Positions 1 through 64,000 of a stretch of 64,000 bases of DNA are shown piece by piece (within the stretch, counting starts at the first letter, position 1; every line of letters starts with the position of its first letter). Made by a program: the position numbers and the translations under genes. The notes under the pieces were generated by a model. It saw only the letters and a list, made by a program, of their open reading frames with translations. It ran no database searches and was not told the origin of the DNA. The DNA is from Streptomyces sp. AM 4-1-1 (GTDB taxonomy: Bacteria > Actinomycetota > Actinomycetes > Streptomycetales > Streptomycetaceae). The stretch is taken from assembly GCF_029167625.1 (NCBI RefSeq), contig NZ_CP119145.1:7068001-7132000 (forward strand), read 5' to 3'.

Positions 1-141
1 TGCCCCTACGTGCGCATCTTCTTCAATGACGGTGGCTGGTGGGAGTCCCCCTGGGCGGGAGGCAACGGCAAGTCCGTCAACTTCAGCGGCTTCCATTCCG
101 GAGTACCTACCTCGGCGGTGCTCGACTACATCTTCTGCTGA
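1..141 (+). CDS. C-terminal end of an unrecognised protein, cut by the window edge
   Basis: Frame 1 is open from the first base and ends at a TGA at 139-141, giving 46 residues. The peptide is rich in aromatic residues and Gly (DGGWWESPW, NFSGFHSG) and ends in YIFC. The codons have G or C at nearly all third positions, as expected for a real actinobacterial gene. I do not recognise the family. The small, polar, Trp/Gly-rich make-up suggests an extracellular or phage-like protein, but that is a guess. Confidence 0.5.
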   Translation, partial: CPYVRIFFNDGGWWESPWAGGNGKSVNFSGFHSGVPTSAVLDYIFC

Positions 142-204
142 GTTTGTCCTACGTTTTTGGCGCGGGCTGGATTGAGGTGCCCCCCGCAGTGTGGACACAG
201 GGGT

Positions 205-352
205 TCATGCCGCGAGTGTGAGTTTACGTTCCGTTTGGTGCTGTTGTTCGAACTCGACGGGTGAGAGGTAGCCGAGCGAGCTGTGGCGCCTTCGCCCGTT
301 GTAGTACGTCAGCCACTGGAAGAGATCCAGCCTGGCCTGGCTGATCGTCGTG
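205..352 (-). pseudogene. IS3-family transposase (OrfB) C-terminal fragment
   Basis: About 48 residues read on the minus strand match the end of an IS3-family DDE transposase. They include the characteristic YYNGRRRHSSLGYLSPVEFE motif just before the stop. Everything upstream of this tail (the D-D-E core) is missing. Similarity to the family stops around position 352, where unrelated plus-strand coding sequence begins. A GTGGACAC motif near 190, also found beside the IS3 remnant at 1.25 kb, may be part of the old element end. It is dead debris of an insertion. Confidence 0.75.
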
Positions 353-355
353 AAG

Positions 356-741
356 AGCCTCTGGTGCATCGTCTCCGCGCCGACGAGCTCCAAGCGCTGC
401 GCGAGCTGGGCACCCTGGAGCAGGCCGAGCCCCGCGACGGTGACGAAGCCGTCCGTGACGAGCTGACCCGGCGAGCCGGCGGGTACGTCCAGGCCGACGT
501 CGACGCCTGGCTCGCGCACGCCCTGGCCGCGCACCTCGGGCACTACCGCGACCCGGCCACCCGCGAGGGAGCCGCAGACCTTCTGACGCCTTCGGTCCTT
601 GCGCACGCCGCGCTGCTCGCCGAACTCGCCCGCCTGATCCCCGGCGCCGACGTCGACGAGCTGGCGTTCGTCGCCTGCCTGGCCACCACCGAGCCGGAAG
701 CCGCCGGTGCGCTCGCCGCGCTCCTGACCCGTGTCCTCTGA
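356..741 (+). pseudogene. 3' fragment of an unrecognised gene truncated by IS3 debris
   Basis: The frame ending at the TGA at 739-741 encodes about 125 residues with helical, Ala/Leu/Glu/Arg-rich composition and strong third-position GC. It runs straight into the IS3 remnant on its left, with no start codon in its own sequence and no ribosome binding site. I read it as the C-terminal part of a gene whose 5' end was removed when the IS3 fragment arrived or was deleted. The family is not recognised; the mostly alpha-helical sequence has no obvious motif. Confidence 0.5.
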
Positions 742-833
742 CAGCGAAGTTGGGTCATCTGTCATCGAAGTTGGACTGATGAGCCGGTCGCAGGGAGACT
801 GAATGCCTCGCCTGCTCTGCGGAGGATGATCTC

Positions 834-1142
834 GTGGCACACCTCCCGACAGATGTACGGGCTGCTCTCCGCTTCTTCGCGTTTTACCTGGGCAACGGCA
901 CATTGGATGTCGACCTGCTGGACGGGATCGACTATCGCCCTCATCTACTCAACTACGGCTCAGACCTTGAGATGGTTTTCGCGATCTTCGCTAATGTTCT
1001 TGAGGTGGATGAGCGGGGTGAGACGGTCAACGACGGCGACGCTCAGTACCGCGCTGCCCAGTGGGTCCGCAGACGCTGTGACCCCGGATACCAGGTGGAA
1101 CCGCCATTCGAAGCATGGGAGACAGAGCTTCACGGTCCCTGA
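834..1142 (+). CDS. Small hypothetical protein (102 aa)
   Basis: The GTG start at 834 has a good ribosome binding site (GGAGGA, about 8 bases upstream). The 102-residue product is acidic and soluble, with no signal peptide or membrane segment. It contains an LPTDVRAALRFFAFYLGNG opening and a WVRRRCDPGYQVEPPFEAWE ending that resemble short cytoplasmic proteins of unknown function common in Streptomyces. It lies alone between two IS3 remnants and is complete. No function can be assigned. Confidence 0.65.
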   Translation: MAHLPTDVRAALRFFAFYLGNGTLDVDLLDGIDYRPHLLNYGSDLEMVFAIFANVLEVDERGETVNDGDAQYRAAQWVRRRCDPGYQVEPPFEAWETELHGP

Positions 1143-1272
1143 AGCCCAGACGACCTGCGGCGGAGAAGACGTTCACTCCAAGGGAAACGCGGTTGTCCAA
1201 CTTCGACGGCAACCCGTCCAGGTCCACTGTCAGGGGGCCTTGTCCCCGAAGCGTGGACACCTGTTCGTGTCG

Positions 1273-1881
1273 TTATGCGGCAAGTATCAGAGTAGCTGAC
1301 TGCCGCTCGTAGGCGATCGGTGCCTGTTGTCCGTTCGCCGAGTGCCGTCGGCGGGTGTTGTAGCGCGTGGTCCAGCGGAAGACCGCCAGGCGGCAGGCGC
1401 GTGCTCCGTGGAAGCGGCGGGCGCCGCGGAGCGTCTCGCGTTTGAGGGCGGCGTTGAACGACTCGGCGAGTGCGTTGTCCGCGCTGGTGCCGACCGCTCC
1501 TATGGACTGCTGCACACCCAACTCGGCGCATGTCTCAGTGTATTGGCGGGAGGTGTACTGGGCTCCGTGATCGCTGTGGAAGACGGCGCCGGCCAGGCTG
1601 CCGCGGGTCCGGGCGGCTGCCCGGAGCGCGTCGGTGACCAGGGAGGTGCGCATGTGGTCGGCGATCGACCAGCCCACCAGGCGGCGTGAGAAGCAGTCGA
1701 TCACCGTCGCCAGATACAGGAACTCGCCGTCGCCCACCGGCAGGTACGTGATGTCGCCGACATACTTCGTGTTCGGCGCGCTCGCGGTGAAGTCACGCCC
1801 CAGCAGGTCCGACACCGGCGTGGCGGACGGCTCGGGCACCGTGGTGACCTGGCGCTTTCGCAGCCGCAGCCCGGCGATGCC
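1273..1881 (-). pseudogene. IS3-family transposase OrfB, 5'-truncated
   Basis: About 200 residues on the minus strand form the catalytic half of an IS3-type transposase. The first Asp is in YVGDITYLP, the second in VFHSDHGAQYTS, and the Glu in NALAESFNAALK, followed by the family ending YNTRRRHSANGQQAPIAYE. The N-terminal half of OrfB and all of OrfA are absent, and similarity fades upstream of about 1880. It is therefore inactive. It is a different element from the 1525-bp IS3 copies at 23 and 46 kb. Confidence 0.8.
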
Positions 1882-2194
1882 GCCCGAGCCCGGAAGAGCT
1901 GGCAGCGAAGGCAGCACAGTCCCCGTACCGGCAGTTTTGCTCGGCAACGACGAAGGTTTCGTCAGCATAATTGAGCCGCATATGCGCGGCCCTTCTGCGG
2001 GCATATGGGCCTGATGCTGCTTGTGTGGACCGGTGTTGTGGGTGTTTCCGGGGGAAGGGGAGGGGCTGATTCCAGGGCGTATACAGGGCGGGTTCGAGGG
2101 AAGAGCCCGGGACTTTGTGTGGGGGCTGTGTGAGGTTGTGGGCGCTCGGTGACCACTGGGGTCGCCGGGATCGTCTTCCTGTGGGGGGAAGTTG

Positions 2195-5100
2195 ATGGTT
2201 TTACGTGCCTTCGGCATGCCGTCTCGGCGTGCCCGCATGACCGCACGGCATACGTTGACGGCGACGGCCGTGGTGCTGGCGCTCGGGGTGACGGCGCTGC
2301 CCGCCGTCGCGGCCGGCCGGCCGGCGGCCCCGGTGTCGGTGTGGGGGAACAAGGAGCAGAAACTGGAGCGGCCGCAGGTCCAGGTGGGGGTGAACCGGGC
2401 CCCGGCCCCGGAGCCCGCGGGCGAGGCGTCGGGGGAGCGGGCGGCGTGGCTCCGGGCCGAGTGGGAGCGCACCGACCGGGCCCGTGACGCGGCCGCGGCC
2501 GAGGCCCTGGCCCGCAAGCAGAACAAGGCCGCGCCCGTGCCTTCGGCGTCGCCCGTTGAGCCGGACCCCGTACAGACACTGGCCGGGGTCCCGAAGGGGC
2601 AGGGAGATGTGCCCTGGCACCGGATCGCCGACACACGTCTGACGGACGCGTTGGTGGCGCGGGTGGACTACTCGACGGGCAACCTGATGCTCGCGGGCAC
2701 CGACTTCGACATCGCCGGGGTGGGTCAGAAGCTGCAACTGGCCCGTACCTACAACTCGCTGGACGCACCGGCCGGTCAGATGGCGCAGCGTTCCTGGTTC
2801 ACCTTCGAGCGCCGTCTGGAGACCTCGTTGGCGAGTGGGGTCCTGTGGTACGACGCCGGCGGGGCGACGGTGTCGTTCGTGAAGAAGAGTGATGGTACGT
2901 TCACCACCCCGGACGGCTACTCGCGTGATCTGGTGAGGAACAGTGACGGTACGTACACCCTGTCCGACCGCAAGTCCGGATCGAAGGACACCTACACCGC
3001 TTCCGGTGTGCTGTCGAAGGTCACCGACCGCAACGACGGTGTGATCACGGTGGTTTCGCACGGTGCGGGGGCCGGGTTCAAGGTCACCGAGTCCCGGTCG
3101 GGGCGATGGGTGGACGTCACGAACGACGGCGGGGGCTGGTGGCACGCCACCGACCACACCGGACGCCAGGTCTCCTACCACCTCGACGCCCAGGACCGCC
3201 TGCACAAGGTCACCGACACCAACGCGGCGACCGTCACCTACGGCTACGACTCCTCCGGCCGCGTCGAGACGGTCACCACCCAGATGAACCGGGTCACCCG
3301 CTTCACCTACGACAGCGCCAACCGGGTCACCTCCATGCTCCGGGCCTCCACCGAGGGCGGCAGCACCGGCCCCACCTGGACCTACGCCTATACCGCCGCC
3401 ACAGCCACCGCAGCGGGGACCACCACGGTCACCGACCCCGAGGGCGACGCCACGACGTACGTACACAACGCGGACGGCGAGGTCACCAAGGTCACCGACC
3501 CCCTCACCCACTCCCGCTCCACCACCTACCAGGCCCATCTGGCCACCACGGCCGTCGACGCGATGGGTTCCGGGTCGGCGGCGGGCAACACCACCACCTA
3601 CGGGTGGGACACCCGCAACAACCCGACGTCCGCCGCCCTGCCCAGCGGCGCCACCGCGCAGATGACCGGGTGGCTGACCAAGGCGGGCATGGACGTCCCC
3701 GGCACGCTCGACACCCCGGACAACAGCAAGACGAACTACGCCTACGACGCGGTCGGCAACACCACGTCCGTCGCCGTCACGGGCACCGGCGGCGGGACGA
3801 CGAACACCGACTACAACCCGGCCACCCCCACCTGCGGCGGGTTCAAGGGCCAGAAGTGCTCGGTCACCGACGCCCGCGGCAAGAAGACCTCGTTCACCTA
3901 CGACGTCAAGGGCAACCTGACCACCATCACCCCGCCCACCCCGCAGGGCGGGACCACGATCACCTACGACTACGCGGGCCGCCCCGACGTCGTCAAGGAC
4001 GGCCGCGGCATCCAGACCGTCTACACCTACGACCACCGCGACCGCATCACCACCGTCTCCTCCACCAACCAGACCGTCCGCTACACCTACGACGACGACG
4101 GCAACCAAACCTGGCGCAAGGACGCCACCGGCGAGACCGACTACGCCTACGACACCCTCTCCCGCGAGATCTTCCGCTCCCTGCAGGACGACTCCGAAGC
4201 GACCCTCGCCTACACAGCGGCCGGTGACCTCGACACCTACACCGACCCCATGGGCACCACCCACTACACCTATGACAGCGCGGGACGCCTCACCTCGCTG
4301 AAGGACCCGTCCGGCCGCACCACCACCTACACCTACAACAACAACGACAAGCGCACACACACCAATTACCCCGGCGGCACAGTACAGAAAGTCACCCTCG
4401 ACAACGACGGCAAACCCACCGCCGTCAAGACCACCAACACCACCACCAAGCTGATCGACCTCGCCTACACCTACACCCAGGCATCAGGCGACCCCGGCAC
4501 GAAGATCTACACCCGCACCGATCACAGCACCGGCCTGAAGACCGCCTACACCTACAACAGCGCAGGACGCCTGACCAACGCCAAGGAGACCAACACCGCC
4601 TCCGGTTCCCGCACCGCGTCCTGGCTCTACTGCTTCGACACCGCAGGCAACCTCACCCACCAGGACACAACAGCGGCTTCGTGTCCCACCACACCCACCT
4701 ACGCCTACGACAACGCCTCCGAACTGATCTCCAAGTCCGGCTCCACCACCGGCTGGTCCTACGACGCCGCAGGCAACGAGACCGCCGCCGCACCCGTCGG
4801 CGGAAGCACCCGCACCGGCGAATCATGGTCGGACCACAACCAGCTCACCAGCATCACCACCAACACCAACACCACCTACGACCTCAGGCACGCCGGGACC
4901 ACCAACGACGAACGCACCAAGCTCGGTGACACCTGGTTCCACCAGACCCAGCTCGGCCTCGCGTCCACCACCACCGGCGCCACCGACACGGGATTCGTCC
5001 GCGAACCCGGGGGCACCCTCAACTCCATGACCCGCAGCGGGAACAGCCACTACTACCTCACCGACGCCACCGGCAACATCCTCGGCGCCGTCGACCACAC

Positions 5101-5551
5101 CGGCACCCGCACCCACACCTACGCCTACGCCCCCACCGGCACCCCCCGCACCACACCCACCGAAACCACCCCCCAGCCCTACCGCTACGCCGGCGCCTAC
5201 AACGACCCCACCGGCCTCTACAAAATGGGCGCCCGCTACTACGACCCCAACCTCACCCGCTTCACCCAACCCGACCCCTCAGGGCAAGAAACCAACACCT
5301 ACCTCTACGCCACCGGCGACCCCATCAACCACACCGACCCCACCGGGCTGTGGGACTGGGGCAAGTTCGCCAGCAAGACCATCGGCACAGGTGTAGCCGG
5401 TGGAGTCGGAGGCTGCGCGGCTGGCGCTCTCGGGTCCATCTGGACGGGTCCGGGTGCCGCGGCCGGTTGCGGAATCGGTGCCGCCACGGGTGGCGCGGGC
5501 GGTCTGGTGACAGGCGCCGTTGACTACACCTGGTCAGAGATATTCGGCTGA
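2195..5551 (+). CDS. Secreted Rhs/YD-repeat protein with a short Gly-rich tail
   Basis: The 1118-residue protein starts at ATG 2195, preceded by GGGGGAAG about 6 bases upstream; an in-frame TTG sits just before it. A Sec-type signal lies near residues 15-40 (MTARHTLTATAVVLALG, then an AVAA cleavage region). After a charged linker come about 20 YD repeats (Y-x-Y-D units) over residues 330-940. The Rhs-associated core is at about 990-1050 (YRYAGAYNDPTGLY, GARYYDPNLTRFTQPDP, ending DPTGLWDWG). Such proteins form a closed shell around a C-terminal toxin. Here the tail after the core is only about 70 residues, Gly/Ala-rich, with paired Cys and glycine-zipper-like segments. It could be a membrane-active peptide or a cut-down toxin. 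Codon use drifts toward ACC/TAC in the repeats. Confidence 0.9.
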   Translation: MVLRAFGMPSRRARMTARHTLTATAVVLALGVTALPAVAAGRPAAPVSVWGNKEQKLERPQVQVGVNRAPAPEPAGEASGERAAWLRAEWERTDRARDAAAAEALARKQNKAAPVPSASPVEPDPVQTLAGVPKGQGDVPWHRIADTRLTDALVARVDYSTGNLMLAGTDFDIAGVGQKLQLARTYNSLDAPAGQMAQRSWFTFERRLETSLASGVLWYDAGGATVSFVKKSDGTFTTPDGYSRDLVRNSDGTYTLSDRKSGSKDTYTASGVLSKVTDRNDGVITVVSHGAGAGFKVTESRSGRWVDVTNDGGGWWHATDHTGRQVSYHLDAQDRLHKVTDTNAATVTYGYDSSGRVETVTTQMNRVTRFTYDSANRVTSMLRASTEGGSTGPTWTYAYTAATATAAGTTTVTDPEGDATTYVHNADGEVTKVTDPLTHSRSTTYQAHLATTAVDAMGSGSAAGNTTTYGWDTRNNPTSAALPSGATAQMTGWLTKAGMDVPGTLDTPDNSKTNYAYDAVGNTTSVAVTGTGGGTTNTDYNPATPTCGGFKGQKCSVTDARGKKTSFTYDVKGNLTTITPPTPQGGTTITYDYAGRPDVVKDGRGIQTVYTYDHRDRITTVSSTNQTVRYTYDDDGNQTWRKDATGETDYAYDTLSREIFRSLQDDSEATLAYTAAGDLDTYTDPMGTTHYTYDSAGRLTSLKDPSGRTTTYTYNNNDKRTHTNYPGGTVQKVTLDNDGKPTAVKTTNTTTKLIDLAYTYTQASGDPGTKIYTRTDHSTGLKTAYTYNSAGRLTNAKETNTASGSRTASWLYCFDTAGNLTHQDTTAASCPTTPTYAYDNASELISKSGSTTGWSYDAAGNETAAAPVGGSTRTGESWSDHNQLTSITTNTNTTYDLRHAGTTNDERTKLGDTWFHQTQLGLASTTTGATDTGFVREPGGTLNSMTRSGNSHYYLTDATGNILGAVDHTGTRTHTYAYAPTGTPRTTPTETTPQPYRYAGAYNDPTGLYKMGARYYDPNLTRFTQPDPSGQETNTYLYATGDPINHTDPTGLWDWGKFASKTIGTGVAGGVGGCAAGALGSIWTGPGAAAGCGIGAATGGAGGLVTGAVDYTWSEIFG

Positions 5552-5579
5552 CATCGCATCGCATCGAACGGAGTTCGAA

Positions 5580-5663
5580 ATGGACCCTATTTGGATTGTC
5601 GGCCTTGTCGTGGGAGCGGTGATCGGTGGACTCGCCGTCGTTCTCATAGGAAGGCGGCGGTGA
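5580..5663 (+). CDS. 27-residue single-pass membrane peptide downstream of rhs
   Basis: The ATG at 5580 has CGGAG about 6 bases upstream and lies 28 bases after the rhs stop, so co-transcription is likely. The peptide begins MDPIWIVGLVVGAVIGG and ends with an Arg-rich IGRRR tail. This is one hydrophobic helix with a positive cytoplasmic end, an N-out/C-in topology by the positive-inside rule. By position it could be an immunity or accessory factor for the hydrophobic tail of the Rhs protein, but nothing in the sequence proves that. Confidence 0.55.
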   Translation: MDPIWIVGLVVGAVIGGLAVVLIGRRR

Positions 5664-7091
5664 ATCCGCAGGAGTCTTGGACTCGTACCGGCGCAAGCGT
5701 AGAGCGCAGCGCCGCCCACCGGAGCACCGACCGGAAGCTGCAACAGGCCGGGCCTGGACAGAGGGCGTCGGCTGCTTCTTGAGCCTCCGGACCTGGCCCG
5801 GCAGGAACCCCGTCGACGGCGCAGGCGAACCCAGGCCCCCTGGGGCACACCCGTGCCGTCGGCGGCGGCGGCCGAAAGACTGTGCGAACTCGCCGGAGAA
5901 CGGAGTATCTCCCCAGCGCTTCGTCCCGTTCGCCCGACGTAGAACTCATGCCCTTCGCCCGGTCACGAGACAGGCGGTTTACGTCTGGCCCGCCGGTTGT
6001 GGCCGTCCGGAGCGCCCCGGACGGCCACAACCGTTTCTCGGTGTGCGGGATGTCAGCCGTCGGTTCCTGAGGGAGGCCGTCGTCGAGGACGATGCGGATG
6101 GTCTGACCCGGTCTGTCGGTGCCGGTGAGTTCGGTTTCGGCAGAAGGTCGTGGCCAGTACCCGGTAGCCCTGCAGGGGGTGGCGGTGGAGCGGGTGTCCC
6201 ACAGCTTGATCCGGGCAGCTCGCAGTTCGGCAGCGGAAAATCGGTACGCGGTGGCGACGACTGCCCGTCGGCCGCCAGGCCCTGCTCGCACTGGCCTACC
6301 CGAGGTGCGGCGGCACCTACACCCGGCTTGCCGCCGGTTCGGGATTTGAAGTCCTGGCCGCTTTCGCACCGACTCCGGCCGAGGCAATGGATGCGGCTCG
6401 GACGAAAAGGTTCGTGCTGGACGAGTGCCGCGCTGGCAGGCCCACACCGCCTCCAGGACATGGGCGGGCAGGAGAGGCATTCGTACGTGCTTGGCACGGT
6501 GGTCAGTGGTGATGCAGTCGCCGACCATCTCGGCGGCTATCTGCCAGTTCAGGGCCGGCCGTAGGTAGCGGGGGTGTCGTCCAGGGTCCGCGCGGCGGCC
6601 GAACCCACAGTTTGGAGTACCTCGCCGACCAGCTGGGCGTCGGCGTTCCAGGCCAAGCCAGAGGACAGGAAGACAGGGCGGTCAGGAGCGCTGCGGGAGC
6701 TAGGCATGCGGAGAATCTGCCCAGAGGGCTGCTGATGAAGCCCGGCTCTGGCGTGCCCCTGTGGTGGGAATTGCTCCGGGCCGTCCGCCGCGTCCTCGGG
6801 CGCCCGCACGCCCGCATGCCTGGGTGATTCCGGCCATCCCGACTGAATGCGGAGAGCGATCGATCCATCACTCGGTGAGTTTATGCACACAGTGCGCGTG
6901 AGACGCGTCACAGATTGTCAGATAATCGCAGGTCAGATGCCGATTGGTAGTCGCCCGATCACTCAGCATGAGGGAACGTGCGTCCCCCGCTTAACTCTGG
7001 AGGGCCTTCCGATCGGTGTAGGGGGTGCAACACGTACCCCGGGAGCGCAACGAAGCGCGCCGGGTTCCATCTGAAAGAAGAGGAGGAGTCC
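5664..7091. other. Gene-poor stretch of 1.4 kb
   Basis: No open frame here has convincing codon bias together with a ribosome binding site and recognisable sequence. Long frames exist on both strands, but they run through a perfect intrinsic terminator near 6.0 kb, so they are not believable genes. The sequence looks like decayed coding DNA. The last 200 bases before 7092 probably carry the promoter of the sigma-factor operon. Confidence 0.5.
5994..6040. terminator. Intrinsic terminator with perfect 17-bp stem
   Basis: Arms at 5994-6010 and 6017-6033 are perfect reverse complements (CGGTTGTGGCCGTCCGG and its mate) around a 6-base loop, followed by TTTCTC. It is the first strong terminator downstream of rhs and the membrane peptide on the plus strand. 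The near-symmetric stem could act in both directions. Confidence 0.75.
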
Positions 7092-7274
7092 GTGAGGCTT
7101 TTCAGGGCCTGGTACACGCTGGTACACCCCGGCGCCTACCGGTTGACCGCCGCAGGCCGCGGAACCTCTGTGTTCGCCGTCCGCACCGCCTCGCAGGCTC
7201 GCGCGCCGTTCCGTAACAACGCGCGCACCGCGCCGCACCGGGTCACCGCTCCGTCGCCCGAGGGGGCCCAGTGA
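7092..7274 (+). CDS. 60-aa basic peptide at the head of the sigma-factor operon
   Basis: The GTG start at 7092 follows a strong AGGAGG-type ribosome binding site. The 60-residue product opens VRLFRAWYTLVHPGAYRLT and is Arg/Ala-rich. Its TGA overlaps the GTG of the next gene (GTGA at 7271-7274), a typical translational coupling signal. There is no recognisable domain. Because it is coupled to a sigma-like gene, a leader-peptide or regulatory role is possible but unproven. Confidence 0.6.
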   Translation: MRLFRAWYTLVHPGAYRLTAAGRGTSVFAVRTASQARAPFRNNARTAPHRVTAPSPEGAQ

Positions 7275-7858
7275 GCGGCCCCCACGAGAGCCATGAGCTC
7301 GCCGTTCCGGGAGAGCTCCCGGAGCGTTCCCGGAAGCAGATCACCTACCAGGAATTCGTCGAACGTCACATGCCCGAGTTCATGCGCCTGGCCATGGGCC
7401 GCCTGCGCAACCTCTACGACGCCGACGAGGCCGTCCAGAACGCCGCCGTGAACATGTACGCCAAATGGACCGTCATCGAGGCCCATGCCAACCCACTCGC
7501 CCTCGCACTGTCGATGGTCCGCGCCGCCACCATCGACTACTACCGCCGCCGAGCCCGCCTGGCGGGCCGCGAGATCCCGCTCCCCAACTCCGGACTGCCT
7601 CGCACACCTTCAGCCGACGATCTGCTGGAACTGCGTGGATACGACCGGCTCGACCAGGCCCGGGCCGCCCTGGAGGAACGCGCCCCCAAGCAAGCCGAAT
7701 GCGTCCGGCTGCGCTACCTGGAAGAAAAGAACTCCGCCGAGATCGCCGAGTACCTCAACATCAGTCCCGGCGCAGCCAAAGCCAATATCTACCTCGGTCT
7801 CAAAGCCCTGCACGCTCTCATGGATCTCCCCGAACCGGGGAAGAGAGGAGATTCCTGA
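7271..7858 (+). CDS. Sigma-70 family RNA polymerase sigma factor, ECF-like
   Basis: The 195-residue protein has the two-domain plan of a short sigma factor. A sigma-2-like region lies at about residues 25-95 (FVERHMPEFMRLAMG, then DADEAVQNAAVNMYAKW). A sigma-4 helix-turn-helix lies at about 140-190 (QAECVRLRYLEEKNSAEIAEYL, then ISPGAAKANIYLGLKAL). It would direct RNA polymerase to a small set of promoters. The GTG start overlaps the stop of the upstream peptide gene, and its own TGA overlaps the ATG of the next gene, so all three are co-translated. No classical anti-sigma motif is visible downstream. Confidence 0.85.
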   Translation: MSGPHESHELAVPGELPERSRKQITYQEFVERHMPEFMRLAMGRLRNLYDADEAVQNAAVNMYAKWTVIEAHANPLALALSMVRAATIDYYRRRARLAGREIPLPNSGLPRTPSADDLLELRGYDRLDQARAALEERAPKQAECVRLRYLEEKNSAEIAEYLNISPGAAKANIYLGLKALHALMDLPEPGKRGDS

Positions 7859-8532
7859 TGCTCGAAGAAACCCTGCGCGCCGAAGCGCAGGTGCTTCACG
7901 ACATGCTCAGCACCCACGACACCGACGACTTCATGCAACGCCTCTTCGCACGGATCGACCAGACACCCACACGGCCGCAGCGAGTCCAGATCGGCCCCGC
8001 CGATCCTTCGCCGCACCGCTCCACCCGGCCCGCGATCCGGCGAGGCATCCGCCGCCGATCCGCACCCTTCACAGGATCCGATCCCGCCGACCGGCCAGCA
8101 GCCTCCCTCGACCACGTCCGCCGCCTGTGTGAAACCGTCCTGCTCGCCGACGGCATCACCACACTCATGGCCGCCTTCGACCACGACTACGACGCCGCAG
8201 GTGCCTGCGCGTTCGCTTGCCTCCTCTACATCCTCGGCCGGAGGGGCAGCGCCCTGTACTGGTGGCGCTTCGCCGCCGGCGCCGACGACCCCCTCTCCGC
8301 ACACGTCCTCGCCCTCTATTACGCGGGCGCCGGCCCCCTCCCCGCCGCCCGCGTGTGGTGCGCCTACTCCCGCTTCCTCGGCTACACCGCAGACAGACAC
8401 CTCCCAGGACGGCTCCGTCTGTCCGCCGTACCCCCGAACTGGCAGCCCTCCCACACCGGACCCGTCAGCCTGGACCTGGTGAAGCACTTCGTGGCCGAGA
8501 AACACCTGCCCCGAGCACTCGCCCAGCACTGA
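7858..8532 (+). CDS. Hypothetical protein coupled to the sigma factor (224 aa)
   Basis: The ATG at 7858 overlaps the preceding stop (TGATG). The N-terminal 90 residues are acidic then basic and low complexity. The C-terminal part (residues 90-224) is helical with short hydrophobic repeats (ACAFACLLYILGRRGSALYW, then DDPLSAHVLALYYAGAG) reminiscent of Sel1/TPR-like helical pairs. No transmembrane helix or zinc-binding anti-sigma motif (HxxxCxxC) is seen. Tight coupling to the sigma gene suggests it modulates that factor or shares its regulon. Confidence 0.7.
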   Translation: MLEETLRAEAQVLHDMLSTHDTDDFMQRLFARIDQTPTRPQRVQIGPADPSPHRSTRPAIRRGIRRRSAPFTGSDPADRPAASLDHVRRLCETVLLADGITTLMAAFDHDYDAAGACAFACLLYILGRRGSALYWWRFAAGADDPLSAHVLALYYAGAGPLPAARVWCAYSRFLGYTADRHLPGRLRLSAVPPNWQPSHTGPVSLDLVKHFVAEKHLPRALAQH

Positions 8533-8665
8533 CACGAACACACCGGACGACCGGCGCTTCCCCTCACCGGGAAGCGCCGTACCCGCCCCGTCCCGCTGCG
8601 TTCCCTCACTCGTGCGACGGCCAACCGCAGCACCCGTTCAGCACTCCGTGATTCCAAGGACTCCC

Positions 8666-8824
8666 ATGAGCACAAACCACCCACTGCCCAAAAGAGCGGA
8701 CCGCATCACCCAGCTCCGCCGGTGGGCCTTCGCACAGAGCCGTCCTGCGGCCACCCACTTCATGCGCGGCGTCTGCTACGGCGCCGGGACCCTGGCCGCC
8801 ACCCTCTTCGGACTCTGGCTCTGA
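8666..8824 (+). CDS. 52-aa small membrane protein
   Basis: The ATG at 8666 has AAGGA 5 bases upstream. The N-terminal 30 residues are basic and polar (PLPKRADRITQLRRW). The last 20 form a hydrophobic segment (MRGVCYGAGTLAATLFGLWL) that ends at the stop, giving a tail-anchored single-pass membrane protein. It follows the sigma operon in the same direction. No family is recognised. Confidence 0.5.
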   Translation: MSTNHPLPKRADRITQLRRWAFAQSRPAATHFMRGVCYGAGTLAATLFGLWL

Positions 8825-8973
8825 AACCGGTAACGGACAACCCAGAGCCTCAACGAAGCCTGATACCAGCTGGGATTTCCGCGTACGCTGGAACCCACCT
8901 GGGGCGCAGCGCCAACCAAAGGGTTCCGCGTCCCTGGCAGGTCCCGCTCTCCACCCGCCAGGAGATCACCGCT

Positions 8974-9297
8974 ATGAGCGCTCAGCCCACCGAACCCCTG
9001 CCGCGCCGCAGTGCCGTGATCCCCCGCGACCCCGCGTCGGTCCGTGCGGCACTCCCCGCGGCCCGTGCTGCCGGCTTTCAGGCGGAGTGGGACGCCGCGC
9101 TCGACCAGGCACGTGCCGACCTCGATCTGGCCGCTCTCACCGCCCGCCTGGAGAAGATCACCGCTGAGTACTGGGCCATCGTGTGCGCGCTGGTCTCGCC
9201 CCGGGCCGTTCAGGCCGACCAGGACAGCCGCCGCTGGCAGGCCGGCGGGGAGACTGACGTGATCTCCGTCGAGGCCGCGTTCAGCGGTCTACGCTGA
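8974..9297 (+). CDS. Putative antitoxin of a RelE-like pair (DUF6247-type)
   Basis: The ATG at 8974 has GGAG about 10 bases upstream. The 107-residue protein contains AVIPRDPASVRAALPAARA followed by FQAEWDAALDQARADLDLAAL. This pattern is typical of the small actinobacterial proteins (DUF6247) that sit immediately upstream of RelE/ParE-like toxins. Its stop is only 5 bases from the next start. I infer that it neutralises the downstream toxin and represses the operon. The family assignment is from memory and not checked. Confidence 0.65.
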   Translation: MSAQPTEPLPRRSAVIPRDPASVRAALPAARAAGFQAEWDAALDQARADLDLAALTARLEKITAEYWAIVCALVSPRAVQADQDSRRWQAGGETDVISVEAAFSGLR

Positions 9298-9302
9298 CGC
9301 CT

Positions 9303-9557
9303 GTGGCATCGACCCCCCGCTTCACCACGACCGCGCAGAGTGCTCTGCACGCACTGTCCCCCGACGTGCTCCAGCGGTACTGGACCGAGATCCAGAGCAT
9401 CGCGGCCGACCCCTACGGCAAAGGCCGGCCGCTGCGCGGCATCGAAGACCCGTACGACCGTGTGCTCAGCTTCGGCGACGGCTGGATCCGCTACAGCGTC
9501 CGTCCTCTGGAAGAGCCGGAAGTCCTGATCACCGATCTCGACTGGTACACCCTGTAA
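9303..9557 (+). CDS. RelE/ParE-like toxin
   Basis: This 84-residue product of a GTG start at 9303 has the shape of a small RelE-superfamily ribonuclease: an N-terminal helix (QSALHALSPDVLQRYWTEIQ), a central GKGRPLRGI turn, then beta strands (YDRVLSFGDGWIRYSV, EPEVLITDLDWYTL). RelE toxins cleave mRNA at the ribosome. The 5-base gap to the upstream antitoxin-like gene supports a type II toxin-antitoxin operon. Which residues are catalytic cannot be read with certainty. Confidence 0.7.
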   Translation: MASTPRFTTTAQSALHALSPDVLQRYWTEIQSIAADPYGKGRPLRGIEDPYDRVLSFGDGWIRYSVRPLEEPEVLITDLDWYTL

Positions 9558-9574
9558 CCCGTACCGTTCAGATC

Positions 9575-10048
9575 GTGAGCGACCCCGACGGCATCTTCTC
9601 GGCCCACCGCCCCGCCCGCCTCGCTGGCGGCTTCCGCGGGCAGCCGGCCGTGCACTGCCCGGACTGCTCCTGGGCCCAAGCCGTCGACGAAGATCTTCAC
9701 GGGGACTACGAAGGCCTTCTGTTCTCCTGGCACACCGAGCATCCGGACGAGGCCGTCGACCACCTCGCCCCCGGCCTCCCGGCGGGCCCTCTGGCTGTGC
9801 CCGGGTACGTGCGGTGGGACCAGGAGTACGGCCGGGCGGTCATCGGCGACACCCGTACCAGGGCCACCGTGCTGTTCAACCATGAGTGCCTCGCCATCTT
9901 CCAGTCCGTCGCCACGACCGGCGGCCTGGACCACGCCGCCACTACGAACGCACGCCGCCTGGGCATCAGCCCGGGCACAGCCCGCCCGGACATCGTCCTC
10001 ATCGCTACCAACCTCTACCGCAAGGGACTGCTGCGCACGGCCCAGTAG
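9575..10048 (+). CDS. Hypothetical protein with a CxxC...H motif (157 aa)
   Basis: The GTG at 9575 starts 17 bases after the toxin stop, so the gene is likely in the same operon. Residues 28-55 carry CPDCSWAQAV followed by LLFSWHTEHPDEAVDHL, a possible CCHH zinc site. The C-terminal half ends in a helical HATTNARRLGISPGTAR segment that could be a winged-helix or HTH element. A DNA-binding role is plausible. The family is unknown. Confidence 0.55.
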   Translation: MSDPDGIFSAHRPARLAGGFRGQPAVHCPDCSWAQAVDEDLHGDYEGLLFSWHTEHPDEAVDHLAPGLPAGPLAVPGYVRWDQEYGRAVIGDTRTRATVLFNHECLAIFQSVATTGGLDHAATTNARRLGISPGTARPDIVLIATNLYRKGLLRTAQ

Positions 10049-10070
10049 CTCCAGGCCCCGTCGGCGGCGG

Positions 10071-10451
10071 TCAGTCGCTGCCTCCGGCGAGCACTTCGCC
10101 CCGGAGAGCAGCGCGTACGGACCTATCCCGGCCCGGTCTGCGGGGGCACACCTCACACAGCCCGATGTTGGGCTCCGCCAGCGCAATGATCGCTTCCTCG
10201 CGGCTGCTGTACCCGAACTCATTCGGATACAGCGAACACCCGCCCCGGTGCAGCAGTGCGGTCGACCGGGTCCGCATCGGCTGGATCTTCCACACCTGCT
10301 CAGCCCGCGCCCGCTCCCGGGCCCGCTGCTCCTGCCGTTCCTGGACTTCTGCTTCGCGGATCTTGTTCCGGGTGTGGGTGAGCTGCCAGCTCAGCCACTC
10401 CTCCAGGGCGCGGAGTTTGTCCAGGCGTGAGACGGCGGCGGGATCGGACAC
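10071..10451 (-). CDS. Hypothetical protein, DUF6233-like (126 aa)
   Basis: The start is a GTG at 10449-10451 on the minus strand, 5 bases after the upstream stop. The N-terminus is a charged coiled coil (LDKLRALEEWLSWQLTHTR, then EVQERQEQRARERARAE). It is followed by a conserved-looking HRGGCSLYPNEFGYSSREEAI block and a CEVCPRR pair that could bind metal. This arrangement resembles the DUF6233 proteins frequent in Streptomyces plasmids. Function is unknown. It forms a two-gene minus-strand operon with the next entry. Confidence 0.6.
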   Translation of the reverse strand: MSDPAAVSRLDKLRALEEWLSWQLTHTRNKIREAEVQERQEQRARERARAEQVWKIQPMRTRSTALLHRGGCSLYPNEFGYSSREEAIIALAEPNIGLCEVCPRRPGRDRSVRAALRGEVLAGGSD

Positions 10452-10456
10452 GGGTT

Positions 10457-10813
10457 TCAGAGCGCCGTGTCGGCGGCGGTGGGCTGTTCGTGGGCGTGCT
10501 TGAGCGCCATCCGCGCCGCCACGGCATCGGGGCCCGACAGCCCCTTCCAGTACGGGTGGGTGGTCACGGCGATGCTCAGCTCCAGCAGCTCGGACCGGAG
10601 CTGGGCCATCTGCTCGCGCTGCTCGTCGGTGTAGCCGGGGCTGTCGGGCTTGGCCGACCGGTATCCGCTGTGCAGCTGCTTGTCGCTCTCCCACCCGGGC
10701 ATCGGCTCCGCCGACCACGGGAGGGTGCGGGCGTACTGCTCGCAGGCGGCGCGGGTCTGGTGCAGGGCGAGCTGGGCGTCGCGCAGGTCCTGGGGGAAGT
10801 CATACGAAGGCAC
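10457..10813 (-). CDS. Hypothetical helical protein (about 118 aa)
   Basis: I chose the GTG at 10811-10813; an in-frame ATG further upstream would add about 24 residues and cannot be excluded. The product is helical and acidic (LRDAQLALHQTRAACEQYA, then DEQREQMAQLRSELLELSIAV), with no recognised domain. No strong Shine-Dalgarno precedes the GTG, so leaderless translation is possible. The gene is divergent from the 10910 gene across a region of about 100 bases that should hold both promoters. Confidence 0.5.
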   Translation of the reverse strand: MPSYDFPQDLRDAQLALHQTRAACEQYARTLPWSAEPMPGWESDKQLHSGYRSAKPDSPGYTDEQREQMAQLRSELLELSIAVTTHPYWKGLSGPDAVAARMALKHAHEQPTAADTAL

Positions 10814-10909
10814 ACGTGAAGCGTACGTGAATGGAATATTTGTTCGAGTGCGGGCTGTGTTGCCGTGCGCGTAGCGTGCCTGCATCACATCTGCTTCTAG
10901 GGGCCCCGA

Positions 10910-11155
10910 GTGAGCGCAGAGCTGGTTTACGGGATCCGTACGGACCGCATCAGGATCACCCGGCCCGACCGCCGGGCCGAAGCGCTGGCCGGGCGGATGC
11001 TGGAGGACTCGACGGTCTTTTCGGCGGGGGAGCCGGACACCGCGACGGTGAGCGAGCTGGTGGAGTGTCCGGTGTGCGCGGCGTCCGGGGATCTGGCGCT
11101 GAGGGGGTCCTGGGGAGGGCTGGACGCGGTGGTGTGCCTGGCCGGCCGCGCCTGA
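10910..11155 (+). CDS. 81-aa protein with one CxxC pair
   Basis: The GTG at 10910 is preceded by AGGGG. The peptide contains IRTDRIRITRPDRRAEALAG and a CPVCAASGDL motif, with another Cys near the C-terminus. Half of a zinc knuckle is thus visible. It is probably a small regulatory or structural protein. It lies divergent to the DUF6233-like operon. No function can be assigned. Confidence 0.5.
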   Translation: MSAELVYGIRTDRIRITRPDRRAEALAGRMLEDSTVFSAGEPDTATVSELVECPVCAASGDLALRGSWGGLDAVVCLAGRA

Positions 11156-11209
11156 GGAGGGGCGTGCCCTCATGCGGGAAGCGATCGTCCGGCTGGAAGG
11201 CCCGGCCGT

Positions 11210-11479
11210 TTAGGGCGTGTGCGGGTCGGCGCCGAGTGCGGTCAGCAGGTGATCGCGGGTGGAGGCGGCGGCCTCGCGCAGGCCCTGGTCCTCGTCTTGG
11301 GTGAGCGTGTCGAGGAGGACGGCCGCGGCCTGGAGGACACCGGCCTGGACCGGCACGGTGCGCAGTGAGGCGAGTGCGGCGGTCGCGGCTTCGCCGGGTG
11401 AGGCGGTGGCGGGGGCGGCGGGGATCAGGGTGCGGACGCCGCGGCCGAGGGCGGAGCGGTCACGAGAGGGTGAGGTCAC
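11210..11479 (-). CDS. Hypothetical Ala-rich protein (89 aa)
   Basis: The GTG at 11477-11479 has an excellent ribosome binding site on its strand (GGAAGGA about 7 bases upstream), so I prefer it to an upstream ATG. The product is helical and Ala/Leu-rich (GEAATAALASLRTVPVQAG, then LQAAAVLLDTLTQDEDQGL). Nothing in it is diagnostic. Confidence 0.5.
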   Translation of the reverse strand: MTSPSRDRSALGRGVRTLIPAAPATASPGEAATAALASLRTVPVQAGVLQAAAVLLDTLTQDEDQGLREAAASTRDHLLTALGADPHTP

Positions 11480-11640
11480 CCGGTCATCCTTCCGTACGGT
11501 CCGCCGTGCGCGCTTCACCATCGGCCTGGCCTCAAGGCGTCAGTGGCCTGAGCTCTCCGTGCGCTGTGGGCGGGCTGGTCTTCCGTTGGCCGAGCTGAAT
11601 GTTCACGAGAATGGACAGCGCTGGGGAGCGCCGATCGCGA

Positions 11641-12303
11641 TCAGTCCAAGTCCGCTGAGGCCAGGGTGACCGCGAGCGCGATGTGGGAGACGGCACTCAG
11701 ACAGAGCTCCGCCGCCGTGCTCGGGTCCGGGGCGGTGCGCGCCTTCTGTAGTGCCAGCAGACCGGTCACCGCCGCGGCGTCGACCGCCTCGTCGAGGATC
11801 TCGTCTACGGCGAGCTCGCCCCCAGCCGCCAGCTCGTGCACGAGAGCGACCGCCTCCTCCGGATCGGTCCGCCAGCGGGCTGTGACCTCGGTGCCGGCGC
11901 TCACCAGGTCCATCGCGGCGGCCTGCTCTACCGTCGGCAGCGGTACGCCGTTCTGACCGGACAGGTCGCTTTGTTCCATGAACTCCTGGGCCTGCGCCAC
12001 GGCACACCGTGCCGCATACGTCCGTTGGGCCTGCGCCCGCTCCCACGCCATGACGGCCGGCCACCGGGCGTCGTCCTCGGCACGGGCCCTGTCCAGCAGG
12101 GCAGCGGCGGTGAGGCTGACCTGGACGCACGGCAAGACATTCACCTCGACGTTCTCCGTGCCGGGCGAGGCGGCGGCGATGGGCTGGTACACCGCGCCAG
12201 CCGCTTCGGCGCAGGCTCCGATCAGCGTGGTCAGGGCGGCGATCAGTCGTGCGTGGCGGCGACGACGTGCGGGCAGGTCCAAGCGGTTCGATGTAGCGGT
12301 CAC
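11641..12303 (-). CDS. Hypothetical Ala-rich helical protein (220 aa)
   Basis: A GTG start at 12301-12303 has a GGGA-type ribosome binding site. The sequence is almost entirely Ala/Glu/Arg helices (AALLDRARAEDDARWPAVM, then ERAQAQRTYAARCAVAQAQEF), with no signal peptide and no motif. A short basic N-terminus (ARRRRHARL) could contact nucleic acid. It has the same orientation as the 11210 gene about 160 bases downstream. Confidence 0.55.
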   Translation of the reverse strand: MTATSNRLDLPARRRRHARLIAALTTLIGACAEAAGAVYQPIAAASPGTENVEVNVLPCVQVSLTAAALLDRARAEDDARWPAVMAWERAQAQRTYAARCAVAQAQEFMEQSDLSGQNGVPLPTVEQAAAMDLVSAGTEVTARWRTDPEEAVALVHELAAGGELAVDEILDEAVDAAAVTGLLALQKARTAPDPSTAAELCLSAVSHIALAVTLASADLD

Positions 12304-12564
12304 TCCCGCACTATGTCGCGCAGCGATCCCCGGTGCTGTCCGTTCTCGTGAACATCGCCCCAGAAGTTCACCAGGTGCCTCCCGAAGTCATGACGAACTG
12401 ACTTCACAACTCGGTTCTGGCACAGATCTTGGGGAGCGGTTGCGGAACGTCACCGCAGTTGTCTCGACAGTGCCCGAGCCCGGACTGAGGCAGGGGTTCG
12501 GCTATCCGTACTCAGGTCGCCGGCCCGTCGTCCTCGATCGCGACGGGCCAGCCTCTCCTGACGG

Positions 12565-13161
12565 TTACGGACGTATGGTCTGGCCTTGCGCGGTGCCTTC
12601 CAGCGTTGTCACATACGCCCGGGCCACCTCGGAGACAGGAGTTCCCTCGCTCCCGTCTGCGCCCATGCTTTCCAGGGTTTCCTTGATCCACCCAGGGCTG
12701 ATGAGATTGATGCGAAGCCTTCGCGGCAGCTCGCTGGCCGCGTTGCGGACGAAGCCTTCCAGGCCGGTGTTGACGAGAGCCCCCAGCGAACCGCCGGCCA
12801 GCGGGGTGGAGAAGGTGCCCCCGGTCAGAGTGATGGAGCCGCCATCGCGCAGACGGTGCACAGCTCGTTGCACCAGCGCGACCTGCCCCAGCAGCTTGCC
12901 CTGTACTCCAGTCACGATCTCTTCATCCGCCGCTGACTCCAGGTCCACCAGCGGGCCGCTGGCGGCGCAGCACACCACAGCGTCGAGATCCGGCACCTCG
13001 TCGAAGAGTGCGTCCAAGGAAGACGGGTCTTCCATGTCCACCTTCACCGGCCCCCTGCGGGACCCCTTGACCACCTGATGAGAAGCCTCTAACGCGCTGG
13101 CGACAGCGCTGCCGATCGTGCCTGTCGCTCCGATCACAAGTACCTTCATGTCACCGATCAT
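12565..13161 (-). CDS. Short-chain dehydrogenase/reductase-like protein lacking Tyr-x3-Lys
   Basis: The 198-residue protein is a short SDR. It has a dinucleotide-binding GATGTIGSA loop near residue 11, an acid-ending second strand (VKVDMEDPSSLDALF), a VVCCAASG segment in place of NNAG, and strand 5 DGGSITLTGG. The Pro-Gly turn NLISPGW follows. Where the catalytic YxxxK should be, the sequence reads SLGALVNTGLEGFVRNAA, so both Tyr and Lys are absent. Short SDR relatives with this pattern exist and may bind NAD(P) without standard catalysis. The start is ATG at 13161, or a second ATG at 13149. Confidence 0.8.
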   Translation of the reverse strand: MIGDMKVLVIGATGTIGSAVASALEASHQVVKGSRRGPVKVDMEDPSSLDALFDEVPDLDAVVCCAASGPLVDLESAADEEIVTGVQGKLLGQVALVQRAVHRLRDGGSITLTGGTFSTPLAGGSLGALVNTGLEGFVRNAASELPRRLRINLISPGWIKETLESMGADGSEGTPVSEVARAYVTTLEGTAQGQTIRP

Positions 13162-13233
13162 GTCAGGGTCGGTAACACACGAGCGACGACTTTCTCCGCA
13201 CTGCCACAGACCCGGGCGAGCGGTTTCGGACGC

Positions 13234-13563
13234 CTACTGAAGCAGGATCAGCTTGCGGAGTAGTTCGAATCCGGCTCGCCCGTAGAGCTGTCTCTTGATC
13301 TTCTTGATGCGGTTGACGGCTCCCTCGATGCTGCCGGAGCTCCAGTCCAGGGTGAGCCCCGCTGTCACGGCGTCGAGGTCCCGTAGCAGGTGGACTGCGA
13401 AGCCGGTGAGGCCAGGTAGTTGGCTGGCGTCGACCGAGTTGATCCAGGCAGGGAGCGTGGCACCCAGACGGTTGCTGAGTATCTCGCCGAAGTTGCGGAC
13501 GTGCCCAGCGGTCGTGTCCAGTTCGGGGCAGCGCGCCAGGACATCCTTCAGCCCGCAGTCTCT
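13234..13563 (-). pseudogene. ISL3-family transposase C-terminal fragment
   Basis: About 108 residues match the C-terminal helix of an ISL3 transposase: RNFGEILSNRLGATLPAWI, then FAVHLLRDLDAVTAGL and the conserved SSGSIEGAVNRIKKIKRQLYGRAGFELLRKLI ending. The Glu of SIEGAVNRIK is the third catalytic acid. The N-terminal zinc-binding and RNase-H portions are missing, so the copy is dead. Confidence 0.8.
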
Positions 13564-13641
13564 TCGCGTCATCATCCGGGGCATCCGCTCAAGGTCCGAT
13601 GGCACTGGACAGAGAGGTCGCCAGGAAGCCGTCAATTCCCC

Positions 13642-13729
13642 ACCCGCAAATAAATCCGGATGGGTTAAATAACGGGCTAAAAGTTAGGGTAAATGGTGCT
13701 AGGGTGGGTGCACGGAAGGAGATCCACCC
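13642..13729 (+). promoter_or_regulatory. tap promoter/leader with repeated (G)GTTA/GGGCTA motifs
   Basis: The 90 bases before tap are unusually A/T-rich for this window and contain several short similar blocks: GGGTTAAATAA, GGGCTAAAAG, TTAGGGTAAA and GCTAGGG. A clear AAGGAG ribosome binding site follows at about 13715-13720, 10 bases before the ATG. The blocks could be an operator for the HTH domain of Tap itself or for another regulator. This is inference from spacing and composition. Confidence 0.45.
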
Positions 13730-15847
13730 ATGGCATCCGAGGAAGAACTGTTCGCGAACATCGACGCGTTGCTGGAGGAGGAGCCGCAGCTCCCGCACCC
13801 GGCGGAGCGCGCCCGGCTGCGGGAGGCCGCCGGCATCACCCAGGCCCGTCTCGCGACCGCGCTGAAGTCCACCGTGCAGACGGTCAAGAACTACGAGAAC
13901 GGCAGGAGCGAGCCCAAGGAGCCGCGGCTATCGGCGTACCAGCGGCTGCTGAACGGCTGGGCCGCGAAGTACCCCGCGCACACCGCCTCCGCCCCCGTGG
14001 CCGCGCCGCGGTCCGCTCCGGTCCCGGAGACGTTCACCGGCCCGGCCGTGCCCGAGGTACCCGAGCCGGAAACCACCGCACCGGTTCAGGCCCCCGCCGC
14101 CCCGGTCGCACCGGAGCGCCCGGCCGCCCGTCCGGCGACGTCGTCGCGCCGCCCGGCCGCGAAGAAGGCGGCGAAGCCCGCGGTGGACCCGCGCTTCCCC
14201 AACGGTCCGCTCGCCGTGCTGGACGGCGACGGTTCCGCGTACGGCGTCGACGGCATCGTGCTGGACTGCCCGGCGACCACGGTGGTGGAGCTGGTGGAGT
14301 GGACGCTGCGTGAGGCCGGCCTCGGTGCGCCGAAGCTGCACCGCAACGGCAAGGACGCCGACCCGCTGATCGTCCTGACCACGGCGGCCGCAGTGAAGCT
14401 CGGGCTGCCCGAGCGCCTGGAGGACCGCCGCGGGCTGCGCCTGGAGGAGAACCACCCGGTCGTCAAACAGGTCATCAAGGCCAAGTGGCAGCTCACCCAG
14501 CGCGGGTTCGGCCCGTGGGCCCGTATCTACCGCAAGGCCACCGGCGCCCAGCGCCAGTGCGTGCAGCTCGCGATCCTGCCCTGGGACGCCCTGGATGAGC
14601 GCTCCTGGCCCGGCGTGACGGACATGGAGCCGGCCGCCATCGCCCAGGTCCTCGGCATCTACGCCCAGAGGGTGGCCACCCCGCGCGGCAGCACCGCCGT
14701 CTCGGGCCTGGAGCTGATGACCGCGCTGCGCCCGCCGACCCGGCCGGTGCGCGACGAGGAGACCGGTAACTGGGTGTCCGGCCACAACCCGGGTTCGCTG
14801 GGCACGCAGCCGATGGACCCGGCCCCGCCGGAGGGCCAGATCGAGCACCCCGCCGTCCACAGCATCGGCTGGAAGGGCGGCTTCCTCAAGGAGGAGGCGT
14901 ACCAGTGGGTGCGGTCGGTGGACAAGCTCACCTATGAGGAGTGCCTGCTGCCCTTCGCCGTGGGCCTGGACCTCAACACCGCGTTCCTTGCCGCCGCCGC
15001 CCGGTTGACGGTGGGCCTGTCCGAACCCGACCACTTCGTGGCCCCGAAGTTCAATCCGAAAATCCCCGGGTCCTGGCTGGTCGACCTGTCCCACGTGGAG
15101 GTCGACCCGCGCCTTCCCTCGCCCTTCACGCCGACCGGCGAGCGCCCGACGGGACCGGCCTGGTACCAGACGCACACCGTCGCCTACGCCCAGGAGCTCG
15201 GCTGCAACGTCGAACCGCTGGAGGCGTACCTGCGCCGCGAGACCGGGGCGTACCTGGACCCGTGGCACGACCGGCTCAAGGCCGCCTACGTCGACACTCT
15301 CGCCGACATGGGAGTCACCAAGGACCTCACCGACGCCCAGTTCCTCGCGGCGATGGAGGAGCACAAGCAGGTCGACCCGGTGCTGACGGCCGTGCTCGCC
15401 GCGATCAAGGGCACCATCAAGGGCGGCATCGGGAAACTGTTCGAGAACCCGCAGGGCAAGGGCCACAAGGACGGCGAGCCGTGGCCGGCCATGATGCGCC
15501 CGACCTGGCGCCCCGACATCCGGGCCGCCGTCATCAGCAAGGCCCGCGTCAACATGCACCGCAAGCTGGCGAACATGGCGAAGATGACCGGCATGTACCC
15601 GCTGGCCGTGCTGTCGGACTGCGTGGTCTACCCGGCCCCCAGCGCCAGCCCGCTCGACTTCCTGCCGTACGCGGCGTCCGGGAAGCCGCAGCCCGGAGCC
15701 TTCCGTCTCGGCCCCACGCCGGGCCTGGCGAAGCTGGAGGGCGTCCAGGAGATGGCGTGGGCGGTCGACCTGATGGAGAAGGGCTTCAACCCGGCCCGCC
15801 ACATCAAGGGTGACGGCCACGACGCCGTCCTGGACGAAGGGAAGTGA
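13730..15847 (+). CDS. tap: Telomere-associated protein Tap
   Basis: The 705-residue protein has the layout and length of Streptomyces Tap. An XRE-type helix-turn-helix lies at about residues 22-75 (RLREAAGITQARLATALKST, then VQTVKNYENGRSEPK). A Pro/Ala-rich linker covers about 85-145. The long conserved body includes LAVLDGDGSAYGVDG, RGFGPWARIYRKATGAQRQC, GLDLNTAFLAAAARL, and the polymerase-like VISKARVNMHRKLANMA plus PLAVLSDCVVYP. In linear replicons Tap binds the 3' overhang of the telomere and recruits Tpg for end patching. It overlaps or abuts tpg downstream, the usual operon order. All expected parts appear intact. Confidence 0.92.
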   Translation: MASEEELFANIDALLEEEPQLPHPAERARLREAAGITQARLATALKSTVQTVKNYENGRSEPKEPRLSAYQRLLNGWAAKYPAHTASAPVAAPRSAPVPETFTGPAVPEVPEPETTAPVQAPAAPVAPERPAARPATSSRRPAAKKAAKPAVDPRFPNGPLAVLDGDGSAYGVDGIVLDCPATTVVELVEWTLREAGLGAPKLHRNGKDADPLIVLTTAAAVKLGLPERLEDRRGLRLEENHPVVKQVIKAKWQLTQRGFGPWARIYRKATGAQRQCVQLAILPWDALDERSWPGVTDMEPAAIAQVLGIYAQRVATPRGSTAVSGLELMTALRPPTRPVRDEETGNWVSGHNPGSLGTQPMDPAPPEGQIEHPAVHSIGWKGGFLKEEAYQWVRSVDKLTYEECLLPFAVGLDLNTAFLAAAARLTVGLSEPDHFVAPKFNPKIPGSWLVDLSHVEVDPRLPSPFTPTGERPTGPAWYQTHTVAYAQELGCNVEPLEAYLRRETGAYLDPWHDRLKAAYVDTLADMGVTKDLTDAQFLAAMEEHKQVDPVLTAVLAAIKGTIKGGIGKLFENPQGKGHKDGEPWPAMMRPTWRPDIRAAVISKARVNMHRKLANMAKMTGMYPLAVLSDCVVYPAPSASPLDFLPYAASGKPQPGAFRLGPTPGLAKLEGVQEMAWAVDLMEKGFNPARHIKGDGHDAVLDEGK

Positions 15848-15849
15848 CC

Positions 15850-16407
15850 GTGGGGGAGATCGAGGACGCTATCGAGCGGGCCGACCGGGAAGCGTTCACC
15901 AAGGAGCCGCCGAAGACGCTCAAGGGTCAGATCGGGTACCTGCTCCGGCAGATGGGCAGCGCCAAGGCCGTCGCCCAGGAGCTCGGGGTGACAGCCGACT
16001 CCGTCAACAGGTACCGGCGCGGGGCGCGTAAGCACGCCCGGGCCGACGTCGCCTCGAAGATCGACGACGCCGTACGGCAGCGGTGGCAGCCCATGGTGCG
16101 TAAGCGCCGGCAGAAGCAGGCCGCCGCATCCGGTGGGATCACGGTGGAGACCCGGGCCCGGTTCGGCTACACGTCGTCCGCCGGATCGACCGACGACGGC
16201 CGGTTCCGGCGACTCACCGTGAAGCTCCCCGCCGCGTACGCGCAGCGCCTCTTCGACGCCCGCGACACGGGGGCCAGCGACCAGCAGATGCGTGAAATCA
16301 TCGCCGAAGGGTTCAAAGAAGTGTATTTCCAGGACGGCGGCGGTCGCGCTATGGGACTGTCGGACGTGGAAATCAACGACATTGATTACCTCGACCTGGA
16401 CTACTGA
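15850..16407 (+). CDS. tpg: Telomere terminal protein Tpg
   Basis: This is the protein that becomes covalently attached to the 5' ends of linear Streptomyces replicons and primes end patching. The sequence shows the family hallmarks: VGEIEDAIERADREAFTK at the N-terminus, TLKGQIGYLLRQMGSAKAV with an HTH-like ELGVTADSVNRYRRG, then GGITVETRARFGYTSSAGS and an acidic DIDYLDLDY end. I start at GTG 15850 (185 residues, matching the usual 184-185) because GGGAAG sits 6 bases upstream. An alternative GTG at 15844 overlaps the tap stop. Confidence 0.93.
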   Translation: MGEIEDAIERADREAFTKEPPKTLKGQIGYLLRQMGSAKAVAQELGVTADSVNRYRRGARKHARADVASKIDDAVRQRWQPMVRKRRQKQAAASGGITVETRARFGYTSSAGSTDDGRFRRLTVKLPAAYAQRLFDARDTGASDQQMREIIAEGFKEVYFQDGGGRAMGLSDVEINDIDYLDLDY

Positions 16408-16422
16408 ATAGGAGCGGAAAGT

Positions 16423-16971
16423 ATGACCACTGAATTCTCTCCCATCGACCTCATCGACCTCGACAAGAGCCCGCTGATCGACGCCGACCACGACCCCGAG
16501 CGCATCGCCGACGCGCTGCGCAACAGCCCGCACTTCCTCGGCGCCGACGGCGAGGCCGGCGGGGACACCGTCACCTTCACCACCCCGGCCGGGGTCGGCT
16601 ACGTCCTGACCCTGAAGGACGCCGAACCCACCGAAGACGACCTCCTGCCCGAGCCGGTACTGACCGAGGCCGTCGCCGCCGCGATCCTCAACCACCCGGG
16701 CTTCGTGGTCGCCAGCGCCGACGACCCCCGCGAGGACACCATCACCGTCCAGAGCCGGGGCGGCATCCGCTACCAGCTGGCCCTGGCCTACGACCGCACC
16801 GTCGACCCCGGCGCCGGAAAGGAGTCGACCCCGGCCGCCGGCGTCGCGGCCGCCGCCGACCTGGTCCTCATCAGCAACCCCAGTGACGCCGACCGCTCCG
16901 TGGCCGGACTCCTCAACTACGTCGCGGCGACCTGGGAGAAGCAGTGTGAGGTCGCACCGTTGTTGCGGTGA
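16423..16971 (+). CDS. Hypothetical protein third in the tap-tpg operon (182 aa)
   Basis: The ATG at 16423 follows tpg by 15 bases with a good AGGAGCGG ribosome binding site. The acidic protein holds two similar halves. Each contains ERIADALRNSPHFLGA- or LTEAVAAAILNHPGFVVA-like helices, then a DTVTF or DTITVQ strand and GVGYVLTL or GIRYQLAL, so it looks like an internal duplication. The last 10-15 residues may be foreign, because unrelated sequence starts near 16.95 kb. Operon position suggests a link to telomere maintenance, but no function is known to me. Confidence 0.7.
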   Translation: MTTEFSPIDLIDLDKSPLIDADHDPERIADALRNSPHFLGADGEAGGDTVTFTTPAGVGYVLTLKDAEPTEDDLLPEPVLTEAVAAAILNHPGFVVASADDPREDTITVQSRGGIRYQLALAYDRTVDPGAGKESTPAAGVAAAADLVLISNPSDADRSVAGLLNYVAATWEKQCEVAPLLR

Positions 16972-17141
16972 CCGCATGCCGTTGACCTGAGGTGCCGCAA
17001 ATGGATTGCGACGGGCTCTGGACCTTGCTCGGGCTGTTGCACCTGCGGTCCTGCAAGTTGGTTGAGACTGCCGCAGTTGCGGTGAGAACGCCTATTATGG
17101 CGGTGCCGGGGGAGCGTGCTGGAAGGTGATCACGGTTGCAG

Positions 17142-17377
17142 GTCGGGGACGCGTCCTCCCAGATGTCTGTGATAGTCATGCTGATGAGCTTGCGGAGCAC
17201 CGGCCGTAGCTCGAGCAGGATGTCCCGGTTGAGGAAGCGCCATAGGCCCGCAAGCGTTCCTTCGCCGAGCACTGTTCTGTACAGGCTCATGCGCTGGCGA
17301 GGCAGGTCCAGTTCGAGGGTGCGCAGTCCGGACCACGCGATGTGCGGGGGCAGCTCCACCATCCCGTGACTGGGCAC
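17142..17377 (-). pseudogene. N-terminal fragment of an unrecognised gene
   Basis: About 75 residues (VELPPHIAWSGLRTLELDL, then PRQRMSLYRTVLGEG and LLELRPVLRKLISMTITDIWED) have convincing codon use and resemble a conserved Streptomyces protein I cannot name. Downstream of about 17150 the frame continues into sequence without coding character, so the gene is probably truncated at its 3' end. No conserved ribosome binding site is obvious. Confidence 0.35.
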
Positions 17378-17581
17378 CGTCAGGTCATCGAGCCTGGATG
17401 GCAGGCGTTGCTTGTACCTGGCTCGCCGTGACGACGCGACGCAGTTGGGGCCGTCGTAATGTCCACTGCCCTTAAGCGCGGTGGCTCTCTAGGGGCTGCG
17501 CAGACTGCTGCGCATGGCCGTAACGGCTGGGGCGACAGCCGGTAACGTGAGGTTCGCAGCTCCAGGCCCGCCGAGGGGCCG

Positions 17582-18962
17582 TCATGCTGCACCATCAATG
17601 AGGTTATGCTCCCTCGCCCAGGCTGTGAGGGCGCCTCTGTTGCGCTCAGTGAAGCCGGCGGTGCGCAGTTGCCCGTCCGTGGTGATCAGCCCCGTTTCCG
17701 GGATGCCGTAGGCGTGAAGGAGTTCGTCGGCCAGTACAGCGGTGGCCTGGAGTAGGCCACTGTCGTGGTCTGCTACGTCATCAAGCAGCACGGTGGCTTC
17801 GGAGTAGGCGTACTCGCACGGCTGCGTGCTGGTTTCCAGGCGTCGCCCGACACCGCTATGCAGGCGGTCAACGGTCATGGGCAACGGATCGCGGTACTCC
17901 GCGGCCGTGTGCATGGAGACATCGGGATGGGAACCGATGTCATTCACCAGCACAGCCCTGACCATGGCTGTCCCGCTGGCCGCAGCCCGGTCACGGGCAT
18001 GTCCAGCCAGGAACGGCAGCGCGCACAGCAGCTGGTAGACGACCTCCCCCAATTCGACGAACTGCAGATCGACGTCATCGCCTCGGATCTTCGATTGGTG
18101 CGTGTACAGGGGGAGAACGATCGCTGCGCTGCCGTCACGATGTAGTTCCGCCCGCGCACCATGGTCCCCTCTGCTCTCCTGAGCGATCAGCCGACGCGCT
18201 CCAACCGTGGCATAGCCGAACACGCGTGCCCCTGCCCGAGGTACAAGTCCGCGCCCAGGAGTTCCACCCGGTATCGCTCGAAGGTGCTTGCGTTGACGAT
18301 CATCTCGCCCGGAATCTCAGGAACCAGAGCAACGATGAGGTGCGGAGTGGTGCGCTCCACGACGGCCATGACGATGTCGCTTTCCACATCGGCCAGTCGC
18401 TCATCGCGCGCGGCTGCTGCTGTGTACCGGGCCCGGTACGCGGTGGCCACCACTGTTTCGGTGAGCCACTCCGTCTGGCTCCCGCCCCGCCGGGGTAGCG
18501 CAGAACGTCTCTCGAAGCTTTCGTCGGAGCGGCTGTCACGGCATGCGGAGCCTGCGGGCTGCGAGGAACGGCCAGGAGGAGGAAACCAGTGCCAGCAGCG
18601 TCGGGCTTCGGCACAAGCATCGGTTCGTAAGGGACCGGCGGGGCCGTATTGTTCGCGATCACCTGACGCATACGCCTCAAGTGGTGGTCATCGAGGTCGA
18701 CGCCACAAGCCAGGCTCGGCACCCCCTTGGCCTCCGCCATGCCGAGGATCAGGACGCCTCCTCGGTGGTTGGCCAGAGCGGCAACGTCCTTAGCCAGCTC
18801 CTCTTTGCCTTTGTCGCTGGACTCGTAGTGATCCCGCTTATAGTCGAGATCCTCCGCTTCGGCCGCCTCAGGATTACCTACCAGGCTCTCGATGTCGTGG
18901 TAACTCAAGTCGTCCAGCCGCGCTCCGAGCAGATCTTCCAGGCGCCGTGATCGCATCACCAT
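17582..18962 (-). pseudogene. AlbA_2/Schlafen-type nucleic-acid-binding protein, two frameshifts
   Basis: Three consecutive minus-strand frames join into one protein of about 460 residues if one base is added at each of two runs: the GGGG of 18492-18498 and the CCCC near 18230. The N-terminal 150 residues form an AlbA_2 (AAA_4, Schlafen-core-like) domain: EDLDYKRDHYESSDKGKEEL, DVAALANHRGGVLILGMAEA, then a GTGFLLLAVP strand. The remainder is mixed alpha/beta with no recognised motif (GARRLIAQESRG, ELGEVVYQLLCALPFL). Its start, ATG at 18962, lies divergent to the nuclease-like gene at 19163. The intact flanking coding character suggests sequencing indels rather than decay. Confidence 0.65.
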
Positions 18963-19162
18963 GTAAGAAGAACTATCTTCGGGGCCCCACCTGCCGCAAC
19001 ACCTTTGGTTATGCGCTGGTCAAAGGGGCCGATCCGACAGCGCGAGATACGAGGGTCCGTGCCCGCTGGCGTACGGCACAGCCCCTGCTGCAGCATTCCT
19101 GTGGCTCGCCCGCGATCACGGCGGGCGGCTGATTGTCAGTGGCGAGCCGTAGGGTCCCTGTC

Positions 19163-21169
19163 ATGAGCGACAAGGAGGTTGGCCACGACGAGCTGATCCG
19201 CAGGATGGAGGGGGACCACGAACTGCTGGCGGCTCCGTCAGCGACGGCCCTGCCGCTTACGGTGTCAGCACCGCTGCTGCTCAACACGGGAGATCTCCAG
19301 TGGGAGAACGTTGAGCACTTGGTGGCGTGGCTGGCACGACGGGTGGAAGGCTGGGAGGAGACCTGGCTTTACGGGGAGCGAGGACAAAACCAGCACGGCA
19401 TCGACGTGGTCGGTGTGACAGGCCAGAACGCGGCGGTCTTCCAGGCCAAACGTCTGAAGAAGTTTACCCAGGTCGACCTCGAGCACGCGGTGGACCGCTA
19501 CGCGCGGGGTAAGCGGCCCTTCGGGGCCCGCCGACTGGTCGTGGTCACCACCCATGACGCGAACCGCACGGAGATCAGCGAGAAGCTGTTCGAGCTACGC
19601 GCCACATACTCGGACCTCCAGATCGAGTTGTGGAACCGCAAGCAACTGTCGGACCTGCTGCGCCCGCACCCGGACATCGTGACCGCGTTCTTCGGAGCCG
19701 CCACCACCCAGCTGTTCTGCCCAGCACCCCCGGCTCCTGCGCTCTCGCCTGCAGAGGCGAACGAGGGGCCCGATGCGCAGGCCCTGCTGCGGGGCCCGGT
19801 CGCCCATCTCGGGCTGGACGGGGACCTCGCCGCCGCAGACCAGGCCCGGCAGGAACATCCCGCGACGGCCGCCACCGCATACGGGCGGATCGCCGAGCAG
19901 CTGGAACAGACCCTGTACCGCCCCTACGCCCGGACGCTGCGCGCCCGGCAGGCCTCGGCCCTGCATGCAGCCGGTGATAGCGACGCGGCCGTGCGTGTGG
20001 ACCTGGCCCGGATGGCCCGCGATCTGGTCGAGGACCGTGCCTTCGAAGCCCGCGCCACTCTGATCCGCCTTGCGGAGAAGCACGTGGAGGCGGACGATGC
20101 GCTGATCCGCACGGTGAACACCCTGGGAAGCCTGGCCGAGTTCGAATTCGAGCACCACGTCACCCTCGACGACGTCGCCGCGCACTTCGACGCCCAACTG
20201 GACGACGACCCCAGCGTGCTCCGGGCAGCCACCCTGTTCGCCGAACACGCCCTGGCAGAGCGCCGGACTGAGCTCGTCACCCAGCGGGCACAACGCTTCA
20301 CTGCGATCACCGAGACCAGCGGCACCAGCGACCTGGACACCGCCCGTTTGCAGGCGTGCCTGGCCGACGCCGACCCCACCGGCGATGCCTGGCGCGAGCT
20401 GCACCGCGCCGCCCGGCATACCTACCCAATTCCCATCCGTGGTTTGCTCGCTGCCCGCCGCGCCCGCTTCCTGGCTACCACCGGGGACATGCACGGCGCC
20501 GTCGACGGCTACTACGACGCGGTCGAGCTTGCACTGGCGGCCCGCACCCACCAGGACGCAGGGGAATGGCTTGCTGCCCAGCGCCTGGTCCTTAGTCGCA
20601 CTCCACAGGCCCTGAAGGACCCCGAGAAGATCTTCAGCGCCCACGGCTTCGAGCAGGTCCTGCGCCAGGCCAGCCGTGACAGCGTTCTGCCCGCCCTCCA
20701 GGACACCCGGGCATCGGCCATGTTCGAACTGGTACGAGAGAAGTTCCACGACGCCCGCCAACACCTGTTGCAGTACCGCCGGCGTGCCGTCGCCATGGGC
20801 AGTTGGGGACACCAGTGCGAGGCCGAACAGCTCCTGGCCCGGCTACATATGAAAGTCGGAAACACCGCCACGGCGATGACCCACCTCATGAATTCCGGTG
20901 TAGCCGAAAGCGCCAAGGCTGTGCGCACCTTCATCCCGGACCTGCCTGCCCAGGCGCTGGCCTGGCCCGCACCCCAGGACCTAGCTACTGAGGTTGAACT
21001 GGGGATGTCGTGCTGCTGGTCAGGCGGGTCGGATGGTCAGGCCGGTCTCGGTGAGACAGCCGTCTATGAGATGGCTGCGGTACTGGATGTGCCGCAGGCC
21101 GCGCCGGACGGTCTGGACGAGGTGTTCCGGGGTGCTGAAGGCGACGTTCGAGAGCCATCCGCGTCGTAG
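19163..21169 (+). CDS. PD-(D/E)XK nuclease plus helical-repeat protein, 3' end altered by IS630
   Basis: Residues 30-170 look like an Mrr/restriction-endonuclease-like domain. They contain NVEHLVAWLARRVEGWEETW, GQNQHGIDVVGV and AVFQAKRLKKF (the ID...QAK catalytic core), then RRLVVVTTHDANRTEI and LQIELWNRKQLSDLL. After a Pro/Ala linker, residues 215-600 are Ala-rich helical pairs, TPR-like. The ATG at 19163 is preferred to an in-frame TTG at 19133. Native sequence ends at 20987, where an IS630 begins. Translation now continues about 60 residues into the element to a TGA at 21169. With the element removed, the frame would stop about 12 codons later, so the protein is nearly full length. It is probably a defence nuclease with a sensor region. 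Confidence 0.75.
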   Translation: MSDKEVGHDELIRRMEGDHELLAAPSATALPLTVSAPLLLNTGDLQWENVEHLVAWLARRVEGWEETWLYGERGQNQHGIDVVGVTGQNAAVFQAKRLKKFTQVDLEHAVDRYARGKRPFGARRLVVVTTHDANRTEISEKLFELRATYSDLQIELWNRKQLSDLLRPHPDIVTAFFGAATTQLFCPAPPAPALSPAEANEGPDAQALLRGPVAHLGLDGDLAAADQARQEHPATAATAYGRIAEQLEQTLYRPYARTLRARQASALHAAGDSDAAVRVDLARMARDLVEDRAFEARATLIRLAEKHVEADDALIRTVNTLGSLAEFEFEHHVTLDDVAAHFDAQLDDDPSVLRAATLFAEHALAERRTELVTQRAQRFTAITETSGTSDLDTARLQACLADADPTGDAWRELHRAARHTYPIPIRGLLAARRARFLATTGDMHGAVDGYYDAVELALAARTHQDAGEWLAAQRLVLSRTPQALKDPEKIFSAHGFEQVLRQASRDSVLPALQDTRASAMFELVREKFHDARQHLLQYRRRAVAMGSWGHQCEAEQLLARLHMKVGNTATAMTHLMNSGVAESAKAVRTFIPDLPAQALAWPAPQDLATEVELGMSCCWSGGSDGQAGLGETAVYEMAAVLDVPQAAPDGLDEVFRGAEGDVREPSAS

Positions 21170-21637
21170 GAGCGACCAGATGCCTTCGACGGGGTTGAGG
21201 TCGGGTGCGTAGGGCGGCAGGTAGTGGATGGTCAGCCAGTCGCGGGTTTCGGCGAACTCTCTCAGGCCGGCTGCTTTGTGGACGTTGAGGTTGTCCCAGA
21301 TGAGGACGATGGGGCCGTCGAGCTGTTGGTGGGCGGCGTTCAGCAGGTCGCGGTAGTCGCGCCAGGAGAAGCTCTTGCGCCCGTCACGGTTGCCGTCGTC
21401 GCGGCGGGGCCGGTAGATCAGCCTCGACCGGTGGCCGGGTTTGTAGCAGGTCAGCGCTGCTATGGATATCCGGCGGCGGGAACGGCCCCGGACCCGCACC
21501 ACCGGGGTCCGGCCGCGTGGTGACCAGGTCTTTGCGTGCGGCGGCGTCATGGAGAAGCCGGCTTCGTCCTCGAAGACCAGCCAGGCCCCACGGGCCGCCG
21601 CTAACCTTCCGCGCGGGGCCACACCTCCTTGACCCAC
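21020..21637 (-). CDS. IS630 transposase, catalytic frame
   Basis: This frame holds the DDE nuclease core. The first Asp is in WLVFEDEAGFSMTPP, the second in VLIWDNLNVHKA, and the Glu in PDLNPVEGIWSLLRRG (the family's DD34E-like spacing by eye). It overlaps the first frame and lacks a convincing start of its own, so it is probably made as a fusion by ribosomal frameshifting near 21.6 kb. Confidence 0.85.
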   Translation of the reverse strand: MGQGGVAPRGRLAAARGAWLVFEDEAGFSMTPPHAKTWSPRGRTPVVRVRGRSRRRISIAALTCYKPGHRSRLIYRPRRDDGNRDGRKSFSWRDYRDLLNAAHQQLDGPIVLIWDNLNVHKAAGLREFAETRDWLTIHYLPPYAPDLNPVEGIWSLLRRGWLSNVAFSTPEHLVQTVRRGLRHIQYRSHLIDGCLTETGLTIRPA

Positions 21638-22122
21638 CCCGCGACCGCATCATCGTCCCGCTCCATCGCTCTGCGGGCCGGTACCTGGCAGGACCAGCCG
21701 TTGCGCACCAGCAGCTTCCGCACGCCCTGGATCGTGTACGTCAGGTGGAAGCGCCGGCCGATCACCGTCTTGACCCGGGCCAGCGTCCAGCGCTGGTCCC
21801 CCCAGCCATGCGCGGCCGGCCCCTTGGCCAGCTCCGCCTCCAGCTGAGCGAACTGCTTCTCGCTCAGCCTGGGCAGTGGCGCCGGCCCCTGCGACCGCAG
21901 GGATCGCGGGCCGTCCTCGGCCCACGCGTGACGCCATCGCTGGACCGAGCGGACACTGACCCGCAGATCTCTGGCGATCACGCTACTACCCTCGCCCAAG
22001 GCGAACCGCTCGGCCGCCTGGAGCCGTAACTCTTCGCGGAACTGCTGTCGTTCGGCGGTCAGCCCGCCCCCTTGTGGATACCGCATACCTCCGTGATACC
22101 GCAGCCACCGGCCAGCCGTCAC
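21601..22122 (-). CDS. IS630 transposase, N-terminal frame
   Basis: About 173 residues carry the DNA-binding half: RLQAAERFALGEGSSVIARD, then LRVSVRSVQRWRHAWAEDG (helix-turn-helix), and GDQRWTLARVKTVIGRRFHLTYTIQGVRKLL, a second winged-helix region. It ends at a stop at 21601, where the catalytic frame already overlaps by 37 bases. This indicates a frameshift-produced fusion as in many IS630 elements. Confidence 0.85.
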   Translation of the reverse strand: MTAGRWLRYHGGMRYPQGGGLTAERQQFREELRLQAAERFALGEGSSVIARDLRVSVRSVQRWRHAWAEDGPRSLRSQGPAPLPRLSEKQFAQLEAELAKGPAAHGWGDQRWTLARVKTVIGRRFHLTYTIQGVRKLLVRNGWSCQVPARRAMERDDDAVAGWVKEVWPRAEG

Positions 22123-22147
22123 CCCTTACGACACCACGAGTTCAGCC

Positions 22148-22570
22148 TCAGTAACCGGGGTAACGGACCGTGGAGTCCAAGATGGTGATATAGGCACCCG
22201 ATGCAGTAACCTCGGTAAGCTCAATGGAAACCAGGGTGTAGCCGCCAACATAACTCGGAAGCGTGTAGCCGAAGTCCTTGCTTGAACCGGTTCCCCGCCC
22301 GCAGGCGGTGCGCTCCTCCGTGTGGGCGAATGATGAGACATTCGCTTGGATCCGAACCTTCACGCATCCGGTGGTGTTCGACTTCACCGTGCCGGACAAT
22401 TGCACTGTTCGGTTGTGGAAGGTCACGGTGCCTTGCGAATAGCCGCCGGTGGAGCCTGCGTTCCCGACGTAGTAGTTCTGTGGCACGGCAGCGGATGCAG
22501 GGCTCGCGCTTACGCTGAGCAAAGCTGCGGCGCAGGCGAAGGAAGCTATGACGGTTCTCGTGGGTCTCAT
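22148..22570 (-). CDS. Small secreted protein (about 140 aa)
   Basis: The ATG at 22568-22570 begins a clear Sec signal peptide (MRPTRTVIASFACAAALL, ending ASPASA-AVPQN). The mature part of about 110 residues is Thr/Ser/Gly/Val-rich, with alternating polar and hydrophobic residues (GTVTFHNRTVQLSGTVKSN, VSIELTEVTASGAYITILD) that suggest an all-beta fold. Two Cys may form a disulfide. Its stop codon was changed by the IS630: the host sequence would read GGT TAG, but the inserted end makes GGT TAC TGA, adding one Tyr. Function is unknown. Confidence 0.75.
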   Translation of the reverse strand: MRPTRTVIASFACAAALLSVSASPASAAVPQNYYVGNAGSTGGYSQGTVTFHNRTVQLSGTVKSNTTGCVKVRIQANVSSFAHTEERTACGRGTGSSKDFGYTLPSYVGGYTLVSIELTEVTASGAYITILDSTVRYPGY

Positions 22571-23018
22571 AACGCAACATCTCCGCGGCCGAACTGGCGT
22601 CTGAACTGCGGATAGTAGCCGATGGCACGTCAGGTATGTAAGGGCACCAATTGCCCCCAGAGGGCGTTAAGTCCGTTTCTGGTAGATATCTCGTACGAGC
22701 TGGGCGCGGAAGCCTTGGCGGGTGTGGTGTCTGAGGCGGCTACGGGTGGCATCCAGGGCCGGGTCGTTGACTGGCATACCAACTGGCGATCGTATGCGGC
22801 CACGTCATCAGGCGATCGCTTTTGGTCCACGCCCTCGCGGGGCTGGTCTTCCTCATCATCAGGTTCGGCAAGGTCTCCCTCATGCTTTACGGCATGGCGC
22901 CCCTTGAAGCCGTTCTGATCTCCTGGTAGAGCATGGGTCGCTACCGTTCGGCCGGCCCCGCCAAAAAGACCGGCGATGAACTCAGAAACCAGGGCGCAGA
23001 GACGATCTGACCGGCCGC
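22571..23018. other. No convincing gene (450 bases)
   Basis: The stretch contains a short hydrophobic plus-strand reading frame near 22775-22930 (HALAGLVFLIIRFGKVSLM) without a start codon. It may be the tail of a lost membrane-protein gene. Nothing else has coding character, and no hairpin terminator was noticed. Confidence 0.4.
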
Positions 23019-23096
23019 CCCTCTCTGCCAGCCTTGGGTGAGACATCCCGCTCTGTCGGGTTAGCCTGAGAGGGTAGGACAGGAGAATCGCCCCTT

Positions 23097-23480
23097 ATGA
23101 CCAGCACTGAACCGGTCGGGTCCGACCCGGCACCGAGGCCGAAGCGCCGCACTTTCACCTCGGAGTACAAGCTGCGGATCGTCGCTGAGTACGACGCGGC
23201 GCCCAGGAACGAGAAGGGCGCGGTCCTGCGCCGGGAACGGCTCTACCACTCGCACGTCAAGGAATGGCGGGCCGCCCGGGACGCCCGGGCCCTGGAGAAC
23301 CTGGTCGACCGCCGCACGAGCCCGGCCCGTGGGAAGAAGTCCGCCGCGGAGGTGGAGAACGAGAAACTGCGGCAGCAGGTGGCACGGCTGGAGAAGGACC
23401 TGGCCCGGAACAGGGCCGCACTCGAGGTGATGGGAAAAGCTTCCGCGCTCTTGGAAATGATCTCCGAGAGCGCGGACTGA
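23097..23480 (+). CDS. IS3 OrfA, helix-turn-helix protein (copy 1)
   Basis: The 127-residue OrfA has the usual transposase_8 fold: RRTFTSEYKLRIVAEYDAA (first helices of the HTH), LRRERLYHSHVKEWRAARD (recognition helix), then a leucine-zipper coiled coil ENEKLRQQVARLEKDLARN. It binds the element ends and, when fused by frameshifting to OrfB, forms the active transposase. Confidence 0.9.
   Translation: MTSTEPVGSDPAPRPKRRTFTSEYKLRIVAEYDAAPRNEKGAVLRRERLYHSHVKEWRAARDARALENLVDRRTSPARGKKSAAEVENEKLRQQVARLEKDLARNRAALEVMGKASALLEMISESAD
23432..23438 (+). promoter_or_regulatory. Programmed -1 frameshift site GGGAAAA
   Basis: In the OrfA frame the bases read G GGA AAA, a perfect X XXY YYZ slippery heptamer. 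It is located 40 bases before the OrfA stop and inside the overlap with the OrfB frame, which is in the -1 register. This is the expected mechanism for making the OrfAB fusion in IS3 elements. Confidence 0.75.
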
Positions 23481-24508
23481 AGCCTGCCGCAGTCCCTGTC
23501 GTGGACGAGGCGTTCACCGGCGTCGAGGTTCAGCTGGGCATCACGGCCGCGTGTCGGCTGACCGGTCGCTCACGTGCCACGCACTATCGCAGCCTCAAGC
23601 CCCCGACAGTCCGCGCACCCCGCTCCCACGCGCAGGTGCAGCCCTCGGCCCTGACGGACCAGGAGCGCTCTGCCGTCCTGGAACTGATGAACAGCGACGA
23701 GTACGCCGAACTGGCGCCCGCCCAGATCTGGGCCCGCGAGTTGGACGCCGGCCGCTATTACTGCTCCGTCTCGACGATGTACCGGATCCTGCGCGAGCAG
23801 GGTCAGTCCGGTGAGCGCCGACGGCAGGCCGCTCATCCCGCCAAAGCAGTGCCCGAGCTGGTCGCAACCGGACCCTCGCAGGTGTTCACCTGGGACATCA
23901 CCAAGGCGGCCGGACCGGTCAAGGGCACCTGGTATCACGCCTACGTCATCATCGACATCTTCAGCCGCTACATCGTCGGCCACACCGTTGAGCGGGCCGA
24001 ATCAGCGGTGCGGGCCGAGGAGTTGATCCGCGAGACCATCATCCGCAACGGCATCGTGCCCCAGACCGTGCACGCCGACCGCGGCACCTCGATGACCTCC
24101 AAGAGGGTCTCGCAGCTGCTGGTCGACCTCGGCGTCACCCGGTCGCACTCGCGGCCGAAGACCTCCAACGACAACCCCTACAGCGAGGCACACTTCAAGA
24201 CCACGAAGTACATGTCCGACTACCCCGAACGATTCGACTCGCTGGCCCATGCCCGCGAGTGGTTCGAGGCATTCATCGCGTACTACAACCACGAACACCG
24301 GCACTCGGGCATCGGCTGGCACACACCGGCCAGCGTGCACTTCGGCACCGCCGAGGAGGTCCGCGACCAGCGGGCCGTCACCCTCGCCGACGCATACATC
24401 CGCCACCCCGAACGCTTCGGCCGCCGCCCCCGACCACCCCGGATACCCCAGCAGGCATGGATCAACGACCCAGCCAAGCGCAGGGAACCCGCACCACAAA
24501 CCTCATAG
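23439..24508 (+). CDS. IS3 OrfB, DDE integrase part of OrfAB (copy 1)
   Basis: This is the -1 frame downstream of the slippery site. It includes an HTH-like segment (ITAACRLTGRSRATHYRSL), then the retroviral-type integrase core: first Asp in VFTWDITKAAGPVKG, second in VHADRGTSMTSKRV, Glu in NPYSEAHFKTTKYM. The end has EAFIAYYNHEHRHSGIGWHT. All three catalytic acids are present, so the copy should be active. Confidence 0.9.
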
Positions 24509-24791
24509 CATCACGACCGTCTCACTGGACTTGAAATCTTCCGCGCAGCCCTTTCCACCGACACTCCTGCGAGCCTCTTACCCACAAGCAAGCGCCAACA
24601 AGGCGCCTGCCCGTCCGCATTCCTGTCAGGGGAAGCAGCCGGGCGGGCTCCGTGGAACACACGCTACCGACCTCCACTGACCGCTATCTACACCTGGCCA
24701 CCTCCGTCCCAGGACACTCACGAAACGTCACCCGATCGAGGGTGGGGCCATAACAATCCGGGCGGATTCCAGCAACCGTCGCAACACCTGG

Positions 24792-25237
24792 TCACTCGAC
24801 TGTTGCGATGAGCCTACTGAAGTGGTGGGCCGGAGTCTGCCAGCCGAGGGTCTTGCGAGGGCGGTCATTGAGTTCAAGTGCGACGGCCGCGAGGTCGGCC
24901 GCTGAGTGGACGGACAGGTCGGTGCCCTTCGGGAAGTACTGGCGGAGAAGACCGTTCGTGTTCTCGTTCGTCGGCCGCTGCCAGGGGCTGCCGGGGTCGC
25001 AGAAGAAGACCGGGATGTTCGTGGCGCGGGTGAACTCATCGTGACGGCCCATCTCGCTGCCCTGGTCCCATGTCAGCGAGCGTGCGAGCGAGGGAGGGAG
25101 GTCCGTGAAGGTGCGGACGAGGGCGTCTCGGACATGCTCGGCGCCGCGACCGCCGGGGAGGTGAACGAGCTTGACGTAGCGCGTCGTGCGGTCAACGAGA
25201 GTGCCGATGGCGGACCGGTTGTCCTTGCCGATGATCA
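24792..25237 (-). CDS. IS30 transposase, exon 2 (C-terminal)
   Basis: This part continues the transposase directly from the intron's 3' end: LIIGKDNRSAIGTLVDRTT, then LARSLTWDQGSEMGRHDEF with the second catalytic Asp. The third acid is in RPTNENTNGLLRQYFPKG. It ends with RPRKTLGWQTPAHHF near the element end. It has no independent start, so function depends on splicing of the intron. Confidence 0.88.
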
Positions 25238-27790
25238 GTCGGGTAGCGGGGACGCATTACTGCGTCCCCGCCCCCTCAGAACCGTGCAAGCAGCTATTCA
25301 CCGCACACGGCTCAAGCAAGCCCCAGAGGCTCGCTGGCAGGCAAAAGTACTGGACTCGTTGTCGCAGCGGCTCCATTCCGCCGCTGACAATGGGTGTGGA
25401 GTAGACGGAGTCGTTGACCGTCCGGCGTGCTCCCGTCCGGGAAGGCCATGTATTGCTTGGAGATCGCCTTCCGGATGACAACCCGCCACGCTTCCCATTC
25501 TTCTGGGCTTTGTGGCGGATGGTCGGCGTGCAGTAGGAGCCCTCCGCAGATCGAGCAACGGCCGTGCTGTGCCTGTAGAAGACGCACGGTCATGGCGTCG
25601 ACTGGTAGAGAAATTCCCTTGCGTCGCCGCTGAGCCCAATATGACTCCAGGGCTGGGTCGTCCGGGGACGCCTTCCCCTTGACCAACTGGTGCCGGACAA
25701 TCTTCGTCCAGGAGAACTTGATCAGGTAGGCACCGCTGTCGCGGTCACCGAACACCCACCGGTCGTTCCTGGACCTGTTGAACCGGCCGAAGTACTTGTC
25801 AGATATCCAGTGCTTCGGCTTGTTCGGGTGACTGTGCTTGGCCCACTTGTAAGCGAGCTTCCACATGTGATTGTCCAGCGCCGTGAAAATCTCGCTGGAC
25901 ACCACCGTCCGGTAATAGGCCGACCAACCCCGCGTGATCGGGTTGATCTTCTTGAGTACCGCACCGGCGTTAGCTCCTCGCAGGGCCACCATTTCGGTAC
26001 TGAGCCGTTCCCGTATCCGTCTCTGAGCCGCTGCGCTCGGTTTGATCAGCAGTTTGCCGTGATAGCGGCGGACGTTGAACCCCAGGAAGTCGAATCCGCT
26101 CTCCGCGTGGACGATGCGTGTCTTGTCCTCGTGGAAGGCGAGTCCCCTGGGCGTCAGCCATGCGGCCAGCCGTTCCTTGACCTGCTCGGCCTGTTCACGG
26201 CTGGTGCACATTGCGACAAAATCATCTGCGTATCTCACCAGCACGGGGCTGCCGCTCTGTGCACTCCCGGCATCTCTGCCGGTGGTGTAATAGCGGACCC
26301 CTGCGGCTTCCTCCATTCCGTGCAGGGCCACGTTGAAGAGCAACGGGCTAATCACCCCTCCTTGCGGAGTTCCCTCCTCTGTCGGGGCGAACCGGCCTCG
26401 ATCCACGACCCCGGCCTTCAGCCACTGACGGACCAGTCCCCGGGCGGGGAAGGTGCCGAGAGCGGCCATCAGCCGGGCGTGGTCGATGCGGTCGAACGCC
26501 GCCTTCAGGTCTGCGTCGAGCACCCATACACGCTGCGGGTTCTTCCCATTGAGCGTGGAGTAGATGGCACCGATCGCGTCGTGACAGCCGCGGCCGGGCC
26601 GGAAGCCGTACGACTTCGGCTCGAACCGTGCCTCCCACTCGGGTTCCAGTGCACCAAGTGCCACAGCTTGCAGGCACCGGTCAACGATCACGGGAATTCC
26701 GAGGCCGCGCTTCTTCGTAGTCCCCGGTTTGGGGATGAACACCCTCTTGACGGGCTTGGGAATCCACAGTCGGGCGCGATGCTGGACCCATTTGGCCAAT
26801 TCGGCCTTGGACTGGGAAAGCAACACGACTTTTCCGTCGACTCCCGCCGTCGCGCGTCCAGCGTTGATCTCCGTGACCCGTCGCACGCTCAAGAGCGTGT
26901 TCGCACGGGACCGGAGCATCAGCTTCTGCAAATTGCGGACCTTCTTCAGGTCCCCTGCCTGCGATGCCGTGAAGATTCTCTGCCGCAGACGCCGTACGTC
27001 CTCCTCGACCCGCCGCCAGTCAATCGACGCCCAGTCCAAGTCTTCGCCCTCGGGTCCGTTCACCGGCACAGATGCAGCCGGAAGGACCGAAGCCGCCCCG
27101 TCCGCTATCAGCATGGTGTCCAACTTATCCCTCGGTTCCGTCGTCTTTATCCAGCGATTCTGCACAGGCTCACCCGGCCCACGTCAGCACCCTTTCGGGC
27201 CCGGGCAGTACCCGTATCCGGACGGTTATGTGGGGCGACCGGCGGAGAGTCCGATCGTCTGCCCCGGTTTCCCGTTTCCTTTCGGCTTCCGGCGTTGGCT
27301 TCTTGGGCCGTCCTGTTCCCGCTGGGGAGTTGAGCCTTCCTTACGGTCAGCCGTCCGAGCGAAAGCGGCCCGGACCCCAACGGGGTTTCCACGTTCCACA
27401 CGAATGAGATACGACCGGGGTGGGTGCTCCCTTTACCCCGAGGCGGCGGTGTCCACCTGGCCGGAGTGACCTCTACCGGCCAGCGCCTGCCGCTTCTCAA
27501 CGGCTAGCCATGCACCCTACTCACACATTCCATCGGCGGGGATTGGGATCACGAGGCATCATCGGGAGTTCAAGCACTTCACCCGTCCGGTCTTCCCCTT
27601 GCCGGTAACTTCCGGATGGAACGGAAGTCCTTGGGCTTTCCCCTGAGCTTCGCACCACTCCGTTACCGGAATCGCACGTCAAGGGCGGGGACGGGTCATA
27701 CGGACACGGAACCGTGACTGCACCTACAGCTTCATCAACTGCCTCTCCAATCGGTCAGTCCACTCAAATTCGTGCAACTTCGTGTCGCAC
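25238..27790 (-). mobile_element. Group II intron 1 inside the IS30 transposase gene (2553 bases)
   Basis: On the minus strand the intron begins GTGCGACACGAAGTTG, a canonical bacterial group II 5' end, and finishes CTACCCGAC. Just before that end is a domain V-like hairpin (starts GAGCCGTGTGCGG, ends GCACGGTTCTGAGGGGG) and a domain VI stem (GGGGACGCA...TGCGTCCCC). Exact removal restores the IS30 reading frame, which fixes both boundaries to the base. The intron carries its own reverse transcriptase gene. Confidence 0.9.
25312..27165 (-). CDS. ltrA-like: Group II intron-encoded reverse transcriptase/maturase with HNH domain
   Basis: The 617-residue protein has an N-terminal RT0 region (WRRVEEDVRRLRQRIFTASQ, KKVRNLQKLMLRSRANTLLSV). 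Fingers/palm follow with RKSYGFRPGRG-type motif 2 (EPKSYGFRPGRGCHDAIGA) and DADLKAAFDRIDHARL, then the catalytic LVRYADDFVAMC. Next come the maturase X domain (TRGWSAYYRTVVSSEIF) and a C-terminal HNH nuclease zinc motif (CSICGGLLLHADH, then LRLLHTHCQRRNG). It would splice the intron and reinsert it by retrohoming. The start is uncertain; an ATG about 18 codons in is also possible. Confidence 0.92.
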   Translation of the reverse strand: MQNRWIKTTEPRDKLDTMLIADGAASVLPAASVPVNGPEGEDLDWASIDWRRVEEDVRRLRQRIFTASQAGDLKKVRNLQKLMLRSRANTLLSVRRVTEINAGRATAGVDGKVVLLSQSKAELAKWVQHRARLWIPKPVKRVFIPKPGTTKKRGLGIPVIVDRCLQAVALGALEPEWEARFEPKSYGFRPGRGCHDAIGAIYSTLNGKNPQRVWVLDADLKAAFDRIDHARLMAALGTFPARGLVRQWLKAGVVDRGRFAPTEEGTPQGGVISPLLFNVALHGMEEAAGVRYYTTGRDAGSAQSGSPVLVRYADDFVAMCTSREQAEQVKERLAAWLTPRGLAFHEDKTRIVHAESGFDFLGFNVRRYHGKLLIKPSAAAQRRIRERLSTEMVALRGANAGAVLKKINPITRGWSAYYRTVVSSEIFTALDNHMWKLAYKWAKHSHPNKPKHWISDKYFGRFNRSRNDRWVFGDRDSGAYLIKFSWTKIVRHQLVKGKASPDDPALESYWAQRRRKGISLPVDAMTVRLLQAQHGRCSICGGLLLHADHPPQSPEEWEAWRVVIRKAISKQYMAFPDGSTPDGQRLRLLHTHCQRRNGAAATTSPVLLPASEPLGLA

Positions 27791-28568
27791 AGTCTCCCTC
27801 CCAATGGCCGGGGACGGCCCGGCCGGCGGCTTCGGCGGGGCGTTCTTTGATGGTCAGGCCGGTGATCCTGAACCGGGTGAGGCGCTGGTCGGGGCGGCGA
27901 CGCTTGCGCCGATGCTTGCGCCGGGTCCGTAGCTGGCCCGGCGCGCGGTCCAGGCCGCCGCGGTGAGGTAGGTAGATCGCCTGGTAGATGGTCTCCGTGG
28001 ACAGATGACGTTCCGGCTGACCGGGAAACGCGGCTGGCAGTGCTCGGCTGATCTGCTCCGGGCTCCAACGTTTACCCAGGTGCAGCTCGACGAACTCCTT
28101 CAGCTCTGGATCGCGTCGGAGCTTTCCTTCCTTCGACCTCGCCCGCCGGGCCACGGCCCGGCGCTGTGCCTGGAAAGGCTGGTAGGCGCCGGTGGCGGGG
28201 TTGCTGTTGCGGTGCAGCTCGCGGCTGATCGTGGACGCGTTGCGGCCCAGCCGACGGGCTATCGACCGCAGAGAGTGGCCCGCGCAGAGCAGGTCGGCTA
28301 TCTGTACGCGCTCGTCCTCGGACAGGAAGCGGTCGGAGACCCTGCCGTCCTTCTTCTCTGCGATCGGCGCGTAGACGTAGTCCTCGCCGGTCGCAGCCTT
28401 CACCGTCCGCCCGTAGGTCCAGCGGTAGCCCGTCTTGCGGTTGACACCGACCTCTCGGCAAGCAGCCGAGTTGCTCATCCCTTGCGCCATGAGCCGAAGG
28501 TAGCGATCACGCTTATCTGCCAAAGCAGCAGGTCCACGCGTTTTAACTCCTCGACGCTTCCTCGTCAT
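27791..28568 (-). CDS. IS30 transposase, exon 1 (N-terminal)
   Basis: This minus-strand segment encodes the first 259 residues: an N-terminal HTH (RYLRLMAQGMSNSAACREVG, VNRKTGYRWTYGRTV), the typical IS30 second HTH (ERVQIADLLCAGHSLRSIARRLGRN, STISRELHRN), and the start of the integrase fold through RAVPGHWEGD, whose Asp is the first catalytic acid. It stops at the 5' end of the group II intron. Splicing joins GAC-T to TG-ATC and gives EGDLIIGKDNRSAIG, a perfect IS30 sequence of about 407 residues in total. Confidence 0.88.
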
Positions 28569-28603
28569 TGCAACACCTTTGGGGTCTTGTGTTGCGACGA
28601 GAT

Positions 28604-29404
28604 CTAGAACTCACCTCGTTCTAGTGGGGCCAAAACTGCCCGGCGAAAACACCCGGCGAAGTCAGTGACCTTCGGCGCCGCGACGCCGTCCACCCACACC
28701 GTGGTGTCGCCAAGCTCGTCCAGCCACTCCAGGTGCGTGAACAGGCGCTTGAAGTGCGACCAGCTCGGGCCCTGGGCAGTCTGCTTCAGCCGGTTGAACT
28801 GCGTGGTGCCGTCGCTGTCGCGCTCCTCCATCAGCCGCAGCATCCCCGCCTGCTCGGCGAGGCTCATCCGGTCGTGGATGCCGCAGCAGATCGAGGCGTT
28901 CACCTCTGTGCGGATCGTGGAGGTCATCGTGTCGAAGGTGGAGAACGCCGGCAGTTCCAGCCCGGCCGCTACCACCTTCTCCAGCGCGATATTGATCAGG
29001 TCGGCGGGGCGGTTCTTCGACGCGGCCTCCTTACGGATCGCCGCCTCAGCGATCTGCCGTGCCTGGGACTGCTGGTACTTCGTCCCCAACCGCTGGCGCA
29101 CCTCCGTACGCTGCCGCTCAGCAGTGCGGCCCGTCTCGTGCAACGGGAGCGTGCCCTCCGGCAGCTCGACCGTACGGCGGACGAAGTCGACCACCATCTC
29201 CGGATACTCGTCCGGCTTCGGGAACCGGCCCATCCGCTGATACGACCTCAGCGCCAGCAACAGCGCGAGCTGATGGCCGTCGGAGTCCATCCGCTCAGCG
29301 GCCCACGCAGCCTCCTCCCGCGTCGGCGCGAAGAAGAGATGCAGCTCATGCGCGGTGATCAGCCGCTTGAACCGCGGGTACGCGGTCCGCTCGATCGAGG
29401 TCGC
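28604..29404 (-). pseudogene. Tn3-family transposase N-terminal fragment (DUF4158)
   Basis: The frame reads TSIERTAYPRFKRLITAHEL, FFAPTREEAAWAAERMDSDG and HQLALLLALRSYQRMGRFPK, the well-conserved DUF4158 start of Tn3 transposases. It continues to about residue 265, where it is cut by the IS30 junction (TAG at 28604). The first Met codon is missing: the frame enters from unrelated sequence at about 29404. The DDE catalytic domain is absent, so it is dead. It separates the IS30 from the trailing end of the CRISPR array. Confidence 0.82.
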
Positions 29405-29527
29405 AAGTCCCGCCCCAGGCCCAGAGATCAGTCAGTATCAGCACCAACGACCTTTGGCCGAACGGGTGACGGGCACCCTCGGACCGAACCCCAAGATCAA
29501 CAACTGGCGGCTTTTGGGCTTACCTCG

Positions 29528-30687
29528 GCGCTACCCCCTCGCAGGGGCGATGAGGGCCCCCGGCCGGTACGGGCTCCTGCTCCTGGACCCGATGTTGTGA
29601 CCCCTCGCAGGGGCGATGAGGGCCGGTGGTGGTGATGGTGGTCATCGGGGCTCCCTCGGTGGGTTGTGACCCCTCGCAGGGGCGATGAGGACTTCAGGAC
29701 GCGATCGGCATGCAGCGTGAGGAGACGGCGTTGTGACCCCTTGCAGGGGCGATGAGGACCGTGCCCGCCTCGGACGGCAGCACGAAGAAGCTGATGTTGT
29801 GACCCCTCGCAGGGGCGATGAGGACGGCGTCCTTCGGTACGGCGAACACCACCCCGTACACGTTGTGACCCCTCGCAGGGGCGATGAGGACCCGCGTGAC
29901 CCGGGAAGTATTCACCATTACCCACTGGTGTTGTGACCCCTCGCAGGGGCGATGAGGACCCACGCCCACCCACCGGCCCAGCTCCGCCACCCAGATGTTG
30001 CGACCCCTCGCAGGGGCGATGAGGACACTGCTCCAGCGCGGCGGTCCCGGCCGCGTAGCAGAGTTGTGACCCCTCGCAGGGGCGATGAGGACCTTCCTCA
30101 GGTGCGGCGGCAGCGGATCATCCATGCCGTTGTGACCCCTCGCAGGGGCGATGAGGACACGGTCAGGCTGCTGGTGTCGCGGGTGTCCACGTCCGGTTGT
30201 GACCCCTCGCAGGGGCGATGAGGACCCGCAGGTGGGGACAACAGTGAGCCTCCGGGAGGATGTTGTGACCCCTCGCAGGGGCGATGAGGACCGCCGGGGC
30301 ACGCGTCAGCATGTCCGGCTGGTACCGGTTGTGACCCCTCGCAGGGGCGATGAGGACGCCCGCGCAGGGCGGCCCGGAGGACGTGCCCGCGCTGGTTGTG
30401 ACCCCTCGCAGGGGCGATGAGGACGGAAAGTAGGCGGGAGTCTCGGGCTCCTGCACGGTGGTTGTGACCCCTCGCAGGGGCGATGAGGACCCGCGTTCTC
30501 CAGGTCGGGGCTCTCGCGAACCCCGCGTTGTGACCCCTCGCAGGGGCGATGAGGACCGGGGTGACGCGGGCACAACTGGTGCAGGTCCTCAAGTTGTGAC
30601 CCCTCGCAGGGGCGATGAGGACCTGCCCGACCGGCGTCAGCACACCGAGCTCGGCCAGTTGTGACCCCTCGCAGGGGCGATGAGGAC
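29528..30687 (-). CRISPR. Orphan CRISPR array: 18 repeats of 30 bp, 17 spacers of 35-39 bp
   Basis: Plus-strand repeats begin GTTGTGACCCCTCGCAGGGG and end CGATGAGGAC. Repeat starts: 29528 (degenerate), 29594, 29663, 29730, 29796, 29862, 29930, 29997, 30063, 30129, 30196, 30262, 30328, 30395, 30461, 30527, 30593, 30658. Variants: GAGGGC end at 29594, CCCCTTGC at 29730, GTTGCG at 29997. The core folds as CCCCT-CGC-AGGGG. I assign minus-strand transcription because the degenerate repeat, normally the leader-distal one, is on the left. The minus-strand repeat also ends GGTCACAAC, like the -AAC ends of many crRNA repeats. No cas gene lies in the window. Coding sequence, not a leader, abuts the right end. 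Confidence 0.97.
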
Positions 30688-31241
30688 TTGCGCAGCTCGT
30701 TCACCTGCTCGTAGAAGTTGACGTTCTGCTGCACAGGCAGGGCGGGAGCCCGGCCGGCACCGTGGCCGACCACGGCGTACCGGTAGGCCTCCCCTGACAC
30801 ATCCTCGCTGTCCAGCCAGTTGAGCTGACTCCAGGAATCCGGATCGATGCGCTGTTCCACCTTGGGCAGGTCCAGCAGGGCCAAGTACCGGTTGAGACAG
30901 TCCGCCAGTCTCCTGATGTTGTGCGTACGCAGACGCTTGTCCAACTGGTCGGAACTGAGGTCTTCTTCTCCTGTGTAGCCCTCGCGCAGCACGCACTGGG
31001 CGGCCTTACGGATCAGCCACTTCAACGACAGTTCGATGCTGTGTCGGTAGTTGTAGAGGATCGGGAGGGGCAGCCGGTCGTCCGGGCCGCGGGCGATCCA
31101 GTATCGGGCAGCGGTCTCGGCCACTCTCAGATAGCCGCCAGCGAGGGCCAGATCGTCCTCACTGGCACCGCCCCAGACGGCAATCTCGGCACTCGCCCAG
31201 CGGGGTCGGGGCAGGCTCAACCGGTCTTCTGCTTCTTCCAT
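30688..31241 (-). pseudogene. HEPN-like helical protein, 3' end lost into the CRISPR array
   Basis: About 184 residues from ATG 31241 encode a helical protein. It contains LAGGYLRVAETAARYWIARG, then YNYRHSIELSLKWLIRKAA (like the Y-x-HxIELxLK motif of HEPN-type domains) and KRLRTHNIRRLADCLNRYL (like the GHDLxxL motif). After NFYEQVNELRK the frame passes directly into CRISPR repeats, and the next stop is well inside the array. The native C-terminus is therefore probably missing. It may have been a toxin or sensor of the HEPN class. The missing RxxxxxH catalytic motif leaves function open. Confidence 0.6.
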
Positions 31242-31520
31242 CCCGTCAGGATGGCAATCGCTCGCCTCATCCACTACTGCTTTGGCAACTGCCCGGCGCC
31301 TCAGCGTCCCCAAGCGCCGAGGTCGGCATCGACATCTTCTGGGCGACGCCGAACCCTCAGCATCGACGCGGACTGCGAGTCGAACGTCTACCGATTACAT
31401 TCGGTGACCAAGGCTTGCCAACTAAGCTGCTGCTTCTTTGCCAACTACGCAGCGACACATCCGTCAGACCAGCGACAAGCTGCGCCGCGATTTGCCAACA
31501 AGACTGCATGGTCACACCTG

Positions 31521-31865
31521 ATGCGCCTGACCGGCGAGCGCCAGACCGACCTCGCCGACGGGATCGGGCTGAGCCAGACCCAGATCAGCCGCAAGCAGGC
31601 CGGTACCGCCGCGTAGTCCCTGACCGATGTCGACCGGCTGTCCGCCCACTACGGCATCCCCGTCCCCGACCTCCTCGCCGGAGTCGACCGCGCCGTCCAC
31701 TGCCTGCCCGTACGGCGCCGCGCACCCGCACCCGGCGCCGCCCAGCTCACGATCAGCCCCGTAACCGTAGGCGCCGCCCGGCCCGGACGGTTGGTTCGGG
31801 CCAGGCGGCGGGAGGTCAACGAGGTCAGTCGGCCGGCGTCCATGGGGGATCCGGTGTGCTGTTGA
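31521..31865 (+). pseudogene. XRE-type regulator interrupted by an amber stop
   Basis: Codons from ATG 31521 read MRLTGERQTDLADGIGLSQ TQISRKQAGTAA, a helix-turn-helix, followed by TAG at 31614-31616. The same frame then continues SLTDVDRLSAHYGIPVPDLL and AGVDRAVHCLPVRRR. The TAG occupies the place where Trp (TGG) is usual in related regulators, so one G-to-A change explains it. Without readthrough only a 31-residue HTH stub is made. No evidence for suppression is visible. Confidence 0.65.
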
Positions 31866-32001
31866 TGGCGCCGCAGTTCCAGCAGTCCCACTCGTCGGGC
31901 AGCTTGTACAGCTCGCTCCAGAACCCGGTCGGTTTCCCCCACACGACGCAGTCCGCCTCGCAGTCCCAGCACTCGAACTCGAAGTTCACGTGGCCCTCCA
32001 T
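31825..32001 (-). CDS. 58-aa zinc-ribbon-like peptide
   Basis: On the minus strand an ATG at 31999-32001 opens a 58-residue frame ending TGA at 31825-31827. It contains FEFECWDCEADCVVWG and later DEWDCWNCGAINSTPD: two C-x-x-C pairs about 27 residues apart, the pattern of a treble-clef or zinc ribbon. Trp-rich flanks are typical of small Zn proteins of unknown role in Streptomyces. It overlaps the tail of the XRE remnant on the other strand. Confidence 0.65.
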   Translation of the reverse strand: MEGHVNFEFECWDCEADCVVWGKPTGFWSELYKLPDEWDCWNCGAINSTPDPPWTPAD

Positions 32002-32048
32002 CCCAAGGGGGTGCGGACCGGAGGCTGCCGCACCCCAGGGGTGTGTCG

Positions 32049-33503
32049 TCAGGCGGGTCCGGTGCCGCTGTCGTCGGCGTCAAGGTTCGGGCCCGGTACC
32101 GGTTCCGGGGCGGGGTGCGGGCGCGGTTCCGGCTCCGTACCCGGATCGGATGCGGTCTCGCTGTCCGTGGCGTCGGCGGGGGAGCGGTCGTCGAGGGTGA
32201 TGGTGACCTGCTGGCCGCGCGGGGTGAGTCCGGCCAGGCTCACCTCGATCCGTTCGTACACGGTGTCGGCGAGCTCCTGGTCCCCGTCTCCCTCCTTCGC
32301 GGTGTGCCGCAACTCGTGGAGGCTGATGAGCAGGGCGATGAGCGAGCGCCCGGACAGGGCGACCCGGATCCGCTCGTCTCCTTCGGCGGCGACCTGCGGC
32401 GGGACCCGGAAGTGGCGGTGCCCTCCGGCCTGGGCGGTGATGAACTCCCAGATGTCCCGGTTGCACAGCAGGTCGACGGAGGAGACCCGAGCGGCTTCTT
32501 TGAGCAGCGCGGTGTGCTCCTTACTCACCACAGCCGTCTCGGCCTCCTCGGACGGCCGGGGGCGCAGCTCGTCCAGACCGGCGTGCAGGGCCGTGGTGCT
32601 CTCGTCCAGTGCGGCATGCAGGCCCGCGGTGCTCTCGCGCAGAGCGGCGAGTTCGTCGCGGGTTTCCTGGCGGTCGGCGGCGACCTGGTCGCGGAGCGCG
32701 GTGACGGCTTCGTGAAGTTCGCCGGCCGCTTCGCGGAGCTGGCTCCCGATGGCGTCCTGGATGGCGGCCTGCTCGCTGCTCTTCTCGTCGGCCGGCTCCG
32801 TCCGGGAGTTCAGGAGCGGGGCCAGTTCCTCGGCGAGGACCTCGCGGACCAATTGCTGGATCGTCTCCGCCGTCAAGGCCTCGGCGCCGGCGGAGACGTT
32901 TTCCCCGTCCTCGGGAGCCGGATCGGCGGCGGGCGGAGCGTCCGACGTGGCGGCGGCTTCCAGCTTCTTGACCGGGGCGAGCTCCGGCTGGGCACTCGGG
33001 GAACTGGCCGGGGGTGAGGTCACCGCGTCGTTGTCGGCAGCCTCCACCGAGGAGACGGGGCCGGCGGTCCGCTGCTCGGGCACGACGTTCAGCAGCGTTC
33101 GGGTGGGCTCGGTGCCGTCGGCCGACGGTGTGATGACGGTGCTGTACCGGGCGGCGGGTCCGACGGTCGGCGCGGACGTCACCGTTTCGGTGAGCGTGTT
33201 GAGGGTGGTCTGTACGCCCTCCAGGAGCACGCGGAGCTGCTCCAGCTCCTGGGTGGGCGTGTCCTGCCGGCTCTCTGACGGCCGGGCCAGAAGGACGTTC
33301 TTCGTGTCCCTCAGTGCTCTGGTCATGGCGGCGAGCTCCTGGACCGTGCTCTGGTGGGTTGTCGCGTTGGCAGCTTTCACGTCGTCGAGCCCTCGGTCGA
33401 GGGATTCGCTCAGGGTGGTGCCGGTGTGGAGCATCGCCTGGTGAAGCATGGTCAGGCCGCTGGAGGCGTCCTCGCCCTCGGGCCCCTTCTTGCGGTTGTT
33501 CAC
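32049..33503 (-). CDS. Large coiled-coil protein of unknown function (484 aa)
   Basis: The sequence has three parts. The N-terminal 100 residues are amphipathic (LHQAMLHTGTTLSESLDRGL, ELEQLRVLLEGVQTTLNTL). A Pro/Ala/Glu-rich linker follows. A long heptad-patterned coiled coil covers about residues 205-330 (AIGSQLREAAGELHEAVTAL, QETRDELAALRESTAGLHAAL with two near-identical ALDESTTALHAGLDE units). A globular 90-residue domain follows (SVDLLCNRDIWEFITAQAGG, ERIRVALSGRSLIALLISLH), then an acidic Pro-rich tail. No signal or membrane helix is seen. A partition, conjugation or filament role is imaginable but nothing is diagnostic. Confidence 0.75.
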   Translation of the reverse strand: MNNRKKGPEGEDASSGLTMLHQAMLHTGTTLSESLDRGLDDVKAANATTHQSTVQELAAMTRALRDTKNVLLARPSESRQDTPTQELEQLRVLLEGVQTTLNTLTETVTSAPTVGPAARYSTVITPSADGTEPTRTLLNVVPEQRTAGPVSSVEAADNDAVTSPPASSPSAQPELAPVKKLEAAATSDAPPAADPAPEDGENVSAGAEALTAETIQQLVREVLAEELAPLLNSRTEPADEKSSEQAAIQDAIGSQLREAAGELHEAVTALRDQVAADRQETRDELAALRESTAGLHAALDESTTALHAGLDELRPRPSEEAETAVVSKEHTALLKEAARVSSVDLLCNRDIWEFITAQAGGHRHFRVPPQVAAEGDERIRVALSGRSLIALLISLHELRHTAKEGDGDQELADTVYERIEVSLAGLTPRGQQVTITLDDRSPADATDSETASDPGTEPEPRPHPAPEPVPGPNLDADDSGTGPA

Positions 33504-34003
33504 GCCACCTCACTATGAGTAAACGTACTGTCACAGCGGTACTTTCCTCCGGGCGTGGCGTCCGCGCGGCCCGTTCTCGTAGCTCGCGGGGGATTTGGCT
33601 TGATCCGGGAGGCGGCGGCCGAATCGCTCGGGCGGCCGCTCGCGTCAAGCCTTTCCCGTTCGCGGCGATGCGTCTCGCCCCATAGCACTCGAAGGCGCCA
33701 ACTCGCAGGCTATACAGGCCAATTCACTCCATCGTGATGTGACCCGGCATCACCTCAAGGTCGCCGCAGTGTGGCATTCGTCACTTCCGTGACAACTCAC
33801 GGGCATCGACCTGTTGCGCAGAGTTCCCGAAGTTACTGGTCAGGTAGGTGTGACGCCGCGTGCTCAGTGACTGTAAGGGGTCGCTTGAATGCCCAACGTG
33901 AAATAGGCGTGGGTACGCATGCGTGTTCGCAGCGTTCGGAAGGTTGAGTGGTTCACGCCGGATCACACCTGTTCCGGCGCAACCCCCTCAACGGAGAGGA
34001 TCA
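33504..34003. other. 500-base intergenic region between divergent genes
   Basis: No open frame with coding character. The region should contain the promoters of the coiled-coil gene (leftward) and the sigma-like operon (rightward). A good GGAGAGGA ribosome binding site ends it at about 33992-33999. I saw no strong repeat or hairpin apart from short TTCGTCACTTCCGTGAC-like imperfect symmetry near 33777. Confidence 0.4.
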
Positions 34004-34525
34004 ATGTTCGAAGAAGTCGGCGACGATGACAGCCAGATTCCGCAGGATGGCTGTCTCCCGCTGCCCCTGGAGTTCGAGGCGCTCTACCTGAGCAACCAGG
34101 TGGCGTTCCACGACCTGGCCCTGGCGGTCCTGGGGACGAACGACGCGGCGGAACGCGCGGTGCACCGAGGGTTCCTGGAGATCCTGAGGCTCTGGGACAA
34201 GTTGAAGGCGGAGAGCGAGGACCTCCAGCAGGAGGTCCGGGCGATCATGCGGCGCACCGTCATATCCGAGGAACTGCTCTCCCTGCGCCAGCGGATGGCC
34301 GCCCTGGACAGCGGCACCGGCCTGTACGAGGCGCTCGGCAACCTCCCACCGCGCCAGTTCGACGTCATGGTGCTGCGCTACATCGGCGGCCACAGCACCA
34401 AGCGCATCGGCTGGTACATGGGCCTCACGGCGAGCACCGTCGACCACCACTGCCGCCAGGCTCGCAAGCGGCTGTCCCCGAAGTACCACCGGATCCTGCA
34501 GGACACACAGGAGGGCACATCGTGA
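34004..34525 (+). CDS. Sigma-70-like protein (region 4 type)
   Basis: The ATG at 34004 has GGAGAGGA just upstream. The 173-residue protein starts with an acidic stretch, then a sigma-2-like helical region (FEALYLSNQVAFHDLALAVLG, DAAERAVHRGFLEILRLWDKL). It ends in a sigma-4/LuxR-like HTH (LPPRQFDVMVLRYIGGHSTKRI, GWYMGLTASTVDHHCRQARKRL). It may redirect RNA polymerase or act as a simple DNA-binding regulator. Its TGA overlaps the next GTG (34522), so it is coupled to the phosphoribosyltransferase gene. Confidence 0.75.
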   Translation: MFEEVGDDDSQIPQDGCLPLPLEFEALYLSNQVAFHDLALAVLGTNDAAERAVHRGFLEILRLWDKLKAESEDLQQEVRAIMRRTVISEELLSLRQRMAALDSGTGLYEALGNLPPRQFDVMVLRYIGGHSTKRIGWYMGLTASTVDHHCRQARKRLSPKYHRILQDTQEGTS

Positions 34526-35166
34526 GCACTTGGGATGAACGACTGGCCGGGGCCTCCATATGCGAACCCCGCCGCACCTTCGACGTCGCCGACGGGTTGC
34601 GCCGCCTGGCCCTGGAGGCTGGCTACCTCCCGATCGCAGCGCCCGCTCGGCCCGAAGTCATCCGGGCCCGCCGCCGCCTCGGGGTGGTCGCCGGCTGGAG
34701 TGTGACGGGCACCGGGGCCGCCGCGCACATGAAGAAGCTCACCGACATCCTGGACGCACCCGATCCCGCCTTCACGAACTGGGCCGACGGCGACCTCGAC
34801 CTCGACGGGCTGTTCGTCTTCGCCTGCTCCCTCGCCGGGCCCGCACTCGCGGGCATCTCGCTCGCCACCGCCGTGTCCCTCCACACCGGCCTGCCCGCCG
34901 CCTACGTCCGCCCCGCCCCGAAAACCCACGGCACCTTTCGGCAGATCGAAGGCGCGGACCTCGACGGCCGCCGCACCGCCCTGATCGACGACACCGCCCG
35001 CAGCGGCACCAGCCTCCTGCACAGCGCCCGCCTCCTGCGGATCGCGGGCGCCAAGGTCGCTACCGCCTTGTGCGTCCTCGACCGCGACGCCGGCGCCACC
35101 GCCCTCCTCGCCGAGCACCGGCTGCCCCTGACCGCACTCCTCACCGACCCGGGAAGCACCACGTGA
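34522..35166 (+). CDS. Phosphoribosyltransferase family protein
   Basis: The 214-residue product has the type I PRTase signature: LDGRRTALIDDTARSGTSLL, with the acidic pair and PRPP-binding DDTARSGTS loop at about residues 150-165, and a flexible-loop region with YVRPAPKTHGTFRQIEG. This resembles orotate-type PRTases. The N-terminal 70 residues are different from OPRT and contain a phosphate-binding-like GWSVTGTGAAAHM. It would transfer a base onto PRPP. It overlaps both neighbours by four bases (GTGA) and so belongs to a three-gene translationally coupled operon. Confidence 0.85.
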   Translation: MSTWDERLAGASICEPRRTFDVADGLRRLALEAGYLPIAAPARPEVIRARRRLGVVAGWSVTGTGAAAHMKKLTDILDAPDPAFTNWADGDLDLDGLFVFACSLAGPALAGISLATAVSLHTGLPAAYVRPAPKTHGTFRQIEGADLDGRRTALIDDTARSGTSLLHSARLLRIAGAKVATALCVLDRDAGATALLAEHRLPLTALLTDPGSTT

Positions 35167-35825
35167 CCCGGCAGGCGGCGCTCTTCGACCTCGACGGCGT
35201 CCTCCTCGACAGCGGCCCGTCCGTACGAGCCACCCTCGCCGCGGTCACCACGTGCGCGACCGGCCGCCGCACCACTGCCACCGACCTCCCACCCACCGCG
35301 CTGCACCGCCCCCGCACCGAGGTCCTGGCCCTCCTCGGGGTGGCCGATCCGGACGACGCGTGCGCCCGCTGGTGGGACGGCGCCCTCGCCAGCCGGCTGC
35401 CCGACGTGTTCTCCGGCGTGCTGGCGGGACTGCTGGCCCTGCACGCGGAAGGGGTCGCGGTCGGCGTGGTCACCCTTCAGGACCGCAACCGGCTGTCCTG
35501 GTACCTGCCGGTTGCGCTCGCCGACCTGCTGGACGTGGTAATCACCCGGCAGGACGCGCCCGCGAAACCCGCACCCGACGGACTGCACGCCGCCCTTCAC
35601 CGGGTCGGCGCCCGGCCCGAGGACGCCGTGTTCGTCGGGGACAGCCCCGGCGACATGACCGCCGCCCGCGCCGCCGGCATCGTCGCGCTGGGCGCCGACT
35701 GGGGCTGGCACCCAGCGCCGGTCCTGCACGCTGCGGGCGCCGGTCAGGTCCTGCCGGACCCCACCCGCATCGGCCCATCCCTCCCGCACCACCCGCACTA
35801 CCTGCCCCAAATCGCTGCGAACTGA
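35163..35825 (+). CDS. HAD-superfamily hydrolase
   Basis: All four HAD motifs are visible in 220 residues. Motif I is ALFDLDGVLLDS (nucleophile and acid/base Asp at about 8 and 10), motif II is GVVTLQDRNRL, the motif III Lys is in DAPAKPAPDGL, and motif IV is AVFVGDSPGDMTAARAAG. The small cap domain suggests a phosphoglycolate-phosphatase- or nucleotidase-like enzyme. Coupling to a PRTase hints at nucleotide or sugar-phosphate metabolism. GTG 35163 overlaps the PRTase stop. Confidence 0.9.
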   Translation: MTRQAALFDLDGVLLDSGPSVRATLAAVTTCATGRRTTATDLPPTALHRPRTEVLALLGVADPDDACARWWDGALASRLPDVFSGVLAGLLALHAEGVAVGVVTLQDRNRLSWYLPVALADLLDVVITRQDAPAKPAPDGLHAALHRVGARPEDAVFVGDSPGDMTAARAAGIVALGADWGWHPAPVLHAAGAGQVLPDPTRIGPSLPHHPHYLPQIAAN

Positions 35826-35843
35826 CCCGTCCGCGCCACTACA

Positions 35844-35885
35844 GTGGAAGGGCACCCCTCCCGGGTGCCCTTCCACGCTTTCACC
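35844..35885 (+). terminator. Strong intrinsic terminator of the sigma/PRTase/HAD operon
   Basis: GTGGAAGGGCACCC at 35844-35857 pairs perfectly with GGGTGCCCTTCCAC at 35863-35876 around a 5-base loop, followed by GCTTTCA. It lies 19 bases after the HAD stop codon. Confidence 0.8.
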
Positions 35886-36009
35886 ACCGAGGGACACGGA
35901 AATGCGCGTGATGCGGCGACAGGCTCCAAGCGCCGATCGGGACCACTGAACAAGCCAGCGGTCCGGGTCGGCGCTCATCCCCGAGCCCCCGTCGCCCACC
36001 TCCTCCCTT

Positions 36010-36957
36010 GTGAGCCACCTCGTGTCTACGCCCCCTCCTGCCGGCCGTCTGCGATGGACCGACGTCCCCGTCCCCCTGCGGGCCCGCCTCGAAACCGCAC
36101 TCGACGCCCCCGTCACGGACGCGATCACCCCTGCGGGCGGCTTCGGCCACCAGCTCGCCGCCGCCCTCACCCTCGCCAACGGACGCCGGTACTTCGTCAA
36201 GGCCGCCCCCACCGACGACCCGCTCACCGCGGCCAACCTCCACGAGGGCACCGTCCTCGCCGCCCTGCCGCCAGGCGCCCCCGCCCCCGAAGTGGTGGGT
36301 GTTCACCACGACGCCGACTGGACCGCCGTCGTCATGGCGCACCTCGACGGCCCCCACCCCGGCCTCTCCCCGGCCTCCTCCGACCCCGGACAGATCTGGG
36401 CCCTGCTGGACAAGCTCACCTCCACCCCCGCCCCGGCCCCGTACACCGCGGCGGTGAGCACGACGCCCTCCACGTCGGCGGCCCTGCACGGCTGGGACAA
36501 ACTGGCCGCCGAGCCACCGGTGGACCTCTCTGCTGCCGCGCGCGACCTCCTGCCACACCTTCTCGAACGGGAAGCTGCCTGGCCCGCCCTCGCCCACGGC
36601 GACCGCATCGTCCACGGCGACCTGAGGGCCGACAACATGGTCCGCGACCACCACCTCGGCGTGACCTTCGTCGACTGGGCCCACGCCACCACCGGCCCCG
36701 CCTGCATCGACGCAGCCTCCCTCGCCCCGCAACTCGTCCTCGCCGGACACGAGCCCGCTGACATCGCCCACCTGCTCCACGAACACCCCGCCACCGCCGA
36801 GCACCCCGACACCACCACAGCCTTTCTCGCCGCCCTCACCGGCTACTGGCACCGCAACGCACGCCTCCCCGCACCCCCCGGAGCCCCCGGCCTCCGCGCC
36901 TACCAGCGCCGCGCCGCAGCCGCCGGTCTCGCACTCCTCACCCACCGCCTGAAGTGA
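36010..36957 (+). CDS. Aminoglycoside-phosphotransferase-like (APH) kinase
   Basis: The 315-residue protein has the APH fold: a nucleotide-binding N-lobe (PAGGFGHQLAAALTLANGRR, YFVKAAPTDDP with the conserved Lys; HEGTVLAAL), a hinge AVVMAHLDG, then the Brenner motif VHGDLRADNMVRD (catalytic Asp in HGDLRADN) and VTFVDWAHATTGPA (the metal-binding DFG-equivalent Asp). Such enzymes phosphorylate small molecules, often antibiotics, choline or sugars. Substrate specificity cannot be read. No close operon partner is present. Confidence 0.85.
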   Translation: MSHLVSTPPPAGRLRWTDVPVPLRARLETALDAPVTDAITPAGGFGHQLAAALTLANGRRYFVKAAPTDDPLTAANLHEGTVLAALPPGAPAPEVVGVHHDADWTAVVMAHLDGPHPGLSPASSDPGQIWALLDKLTSTPAPAPYTAAVSTTPSTSAALHGWDKLAAEPPVDLSAAARDLLPHLLEREAAWPALAHGDRIVHGDLRADNMVRDHHLGVTFVDWAHATTGPACIDAASLAPQLVLAGHEPADIAHLLHEHPATAEHPDTTTAFLAALTGYWHRNARLPAPPGAPGLRAYQRRAAAAGLALLTHRLK

Positions 36958-37022
36958 AACTTGCAGGCTCCACTGCCTGTCCCGTGATGGTGGTGGCAGC
37001 TCGCCCTTGAGCGAATCGCTCC

Positions 37023-37046
37023 GGGTACGGGTACGTACCCGTACCC
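37023..37046. promoter_or_regulatory. 24-bp perfect palindromic operator of the toxin-antitoxin operon
   Basis: GGGTACGGGTAC is followed immediately by its exact reverse complement, GTACCCGTACCC. It also contains the 6-mer GGGTAC twice in each arm orientation, so it could hold two antitoxin dimers. It ends 22 bases before the antitoxin ATG, where the promoter -10 should be. Autorepression by the antitoxin is the expected mode. Confidence 0.75.
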
Positions 37047-37068
37047 TGTGGGGATGGGAAGGAGCACG

Positions 37069-37329
37069 ATGATGTCTGATGCCAATGTCCGTATCCCGGA
37101 GGAAGCGAAGGACCGGCTGGCCGCGATCGCGGCTGCGGAGGGGTTGTCGCTGCGCGCGTATCTGGCGCGACTGGCGGAGACCTTGCTAACGCCGGCGGAG
37201 CGGGCCGAGCGGGCCGAGCGGGCGCGGGTGGCGTTGAGGGACTGGAGCGGGTACGCCCCTTCTCCGTCCGAGCAGGACGACCTGGACCTTGAGCTCGACC
37301 GGCGTCTAGCGCGGGCGGCTGGCAGGTGA
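37069..37329 (+). CDS. Antitoxin, CopG/VapB-like (87 aa)
   Basis: AAGGAG lies 6 bases before a double ATG at 37069/37072. The N-terminus SDANVRIPEEAKDRLAAIAA, then AEGLSLRAYLARLAETLL, is a short strand plus two helices as in ribbon-helix-helix proteins. The C-terminal half is a charged helix with repeated RAERAERAR that would wrap the toxin. Its TGA overlaps the toxin GTG (GTGA), and a palindrome precedes it. Confidence 0.75.
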   Translation: MMSDANVRIPEEAKDRLAAIAAAEGLSLRAYLARLAETLLTPAERAERAERARVALRDWSGYAPSPSEQDDLDLELDRRLARAAGR

Positions 37330-37706
37330 GTGATGCCATGCACATCATCCTGGACGACACGGCGATGGCCGCGGCCGGGGAGGGCAACGTCCTCGCGTCC
37401 CGGCTGATCCATCGGGCGCACGCCGAGCCGGGCTGGTTCCTCTACGTTCCGGCGTGCGCGCTCGTCGAGGCCGACCGGGCCCGGCCCGGCACCGCCGAAC
37501 ACCTCGCCTCGCTGCCCGGGATCACGGTCCTGGACCTGGACCTCGCCGCCGCGCTCGCCGTCGCCCGGCAGGAGAGCTGGGCTGCCGCACACAGCCTGTA
37601 CGCGGCGCAGCCGACGCCGGACCGCCCGGACGGGGCGTTCGTCGCGACGACGGCGCCGGAGCGGTGGGCCGGTGAGCCGGTCCGCGTTCTGGACCTCACG
37701 TCCTGA
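37326..37706 (+). CDS. PIN-domain-like toxin (126 aa)
   Basis: The product has a compact alpha/beta PIN-like arrangement: HIILDDTAMAAAGEGNVLA (first acids), YVPACALVEADRARPG (conserved Glu), TVLDLDLAAALAVA, and later PDRPDGAFVATTAP (the C-terminal Asp of the active-site quartet). It would be a Mg-dependent RNase of the VapC type, held by the upstream antitoxin. The start GTG overlaps the antitoxin stop. The pattern is somewhat divergent, so another small toxin class is possible. Confidence 0.65.
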   Translation: MSDAMHIILDDTAMAAAGEGNVLASRLIHRAHAEPGWFLYVPACALVEADRARPGTAEHLASLPGITVLDLDLAAALAVARQESWAAAHSLYAAQPTPDRPDGAFVATTAPERWAGEPVRVLDLTS

Positions 37707-37889
37707 CCACTGCTGTCCGAACCGGCAAAGTGGCATCCACATGGCTCGCTGGTTCAGGTTCGCCGGGCAGGCCAGGATTTGAGTCCCGAGCGGTCCCGAT
37801 TCGTTCTGAGTGACGTGCACATTGCCTGATCCCAGAACTTGCCCGGCCCAAACAAGTGAGCATGCTGGAAAATGTTGCCTGGATCAGTA

Positions 37890-37910
37890 ACTTTACTGGC
37901 TCGATAAAGT
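37890..37910. promoter_or_regulatory. Possible operator upstream of the AbiEi-like gene
   Basis: ACTTTA and TAAAGT form 6-bp inverted arms separated by 9 bases in a locally A/T-rich stretch about 50-65 bases before the start codon. AbiEi antitoxins repress by binding inverted repeats upstream, so this is a candidate. It is short and could be chance. Confidence 0.35.
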
Positions 37911-37956
37911 CCGCGCTCCAGGCAAGTTTGCTTGTGACGTGTGTGATGATGATTCC

Positions 37957-39084
37957 GTGGAATCACCCCTGATCAGAGAGGCACACCTGCTGGAACAGGG
38001 CATTCATGTCCTGAGCGGCCTGCTGGGGCCGGAGTGGCAGGTCACGCAGCGCCCGAACAAGAGCAAGGTCTTCGACGCTGCTCTGGAGGTGAGGGCGGAG
38101 GGGGACAGTACCTTCACGCAACTGCTGGTGGAGGTGACCCAGGCAGTCCCACCGCGGCTCGTGGCGGAGCGGCTGGTGCCCAGGGTTGAGCTGCTCCGGG
38201 AGGTCAACCACTACACAAATCTGCTGATCATCGCGCCGTGGATCTCATCTCAGGCCCGGGAACTGCTGCGGCAGAACGGCATCGCGTACTTGGACCTGAC
38301 GGGCAATGTAGACATCCGAGTGTCGCGGCCGGCCATCATCATCCACACCGCCGGAGCCGAGAAGGCACCGAGGTCAGCTCCCCGGGAAACCAGCAGAACC
38401 ACTCTGGCAGGGGCGAAAGCAGGACGCCTGGTACGCCTTCTCGCCGATGTGCCACCGCCTCACCGCGCCACGGACTTGCACCGGATCTCCCGGCTGAGCC
38501 TCCCGTACGTGTCTCGGCTCCTGGACACCCTGGAAGACCAGCTCCTGATCCGCCGCAAGGGAAGGATCATCGCGGACGTCGACTGGGCTCAGCTTCTGCG
38601 CGCCCGCGCCCAGCAGACGTCTCTCCTCACCGCAGGGGCCTACCAGGGTTTCCTGGCTCCCAACGGCATCCCAGCCCTGCTGCGACAGATCCCTCAGCTT
38701 TCCACGGAGTACGTCGACGGTCTTTGCGTCACCGGCTCCTACGCCGCCCAGCGCTCTGTTCAGGTCGCCGTGGGAGGCCAGCTGATGCTCTACATGGCAT
38801 CTTGGCTGGACATTGACGACGTGGCCGACGAACTCGGCCTCTTGCCGGTCGCAGACGGCGCGGACGTCCTGCTCCTGAACGAACCTGATTCCTTCGTCCG
38901 GCAGCGGTCCGAGTTGGTTGACGGCGTGCAGTGCGCCGCGCCCAGCCAGGCGGCACTCGACTGCCTGGCCGGCCCCGGCCGGATGCCCGCCGAGGGAGAG
39001 GCTCTCCTGCACTTCATGGAAGAGCACCCTGAAGAGTGGCGCAGTGTCAGGAGCACTGCCCTCACGCCACCTGATCGGCACTAA
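37957..39084 (+). CDS. AbiEi-like antitoxin with winged helix (about 375 aa)
   Basis: The N-terminal half holds a nuclease-like or AbiEi-type fold (TQLLVEVTQAVPPRLVAERL, NLLIIAPWISSQARELLRQN, then GIAYLDLTGNVDIRVSRP, the conserved YLDxxGN signature of AbiEi-family proteins). A winged helix follows (AGRLVRLLADVPPPHRATDL, LSLPYVSRLLDTLEDQLLIR), then a C-terminal domain with YVDGLCVTGSYAAQR. The start is GTG 37957 or GTG 37939. The TAA stop (39082-39084) is part of the 4-bp target duplication of the IS1380 that follows. It is the probable partner of the nucleotidyltransferase at 40791. Confidence 0.75.
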   Translation: MESPLIREAHLLEQGIHVLSGLLGPEWQVTQRPNKSKVFDAALEVRAEGDSTFTQLLVEVTQAVPPRLVAERLVPRVELLREVNHYTNLLIIAPWISSQARELLRQNGIAYLDLTGNVDIRVSRPAIIIHTAGAEKAPRSAPRETSRTTLAGAKAGRLVRLLADVPPPHRATDLHRISRLSLPYVSRLLDTLEDQLLIRRKGRIIADVDWAQLLRARAQQTSLLTAGAYQGFLAPNGIPALLRQIPQLSTEYVDGLCVTGSYAAQRSVQVAVGGQLMLYMASWLDIDDVADELGLLPVADGADVLLLNEPDSFVRQRSELVDGVQCAAPSQAALDCLAGPGRMPAEGEALLHFMEEHPEEWRSVRSTALTPPDRH

Positions 39085-40745
39085 CCTCGCCGTTTCAGTT
39101 GGGGTTGCTGGGCGGCTGAGCAGGGTTGTTTGAGACCGTGTCGGCGGGTGGGCATGGTGAGGGCCCGGCGCGGGGTCGGGTTCTCCGAGGTCCTTGAGTC
39201 GAGGTGGGCGGGGGCGGCGGGTCAGTCGGCGGGGCGGGGTAGTGCGGTCAGGCGGTGGAATGCCGCGGCGAGCTCGTGTCGCCAGGGCCAGGTCGCCGAT
39301 ATCCGAAGGTGGAGGCGGCGGCCGCCCCGGGTGATCCGGGCGGCGACGTGCAGGAGCCGGTAGCGGAGTTTCTTGGGTTCGGCAGCCGCGAGTTCGCCGT
39401 CCAGCAGGAGGACGCGGGTCCAGGCCAGGAGGTCGATCGCCGCGAGGCTCAGTTCGAGCCAGACGGCGTTGACGCCGAAGCGGCGGGAGGGGAAGCGGCC
39501 GAAACCGGTGGTCTTGCTGCACCGGATGTGGTCTTCGACGCATGCGTGTCCGCGGTGGCGGACCTCAAGGAACTGGGCCGGGCCGGAGGCGAACGGGGTG
39601 TCGGTGAGGAACGCCTGGTGCCGCATGCCCTCGTCCCGGTCGAAGAGCGAGAGCTGGGCTCCGGGGTGGGGACGTTCACGGCGGACGATGATGCGGGTGC
39701 CGGCCGGGTAGCCGGCAAGGTCGGTCATGCCGGTCAGCTCGGCGACCTCGGCGGACTCGCGGAGGGTGCCGTCCTGGTCCAGAGCGGGGTGCCAGACCTG
39801 GTCAGGCAGGGCGCGGATCGCGCGGCGGACCGGCTCGGTGACCGCGTACCCGACCGAGAAGAAGGTGCGGATTCCTCGTGTTCGCAGGTTGCGGACGTGG
39901 GTGAGGAAGGCTTTCGCGGATCCGGCGCTGTCGGTGCGGATCAGGATGTCGGTGCCGTGTCGGTGGGCGTCGGGGACCTGCGCGAGAGCGTCGTCCAGCA
40001 CCGCGATGTGGTCCGCGGCCGTGTTGGCTCCGGCGTTCCCGGGCCGCAGCCGGCCCGACATGCCCTCGCCGGTGTTGGCCAGGAAACACACCAGAGGATG
40101 GAAGCCGAAGCCGCCTTTGTAGGTGGGTGCGGCCGCCTCCTTCTCGGAGTGGCAGGTGATCAGGGTGGCGTCGATGTCCAGGACCAAGCCGGGCAGTTCC
40201 TGTCCGCCGGCTTTCGCCGCCGGTATGCCACAGCTGGTCTCGGATGCCTGGAACCAGGCCACTTCCCGGGCCTGGGCACGGGCCGAGCGCAGGCGGTCCA
40301 GTACGCGTTCGTCGACGCCGGCCAGCAGGCGCCAGGCAGTCGGTGTCGAGGCGACCGGTCCGAACACCTCGCCCTGGTCGCGCAGCACGGTCAGATCCGT
40401 GATGGTCTCGCCGCCGTCAGCGAGCATCACCGCGAGGTCGGTCGCGATCCGGCCCGGGTCGTGGCCGGTGCCGCGTGGCCGAAGCGGCCTCAACGCGGTG
40501 GAGTATGCGCTGGTCAGCCCGGTGACGTCGGCGAGATCAGCCAGTAGCCGAGCCCCGACGTGCCCGACGACCCCCGCACCGTCGGTGGAGACATGAAGCC
40601 TGGGACGAGAACCGATACCCTGCACGCAGAAAGTGCCTTCCACCTGGACCGACAGAACCCCTCGACAAGGTTCATCGTCCCAGCTCAGAAGGCACTTTCG
40701 CGTTACCGGCCAGCAACTGGCCTCACGCCAGGCGAAACGCCGAGG
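39085..40745 (-). mobile_element. IS1380-family element, complete, 1661 bp, CTAA duplication
   Basis: The left end begins CCTCGCCGTTTCAGTTGGGG, and the reverse complement of the right end begins CCTCGGCGTTTCGCCTGGCG, good inverted repeats. Both sides are flanked by CTAA (39081-39084 and 40746-40749), the 4-bp duplication expected for IS1380. It separates two genes that should form one operon. Confidence 0.9.
39222..40643 (-). CDS. IS1380 transposase
   Basis: The 473-residue DDE transposase has LHVSTDGAGVVGHVGARLLA at the N-terminus, PGLVLDIDATLITCHSEKE with the first catalytic Asp, DILIRTDSAGSAKAFLTHV with the second, and a C-terminal RRFGVNAVWLELSLAAIDLL segment. These are the usual IS1380 blocks. 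It appears complete and so potentially active. It is transcribed against the flanking AbiE-like operon. Confidence 0.93.
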   Translation of the reverse strand: MEGTFCVQGIGSRPRLHVSTDGAGVVGHVGARLLADLADVTGLTSAYSTALRPLRPRGTGHDPGRIATDLAVMLADGGETITDLTVLRDQGEVFGPVASTPTAWRLLAGVDERVLDRLRSARAQAREVAWFQASETSCGIPAAKAGGQELPGLVLDIDATLITCHSEKEAAAPTYKGGFGFHPLVCFLANTGEGMSGRLRPGNAGANTAADHIAVLDDALAQVPDAHRHGTDILIRTDSAGSAKAFLTHVRNLRTRGIRTFFSVGYAVTEPVRRAIRALPDQVWHPALDQDGTLRESAEVAELTGMTDLAGYPAGTRIIVRRERPHPGAQLSLFDRDEGMRHQAFLTDTPFASGPAQFLEVRHRGHACVEDHIRCSKTTGFGRFPSRRFGVNAVWLELSLAAIDLLAWTRVLLLDGELAAAEPKKLRYRLLHVAARITRGGRRLHLRISATWPWRHELAAAFHRLTALPRPAD

Positions 40746-40790
40746 CTAAGATCGCAACGCAAGCAGACCAACGGAGAAGCGCGAGGCACC

Positions 40791-41645
40791 ATGTCACAGG
40801 CCCCGGCGGGCGTCGACCCCGATCAACTGACGGTGGTGGCCCGACGTGTTCTCCTCGACGGCCTGGTCGCACTGAGCCCTCACCTCGATGCCCTGACGGT
40901 CGTGGGCGCGCAGGCTGTCTACCTGCGGACCCCGGAGGCGGCGCTACGCAACTCGCCTTTCACTTCCGACGGCGACCTGAGCATCGACCCCGCGCTCCTC
41001 GAGGAAGAGCCCCTTCTCGATGAATCTCTGCTCAAGGCAGGCTTCACGTTGAAGAAGGACAACGAACCCGGGCTCTGGGAACGGCAGGAGACCGTGGGCG
41101 ACCAGGTCGTGCCGGTGGAGTTGGACCTCCTTATTCCCCGGCAGCTCTCGCCCAAGAACGGCCGCCGCAGCGCCAAGGTGCCGCCGCACGGAACGATGTC
41201 CGCGCGCTGGATCGAGGGCCTCGAGGTCGCTGCCGTGGACCGCTCTCCCCTGCCCGTCAAAAGTCTCGACCCTGCCGACGACCGGTCGATCACGGTCAAC
41301 GTCGCCGGCCCCGCGGCGCTCCTGGTAGCCAAAGCCTTCAAAATCACCGACCGGCTCAGTCAGTCCGAAAAGCGCCCGGACCACCTGACCGACAAGGATG
41401 CTGGCGACGTCTTGCGCATCATGATGACCACCAGGGCACGACAGGTCTCCGACCTGTTCAGCGTGCTGCGCAACGACCCACGCGTGGGCGACGTCGCGAC
41501 GGACGGACTGGAGAAGCTGCGTCAGCTCTTCGGGGGGCGAGGCACGCCCGGCGTCGAGATGGCTGTCAAAGCCCTCGCGGGTTCCCTTGAAGAGGACCGT
41601 GTCCGCACACTCGCCCCTGCCTTCATCACACGCCTGCCAGAGTAA
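40791..41645 (+). CDS. AbiEii-like nucleotidyltransferase toxin (284 aa)
   Basis: The protein is a MNT/AbiEii-type nucleotidyltransferase: LDALTVVGAQAVYLRTPEAA (the VGG-like start of the NTase fold), FTSDGDLSIDPALLEE (the metal-binding D-x-D), and VVPVELDLLIPRQL (third acid), then NVAGPAALLVAKAFKITDRL, where the Lys is conserved in the family. In type IV systems this toxin modifies cellular RNA or nucleotides and is countered by AbiEi. Before IS1380 inserted, the start lay about 40 bases after the AbiEi-like stop. GGAGAAG is present upstream. Confidence 0.75.
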   Translation: MSQAPAGVDPDQLTVVARRVLLDGLVALSPHLDALTVVGAQAVYLRTPEAALRNSPFTSDGDLSIDPALLEEEPLLDESLLKAGFTLKKDNEPGLWERQETVGDQVVPVELDLLIPRQLSPKNGRRSAKVPPHGTMSARWIEGLEVAAVDRSPLPVKSLDPADDRSITVNVAGPAALLVAKAFKITDRLSQSEKRPDHLTDKDAGDVLRIMMTTRARQVSDLFSVLRNDPRVGDVATDGLEKLRQLFGGRGTPGVEMAVKALAGSLEEDRVRTLAPAFITRLPE

Positions 41646-41789
41646 TTCCGGGGTCGACCTCGACTGCGGTTGGTGCGGATCCGTCACCTAGGCCGGGAAC
41701 CGTCGGATGGGGCAATCATCCCGACCACGGCCCGGACCCATGAGTCAACTCGCGTCATGACCTCTGCTGTACCGATCTGTGAACGCGAT

Positions 41790-41813
41790 GGCCCCACCGG
41801 TTTCGGCGGGGCC
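41790..41813. terminator. Hairpin between convergent genes
   Basis: GGCCCCACCG and CGGCGGGGCC pair with one mismatch around GTTT, located between the 3' ends of the AbiEii-like gene (plus) and the TPR fragment (minus). It can serve both directions, although the U-tract is weak. Confidence 0.5.
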
Positions 41814-41823
41814 GTCGCGTTGT

Positions 41824-42903
41824 TCATCGGGGGCCTGCGGCCAGGTGGTGGCGGCGGTCTGTGACGAGGGTGCGCCAGCGGTCGCGGGTGGCTTCGGGTC
41901 CGTCGAGCCATCGGGTCGGTGAGGGGTGGGGGAGGGGGAGTGCGGCCATGAAGTGGGCGATGTCGGTGTAGTAGGCGTAGTCGCCGTCGCGGGTGAGGTC
42001 GTGCAGCCGGGAGATCGTCGCGGCGACCGCGTCGTCGCCGAGGACGGCGTGATGGAAGGCGGCGGCGAGTTCGAGGGTGGGTGTCGTGGAGGTGAGGCCG
42101 GCGGCGTCGATTTCGGTGCGCAGTGCCTGGACGCGGTCGTTGAGGGAGGGGGTGCCGGCGTCGCGGATGAGTGCGGCGATGGCGGCGTTGAGGGTGCTGG
42201 CGCGCAGGTTGAGGTTGCTCAGGAGCTGTTGGGCCAGGGCGAGTTCGTCGTCGGCTTGATGGGGGTCGTGGAAGGCGGTGGCGAGGGCGCGCAGTGCTTG
42301 GTTGTGTGCGGCTTCGCCGCTTTTCGTGTGCTGTTCGGCCTCGGTGCGTCCGGCGAGGTAGGCGGCGGCTGCGCGGGCCGGTTCTCCCTGGAGCCAGTAC
42401 AGGTCTCCCAGGACGCGCTGGTGGCGGCCTTCCCAGCCCAGGGTCTGTGCGGCGGCCAGGGCGGTGGGGAAGTCGCCGGCGAGGCGGGCGGCCTGGGCGA
42501 GTCCGCGGCGGGCGGCGGGGGCCAGGCGGCCGGCGCTGTCGGCGACCTGCTGGTAACCGTGGCGTGATTCCTGGCTGCGGCCGATGTCGCGGTAGGCCTT
42601 GGCCCGGTAGTAGAGGGCCATGTCGTGCAGTTGTGCGGGCAGCAGGGCGGAGTCGATGACCAGGGTGAGCCGGTGGACGGTCCGCGCGCGGTGTTCGCGT
42701 TGCCGGCGTGCCAGGGTGCTGAGGGTTTCGACCAAGGCGTCGGCGGGTGTCTGCAGGGGGGTGGTGTCGTGGTCGTGGGCGGGTGGGGCGAGGGGTTCCC
42801 ACACGGAGTCGCCGACATAGGCGAAGGCGGCTTCGGTGAGCCAGTCGAGGTCGAGGGCGAAGTCGCGGGCCAGGCGCAGTCCCTGGCGCAGGCAGCCGAC
42901 CAG
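41824..42903 (-). pseudogene. TPR-repeat protein, N-terminus missing
   Basis: About 360 residues of tetratricopeptide-like helical repeats are read on the minus strand (LHDMALYYRAKAYRDIGRSQ, then GRLAPAARRGLAQAARLAGD and HQRVLGDLYWLQGEPARAAA). The frame is open leftward from about 42903 with no start codon: upstream it joins a different gene. Such C-terminal TPR blocks usually belong to NTPase or HTH regulators. Here the N-terminal effector is lost, so the piece is probably non-functional. Confidence 0.6.
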
Positions 42904-43412
42904 CCCAACTCCAGCGCGACGTCGCCCTGAGCCAGCGACTCGGAGCGGACGTGCACCTGCTCGCCTCGATCACCCCAGTCGACGAGGCCGTCCGGAATGC
43001 CGCACGGGAACTGTGCGACGCAGCCGGACTGAAACTGGAGGTACTGGACCAAGCCGACCTTCGCCCAGTCGCACACAAGCCCGCCCCTGCGACCGCGGCC
43101 GACGGCCTCGGCTGGCTGCGTACCGCAACGGCTGACCTGACCGCGCTGATCGAGAAGGGCAAGCCCGTCAGCCACGGCCAGGTGGCGCGGATCCTGAAGA
43201 CCGCGTCCGGCGGAGCCGCCCCGGTGCCCGGACATATCGCGGTTCTCTCCTGGGCGCTGACCGAGCACGGAGATCATGCCGCAGACCTGCTAGTCCGAGT
43301 TCTCGGGGGTGCTCGATGCTGCGATCCAGAAGCACGGCGCGGGCGGCCGGATGGCGTAGAGGCAGCTACCGGCCTCCGCACTGGCGCTCACTCGCCAACT
43401 GAAGCGCTCAGT
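42904..43412 (+). pseudogene. Internal gene fragment interrupted by group II intron 2
   Basis: The plus-strand frame reads QLQRDVALSQRLGADVHLLA, then SITPVDEAVRNAARELCDAA and KPVSHGQVARILKTASGGAA, a conserved-looking Streptomyces segment with coding bias but no start codon at its left border with the TPR fragment. It passes GDHAADLLVRVLGGARC and then loses character shortly before the intron at 43413. It is a chimeric scar of deletion plus intron insertion. The protein is not recognised. Confidence 0.45.
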
Positions 43413-45951
43413 GTGCGACACGAAGTCGCTCCAGGTAAGTGAGGACAGCCACGTGAAGGAGGTATCGATCGGCTGAACTTCGGGCCAGTGTCCAGGGCCC
43501 GTCCCCGCGCTCCCATGCGTCGCTGGCAACGGCGGGGTGTGAAGCGGAGCGGTCAAGCCCAAGGGCACCTCGGCCATCGAGGAGCAACAGGCGAGGGGAA
43601 GGCTGGACGGGCGAACGCAAGTGAACCCTCGATGATGCCCCGTGACTGCTAAGACCGCTCGATGGTTCGAAAGCGGCGGTCACAGGACCCGGTGCTGCAA
43701 GGCACCAAGCGACCTTCGGGTAACTGAGCCCGGAGGGAGGACACCGCTGGTCCCGGGGTAGAGGGGGCGCCCACCCCAGCCGCGTCTTACTGGTGCGGAA
43801 CGTGGAAACCCCGACGGGGTCCAAGCCCAGGCTTGGTAGGCCGACCGCAAGGAAGGCTGAAGTCCCCGGCGGGAGAAGGAAGATCCAAGAAGCGAAGGCC
43901 GGCAGGCCGAAAGGCCAGAGGAAACCGGGAGTTGGGACCTTCACCCGCTCTCGCATAACTCGCCGGATACGGGCCCTGGTGGCCCGGCTCGAAAGGGCGC
44001 CCACGTGGATCAGGTGAGCCTTTGGAGTCACCACTGCAAGGACGCTCGAACCGAGGGACAAGTTAGGCATCGGAGGCGAACATGGAGATCACGACACCTG
44101 TCGTGACATCCTCGCCTGCGGTGAACGGACCCGAGGACGACTTACTCGACTGGCACGGCATCGACTGGGCCATCTGCGAGGAGAACGTACGGCGGCTGAG
44201 GCAGAGGATCTTCAAGGCAACGCAGGAAGGGGACCTGAAGAAGGTCCGCAACCTGCAGAAGCTCATGCTGCGAAGCCACAGCAACACGCTGGTCAGCGTG
44301 AAGCGGGTGACGCAGCAGAGCAGTGGTCGCATGACCGCTGGCATCGATGGGGAACGGGCCCTCACGCCGAAGGCGAGAGGCACGCTGGCGGCCGAGATCC
44401 ATCGGTCGTCGATGCCCTGGAAGGCCAGGCCGGTCAAGCGAGTGTTCATCCCGAAGAGCAACGGGAAACAGCGACCGCTCGGCATTCCGGTCATCCGTGA
44501 CCGGATTCTCCAGGCCCGCGTGAAGAACGCGCTGGAACCCGAGTGGGAAGCACGGTTCGAGCCGAGGTCCTATGGCTTTCGGCCCGGACGCAGCTGCCAG
44601 GACGCGATATCCGCGATCTTCTGGACGGTGAAGGGCAAGAACCCGAAGCGTCTGTGGGTCCTGGACGCGGACCTGGCGGCGGCGTTCGACCGCATCGACC
44701 ACAACCACCTCATGACCATGCTCGGCCAGTTCCCCGCCAGGGACCTGGTCGCGGGCTGGCTGAAGGCGGGCGTGATCGACCGCGGCCGGTTCGCACCGAC
44801 CGAGGAGGGAACTCCGCAGGGCGGTGTGATCAGCCCGCTGCTGCTGAACGTTGCTCTGCATGGACTTGAACAGGCCGCAGGGTGCCAATACACGGTGCGG
44901 GCCGGGCGCGAGCCCGGCGCCATGCCGGGCACTCCGGTGCTGGTGAGGTATGCCGACGATTTCGTCGTGCTCTGCCACGACGAAGCAGAGGTGCACCAGG
45001 TCAGGGCTCGGCTGGAGGACTGGCTGGCGCCGAGAGGGCTTCGCTTCAACGAGGAGAAGACTCAGGTCGTCCACCTCGGTGAGGGGTTCGACTTCCTCGG
45101 CTTCACCGTCCGCCGCACGGGCGGAAAGCTGATCATCAAACCGAGCACAGCGGCTTGCGCGAGGCTCCGGGCGCGACTGCGGACCGAGGTCAAGGCCCTG
45201 CATGGGGCGAACGCCGAGGCCGTGTTGCGCAGGCTGATCCCGATCGTTCGCGGTTGGGCGGCCTACTACCGGGCGGTGGCGTCCACGACGACGTTCTCGT
45301 CGTTGGATCACTACATGTGGCGGTTGACCTTCAAATGGGCCAGACGCCGCCACCGCAACAAGTCGAGGTACTGGGTCGTGGACCGGTACTTCGGAAGGTT
45401 CCACCCGTCCCGGCGTGATCGGTGGGTGTTCGGCGACCGCGACAGCGGTGCCTTCCTCATCAAATTCGCCTGGACCGGCATCGTCCGCCACCAGCTCGTC
45501 AAGGGCGGAGCGTCCCCGGACGACCCCGCATTGACCGGCTACTGGCGGGACCGCCGCCGCAGGAAAGCGCCGCCGCCGATGGACAAGACGAGTCTTGTCC
45601 TGGCGGTCCGGCAGCAGGGGCTCTGTCCTCTCTGCAAGCAGGCGCTGATCGTCGGAGCCGAGTACGAACCGGACAGCCCACGCGAGTGGATCAACTGGTT
45701 CGCGGCCTCGAAGAAGATGCTCCACAAGCATCACTTCACCTACCGGCGAGACGGCGGCACGGACGAGCGGACCAACCTTCGCCTCGTGCACTCCGAATGC
45801 CACCGCCAGCACCATGCTGGCGACGGCAAACGGATCACGTAATCCTGCTGACCTGCGAAGCCCTCGTGGCTTGCTTGAGCCGGATGCGCTGAAAGGTGCA
45901 CGTCCGGTTCTGAGGGGGCCGGGTCACGGCAACGTGATCCGGCTACCCGAC
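43413..45951 (+). mobile_element. Group II intron 2 (2539 bases)
   Basis: The intron starts GTGCGACACGAAGTCG and ends GGCTACCCGAC, like intron 1. A domain V-like hairpin lies before the end (GAGCCGGATGCGCTGAAAGG ... GTCCGGTTCTGAGGGGG), followed by a domain VI stem (CCGGGTCACG...CGTGATCCGG). The flanking exons (GAAGCGCTCAGT on the left, CACAGGCC on the right) differ from those of intron 1, so it recognised another target. A short non-coding exon remainder (45952-46038) separates it from IS3 copy 2. Confidence 0.88.
44082..45842 (+). CDS. ltrA-like: Group II intron-encoded reverse transcriptase/maturase with HNH domain (intron 2)
   Basis: The 586-residue protein parallels the intron 1 enzyme: RRLRQRIFKATQEGDLKKVR (RT0), RSYGFRPGRSCQDAISAIFW, DADLAAAFDRIDHNHLM, PVLVRYADDFVVLCHDEAE (catalytic YADD), a maturase domain (VRGWAAYYRAVASTTTF), and a C-terminal zinc/HNH region (CPLCKQALIVGAEYEPDSP, then HKHHFTYRRDGGTDERTNL, LVHSECHRQHH). 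The long N-terminal and palm identity with intron 1 indicates the same intron lineage. ATG 44082 is supported by a nearby GGAGGCG. Confidence 0.93.
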   Translation: MEITTPVVTSSPAVNGPEDDLLDWHGIDWAICEENVRRLRQRIFKATQEGDLKKVRNLQKLMLRSHSNTLVSVKRVTQQSSGRMTAGIDGERALTPKARGTLAAEIHRSSMPWKARPVKRVFIPKSNGKQRPLGIPVIRDRILQARVKNALEPEWEARFEPRSYGFRPGRSCQDAISAIFWTVKGKNPKRLWVLDADLAAAFDRIDHNHLMTMLGQFPARDLVAGWLKAGVIDRGRFAPTEEGTPQGGVISPLLLNVALHGLEQAAGCQYTVRAGREPGAMPGTPVLVRYADDFVVLCHDEAEVHQVRARLEDWLAPRGLRFNEEKTQVVHLGEGFDFLGFTVRRTGGKLIIKPSTAACARLRARLRTEVKALHGANAEAVLRRLIPIVRGWAAYYRAVASTTTFSSLDHYMWRLTFKWARRRHRNKSRYWVVDRYFGRFHPSRRDRWVFGDRDSGAFLIKFAWTGIVRHQLVKGGASPDDPALTGYWRDRRRRKAPPPMDKTSLVLAVRQQGLCPLCKQALIVGAEYEPDSPREWINWFAASKKMLHKHHFTYRRDGGTDERTNLRLVHSECHRQHHAGDGKRIT

Positions 45952-46073
45952 CACAGGCCTTTACGTCTTCACCGGCCGCGCAGCAAGGGAGCCCAAGCTA
46001 GTTCGGTCAACGGGACATTCGCTGCCCCGTTCTTCAGCCGGAAGATTTCAAGTCCAGTGAGACGGTCGTGATG

Positions 46074-47143
46074 CTATGAGGTTTGTGGTGCGGGTTCCCT
46101 GCGCTTGGCTGGGTCGTTGATCCATGCCTGCTGGGGTATCCGGGGTGGTCGGGGGCGGCGGCCGAAGCGTTCGGGGTGGCGGATGTATGCGTCGGCGAGG
46201 GTGACGGCCCGCTGGTCGCGGACCTCCTCGGCGGTGCCGAAGTGCACGCTGGCCGGTGTGTGCCAGCCGATGCCCGAGTGCCGGTGTTCGTGGTTGTAGT
46301 ACGCGATGAATGCCTCGAACCACTCGCGGGCATGGGCCAGCGAGTCGAATCGTTCGGGGTAGTCGGACATGTACTTCGTGGTCTTGAAGTGTGCCTCGCT
46401 GTAGGGGTTGTCGTTGGAGGTCTTCGGCCGCGAGTGCGACCGGGTGACGCCGAGGTCGACCAGCAGCTGCGAGACCCTCTTGGAGGTCATCGAGGTGCCG
46501 CGGTCGGCGTGCACGGTCTGGGGCACGATGCCGTTGCGGATGATGGTCTCGCGGATCAACTCCTCGGCCCGCACCGCTGATTCGGCCCGCTCAACGGTGT
46601 GGCCGACGATGTAGCGGCTGAAGATGTCGATGATGACGTAGGCGTGATACCAGGTGCCCTTGACCGGTCCGGCCGCCTTGGTGATGTCCCAGGTGAACAC
46701 CTGCGAGGGTCCGGTTGCGACCAGCTCGGGCACTGCTTTGGCGGGATGAGCGGCCTGCCGTCGGCGCTCACCGGACTGACCCTGCTCGCGCAGGATCCGG
46801 TACATCGTCGAGACGGAGCAGTAATAGCGGCCGGCGTCCAACTCGCGGGCCCAGATCTGGGCGGGCGCCAGTTCGGCGTACTCGTCGCTGTTCATCAGTT
46901 CCAGGACGGCAGAGCGCTCCTGGTCCGTCAGGGCCGAGGGCTGCACCTGCGCGTGGGAGCGGGGTGCGCGGACTGTCGGGGGCTTGAGGCTGCGATAGTG
47001 CGTGGCACGTGAGCGACCGGTCAGCCGACACGCGGCCGTGATGCCCAGCTGAACCTCGACGCCGGTGAACGCCTCGTCCACGACAGGGACTGCGGCAGGC
47101 TTCAGTCCGCGCTCTCGGAGATCATTTCCAAGAGCGCGGAAGC
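46074..47143 (-). CDS. IS3 OrfB (copy 2)
   Basis: The -1 frame after the slippery site is identical to copy 1, with the catalytic residues in TWDITKAAG, HADRGTSMT and YSEAHFKTT. It is intact. It is produced as an OrfAB fusion. Confidence 0.9.
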
Positions 47144-47485
47144 TTTTCCCATCACCTCGAGTGCGGCCCTGTTCCGGGCCAGGTCCTTCTCCAGCCGTGC
47201 CACCTGCTGCCGCAGTTTCTCGTTCTCCACCTCCGCGGCGGACTTCTTCCCACGGGCCGGGCTCGTGCGGCGGTCGACCAGGTTCTCCAGGGCCCGGGCG
47301 TCCCGGGCGGCCCGCCATTCCTTGACGTGCGAGTGGTAGAGCCGTTCCCGGCGCAGGACCGCGCCCTTCTCGTTCCTGGGCGCCGCGTCGTACTCAGCGA
47401 CGATCCGCAGCTTGTACTCCGAGGTGAAAGTGCGGCGCTTCGGCCTCGGTGCCGGGTCGGACCCGACCGGTTCAGTGCTGGTCAT
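47102..47485 (-). CDS. IS3 OrfA (copy 2)
   Basis: Identical in sequence to the OrfA of copy 1 (HTH plus leucine zipper, 127 residues). The frameshift heptamer GGGAAAA lies at 47144-47150 on the minus strand. Confidence 0.9.
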   Translation of the reverse strand: MTSTEPVGSDPAPRPKRRTFTSEYKLRIVAEYDAAPRNEKGAVLRRERLYHSHVKEWRAARDARALENLVDRRTSPARGKKSAAEVENEKLRQQVARLEKDLARNRAALEVMGKASALLEMISESAD

Positions 47486-47563
47486 AAGGGGCGATTCTCC
47501 TGTCCTACCCTCTCAGGCTAACCCGACAGAGCGGGATGTCTCACCCAAGGCTGGCAGAGAGGG

Positions 47564-47826
47564 AGCTGGACCCCCGACAGCGACCCCGCCTCGTCGAGAT
47601 CATCCAGAACCTCCGCGAGCGCATCACCGAAGCCCGCGGAAACGGCTGGCTCGGCGAGGTCGAAGGACTCCAGGTCAGTTTCGACGCCGCGATGGCCAAG
47701 CTAAACAGCCTCAAGAACAGCCGCACCGACGGACGTCCCCAGCTGGTCGACCTCGGCATTCCCCTCTTCATTGACCACGCACCATCACCTGCGCCGGGAC
47801 TACCAGAACACGAGCCTCAAGGCTGA
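47564..47826 (+). pseudogene. C-terminal tail of an integrase-like protein, cut by IS3 copy 2
   Basis: About 85 residues open directly out of the IS end: ELDPRQRPRLVEIIQNLRER, ITEARGNGWLGEVEGLQVSF and DAAMAKLNSLKNSRTDG, ending near VDLGIPLF. This helical tail is like the end of phage or plasmid site-specific recombinases of Streptomyces. The catalytic part is missing, so the identification rests on a non-catalytic tail and is uncertain. Confidence 0.45.
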
Positions 47827-47886
47827 TTCCTTCTGCACCAACGCGGCCGTCGGCCCCGCACTAGGCGGGGCCGCTCTCTCACCACT

Positions 47887-48627
47887 TCACGCGGTTGAAG
47901 TGGGCTGTTGTGCTGCGACGAGCAGGCGACACTGCATGGCCTGCTCGTCGACTCCGCCATCCTTGCCGGGCTCTACCCGATACAAACAGGCCTGAGGCGT
48001 ACGCGTCACGGAGTCCGCCAGCAGACCGCCCGTGAAGAGGGCGCCGACACCGTCCTCGACCGCCCAGCCAGCCGGAAGCGCGCGGTCTGCCACGGCTGCC
48101 TGATAGGACAATCGTCGGCCGGGCTCACTGTCGTAGTGCGGGCAGACCGAGCCGGACAACAGGCCCAGCCCGTCCGAGAGGTGAGTCAGCGGCCCGAAAG
48201 AGTCTGTATGCGATCCCTCGGCCCAGCAGTTGGCACCAGCGCTGATGCCGCACAGCAAGGTCCCCCGGTCGAAGGCCTCGCGAAGTAGCCGATCCACGCC
48301 GTGCGCGCGCCAGACCGCCAGCATGTTCGCGGTGTTACCCCCACCTACATACACGACGTCTTGAGAGAGCAGGAACGTGCGCAGGGCATCGTCATCGAGC
48401 TCCCGCCGAAAGAGATGCAAGACGCTGGGCTCGCAGGAACGTGACTGGTACGCCGAGAAGAACTGCTCGATGTAGGCGGGGGCGTCGCCACTGGCTGTCG
48501 GAATGAAGCACACCCTGGGGCGAGGAACGGGCACCTGATCGAGCACCCAGTCATCCAGCAGCCCATCGTCGTCGGTGGAGAAGCCGCCTCCAAGGAGAGC
48601 CAAACGACGTTCCGGAACGACAGACAC
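47887..48627 (-). CDS. Peptidase E-like (S51 family) serine hydrolase
   Basis: The 246-residue protein shows the peptidase E/cyanophycinase fold: RLALLGGGFSTDDDGLL, RVCFIPTASGDAPAYIEQFF, then VVYVGGGNTANMLAVWRAHG and the nucleophile elbow LLCGISAGANCWAEG (Ser of GISAG), with an SVCPHYDSEPGRR segment supplying a His. Peptidase E removes N-terminal Asp from dipeptides. The GTG start is at 48625-48627 with GAGGCACC upstream on its strand. It stands alone as an accessory gene. Confidence 0.85.
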   Translation of the reverse strand: MSVVPERRLALLGGGFSTDDDGLLDDWVLDQVPVPRPRVCFIPTASGDAPAYIEQFFSAYQSRSCEPSVLHLFRRELDDDALRTFLLSQDVVYVGGGNTANMLAVWRAHGVDRLLREAFDRGTLLCGISAGANCWAEGSHTDSFGPLTHLSDGLGLLSGSVCPHYDSEPGRRLSYQAAVADRALPAGWAVEDGVGALFTGGLLADSVTRTPQACLYRVEPGKDGGVDEQAMQCRLLVAAQQPTSTA

Positions 48628-48771
48628 GAGGGTGCCTCCTCAGATCAAGATTCAGACGCGCATGATGCCCTGAACCGTGCCAAGCCATCGGCTCCGTCCG
48701 CAATCGAATAGCCCCTCTGACTGCCCGAGGCCCCATCATCCAGGGCTGGCCACGGCCACCGCAGACGTCGA

Positions 48772-48969
48772 ATGGCGGCAACAGGTCAGTCCGCGACCCA
48801 CTCCTTAGTCCGGAAAAGGGCATCTGGACTCACCGAACTCCTGGCCCGAGAACTCCGCGACCGCGGCCGCGAGGTCGTAGTCGAGCACCTGCACGTCCAT
48901 CTGCCGCGCGTCCTCAAGACGCCCGCCGACACCCGCACCGCCCACCCCGAGCAGGAGACCGCCCGATGA
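48772..48969 (+). pseudogene. 3' fragment of a small gene coupled to the 48966 gene
   Basis: The frame ASGLTELLARELRDRGREVV, EHLHVHLPRVLKTPADTR has coding bias, and its TGA overlaps the following ATG (ATGA at 48966-48969), the normal coupling seen in intact operons. The 5' part lacks a clear start and ribosome binding site, so it is probably truncated upstream. Its function is unknown. Confidence 0.4.
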
Positions 48970-49649
48970 TCCGTCGCATGTTCAGCCGTTGCGCCACCAC
49001 ATCACGCGCCGTCGCCCCCGAGGACCAGGCCGTCGTCGACGGATTCCGCGCGATGCTCGCCGCCGTCCGCAACCCGCAGCCCTGGACGCCCGACCTCGCC
49101 CAGGACATCGCCGTGAGGGTCGGGACGTTCATCGAGCGCGCGCACCCCCGCCCCGGCGACGATCAGGGCACCGAGACGATCGCCGTCTCCCTGGTCCACC
49201 CCGACACCCCGCACGCCGCGGCCTACCTCCACGGCCACCAGCTCGGTTACAACGCCAAGGGCTGGCTGCGCTGCGAGACAACCGCGATCCTCGGCACCTG
49301 GCAGCCGGCCTACGCAATGCTCACCCACGCCGCCGCCAACCTGCCCCTCCCCGCCGACATCGGCATGACGCCCGCCCACTACGGCGTCCACGTCGAAGCC
49401 CGCCGCGCCGACGGCACCGGCTACACCCTGCTGCGCCTCGGGCCGTACTTCCAGACCTGGGTCGCCTCCCACGACGCCGACCACCTCAACACCGAGCTCG
49501 CGGGCCAGGCGGCCACCGTCCTCCCCGGCTTCACCGTCACCGCGAAGAACGCGCTGTTCGACGTCAACGACCACGAGAGCTACACCGACCCGTACCTCAC
49601 CGACATCACCGCCCTCCTCGCCGACGCCATCGCGGAGGTGAACGCGTGA
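48966..49649 (+). CDS. Hypothetical protein (227 aa)
   Basis: ATG 48966 overlaps the upstream stop. The protein is mixed alpha/beta: VDGFRAMLAAVRNPQPWTP, RVGTFIERAHPRPGDDQGTE, TAAYLHGHQLGYNAKGW-like central strands, and LGPYFQTWVASHDADHLNTE. No catalytic motif or membrane helix is recognised. Its GTGA overlap with the next gene indicates a coupled pair. Related genes of this type occur on Streptomyces plasmids, but I cannot name a family. Confidence 0.6.
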   Translation: MIRRMFSRCATTSRAVAPEDQAVVDGFRAMLAAVRNPQPWTPDLAQDIAVRVGTFIERAHPRPGDDQGTETIAVSLVHPDTPHAAAYLHGHQLGYNAKGWLRCETTAILGTWQPAYAMLTHAAANLPLPADIGMTPAHYGVHVEARRADGTGYTLLRLGPYFQTWVASHDADHLNTELAGQAATVLPGFTVTAKNALFDVNDHESYTDPYLTDITALLADAIAEVNA

Positions 49650-50139
49650 CCACCACGCCCCTGTACGAGATCGAGACCAGCGAAGGCGACGACGGCACCA
49701 CACCCCGTCGAACAGCGGCTTCGTCACCCATCACGGCCTGAACATCGCCGGAATCGATGACGCCACCGAGGACCACCTCTACCCGGTCGCCTTCATCGTC
49801 CTCGGGCACCACCGGTGGGCCGACGCCATCGAGGGAGCCGCCGCATACATGGCCCATGTCCACACCTGGCGCAACCTCCACCTCTACCCGGGCGACGACC
49901 CCTCGGAGCTCATCCCTCGCATCCCGCGCGCCGTCCAGACATGGGGTGTGTTCTTACACCATCCCCACGCCGATCACAGGTGCGCCTGCGAGTGGGACGA
50001 CACCTGGCGCGTGGTCTGGGCACCCGCCACCGAACCCGGCGTCGTCCCGATCACCGCCCTGCGCCACCCCGCTGCCCCGGCGACCGCTGCCAGCATCCCC
50101 AACCCCGACGAAGGCGCCCCCGCTACCTGGGCGGCCTGA
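49646..50139 (+). pseudogene. Hypothetical protein with one frameshift in a C run (about 164 aa)
   Basis: From GTG 49646 the frame reads VTTTPLYEIETSEGDDGTTP, then stops within about 30 codons. If the CCCC run at 49703-49706 had one more C, the frame would continue through SNSGFVTHHGLNIAGIDDAT, HLYPVAFIVLGHHRWADAIE and HVHTWRNLHLYPGDDPSELI to the TGA at 50139, all with proper codon bias. I therefore regard it as one gene with a sequencing or true indel. A strong terminator follows. Confidence 0.6.
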
Positions 50140-50163
50140 CACACGCGACCGGCACGACAAAGA

Positions 50164-50205
50164 CCCGGCTTCCCCACTGACTGCGGGGAAGCCGGGCCTT
50201 TCCTC
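50164..50205. terminator. Perfect 12-bp stem terminator between convergent operons
   Basis: CCCGGCTTCCCC (50164-50175) and GGGGAAGCCGGG (50185-50196) pair around a 9-base loop, followed by CCTTTCCTCGTTCTT. It lies between the plus-strand 49646 gene and the minus-strand parB. Confidence 0.8.
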
Positions 50206-50260
50206 GTTCTTGGGTCTTCGCCAGGTCAAGACCACCTGCTCATTGCCCTCAACCGATCCG

Positions 50261-50280
50261 GTGTTGACCGCGGTCAACAC
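50261..50280. promoter_or_regulatory. parS-like: parS-like 20-bp palindrome, site 1 (downstream of parB)
   Basis: GTGTTGACCGCGGTCAACAC is a perfect palindrome found four times in 480 bases. This copy lies outside the parB reading frame, about 50 bases past its stop. Clustered identical palindromes next to parA-parB are the expected ParB-binding centromere. The motif differs from chromosomal parS (TGTTTCACGTGAAACA). Confidence 0.8.
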
Positions 50281-50332
50281 ACCGTGGGTGCTGCCACGAC
50301 GGGCCACGCTGATCGGGCCAGGAGGCGACCTG

Positions 50333-51531
50333 CTAGACGTGCTCTCGAAGAGCCTCGATCAGAGCATTCAGCTCGGCTGTAGAGAGAGCCGAAGCGATCG
50401 TCGCCGCTTGAGCTGCTGGCGTCTCCCCGAGCTCCTTCATCAGGACCTGCGCGTACTCCTCAGCCTCCCCGGTGTGCTCCGCCGAGCGACCCTGAGACGG
50501 CACGGACGACTGAGCGGGCGGTTTGGAGACCGAGGAGCCCGAGTTGGCTGACGCCTGGCGCGCGGGCACCGGCGGGGAGCGGAGGTGTTGACCGCGGTCA
50601 ACACCTCCGGCGCCTCGTCGCCCGGCTTCGTGCCTTCCGCCAACGACTCCGACGTGTTGACCGCGGTCAACACGGATGGCTGCCCATTCGTGGGGCCGCC
50701 CGCGCTGACGGTCTCCGTGTTGACCGCGGTCAACACGCCTCCGCTCTTGGCTGCCCGCAGCAGCTTCTTCTCTTCGTCCCGCTTCTGTGCTTCTGCCTCC
50801 CGGTGCGAGGCCAGGTGCTCCATGAGGTCGGCGCTGCTCAGACCTGGCTGAGCCTTGAGGCGACGAGCCAGCAGACGGCCTTCCCGTTCGGGCAGTACGC
50901 CGGCACTGAGCTTTTCCTGAATGCCTTCAGGCAGGGTGAGCAGGGCCAGCTGGTTGGTCACCCAGGCCTTGGACTTGCCCAGCCGCTCAGCCGCCCGAGT
51001 CTGGGCGCCGGCGTCGCCCTCTCCAGCGCAGACCTCTACCAGTGCTTGGACACCACGAGCCCGCTCGACGAGATCGAAGTCCTCACGATCGAGGTTCTCC
51101 TTGAGGAGAAAATCTACGAAGTCTTCCCGCGACGAGGCGAGATCGTTCCGCACCACGAAGTCGAGCGCCTCGAGCCCCACGTGATCCGCACTGCGGTAGC
51201 GGCGCTCCCCGTTCACGAGCACGTAGTCGGCCCCGCCGACGTGATCAGCGTGCTCGGGCCACAGGGACAGGTATGCATCGCGCGATACAGCGACACACGC
51301 TGCGAGCTGTACAGCCCGCAGCTCCTCACCGAAACGGGCCTTCTGCTCGTCCGTGCCGAAATTCCGCCGAGGGTTCAGGGGAGTGGGCTTCACCTCCCTC
51401 AGGCGGAGCCGCACCAGCTCGTACGACGGCACATCACCCTGCGCCACTGCTTTGGCCCGCCCACGGTCACTGCGACCGCGCGGCACCTTGTTGAACGATG
51501 ACCCAGTCCCCAGACGGTCCGCGGCCTTCAT
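50333..51531 (-). CDS. parB: ParB-family centromere-binding protein, one frameshift
   Basis: From ATG 51531 the protein has the ParB/Spo0J N-terminal nuclease-like fold (PTPLNPRRNFGTDEQKARFG, YVLVNGERRYRSADHVGLEA with the GERRYRS box) and an HTH (GAQTRAAERLGKSKAWVTNQ). Next is a linker with three VLTAVNT repeats written by the palindromes. At the run GGGG (plus strand 50574-50577) one base appears to be missing. With it, the frame continues SANSGSSVSKPPAQSSVPSQ and EEYAQVLMKELGETPAAQAA to a stop at 50333, giving about 399 residues. Its ATGA overlaps parA (51528-51531). It would bind the palindromes and activate ParA ATPase. Confidence 0.85.
50585..50736. promoter_or_regulatory. parS-like: parS-like palindromes, sites 2-4 (inside parB)
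   Basis: Three more identical 20-bp palindromes start at 50585, 50654 and 50717, spaced 69 and 63 bases (23 and 21 codons). Each therefore encodes the same heptapeptide VLTAVNT in ParB. The site at 50585 extends to a 28-bp palindrome (50581-50608). The DNA is thus serving both as protein code and as a probable centromere. Confidence 0.8.
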
Positions 51532-52682
51532 CCCTTCACCGCCAGAGCCACAGTCCGCATCGCCTCGGACTGCTCACAGTTCGGCGCAGAGGAAAGCAAC
51601 GGAGCCTTGAGACGGTTCGCTTCACGCTGCTCCTTCCGCTCAGGGACCACGGCCAGAACCGGCGGATCACCGATGGCCTTCCAGCTTTCGAGGGACGACG
51701 TAGCGATGAAGCCCTTGCGGCTGTCGTACATGTTGACGACGAACCCCAACTTGGCGATGGCCACGTCCAGGTCCTCCGAAAGGTCCTCGATCTGGTCGTA
51801 CAGCATGTCGTAGGCGTCGGCCGAGCTGTCCTCTGCCAACACCGGGATCACCACGCCTGACGCGCTGGCTTCCTCACCGTCCCGCGTGCGGGCGTAGTAG
51901 AGCGCCGTGTCCATCGAGTAGCCCAGGCTGGGCGGACAGTCGATGACGATGAAGTCGAACTCGCTCTCCAGCGGCTCCAGCGCCTTCTCGAGGGCGATCT
52001 CCTTGATACGAACATGACGCGTCGTCGCCAGCTTCGCATCCAGCAGGAACGCGTCCTTGCACCCGGGCAGGAGGAACAGCCGGCCGCCGAAAGCACCCTC
52101 TTCTATCGGCACCAGCAGGTCACGCAGCGCACCCTTTCCCTCGCCAAGCATGTGCTTGGCCAGACTGGGCTCATCGATGGCGAGCATTTCGTAGCCAAGC
52201 TGCTTGGTCAGATGGCACTGAGGGTCGAAGTCGACGAGTAGGACGCGCTGGCCGATCTCCGCGAGAGCCTCCGCCACACCGGCTGACGTCGCCGTCTTAC
52301 CGACACCGCCCTTCTGGTTCCCGAATACAAGACGCCGCGCACCGGTCGTGCGGGGGGCACGGCGGGGCGACGGGTGACTGTCGAGCCAAAGCCGGATCGA
52401 CTGGGCGATGCCCTGGTTGAACGGGATCCCTCGGGCCTTGCAGTCGTCCTTGAACTCCCCGTAAAGGCCTGTCGGGAGATACGTGGCGAACGAACCGCCG
52501 CCCGACGTGTCGACCTGAGGGCGAGGAGCGTCGGCGCTGCGCCAGGCATGGACGCCTTCCGTAACGGCATCTTTGATATCCACGCCCAACTCTGCGGCAC
52601 GGACCTTCAGTTCCTGTCGCAGCGGCGCGGGGAGCTTCGCAACTACCTTTTCCCGATCATCGGGACTGTATGGGGCGGTCAT
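51528..52682 (-). CDS. parA: ParA-family partition ATPase
   Basis: The 384-residue protein has an N-terminal DNA-binding extension of about 110 residues (KVVAKLPAPLRQELKVRAAE, LPTGLYGEFKDDCKARGIPF, two RHH-like blocks). The deviant Walker A motif RLVFGNQKGGVGKTATSAGV follows at about residues 118-137, then RVLLVDFDPQCHLTKQLG (A' motif) and FDFIVIDCPPSLGYSMDTAL (Walker B). It is a type Ia-like ParA that also could repress the operon through its N-terminus. It is complete. It lies first in the parA-parB operon. Confidence 0.93.
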   Translation of the reverse strand: MTAPYSPDDREKVVAKLPAPLRQELKVRAAELGVDIKDAVTEGVHAWRSADAPRPQVDTSGGGSFATYLPTGLYGEFKDDCKARGIPFNQGIAQSIRLWLDSHPSPRRAPRTTGARRLVFGNQKGGVGKTATSAGVAEALAEIGQRVLLVDFDPQCHLTKQLGYEMLAIDEPSLAKHMLGEGKGALRDLLVPIEEGAFGGRLFLLPGCKDAFLLDAKLATTRHVRIKEIALEKALEPLESEFDFIVIDCPPSLGYSMDTALYYARTRDGEEASASGVVIPVLAEDSSADAYDMLYDQIEDLSEDLDVAIAKLGFVVNMYDSRKGFIATSSLESWKAIGDPPVLAVVPERKEQREANRLKAPLLSSAPNCEQSEAMRTVALAVKG

Positions 52683-53100
52683 GCGGATACCTTACTCACC
52701 TATTGCGCGGGCGTAGCCGGACAACACTCGTCCTCACTCACTCCGTAATGCGGTAACTCCGTCGTGCTCGGGGTGCTCACAGCGACAGAGCGCTGGCCTA
52801 CCACCGGCACCTGAGACGTCGTGCCTGCCGATGTAACGCCAGATGACTCCGATGTGCCCCCATGGACGAGGTGATCTCGTAGACGCCGGGGGCACGGCGA
52901 ACGTCTTTGTTCCGTAAGCCGGGGCGGGGTGTGGTGCTGGAGGTCGGCGGTGAAGCGGGGTGTGCCCTTTGTCGCTCGGAGGTCGATAGCTCGCGCGCAT
53001 GGCGCCGCAAGAACTGAGCCACCTTCACCGAAACGCACTCGGACGCTGACAACGCAGGGATAGCATCCGCAGGTTCTGCACCTCGAGGGAAGGCGGAGGG
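52683..53100. other. 420-base intergenic region between parA and the KAP NTPase gene
   Basis: Divergent promoters for parA (leftward) and the NTPase gene (rightward) are expected here. Reading frames present have no coding bias and no family resemblance. A GGAAGGCGGAGGG ribosome-binding region precedes 53101. I found no palindrome like the four parS-like sites. Confidence 0.4.
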
Positions 53101-55932
53101 ATGCTGCGGCTGCGGGCCTGGCTGGAGCTATGGGCAGCGAGGGCCTTCGATTTCGTCGATGGTGAGGACAAAACGGGGATCTACCACCGGTGTGTGGAGT
53201 TCGCGGTTGATGGGCCTGCGACGGAGCGATTGCTCGGCAAGCGTGCGGGCGTAGACCGTGAGGCCGTTGTGGATCGGATGATGACGGCGCGGTACCGCCG
53301 CTACACCATCCTCCGCTGTCCCTCGCCCTTGCTCGACCGAGCGATCGAAGACCTGGCTGCGGCCCGGGATAAACACGAGCGAGCAGCACGAGCGACGCAG
53401 TGGAACTGGCGAGTGGTCTGCTCGCTGGTCGCCACCGTCTCGATGGTCCTGCTGATATTCAGTGGCCTGCTCGCTCTGCTCATCGCAGTTGTGGCGGCAG
53501 CTGTCTCGATGGTCGGGCTGTACATCTGGCGCGGGTATGCGCTGTGGTCCAACCTGAGGCAGTGCCTGATAGCAGCAGGGCTCAAAGGCGCCTGGCTCGT
53601 TCAGCGCATCGAGGTAGGACTGTGCGCTGCACGCTGGGGTGAAGAGCTGCTTGAGACAGGTACTGCTCCCGTGGTGGCCGACCTGGTCCGCCATATGCTG
53701 GGCGACGACCCCGACTCCCTCTTCATTCCGGACGACTACGAATGGGGCCTGCGCGCGCCTCGAGCGCCCGGCTTCGTCATCGAGAACGGGGCCCGGCGTC
53801 AACTCGAACGCAAGCTCACGCATCTTGAGGACGGCACCATCGCCGTCTGCGGACCGCGCGGTGCGGGCAAATCGACGCTGCTGGAGCAGTGCGTCAAGAA
53901 AGCCGGCTTTGGCGTGATCGTCCAGGCGCCGGCCACCTACGCTCCCCATGACTTCCTCCTGTCGCTGTCGGTCCAGCTGTGCGAAAAGTACATGCGGGCC
54001 CGGGGCTATGAGCCCACCGGTTTCGCGCGCCTGTCGCCCGCGCGCCGAGCACTGCGGCGAATATGGCTCCAGGTCAAACGGCTGAGCCGGTGGAGCTCCT
54101 TCGCGGTGCCCGCCACCGCCCTGGTGGTGCTGGGCCTGTCCGCCTCGATGCGGTCCTTCTACAAGCAGTACGCCACGTCCGCGTCGGACGCCGCGCACGC
54201 GTACACCGACGCGATTGGCCACGACGTCACGGCCATCTGGCAGGGCCACACCGTTGTCGCGAGCTTGGCCGTCACGATCGGCGGGATCGTCTGGTGGAAG
54301 TCACGGCATGAAGCCTGGCTGCCCCGCATGCTGGGTCGCCTGTGGATGCGCGGCGTCAGACCTATCGGTTTGCTCCTGGCCTGGGCATCCGCTGCCACTC
54401 TGCTGCTCGACGAACAGATACGCCAGCAGGCCCTAAACCTCCATATCGCCCAGCCCGAGGCTCTCTACCGCGCTGTCGGCTATGCAGGAGGGCTGCTGCT
54501 CGTGTGGTGGTTCTTGCGCTTCGTTCGTGATTCGGGAGTCGAGTTCCCTCTTGGAAGATGGCACATCTTCCTAGAGAGAATCTTCCGCCCGATCAGCGCC
54601 GCCGCAGGAATTTACTTGGTGTTCTTCCTCATCACGAACCCGCAGATACGGTCCTTACTGGCGGACCCAGAAAACCCGCTGCGACTGGCAGGGATTATCG
54701 CCGGAGTCCTGGTGTCGAAGTTGGGGGACTGGCAACCGCATGCGGAAGAACCCGAGTTGGTCACGCGATGCCGCAACCACCTCTACCGTCTTCAGACGAT
54801 CCAACAGGTGACCAACGGCGTGACCACGGGGGGCGCTGCCCAGATCCTGAGCCTGGGCACCAACCACTCCGCGTCTGTGTCCACAGTCCCCCCGAACTAC
54901 CCGGAGCTTGTTGAGGAATTCCGCGAACTGCTCAGGTCCATCGCCGTCGAGAGGACCGAAGCGGGCAGGACCGTCGTGATCGCCATCGACGAAGTAGACC
55001 GCTTGGGCGCGGACACCGATGCGCTCGCGTTCCTCCGGGAGATCAAAGCCATCCTGGGCGTTCCCCTGGTCCACTACTTGATCTCGGTCGCCGAGGACGT
55101 GGGAGCCGCCTTCGTCCGCAGGGGCCTTCCTCACAGGGACGCCACCGACAGTTCCCTGGACGACATCATCCATGTCCAGCCCAGCACCCTCAGCGACTCA
55201 CGCGCCATCCTGGCCAAGCGCTCACAGACACTGAAGGAACCACACATCCTGCTCGCCCACGCTCTGTCAGGCGGCATCCTGCGCGACCTGCTCCGCTATG
55301 GCCTGCAACTCCGCGAGACACAGGACAAGACCCAGTCCTACGAACTCACAGACATCTCGCGGCAACTCATTCTGGAAGAACTCGCGGAAACCTTCGCCGG
55401 CTTCCGGACCCTGCTGAGCAAACTGCAGTGGTCGCATGACACCAACGGCATCCTCGCCTCTTTCCGCACGCTCAGCAGCTACTTGCGCGACCCCTGTCCG
55501 TGCGTCGAAGCGGATGTGGTGCGCACGCTTGATCACTTCGCCTTTCACGCCTACGACGCCAGACCTCTTCTTGCGACCGTCGGCGACTCATCACATCGAC
55601 CACCCGACGAACCAGAGATCAGCAGCAGTGCACGCCAGCTCATCGACGAAGCATCCACGTACGCCTACTTCTCACTCACCCTGCTCGACATCTTCAGCAC
55701 CGACGGACTTGAGCGCCGTAAGCAACTGGCAGCCGAGCACGGCCAGGACGGCGATCCTGAACGGCTTGCCGACGCACGGCAAGAACTCGGGATATCGCCT
55801 TACAGCGCCCGGCCTCTGATCGACAGCATTCGCAAGGCTTGGGCACTGTCTCTTGGACCGGCCCCCGGTACTCGTCTCCCGGCATCGACCGTGAGGTGTC
55901 TCCGCCACAGAAGCTGCCCGAACATCCCATGA
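53101..55932 (+). CDS. KAP-family P-loop NTPase with membrane segments (943 aa)
   Basis: Walker A is at about residues 250-258 (IAVCGPRGAGKSTLLEQC) and Walker B at about 622-632 (TVVIAIDEVDRLGADTDALA). In KAP NTPases the long insertion between them carries transmembrane helices. Here I count about six hydrophobic segments: one pair near 105-145 (SMVLLIFSGLLALLIAVVAA) before Walker A, and others near 335-355, 380-400, 420-440, 455-475 and 500-525. The C-terminal 250 residues are helical and soluble. KAP proteins are membrane-associated, often plasmid-borne, and some act in phage defence. Adjacent parAB suggests only plasmid linkage. Confidence 0.8.
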   Translation: MLRLRAWLELWAARAFDFVDGEDKTGIYHRCVEFAVDGPATERLLGKRAGVDREAVVDRMMTARYRRYTILRCPSPLLDRAIEDLAAARDKHERAARATQWNWRVVCSLVATVSMVLLIFSGLLALLIAVVAAAVSMVGLYIWRGYALWSNLRQCLIAAGLKGAWLVQRIEVGLCAARWGEELLETGTAPVVADLVRHMLGDDPDSLFIPDDYEWGLRAPRAPGFVIENGARRQLERKLTHLEDGTIAVCGPRGAGKSTLLEQCVKKAGFGVIVQAPATYAPHDFLLSLSVQLCEKYMRARGYEPTGFARLSPARRALRRIWLQVKRLSRWSSFAVPATALVVLGLSASMRSFYKQYATSASDAAHAYTDAIGHDVTAIWQGHTVVASLAVTIGGIVWWKSRHEAWLPRMLGRLWMRGVRPIGLLLAWASAATLLLDEQIRQQALNLHIAQPEALYRAVGYAGGLLLVWWFLRFVRDSGVEFPLGRWHIFLERIFRPISAAAGIYLVFFLITNPQIRSLLADPENPLRLAGIIAGVLVSKLGDWQPHAEEPELVTRCRNHLYRLQTIQQVTNGVTTGGAAQILSLGTNHSASVSTVPPNYPELVEEFRELLRSIAVERTEAGRTVVIAIDEVDRLGADTDALAFLREIKAILGVPLVHYLISVAEDVGAAFVRRGLPHRDATDSSLDDIIHVQPSTLSDSRAILAKRSQTLKEPHILLAHALSGGILRDLLRYGLQLRETQDKTQSYELTDISRQLILEELAETFAGFRTLLSKLQWSHDTNGILASFRTLSSYLRDPCPCVEADVVRTLDHFAFHAYDARPLLATVGDSSHRPPDEPEISSSARQLIDEASTYAYFSLTLLDIFSTDGLERRKQLAAEHGQDGDPERLADARQELGISPYSARPLIDSIRKAWALSLGPAPGTRLPASTVRCLRHRSCPNIP

Positions 55933-56102
55933 GGATCGACCGCCGGAGCGCAGCATTTACATGGCCCTAGTGGTGTCCGCCGGGCGGGCACGGCGTCGCC
56001 ACGAGCGCCCGCTGTGCGGGAGCGGTGGTGAAGTTCCGGTGAAGTCTTCCGCCTCACGGGATCGTGCCTTTTCGCAGGTCAGAGCCGGTGTCTGCTGTGA
56101 CG

Positions 56103-56942
56103 ATGCTGAGTGTCGCGAAGATCCAGAGGCGTAACGCGTGGCGGTACTACATACGCGGAGTGGCGTTCGGGGACGGCCGCCGTCCGGCCGGACAGTCGTT
56201 GAAGGACGCCCAGGAGCTGGCCGGGCTCCCACCGGGACGGTGGCTGGGGCGTGGTCTGCGTGCGCTGGGACTCACCGAGGGCGCGGAGGTGTCCGAGCGT
56301 CAGCTGGAGCTGCTGTTCGGCGAGGGCCGGCACCCGGACGCCGACCGCATCGAGCGCGGCCTCCTGGACGACGGCGTCGACGCGACGACGGCCCGTCGGC
56401 CTACCGTGTTGGGGCAGCCGATCGAGGAGATCGAGGCCCGCAAGCAGACTCCGCTGCTCGGCATGGACTTCACGTTCCGGCCGCAGGCGTCGCTGGTCGT
56501 GCTGTGGGCGCTGGGCGATGCCACCGTTCGCCGGGTCATCGAGCGGGCCCACGAGCGGGCCGTCGCCACGGCGTTGCGCTGGCTGGAGGATGAGGTTGTC
56601 GAGACCCGGTGGGCGTCAGACCGCGGCCGCGCGAAGACGCCGGCGCTCGTGGTCGCCGCCTTCCGTCACTTCGACAACCGCGACGGGCTGCTGCTCCTGC
56701 ACGAGCACTGCCTGATCCTCAACCGCGTCCAGCGCCTGGGCGCCGACGGCGTTCCGGTCTGGGGTGCTCTGGACACCTACCGCCTCTACCAGAACGTGGT
56801 GGCCGCCGGGACGCTGTACACCTTGGCGATGACGACCGAGGTGTGCGAGGCGCTCGGGGGCGTGTTGGGGCGGAGTGCAGGCCCGTATTGCCAGGTGGCG
56901 CGTCCTGCGGGTCCAGCGCCCATGGACCACGCGAGTTCGTAG
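56103..56942 (+). pseudogene. MobF (TraA/TrwC-type) relaxase, N-terminal fragment
   Basis: The 280 residues from ATG 56103 match the start of actinobacterial MobF relaxases: MLSVAKIQRRNAWRYYIRGV, LPPGRWLGRGLRALGLTEG, then PLLGMDFTFRPQASLVVLWA and the metal-site region LVVAAFRHFDNRDGLLLLHE HCLILN (HxEHC). Relaxases of this class run over 1000 residues with a helicase domain. Here family sequence stops near 56850 (after TTEVCEAL), and the frame ends at 56942. The gene was cut where the recombinase module begins. Confidence 0.7.
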
Positions 56943-57084
56943 ATGCCGGATGCGCGCTGGACGCGCTTGACTGGTGGAGTACGTACGGGTTCGTTCGTGG
57001 CCGTCTGGCGTGTCGACGTCGCATTTCAGCTGGTAGATCGGCGTGCTGGGCCCGTTCACTCGATGGTGTGAGATCTCCGCAATA

Positions 57085-57103
57085 ACTCGCAGATTCTGCG
57101 AGT
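57085..57103. promoter_or_regulatory. 19-bp palindrome upstream of the recombinase gene
   Basis: ACTCGCAGATTCTGCGAGT is a perfect palindrome about a central T, located 80 bases before the recombinase ATG. Half-sites reappear nearby (CCGCAATAA before it, CCGTAATCTGCGG after it). It may be an operator for the HTH protein of this module or a recombination core. Confidence 0.55.
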
Positions 57104-57182
57104 GATCGCCGTAATCTGCGGCTTTGTGTCGGATCTCGAAAGTCGCACCCTGTCGCTCGTACGCACCGTGCCGGAGCCAGGC

Positions 57183-58316
57183 ATGCCGGTGGACCCGGCC
57201 TCGGTGTCGGTCGAGGCCGGGCTCGCTGACGTTGTGACGCTTCAGCGGCGCCGGCAGGCAAGGATCTCGGCGCACGACGAGGAGAGCTTCTTCCTGGACA
57301 CGCTGTCGGAGTATCAGTGGGCCCGGGACGCGGCGGGGCTGGCGCAGGAGACGCTGGATGGGCTGATCAAGCCGGTGATTGAGGTCTGTGAGTTCTACGG
57401 CACGGTGCCGTGGCAACTCTCTTCCCGCGAGGTCGACCGGTACTTCGCCGGGCCGGGGAAGCGGGCCCAGTCGACGATGCGGTACAAGATCGGCAAGATC
57501 GACCGGTACTTCGCGTTCCTGGAGCAGCGGTACGCGGGCGAGATTATGAGCCGCTTCGGGGCTGTGGTCGAGTCGCCGATCGATCCGTTCAACAGGCCCC
57601 GGCACCGAGGCGACTTCGGGCTGAGAATCCCGCCGTCGCAGGCGGCGATGAAGATGTTCTTCGGCCGCTGGCGCGAGGACCTGCCCCGGGCGCGGAAGTA
57701 CCTGGTCGCCTGCCGCGACTACGTGATGACGAAGATCGCCTACTTGTCGGGCGTCCGTGCGGCGGAGTTGTGCGGCGTCTGCATGGGGGACGTGCACTGG
57801 GAGCACGGTCAGTGGGGCCGGTTCGTCGTCCTGGGCAAGGGCGCGAGCGGTTCGGGACCGCGGCCGCGCGAGGCGTACCTGTTCCAGGAGGGCCGGGCTC
57901 TGCTGTGGTGGTACATCGAGCAGATCCGGGGCGAGTTCGGTGATGATGCCGAGCACCCGCGGGCGCCGCTGTGGCCGTCGGAGCGCAAGCCGACGGCGAT
58001 CGCGGCGCTGAACCTTCCGATCGCGCCGGCGATCGTGCCCTCGACGTTCCGTCGCGCCCTGCACAGCGCGGCGGCGAGCTACCTGAGCGGGCCGGTCACC
58101 GACCTTTTCCCGCACCTTCTCCGGCACGCGTGCGCGACCCACAACTACGAGCGCGGGATGACGTTGTGGGAGGTACAGAAGGTCCTCGGACACGCCTGGG
58201 CAACCACGACTCTTCGGTACATGGCGACCGCGCAGGCCGATCCTGAGCACGCGAACGTGGAGGCCAGCTCCCGGGCGGCCCGACGACTGGTGATGGACAA
58301 GGGGAACCTGAGGTGA
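57183..58316 (+). CDS. Tyrosine recombinase (first gene of a three-gene module)
   Basis: The ATG at 57183 has GGAG 8 bases upstream; a GTG at 57102 would add 27 residues. The 377-residue protein has an N-terminal SAM-like region (LDTLSEYQWARDAAGLAQET, STMRYKIGKIDRYFAFLEQR) and a full catalytic set: YLSGVRAAELCGVCMGDVHW (Arg I), VVLGKGASGSGPRPREAYLF (Lys), DLFPHLLRHACATHNYERG (H-x-x-R box), VQKVLGHAWATTTLRYMATA (His/Trp and Tyr nucleophile). It is likely active. Its TGA overlaps the HTH start (58313), so the module is translationally coupled. Confidence 0.85.
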   Translation: MPVDPASVSVEAGLADVVTLQRRRQARISAHDEESFFLDTLSEYQWARDAAGLAQETLDGLIKPVIEVCEFYGTVPWQLSSREVDRYFAGPGKRAQSTMRYKIGKIDRYFAFLEQRYAGEIMSRFGAVVESPIDPFNRPRHRGDFGLRIPPSQAAMKMFFGRWREDLPRARKYLVACRDYVMTKIAYLSGVRAAELCGVCMGDVHWEHGQWGRFVVLGKGASGSGPRPREAYLFQEGRALLWWYIEQIRGEFGDDAEHPRAPLWPSERKPTAIAALNLPIAPAIVPSTFRRALHSAAASYLSGPVTDLFPHLLRHACATHNYERGMTLWEVQKVLGHAWATTTLRYMATAQADPEHANVEASSRAARRLVMDKGNLR

Positions 58317-58657
58317 AGTGGAATCTGCGGATGGTGGCCGCGCAGCGCGATCTGTGGCGGCCGCCCGAGGTACTAGCTGCGTTCCGGCAGGTCGGGTTCA
58401 ACCCGTCGCTGAGCAAGGTCGCCGCGCTGTGGGGCGGCACTCCGGTCACGGTGCGACTGGAGGACCTGGACCTGATGTGCGCCGCGCTGGGCTGCACCGT
58501 CGCGGATCTGCTGCAGGCCGAGCCCCTCGCCGGAACCCAGGCGCTGCCGGAGGAAGGGGAACGGACGGCCGACGGCGCGGAATTGCCGTCGGGGCCGGTG
58601 CGGCCGGTGCCGGGAAGCCGCCGGGGGAGTGGGCCGCGCCCGCTCCCGCCGAGCTGA
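58313..58657 (+). CDS. Small HTH protein of the recombinase module (114 aa)
   Basis: GTG 58313 overlaps the recombinase stop. The first 75 residues form an XRE/Cro-type helix-turn-helix (WRPPEVLAAFRQVGFNPSLS, KVAALWGGTPVTVRLEDLDL, MCAALGCTVADLLQAEPL). The rest is a Pro/Gly/Arg-rich tail. It could control module expression by binding the palindrome upstream, or act as an accessory factor like TnpC of Tn554-type elements. Confidence 0.75.
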   Translation: MKWNLRMVAAQRDLWRPPEVLAAFRQVGFNPSLSKVAALWGGTPVTVRLEDLDLMCAALGCTVADLLQAEPLAGTQALPEEGERTADGAELPSGPVRPVPGSRRGSGPRPLPPS

Positions 58658-58663
58658 GCGCCG

Positions 58664-60987
58664 GTGGCCGCGGACCGGGCAACGGCCCGGAGCTGCGCGG
58701 ACTGTCTGGGCTGGGTCGTCCTCAACCAGCGGGGGCCTGCGCCGGGTGCAGGCGCTGGCGACAGCACTACCGCGAGCGGGGAACGTGTCCGCGGTGCCGG
58801 CACGAGCGGCTGCTGAACTCCGACGGTCTGTGCCGCTCATGCCTGCAGGCGATCCGGCTGCTGGACGACGCCGAGTGGGCCCTGGGCATCGAGGGGGCAC
58901 CGCCGCGTAACCTCCAGCTGACAGTCGGCGTCTATCACGACCGCGCGGACTCAGCCCGCCAGCTGAGCCGGGCCGGCGGCACCGGTCCGCGGACCAGCGA
59001 GGTGTGGAACCTCAGACTCCGGCAGCAGCGCGCGGGCACCGAGCAGCGGCCCGCGGTGCTGGAGCCGGGCGCGTGGGGGCAGATCCCGCTGTTCACGATC
59101 CCCAGGACTCTGACCGCGGACACGGCCCGGGCGGTTGCGGGCCGTCCGGTGCCCGGGTGGGAGAAAGCCCAGGCAGTGCTGGAGGAGATCGCCGCCGAAC
59201 AAGGGCTGAGCCGCGGGAACCGCTACCGCAAGGCCGCGCTGCTGCGACTCGCGCTGGCGATCCGCGCGGCCGAAGGCACCTGGCTGCTGCCCGAGGTACT
59301 CCTGCGGGACCTGCCCGCCGGCCGCAACACCATCCGCCTCGTTCTCCAGCGGGCCGGGCTGCTGGCCTCCGAGCCGGAACCCCTGCGACTGTTCCCAGCA
59401 GTCCGCCGCCCACCCCGGACCGTGGCCGGCCGGGTGCCCTGGTGCCGGACGCCGCATTCGTGTGCGGACTGCCAGGCGTGGATGCCCTCTGGCCAGTACG
59501 GTTCCCGCTGCACTCCCTGTCAGCACTGGCACGCCAAGCTGGCGCGGAGCACCTGCACACGCTGCCACCGGCGGGAACTCCCGCTGCGGAAGGGCCGCTG
59601 CCGCGGCTGCCGCCCGTACCGTCTCCTCGACGACGCCCAGCCCGCCACCACCCGGTACACACAGCTGATGGTCGACGTGCCCGTCGGAGGATCCGGACCG
59701 CCCCCGCCGATCCCGGTCGACGAACCGTTCCAACCGGGGCTGCTACCCGCGCCGGTGCACACCGCTGCCGGGCAGGAGCAGCTGTTTGCCATCCGGCGCG
59801 ACTGGACGCGGCTGCTGTCGGGCCTCCAGGGCCGGAACACGGCCGACCTGGGGCTGACCGGGACGACTGCACGGCTGGTCGAGGACTTCAGCCGGGTTCT
59901 GCACGAGCGGCAGTCACCCGGCCGCGACAGCAACATCCGCACCCTGAGCATCCTCGTCTATTGGTGCGGCGCCGAAGGGGCCATCTCCGAACGGGACATC
60001 CACGAGCTTGCCCGGACCGGACCGGGCCTCAGAGCCAAGACCGTCTGCCAGTTCCTGCGCGACCGGGGCCTTCTTCTGGAGGACCCCGACCTCCACCGCG
60101 ATGTCGATCTGGCGTGGATCGAAGACACCATCGCCGCGATGCCGGAGGCCCTCGCTGGCGAGGTAGGGCAGTGGGTGAAGGTGCTGCGAAGCCGGGGCCG
60201 CCATGAAGGGGAGACCCGCGGCTACGACGCGATCCGCCCGTACCTCGCCTCTGTCCAGCCGGTGCTCACCGATTGGGCGGAGGCAGGCCTGCTCTCGCTT
60301 CGAGAGATCACCCGGCGCCACGTCGACGCGGCCGTGGACGGCCATGCCGGACGTGCCCGCCGGCAGCTCGCCCTCGCCCTGCGCAGCCTGTTCAGGACGC
60401 TGAAGCGCGAACGGGTGGTTTTCCGCGACCCTGCCCAGCACCTTCGCGTCGGGAACCCGACAGGGATCCCGAAGCCGGTCCGCAGCGACCTGCTGGCCAA
60501 CGCGTTGCAGCAGACGAAGACCCCGCTCGGGCGCATGGTCCTTGTCCTGGCCGCTGTTCACGCCGTGCCCGTCCATGAACTCCGCACGATTCTGACGTGC
60601 GACCTGGACCTTGCACGCGGCACCCTCGTCATCCGGCGCGGCCTTCGACGGCACACCCTTTACCTGGAGGAACTCACCCACCGGATCACCGCCGACTGGC
60701 TGGACTACCGCCACGGTCGCTGGCCCGCCTCGACCAACCCTCGCCTGCTCGTCAGCCAGAGATCGGCACTCGACCCCGACCATCCCGCAGTCAGCAAGAC
60801 CCTGCTCCGCGACGACCTGCCCCAAGGGCTCACCCTGGTCGGCCTGCGCCAGGACCGCATCCTCAACGAAGCCGCCGAAGCCGCCGACCCTCTCCGGCTG
60901 ATGAGGCTCTTCGGGATCACGGAGAAGACCGCCATGCACTACGTCACCGTCGCCCACCCGGAGCGCACGGCCAAGCTGCCGAGGTGA
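58664..60987 (+). CDS. Large zinc-finger protein with degenerate recombinase-like C-terminus, one frameshift
   Basis: GTG 58664 opens VAADRATARSCADCLGWVVL. At the GGGGG run 58731-58735 one extra G would join it to ACAGCRRWRQHYRERGTCPR, giving an array of C-x-x-C fingers (CADC, CAGC, CPRC, CRSC). The full protein would be about 774 residues. A second finger cluster lies near residues 265-320 (CADCQAWMPSGQYGSRCTPC, STCTRCHRRELPLRKGRCRG). The C-terminal 300 residues are helical like a tyrosine recombinase (RHVDAAVDGHAGRARRQLAL, PVHELRTILTCDLDLARG, GLRQDRILNEAAEAADPLRL, KTAMHYVTVAHPERT), with a terminal Tyr but no clear H-x-x-R. It is probably a DNA-binding partner of the active recombinase. Confidence 0.65.
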
Positions 60988-61258
60988 AGCGGGCCGTCAG
61001 CCTTCCAGGGGATCTGCATGCCAGGGGGCGTCGGCTCGGGTGGGGCGGGCACCGGCGGCGATCCGCAGTACGTACACCGGCCGTTAGTCGTAGGGCCTTA
61101 TCTGCATCTGTTAAGTGCAACGGCTGGCCACAAACCCATAGCTTGTGCAGGCACATCAGGCACGTTCCTCGCCGCCGAGGCGAGAGGATCGGCACGATAG
61201 GGGCACGGACGAGGCACTCGAGCGGAGCGAGGACGAGGGACCTCCTCAGCGACGACTA

Positions 61259-62077
61259 ATGGCGATCTCTGAAAACGGCCGTGTTGTCGGCGCAGCCTTC
61301 TACAGTTCCGTCATGTCCAAATATCAACGGCTCCAAATGAATCGAAAGTACATGCTGGTCGAGTTCCCGGCCGGCACCCACCTCGACCACTCCCGTGCCT
61401 CCTCCGGCGGTATGCGGGGTACCGCCCGCGATGACCGGGACAACTCGCTCGTTGCCCAGGCCGAACTCTTCGACGCCGACGACCGGTACGACGAGGGCTA
61501 CGGGGACGGCCTAAGGAACCTCCTCGTCAACTGCGCCACCGACATTGCAGTTGAGGTCGCTCAAACCGTGACGGTCGCCGCCGTGGAGGTTGCCACCCCG
61601 TACCTCAAGGAGGGGGCACGCCGATTCAAGGAGAAGCTGCGACGCAGGCCCAAGGACGCCCCGGCCGCTGAGGTGGTACAGGAGACTGCCCCCGAGGGGC
61701 CGACTGCGTCTGGTCTCCGACCGGTGACTGCTGCCGCCAACGGCCGCGACCAAGTGGACCTCGTCCTGCGTGCCGACCAGGGTGACGCCAATATGCAGGC
61801 TGCGTTGGAGCGAATCAACACGCGCGCGGCCGAGACATATGGCATCGCCGCGCACTACTCCGCCAGCCTGCCCGCGGCAGACGTGGTCGGCGAGGCCATG
61901 CGCCAGGCGCTGGCAGCAGCCGCGCCCGGCTACGTCGCCGCCGCCCTTGAACGCCTCGCCTTCGACGACGAGCTCGGCCTGACCCCCGCGCAGCAGAAGC
62001 GTCTGCGGGGTTGTGCTGCGGAGCTCGACCCCGGTGTGGTCGAAGACCTCACCGGCGCCAATGCCCCGCTCGCGTAG
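61259..62077 (+). CDS. Hypothetical protein (272 aa)
   Basis: ATG 61259 is my choice; ATG 61313 is an alternative, and upstream in-frame codons look non-coding. The sequence has a short globular start (KYMLVEFPAGTHLDHSRASS), an amphipathic segment VNCATDIAVEVAQTVTVAAVEVATPYL, a basic EKLRRRPK stretch, and a helical acidic C-terminal half (AADVVGEAMRQALAAAAPGY, FDDELGLTPAQQKRLRGCAA). No domain is recognised. It precedes the AlbA_2-type gene by 150 bases in the same direction. Confidence 0.6.
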   Translation: MAISENGRVVGAAFYSSVMSKYQRLQMNRKYMLVEFPAGTHLDHSRASSGGMRGTARDDRDNSLVAQAELFDADDRYDEGYGDGLRNLLVNCATDIAVEVAQTVTVAAVEVATPYLKEGARRFKEKLRRRPKDAPAAEVVQETAPEGPTASGLRPVTAAANGRDQVDLVLRADQGDANMQAALERINTRAAETYGIAAHYSASLPAADVVGEAMRQALAAAAPGYVAAALERLAFDDELGLTPAQQKRLRGCAAELDPGVVEDLTGANAPLA

Positions 62078-62227
62078 CCCGGACGCTCCGGGGGCGAGAG
62101 CGGCCGCTGCGCATTCGGCCCCCGGTCGGGCGGATCCCGGCCGGCGGCGCTGCCGTCCTGGAGCTACTGGTCCCTTCGTGGCAGCTTCAGGAGGACAGGG
62201 CACAGAGGGCTTCCCTAAGCTTGCGCC

Positions 62228-63496
62228 ATGCCTTTCACGCCACTTCACCGCATACTCGGGCTCGCGCCTGGGCCACTGACCGGTGACATCCTGGACGCCG
62301 CCGTAACAGCTGGCGTGACGGAACACAGCGACTTGGACTGGAAGTCCGAGCTGCCGCCCGCCAAAGGTCTGCCGCAGACAGACTTCCCGAAGGATGTCGC
62401 GGCCATGGCGAACAGCGGCGGCGGTGTGATCGTTTACGGCGTACAAGAGACGCAGAAGGCGGCGACTAGCCGCGTCGATGTCGGCGAGTTCGATGAGGGC
62501 CACGAGCGGGCACTGCGAAGCGCCGCGATCACTGCGATCTCTCCGCCAGTGTTCGGGCTGGGTGTGCACCGTGTGGGCGAGGCAGGGAACAGGGCCGTGG
62601 TGGTGGAGATCCCGGCTAGCGTCGACGGTCCGCACCTGATCTATCGGCACGACTATTTTGGCGCTCCCGTCCGCAACGACGCCGACACGGTATGGATGAA
62701 GGAACGCCAGATCGAGGCCATGTACCGTGCTCGCTTCGACGAGCGCCGCCACGCGACCGAGGCCCTGGACTCGCTGTTCACCGAAGCCGCCGCCGGGCGC
62801 GACAGCCGCAAGCGGGCGTGGCTGATCGCGGTTGCCCACCCGCGGCTCCCTCTCGTTCGCGAGAGGCTGACGCGCGACCAGGCGCAGAAGGTGATGTCCA
62901 AGGCAGAGAGCCTTGCCTTGATGTACGCGGGGCGGGGTGGTGTTCACCCCCTGGAGAGCGTGAACCGGCTCAACCCTCGCCCTGGCCTGCGCCGGTGGGT
63001 CCTGGTGAACACGGCAGCGGCCGCCTACTCCTTGTGGAAGGAGGCGTGGGCCACCATCCACCACGACGGATCGGTCACCCTGGCGGCCGCTGTGGGCGGA
63101 CACCGGCGTGCTGCTTCGGGCGCTGAGGGCGGGGAGTTCTTCGAGGGCCGCCACGTCGAGTCCTCTGCCATCGAGTGCTCGATCGCGGACATGATGGCGT
63201 TGGTCCGAGCGACTGCGGACCTGACCGGTGCCGGCGAGTACGACGTGCGTGTCGGAGTCGAGTGGGCTGGCGAAGGGCCGCTGACAATTCTGACCCGGGA
63301 CACCATGGGCTTCGTTTACGACGAGGTGTCGACCCCTCTGCATCGGTATACGCCTGTCGAGACGACTGTGAATGCAGTTGCTTCTGACCCGGACTTTTTC
63401 TGGCAGGTGCACGACCTGGCGCAGGACTGCGTGAACCAGGGCGGTGTGTCGAACGTTCTGATGATCCGCCCTCCAGAGCGTGACGGGTCGGCGTAG
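62228..63496 (+). CDS. AlbA_2/Schlafen-type putative nucleic-acid-binding protein (422 aa)
   Basis: Residues 30-170 form the AlbA_2 domain: DLDWKSELPPAKGLPQTDFP, KDVAAMANSGGGVIVYGVQE (the conserved ANSxGG box), then RAVVVEIPASVDGPHLIYRH and PVRNDADTVWMKERQIEAMY. The last segment corresponds to the R/Y-containing end of this family. The C-terminal 250 residues are not recognised (RKRAWLIAVAHPRLPLVRER, EGGEFFEGRHVESSAIECSI, TRDTMGFVYDEVSTPLHRYT). It is the same domain class as the frameshifted gene at 17.6-19.0 kb. Stand-alone AlbA_2 proteins are often found in defence islands. Confidence 0.8.
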   Translation: MPFTPLHRILGLAPGPLTGDILDAAVTAGVTEHSDLDWKSELPPAKGLPQTDFPKDVAAMANSGGGVIVYGVQETQKAATSRVDVGEFDEGHERALRSAAITAISPPVFGLGVHRVGEAGNRAVVVEIPASVDGPHLIYRHDYFGAPVRNDADTVWMKERQIEAMYRARFDERRHATEALDSLFTEAAAGRDSRKRAWLIAVAHPRLPLVRERLTRDQAQKVMSKAESLALMYAGRGGVHPLESVNRLNPRPGLRRWVLVNTAAAAYSLWKEAWATIHHDGSVTLAAAVGGHRRAASGAEGGEFFEGRHVESSAIECSIADMMALVRATADLTGAGEYDVRVGVEWAGEGPLTILTRDTMGFVYDEVSTPLHRYTPVETTVNAVASDPDFFWQVHDLAQDCVNQGGVSNVLMIRPPERDGSA

Positions 63497-63907
63497 CTGA
63501 GCTGCTCCCTGCGGGCCTGCTGTTACCGATTCGTTCGTCCCAGAAGCCGGTGCGAGCGATGGCGTCGGCGGTGACAGGTGGGGTGCGGTCGACAAGGAGA
63601 GGGTGGGGACGGGACCCGCGGTCTCCTTCTTGCGGGAGCCGGTTCGTGGCTACAGTCCAGGCCATGGCTTCTCCCGAGGCACTCGCAGCGCGCGCACTTG
63701 CCCAGGCCGCGGTGAAGCTGGCGCAGAGAAAGACCGCCTGCCCCGGGCCGCTGCCGGGGCAGGTCATGGCGCCTCGCATCTGAGGCGTCCATCGCGCCAT
63801 GACCAGCACCGCTCGGCCCTCCGCCCAGCACTGCGAGCCTGACTCGACAGCCGTCCTGGACGCTGCAAACTGCTGACTGCCCGGCGAAGTTCTGGGATCA
63901 TCGGCTG
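63497..63907. other. No supported gene (410 bases)
   Basis: A 39-codon frame from ATG 63664 (MASPEALAARALAQAAVKLA) has coding-like bias but a weak ribosome binding site and no homologue I know; I do not call it. CCCCGGGCCGCTGCCGGGGC near 63738 could form a weak hairpin. Confidence 0.35.
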
Positions 63908-64000
63908 ATGGTCAGCAGCAGGTACCGCTCGGGACTTCGGCAGCAGCTGGACGCTGTCGTCTCGCGCCACCTCAGCGGGAACACGCACGCCACCCTCAAC
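63908..64000 (+). CDS. Possible N-terminal end of a gene running off the window
   Basis: From ATG 63908 the frame stays open to the window end (VSSRYRSGLRQQLDAVVSRH, LSGNTHATLN). It has high third-position GC but no strong ribosome binding site, so it is only a candidate. Confidence 0.3.
   Translation, partial: MVSSRYRSGLRQQLDAVVSRHLSGNTHATLN

Follow-up and report, generated by a model that had tools for sequence, protein, structure and literature searches.

The three-gene stretch at 57085..60987 of the window (the whole stretch of 64,000 nucleotides that was analysed) is, with a probability of about 80%, the recombination module of a cargo-carrying tyrosine-recombinase transposon that is selective in its insertion sites. 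Judged from comparisons of related replicons, this element has fixed, unlike ends, and its insertions are precise, leave no target duplication and fall at particular sites in a few genes; by the same comparisons it has moved between plasmids and swapped its cargo. The trio element was found on Streptomyces plasmids and chromosome ends, and the copy studied here runs on past 60987 and beyond the window edge, up to 66994 (window coordinates). The features are as follows.

56879..56971, minus strand: 3' portion of the target gene, which the element interrupts (tblastn, residues 48-78); the 5' portion is located to the right of the element, outside the window
56972..56992, plus strand: left end of the element, TGGTGGAGTACGTACGGGTTC, set by the sharp onset of shared sequence and the pFRL4 occupied/empty comparison
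57085..57103, no strand: 19-bp palindrome ACTCGCAGATTCTGCGAGT in the leader, read from the sequence
57102..58316, plus strand: tyrosine recombinase of 404 aa, with 57189 as a possible alternative start (PF00589, E 2e-15)
58313..58657, plus strand: small HTH protein, 114 aa, HTH_26 of the Cro/C1 type (PF13443, E 5.3e-8)
58664..60987, plus strand: large protein, 774 aa where intact, with two Cys clusters, a helical middle and a predicted C-terminal tyrosine-recombinase fold
61313..62077, plus strand: cargo gene corresponding to OIU91_RS43065 of NZ_CP109457 via a 99.2% DNA match; no Pfam family
62228..63496, plus strand: cargo gene with a Schlafen AlbA_2 domain (PF04326, E 3.9e-9)
63908..64000, plus strand: first part of the last cargo gene, whose plasmid copy matches AbiJ_NTD3 and, weakly, DUF559
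66980-66994 in window coordinates, beyond the window edge: right end of the element, GAACCTGCGCGCTTC

Both ends were obtained by comparison with an unoccupied site, the check that the earlier note had proposed. Plasmid pFRL4 (occupied) and a plasmid of S. liliifuscus (empty) differ by one insert of 13.3 kb, cleanly placed within a Mom-family gene, and their flanks are 99.7-99.9% identical. Target duplication is absent from this pair and from the junctions of 11 elements. The empty-site comparison also rules out that the conserved upstream DNA is a non-mobile resolution site. Identity between copies jumps at the ends. The window copy and NBC_01456 are 99.3-99.6% identical inside the element and 51 and 82% identical in the 200-bp flanks, and S. 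xanthophaeus and NBC_00582 show 95-97% inside against 57 and 54% in the flanks. The same pattern is seen between pFRL4 and pSHJG1 (95.6% across the first 4.1 kb; flanks 49 and 52%) and between copy C and pFRL5 (89.9% across 4.0 kb; flanks 55 and 53%). The earlier note had singled out the trio as a candidate mobile system, and the ends, the empty site and these identity jumps bear this out.

The left end precedes the trio, about 130 bp ahead of the recombinase start in the alignment. Common sequence sets in abruptly there in 10 trio-bearing sequences, whose left flanks are of at least four kinds. With up to three mismatches allowed, the pattern of this end matches once in the window (0.02 expected). 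The exact left end occurs in 12 of 392 Streptomyces genomes and a reversed control pattern in one of the 392. The right end follows the cargo and terminates in GCGCGCTTC, and most copies hold extra GAACCCG/CGGGTTC motifs within this end. It is an inverted, shorter version of the left end; a near-exact left-end copy, considered as the right end, is absent from the window and the loci scanned. CTTC closes the right motif in all 11 delimited elements, and CTTT replaces it in two further loci (L097 and L114). If CTTC is assigned to the element, the flanks in pSHJG1 run through the RRQRL motif with no added bases (by eye). Twelve trio-bearing stretches each hold one left end and 11 of the 12 hold one right end, compared with a Markov expectation of 0 left and 1.7 right ends (six simulations, the same 527,760 bases), for patterns derived partly from the very sequences counted. 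What counts more is that right ends coincide with the resumption of the target gene and that both ends recur in nine further loci. No right end was found within 49 kb in YIM 121038, the remaining stretch; a candidate in L087 with two mismatches was left out of the delimited elements. In the Amycolatopsis-type distant subfamily, no clear ends were detected.

The earlier note had the module directly abutting a truncated relaxase gene and inserted there. Neither point is borne out: 93 bp of a different small gene intervene, and that gene is the one split, with pieces on either side of the element. Its residues 1-50 lie right of the element at 67135-66986 (window coordinates, tblastn), and its uninterrupted form is a small gene adjoining mobF in NZ_CP108083 (DNA match). 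The relaxase gene was rejected as the target, as 113 bp separate its break, at 56858, from the end of the element at 56972. Outside the element, the truncated mobF represents an additional, incomplete copy, and on the far side stands a mobF that is almost complete. No Pfam family matched the target gene above cut-off, and an assignment as RelE-like was dropped for lack of Pfam support. Elsewhere, eight flanks picked by eye from 17 loci were scanned (gene assigned for 8/17): in six the gene is a Tn3 transposase, with the insertion at profile position 127-128, in one it is IstB and in one GGDEF. No strong common sequence was seen by eye among the target sites.

The recombinase carries R219, K246, H338, R341, H364 and Y373, which all 14 aligned relatives share; together with the PF00589 match, this confirms the full R-K-H-R-H-Y set read in it earlier. 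Its plasmid copy is annotated as a shorter (375 aa) site-specific integrase. The HTH gene, which overlaps the recombinase frame by four bases, is annotated at the same position in the trio-bearing plasmids fetched, and its product also weakly matches a phage repressor family. Of the tight spacing described before, this overlap stands; the start at 58664 is out of frame with the main frame of the large gene. In the assembled sequence, both copies at the chromosome ends have that frame broken within the first Cys cluster; the length of about 774 residues holds for intact copies, found elsewhere. The window copy of the trio sits within the terminal inverted repeat. The trio is conserved elsewhere, as the note's reading required: the order recombinase-HTH-large is kept at 13 of the 19 loci whose large gene is full-length, and a distant subfamily keeps it at 12/12 loci, two of the 12 being near-identical. 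Because the order recurs in this way, the arrangement is not due to chance. The palindrome ACTCGCAGATTCTGCGAGT is partly conserved in the aligned trio sequences (some rows keep it exactly, others differ) and is possibly a binding site of the HTH or the large protein.

Beyond the trio, the last cargo gene of the window element is broken by a 1.53-kb insertion sequence outside the window. PADLOC detected nothing in the plasmid copies of three window-element cargo genes. In element D, one Hypoth_ymh gene was found beyond the trio.

The structure model gives the last ~285 residues of the large protein a tyrosine recombinase fold, apparently with both the core-binding and the catalytic domain of the superfamily (mean pLDDT 62, pTM 0.30; C-terminal part mostly 70-89, loops weak). 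An integrase profile matches weakly (E 0.0018). Since hhalign shows no profile link to the partner recombinase (probability 0.4%), the fold assignment rests on the model and this weak match. The predicted fold speaks against an unrelated enzyme family, the outcome that the earlier note had named as damaging. A renewed alignment-based search for remoter large proteins returned the same 30 proteins and no others, and the large protein of the first pFRL5 trio had no match in three plasmids. Two Cys clusters and a kept Tyr were correctly described; of the H-x-x-R said to be lost, only the His is gone. The Arg of this motif and the Tyr (Y760) are invariant in 19/19 aligned sequences. The first Arg (mostly replaced by Pro) and both His are missing in the main family, as seen by eye against the XerD line. 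The large protein looks like a zinc-finger-like partner whose modelled recombinase part appears dead. It could instead be a second, unorthodox catalytic recombinase, in keeping with the invariant second Arg and Tyr and with a GLRPGE stretch at the place of the first Arg in the pNOCA01 member (by eye). The first Arg and both His are required in known tyrosine recombinase members, and their loss in the main family makes this unlikely.

Membership of the element, as a diverged relative, in a described group (the Tn554 family and its actinobacterial relatives, SE, GInt or RIT) is decidedly unlikely. They share a plan of recombination genes at one end, cargo and insertion at chosen sites. Recombinase-fold partners without the full motif also occur in SE (Tfp) and GInt (GinC), and a long and a short recombinase occur together on actinobacterial plasmids, according to the available parts of PMC10214605, PMC5385486 and PMC3414803. 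Against membership, the element has only one catalytic recombinase, and no second integrase gene is annotated within the 13.3-kb pFRL4 element. Plasmid pNOCA01 holds both a short and long catalytic pair, with no HTH gene between the two, and a separate trio of the present kind. The 797-aa long recombinase of the pair matches PF00589 and has R-H-R-H-Y (by eye), whereas the large protein of the trio lacks PF00589; by BLASTP the two are unrelated (best E 1.1).

It is very improbable that the trio is a plasmid-resident resolution or maintenance recombinase that is moved passively. That the large protein has matches in 99 plasmid records and in none from phages would suit such a role, as would the place of the window copy in a terminal inverted repeat; exact ends, an empty site, differing targets, identity jumps at the ends and cargo between the trio and the right end would not. 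That the trio is an IME/ICE module moving from cell to cell by its own or a borrowed relaxase can be dismissed as barely credible: the MobF relaxase fragment and the nearly complete mobF adjoin the window element but lie outside its ends, and no relaxase or conjugation gene was annotated between the ends in the pFRL4 element or found in the window element.

For the transposon, we propose that the catalytic recombinase binds inverted CGGGTTC arms at both ends, aided by the large protein, which would occupy the synapse through its recombinase fold without cleaving and whose Cys clusters may touch DNA or pick the target. The HTH protein may govern the operon or set direction. Recombination of left and right ends would give a circle whose joint is the integration substrate; in pFRL4 the predicted joint is GAACCCGCGCG-CTTC-TAGTGGAGTA-CGCGCGGGTTC. 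No such joint was found: a search of 392 Streptomyces genomes hit 20 of them, in every case with two mismatches, and the reversed control pattern hit 13.

Metal-resistance, fluoride-resistance, polyketide and defence-like genes have entered Streptomyces plasmids and one chromosome end as precise insertions, and the exact end signatures can be used to annotate such islands. The system, pared down to one active enzyme and one partner with an inactive-looking site, offers a test case for the recombinase-fold partners without an active site in several recombinase transposons. We give even odds to a wider proposal: a sixth prokaryotic tyrosine-recombinase transposon group across Actinomycetota, in which one catalytic recombinase acts together with a small HTH protein and a dead zinc-binding recombinase-fold protein, the last of these choosing where to land: in conserved coding motifs of other mobile DNA (Tn3 transposase, IstB, plasmid genes).

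Comparison with known systems draws on the available parts of the sources cited; that of PMC8138268 holds nothing on the present trio. The resemblance to Tn554 noted earlier survives in concept but not in catalytic make-up: the Tn554 family has two RHRY recombinases (TnpA and TnpB), the present element one RHRY protein. Absence of target duplication, reported for Tn554 (PMC10214605), is common to both. The Tn554-related actinobacterial transposons, like the present trio, combine a short and an abnormally long recombinase on actinobacterial plasmids; the long one has 611-828 aa and a C-terminal catalytic motif, beside a recombinase of ~350 aa (PMC3414803). The present large protein fits this class (Van Houdt 2012) in length but lacks the catalytic set. 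RIT elements likewise have three tightly packed genes, with a possible catalytic motif in all three protein families rather than in one of three (PMC3414803). GInt shares a conserved operon at one end, cargo, a weakly conserved opposite end and a third protein without the first Arg. It differs in that ginABC encode three recombinase-type proteins, accompanied by GinD, with 10-11-nt direct imperfect end repeats (PMC5385486); the present trio encodes a single recombinase beside a single recombinase-fold protein, and a target repeat is absent. SE resembles the present element in its left-end recombination operon, imperfect inverted end repeats, few target sites, lack of obvious transfer genes and one non-catalytic recombinase-fold protein, Tfp (PMC10214605). 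However, SE has two RHRY recombinases (IntA and IntB), Tfp and Srap, belongs to Gammaproteobacteria and leaves a 6-bp footprint; its left end is not restored as an empty site, and its circle is strand-biased with a 6-bp fingerprint (PMC10214605). The present element, chiefly of Actinomycetota, has one RHRY recombinase, HTH_26 and a Cys-cluster partner, and its right junction shows a constant CTTC, not a variable fingerprint, in the 11 delimited elements.

The trio elements form a new, well-delimited transposon family of the tyrosine-recombinase type, and there is strong evidence that the trio belongs to a mobile element. The features of the copy in the window are as follows.

56,972-66,994: complete element, 10,023 bp, extending about 3 kb past the window edge and containing a 1.53-kb insertion sequence
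57102-58316: tyrosine recombinase
58313-58657: HTH_26 protein
58664-60987: large Cys-cluster protein

Shared DNA begins at T(A/G)GTGGAGTACG in ten trio-bearing sequences, about 130 bp 5' of the aligned recombinase start, and the DNA to the left of this point is of at least four unrelated kinds. In pFRL4, the trio lies inside a gene of the Mom family (PF25680, E 3.9e-19), and an uninterrupted copy of this gene is present in S. liliifuscus plasmid NZ_CP066832. Alignment of this pair, an occupied and unoccupied site of the kind the earlier note had proposed for defining the ends, gave a single clean 13.3-kb insert with flanks 99.9 and 99.7% identical. The right end in pFRL4, GGGAACCCGCGCGCTTC, is a shorter, inverted form of the left arm CGCGCGGGTTCCC.

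End signatures were scanned in 12 stretches, comprising nine plasmids and three copies from the source genome, omitting the second copy of the window element carried by the terminal inverted repeat. One left end was found in each of the 12 stretches and one right end in each of 11, using patterns derived in part from the scanned sequences, the left pattern being broadened to include D, a further chromosomal trio of this genome. No right end was detected within 49 kb in YIM 121038. Simulated sequence of the same composition (527,760 bases, 6 replicates) gave 0 left and 1.7 right ends. The delimited elements range from 5,047 to 34,243 bp, and the right motif terminates in CTTC in all 11. Among 20 loci examined more closely, nine more have both a left and a right end with at most one mismatch per end (L083, L084, L088, L091, L094, L098, L102, L107, and L114; 3.8–9.1 kb). 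The trio is interrupted in L091 and L114; at L091:4797-13927, about 3.6 kb of other DNA lies between the recombinase gene and the HTH and large genes.

The window corresponds to bases 7,068,001-7,132,000 of its contig (7.17 Mb), which is accompanied by a second contig of 296 kb. Window positions 48,962-64,000 recur inverted near the opposite contig end with 99.93% identity, indicating that this stretch belongs to a terminal inverted repeat, with its inner boundary at 48962. The trio is present in both repeat copies. The twin has additional single-base differences, chiefly in single-base runs, as long-read errors would leave. Two further trios were identified: C, on the second contig (recombinase 87% and large protein 56% identical to those in the window), and D (69 and 38%). 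Window 29535-30695 is repetitive DNA with many staggered matches to chromosome bases 7,025-7,030 kb (L010:15664-20000).

Pairs of elements are more alike inside than in their flanks. The window element is 99.3–99.6% identical to that of NBC_01456, versus 51 and 82% for the 200-bp flanks, and the S. xanthophaeus and NBC_00582 elements share 95–97% inside and 57 and 54% outside. Together with the defined ends and the pFRL4 empty site, these values bear out the earlier proposal of a mobile system. The pFRL4 and pSHJG1 elements share the first 4.1 kb (95.6% identity), followed by differing cargo, and have differing targets; C and pFRL5 have the first 4.0 kb in common at 89.9%.

Annotated cargo includes arsenic, mercury, cadmium, and copper genes, fluoride export with enolase, polyketide synthase, and LamG- and RICIN-domain proteins. 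In YIM 121038, where no right end was located within 49 kb, the putative cargo includes genes annotated as asparagine synthase-like and for a lasso peptide. The cargo of the window element includes an AlbA_2 gene together with an AbiJ_NTD3 gene. Three identical copies of the 1.53-kb insertion sequence were found (window 23018-24543, 46037-47563, and, beyond the window edge, 64229-65758), the last interrupting the AbiJ_NTD3 gene. The D element gene L010:8318-9136 matches Hypoth_ymh and PADLOC PD-Lambda-3_B. Other arrangements include another recombinase/small/large trio in pSHJG1 (L061:16573-20079), beginning about 345 bp past the first element's right end; a second, distant trio adjoining the first in pFRL5 (L077:2738-6431), encoding a recombinase, an HTH_26 protein, and a 763-aa product that has numerous C-x2-C pairs and matches no Pfam family; and, in pPZG101 (L079:2600-7453), a single recombinase gene and a single HTH gene followed by two consecutive large proteins.

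The gene split by the window element is a small one, found beside mobF in NZ_CP108083, with residues 48–78 matching to the left and 1–50 to the right; the relaxase gene itself, previously suggested as the disrupted gene, is thus not the one split. To the left lies a truncated mobF (56103-56858; 252 of 637 residues, 93% identical to NBC_00257), and to the right a nearly complete one (67495-69375; 70% identical). Mom-type targets, judged by left-flank similarity to the pFRL4 gene, were found for pSCL3, NBC_00582, S. xanthophaeus, C, and a remnant in pFRL5. In pSHJG1, the target is an RRQRL gene, and assigning CTTC to the element lets the two flanks join, by eye, into an unbroken RRQRL motif, so that no target bases are duplicated. 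Flanks of 17 loci were translated, and eight recognisable-looking ones were selected by eye for Pfam; six of these (D, L094, L100, L102, L103, and L105) are Tn3 transposases entered at profile position 127-128, and the other two are IstB (L107) and GGDEF (L084). The L098 flank, one of the nine outside this selection, resembles the Tn3 set by eye. The pNOCA01 trio, a member of the second, distant subfamily described below, is flanked by genes for an integral membrane protein and a type II secretion F-family protein. At L057:8001-8166 and L058:8001-8166, left-end remnants lie in the small gene that the window element splits; an IS6 transposase gene comes next, and the trio is absent.

Whole or partial matches to the large protein were found in 74 of 199 Streptomyces genomes and 99 of 72,556 plasmid records, and in none of 50,697 phage records. 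A scan of 84,980 species genomes with two peptide patterns retrieved 70 loci, chiefly from Streptomyces but also from Kitasatospora, Nocardia, Actinomadura, and others. The large gene is full-length at 19 loci. At 13 of them the recombinase and HTH genes lie directly 5' in order, 12 of these 13 with a visible left end; one or both genes are missing there at the other six. A second subfamily, with a large protein of about 500 residues and recombinase identity of 33–36%, keeps the same order in 12/12 loci (two of them 99.9% identical). It occurs in Amycolatopsis, Kutzneria, Sciscionella, Saccharopolyspora, and MAGs, including one binned as Chloroflexi and one as Rhodospirillales. The trio is therefore conserved elsewhere, a point that the earlier note had proposed to check. 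Many other loci, some with a right-end match, retain only pieces of the large gene and are probably decayed copies.

The catalytic recombinase would bind inverted CGGGTTC arms at both ends, and the joint of the pFRL4 ends in an excised circle would contain two such arms flanking a 14-base spacer. Further GAACCCG/CGGGTTC motifs with similar spacing at the right end of most copies and a palindrome in the left leader, all noted by eye, could serve as accessory sites for either the HTH or the large protein. In a mixed complex, the large protein may provide structure and target contact without cleavage; these roles for the three proteins are our inference. No circle joint was found: the joint pattern matched 20 of 392 genomes, all with 2 mismatches, and its reversed control 13 of 392.

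Five groups are tabulated in PMC10214605 (ICE/IME, SE, GInt, RIT, and Tn554). In both SE and GInt, a recombinase-fold protein lacking the complete motif accompanies two catalytic enzymes. A literature search, with subscription papers mostly outside its reach, retrieved no recognised description of the present trio. Tn554-related actinobacterial transposons are defined by one long and one normal recombinase in Van Houdt et al. (2012; PMC3414803), where pNOCA01 is listed. This record carries both kinds. The published kind consists of two adjacent integrase-annotated genes, the long one with PF00589 and R-H-R-H-Y (by eye), whereas the present kind consists of a recombinase, an HTH_26 protein, and a protein without a Pfam family. 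We read the pair at 109,873-113,510 as the one tabulated there, because of the gene sizes and a like pair in pRHL2. By BLASTP, the window-type large protein is similar to the large protein of the pNOCA01 trio (E 1e-35) but not to the published long protein of that plasmid (E 1.1). The likeness to Tn554 noted earlier holds in concept only: in its general kind the new family matches Tn554, SE, and GInt, with a different parts list.
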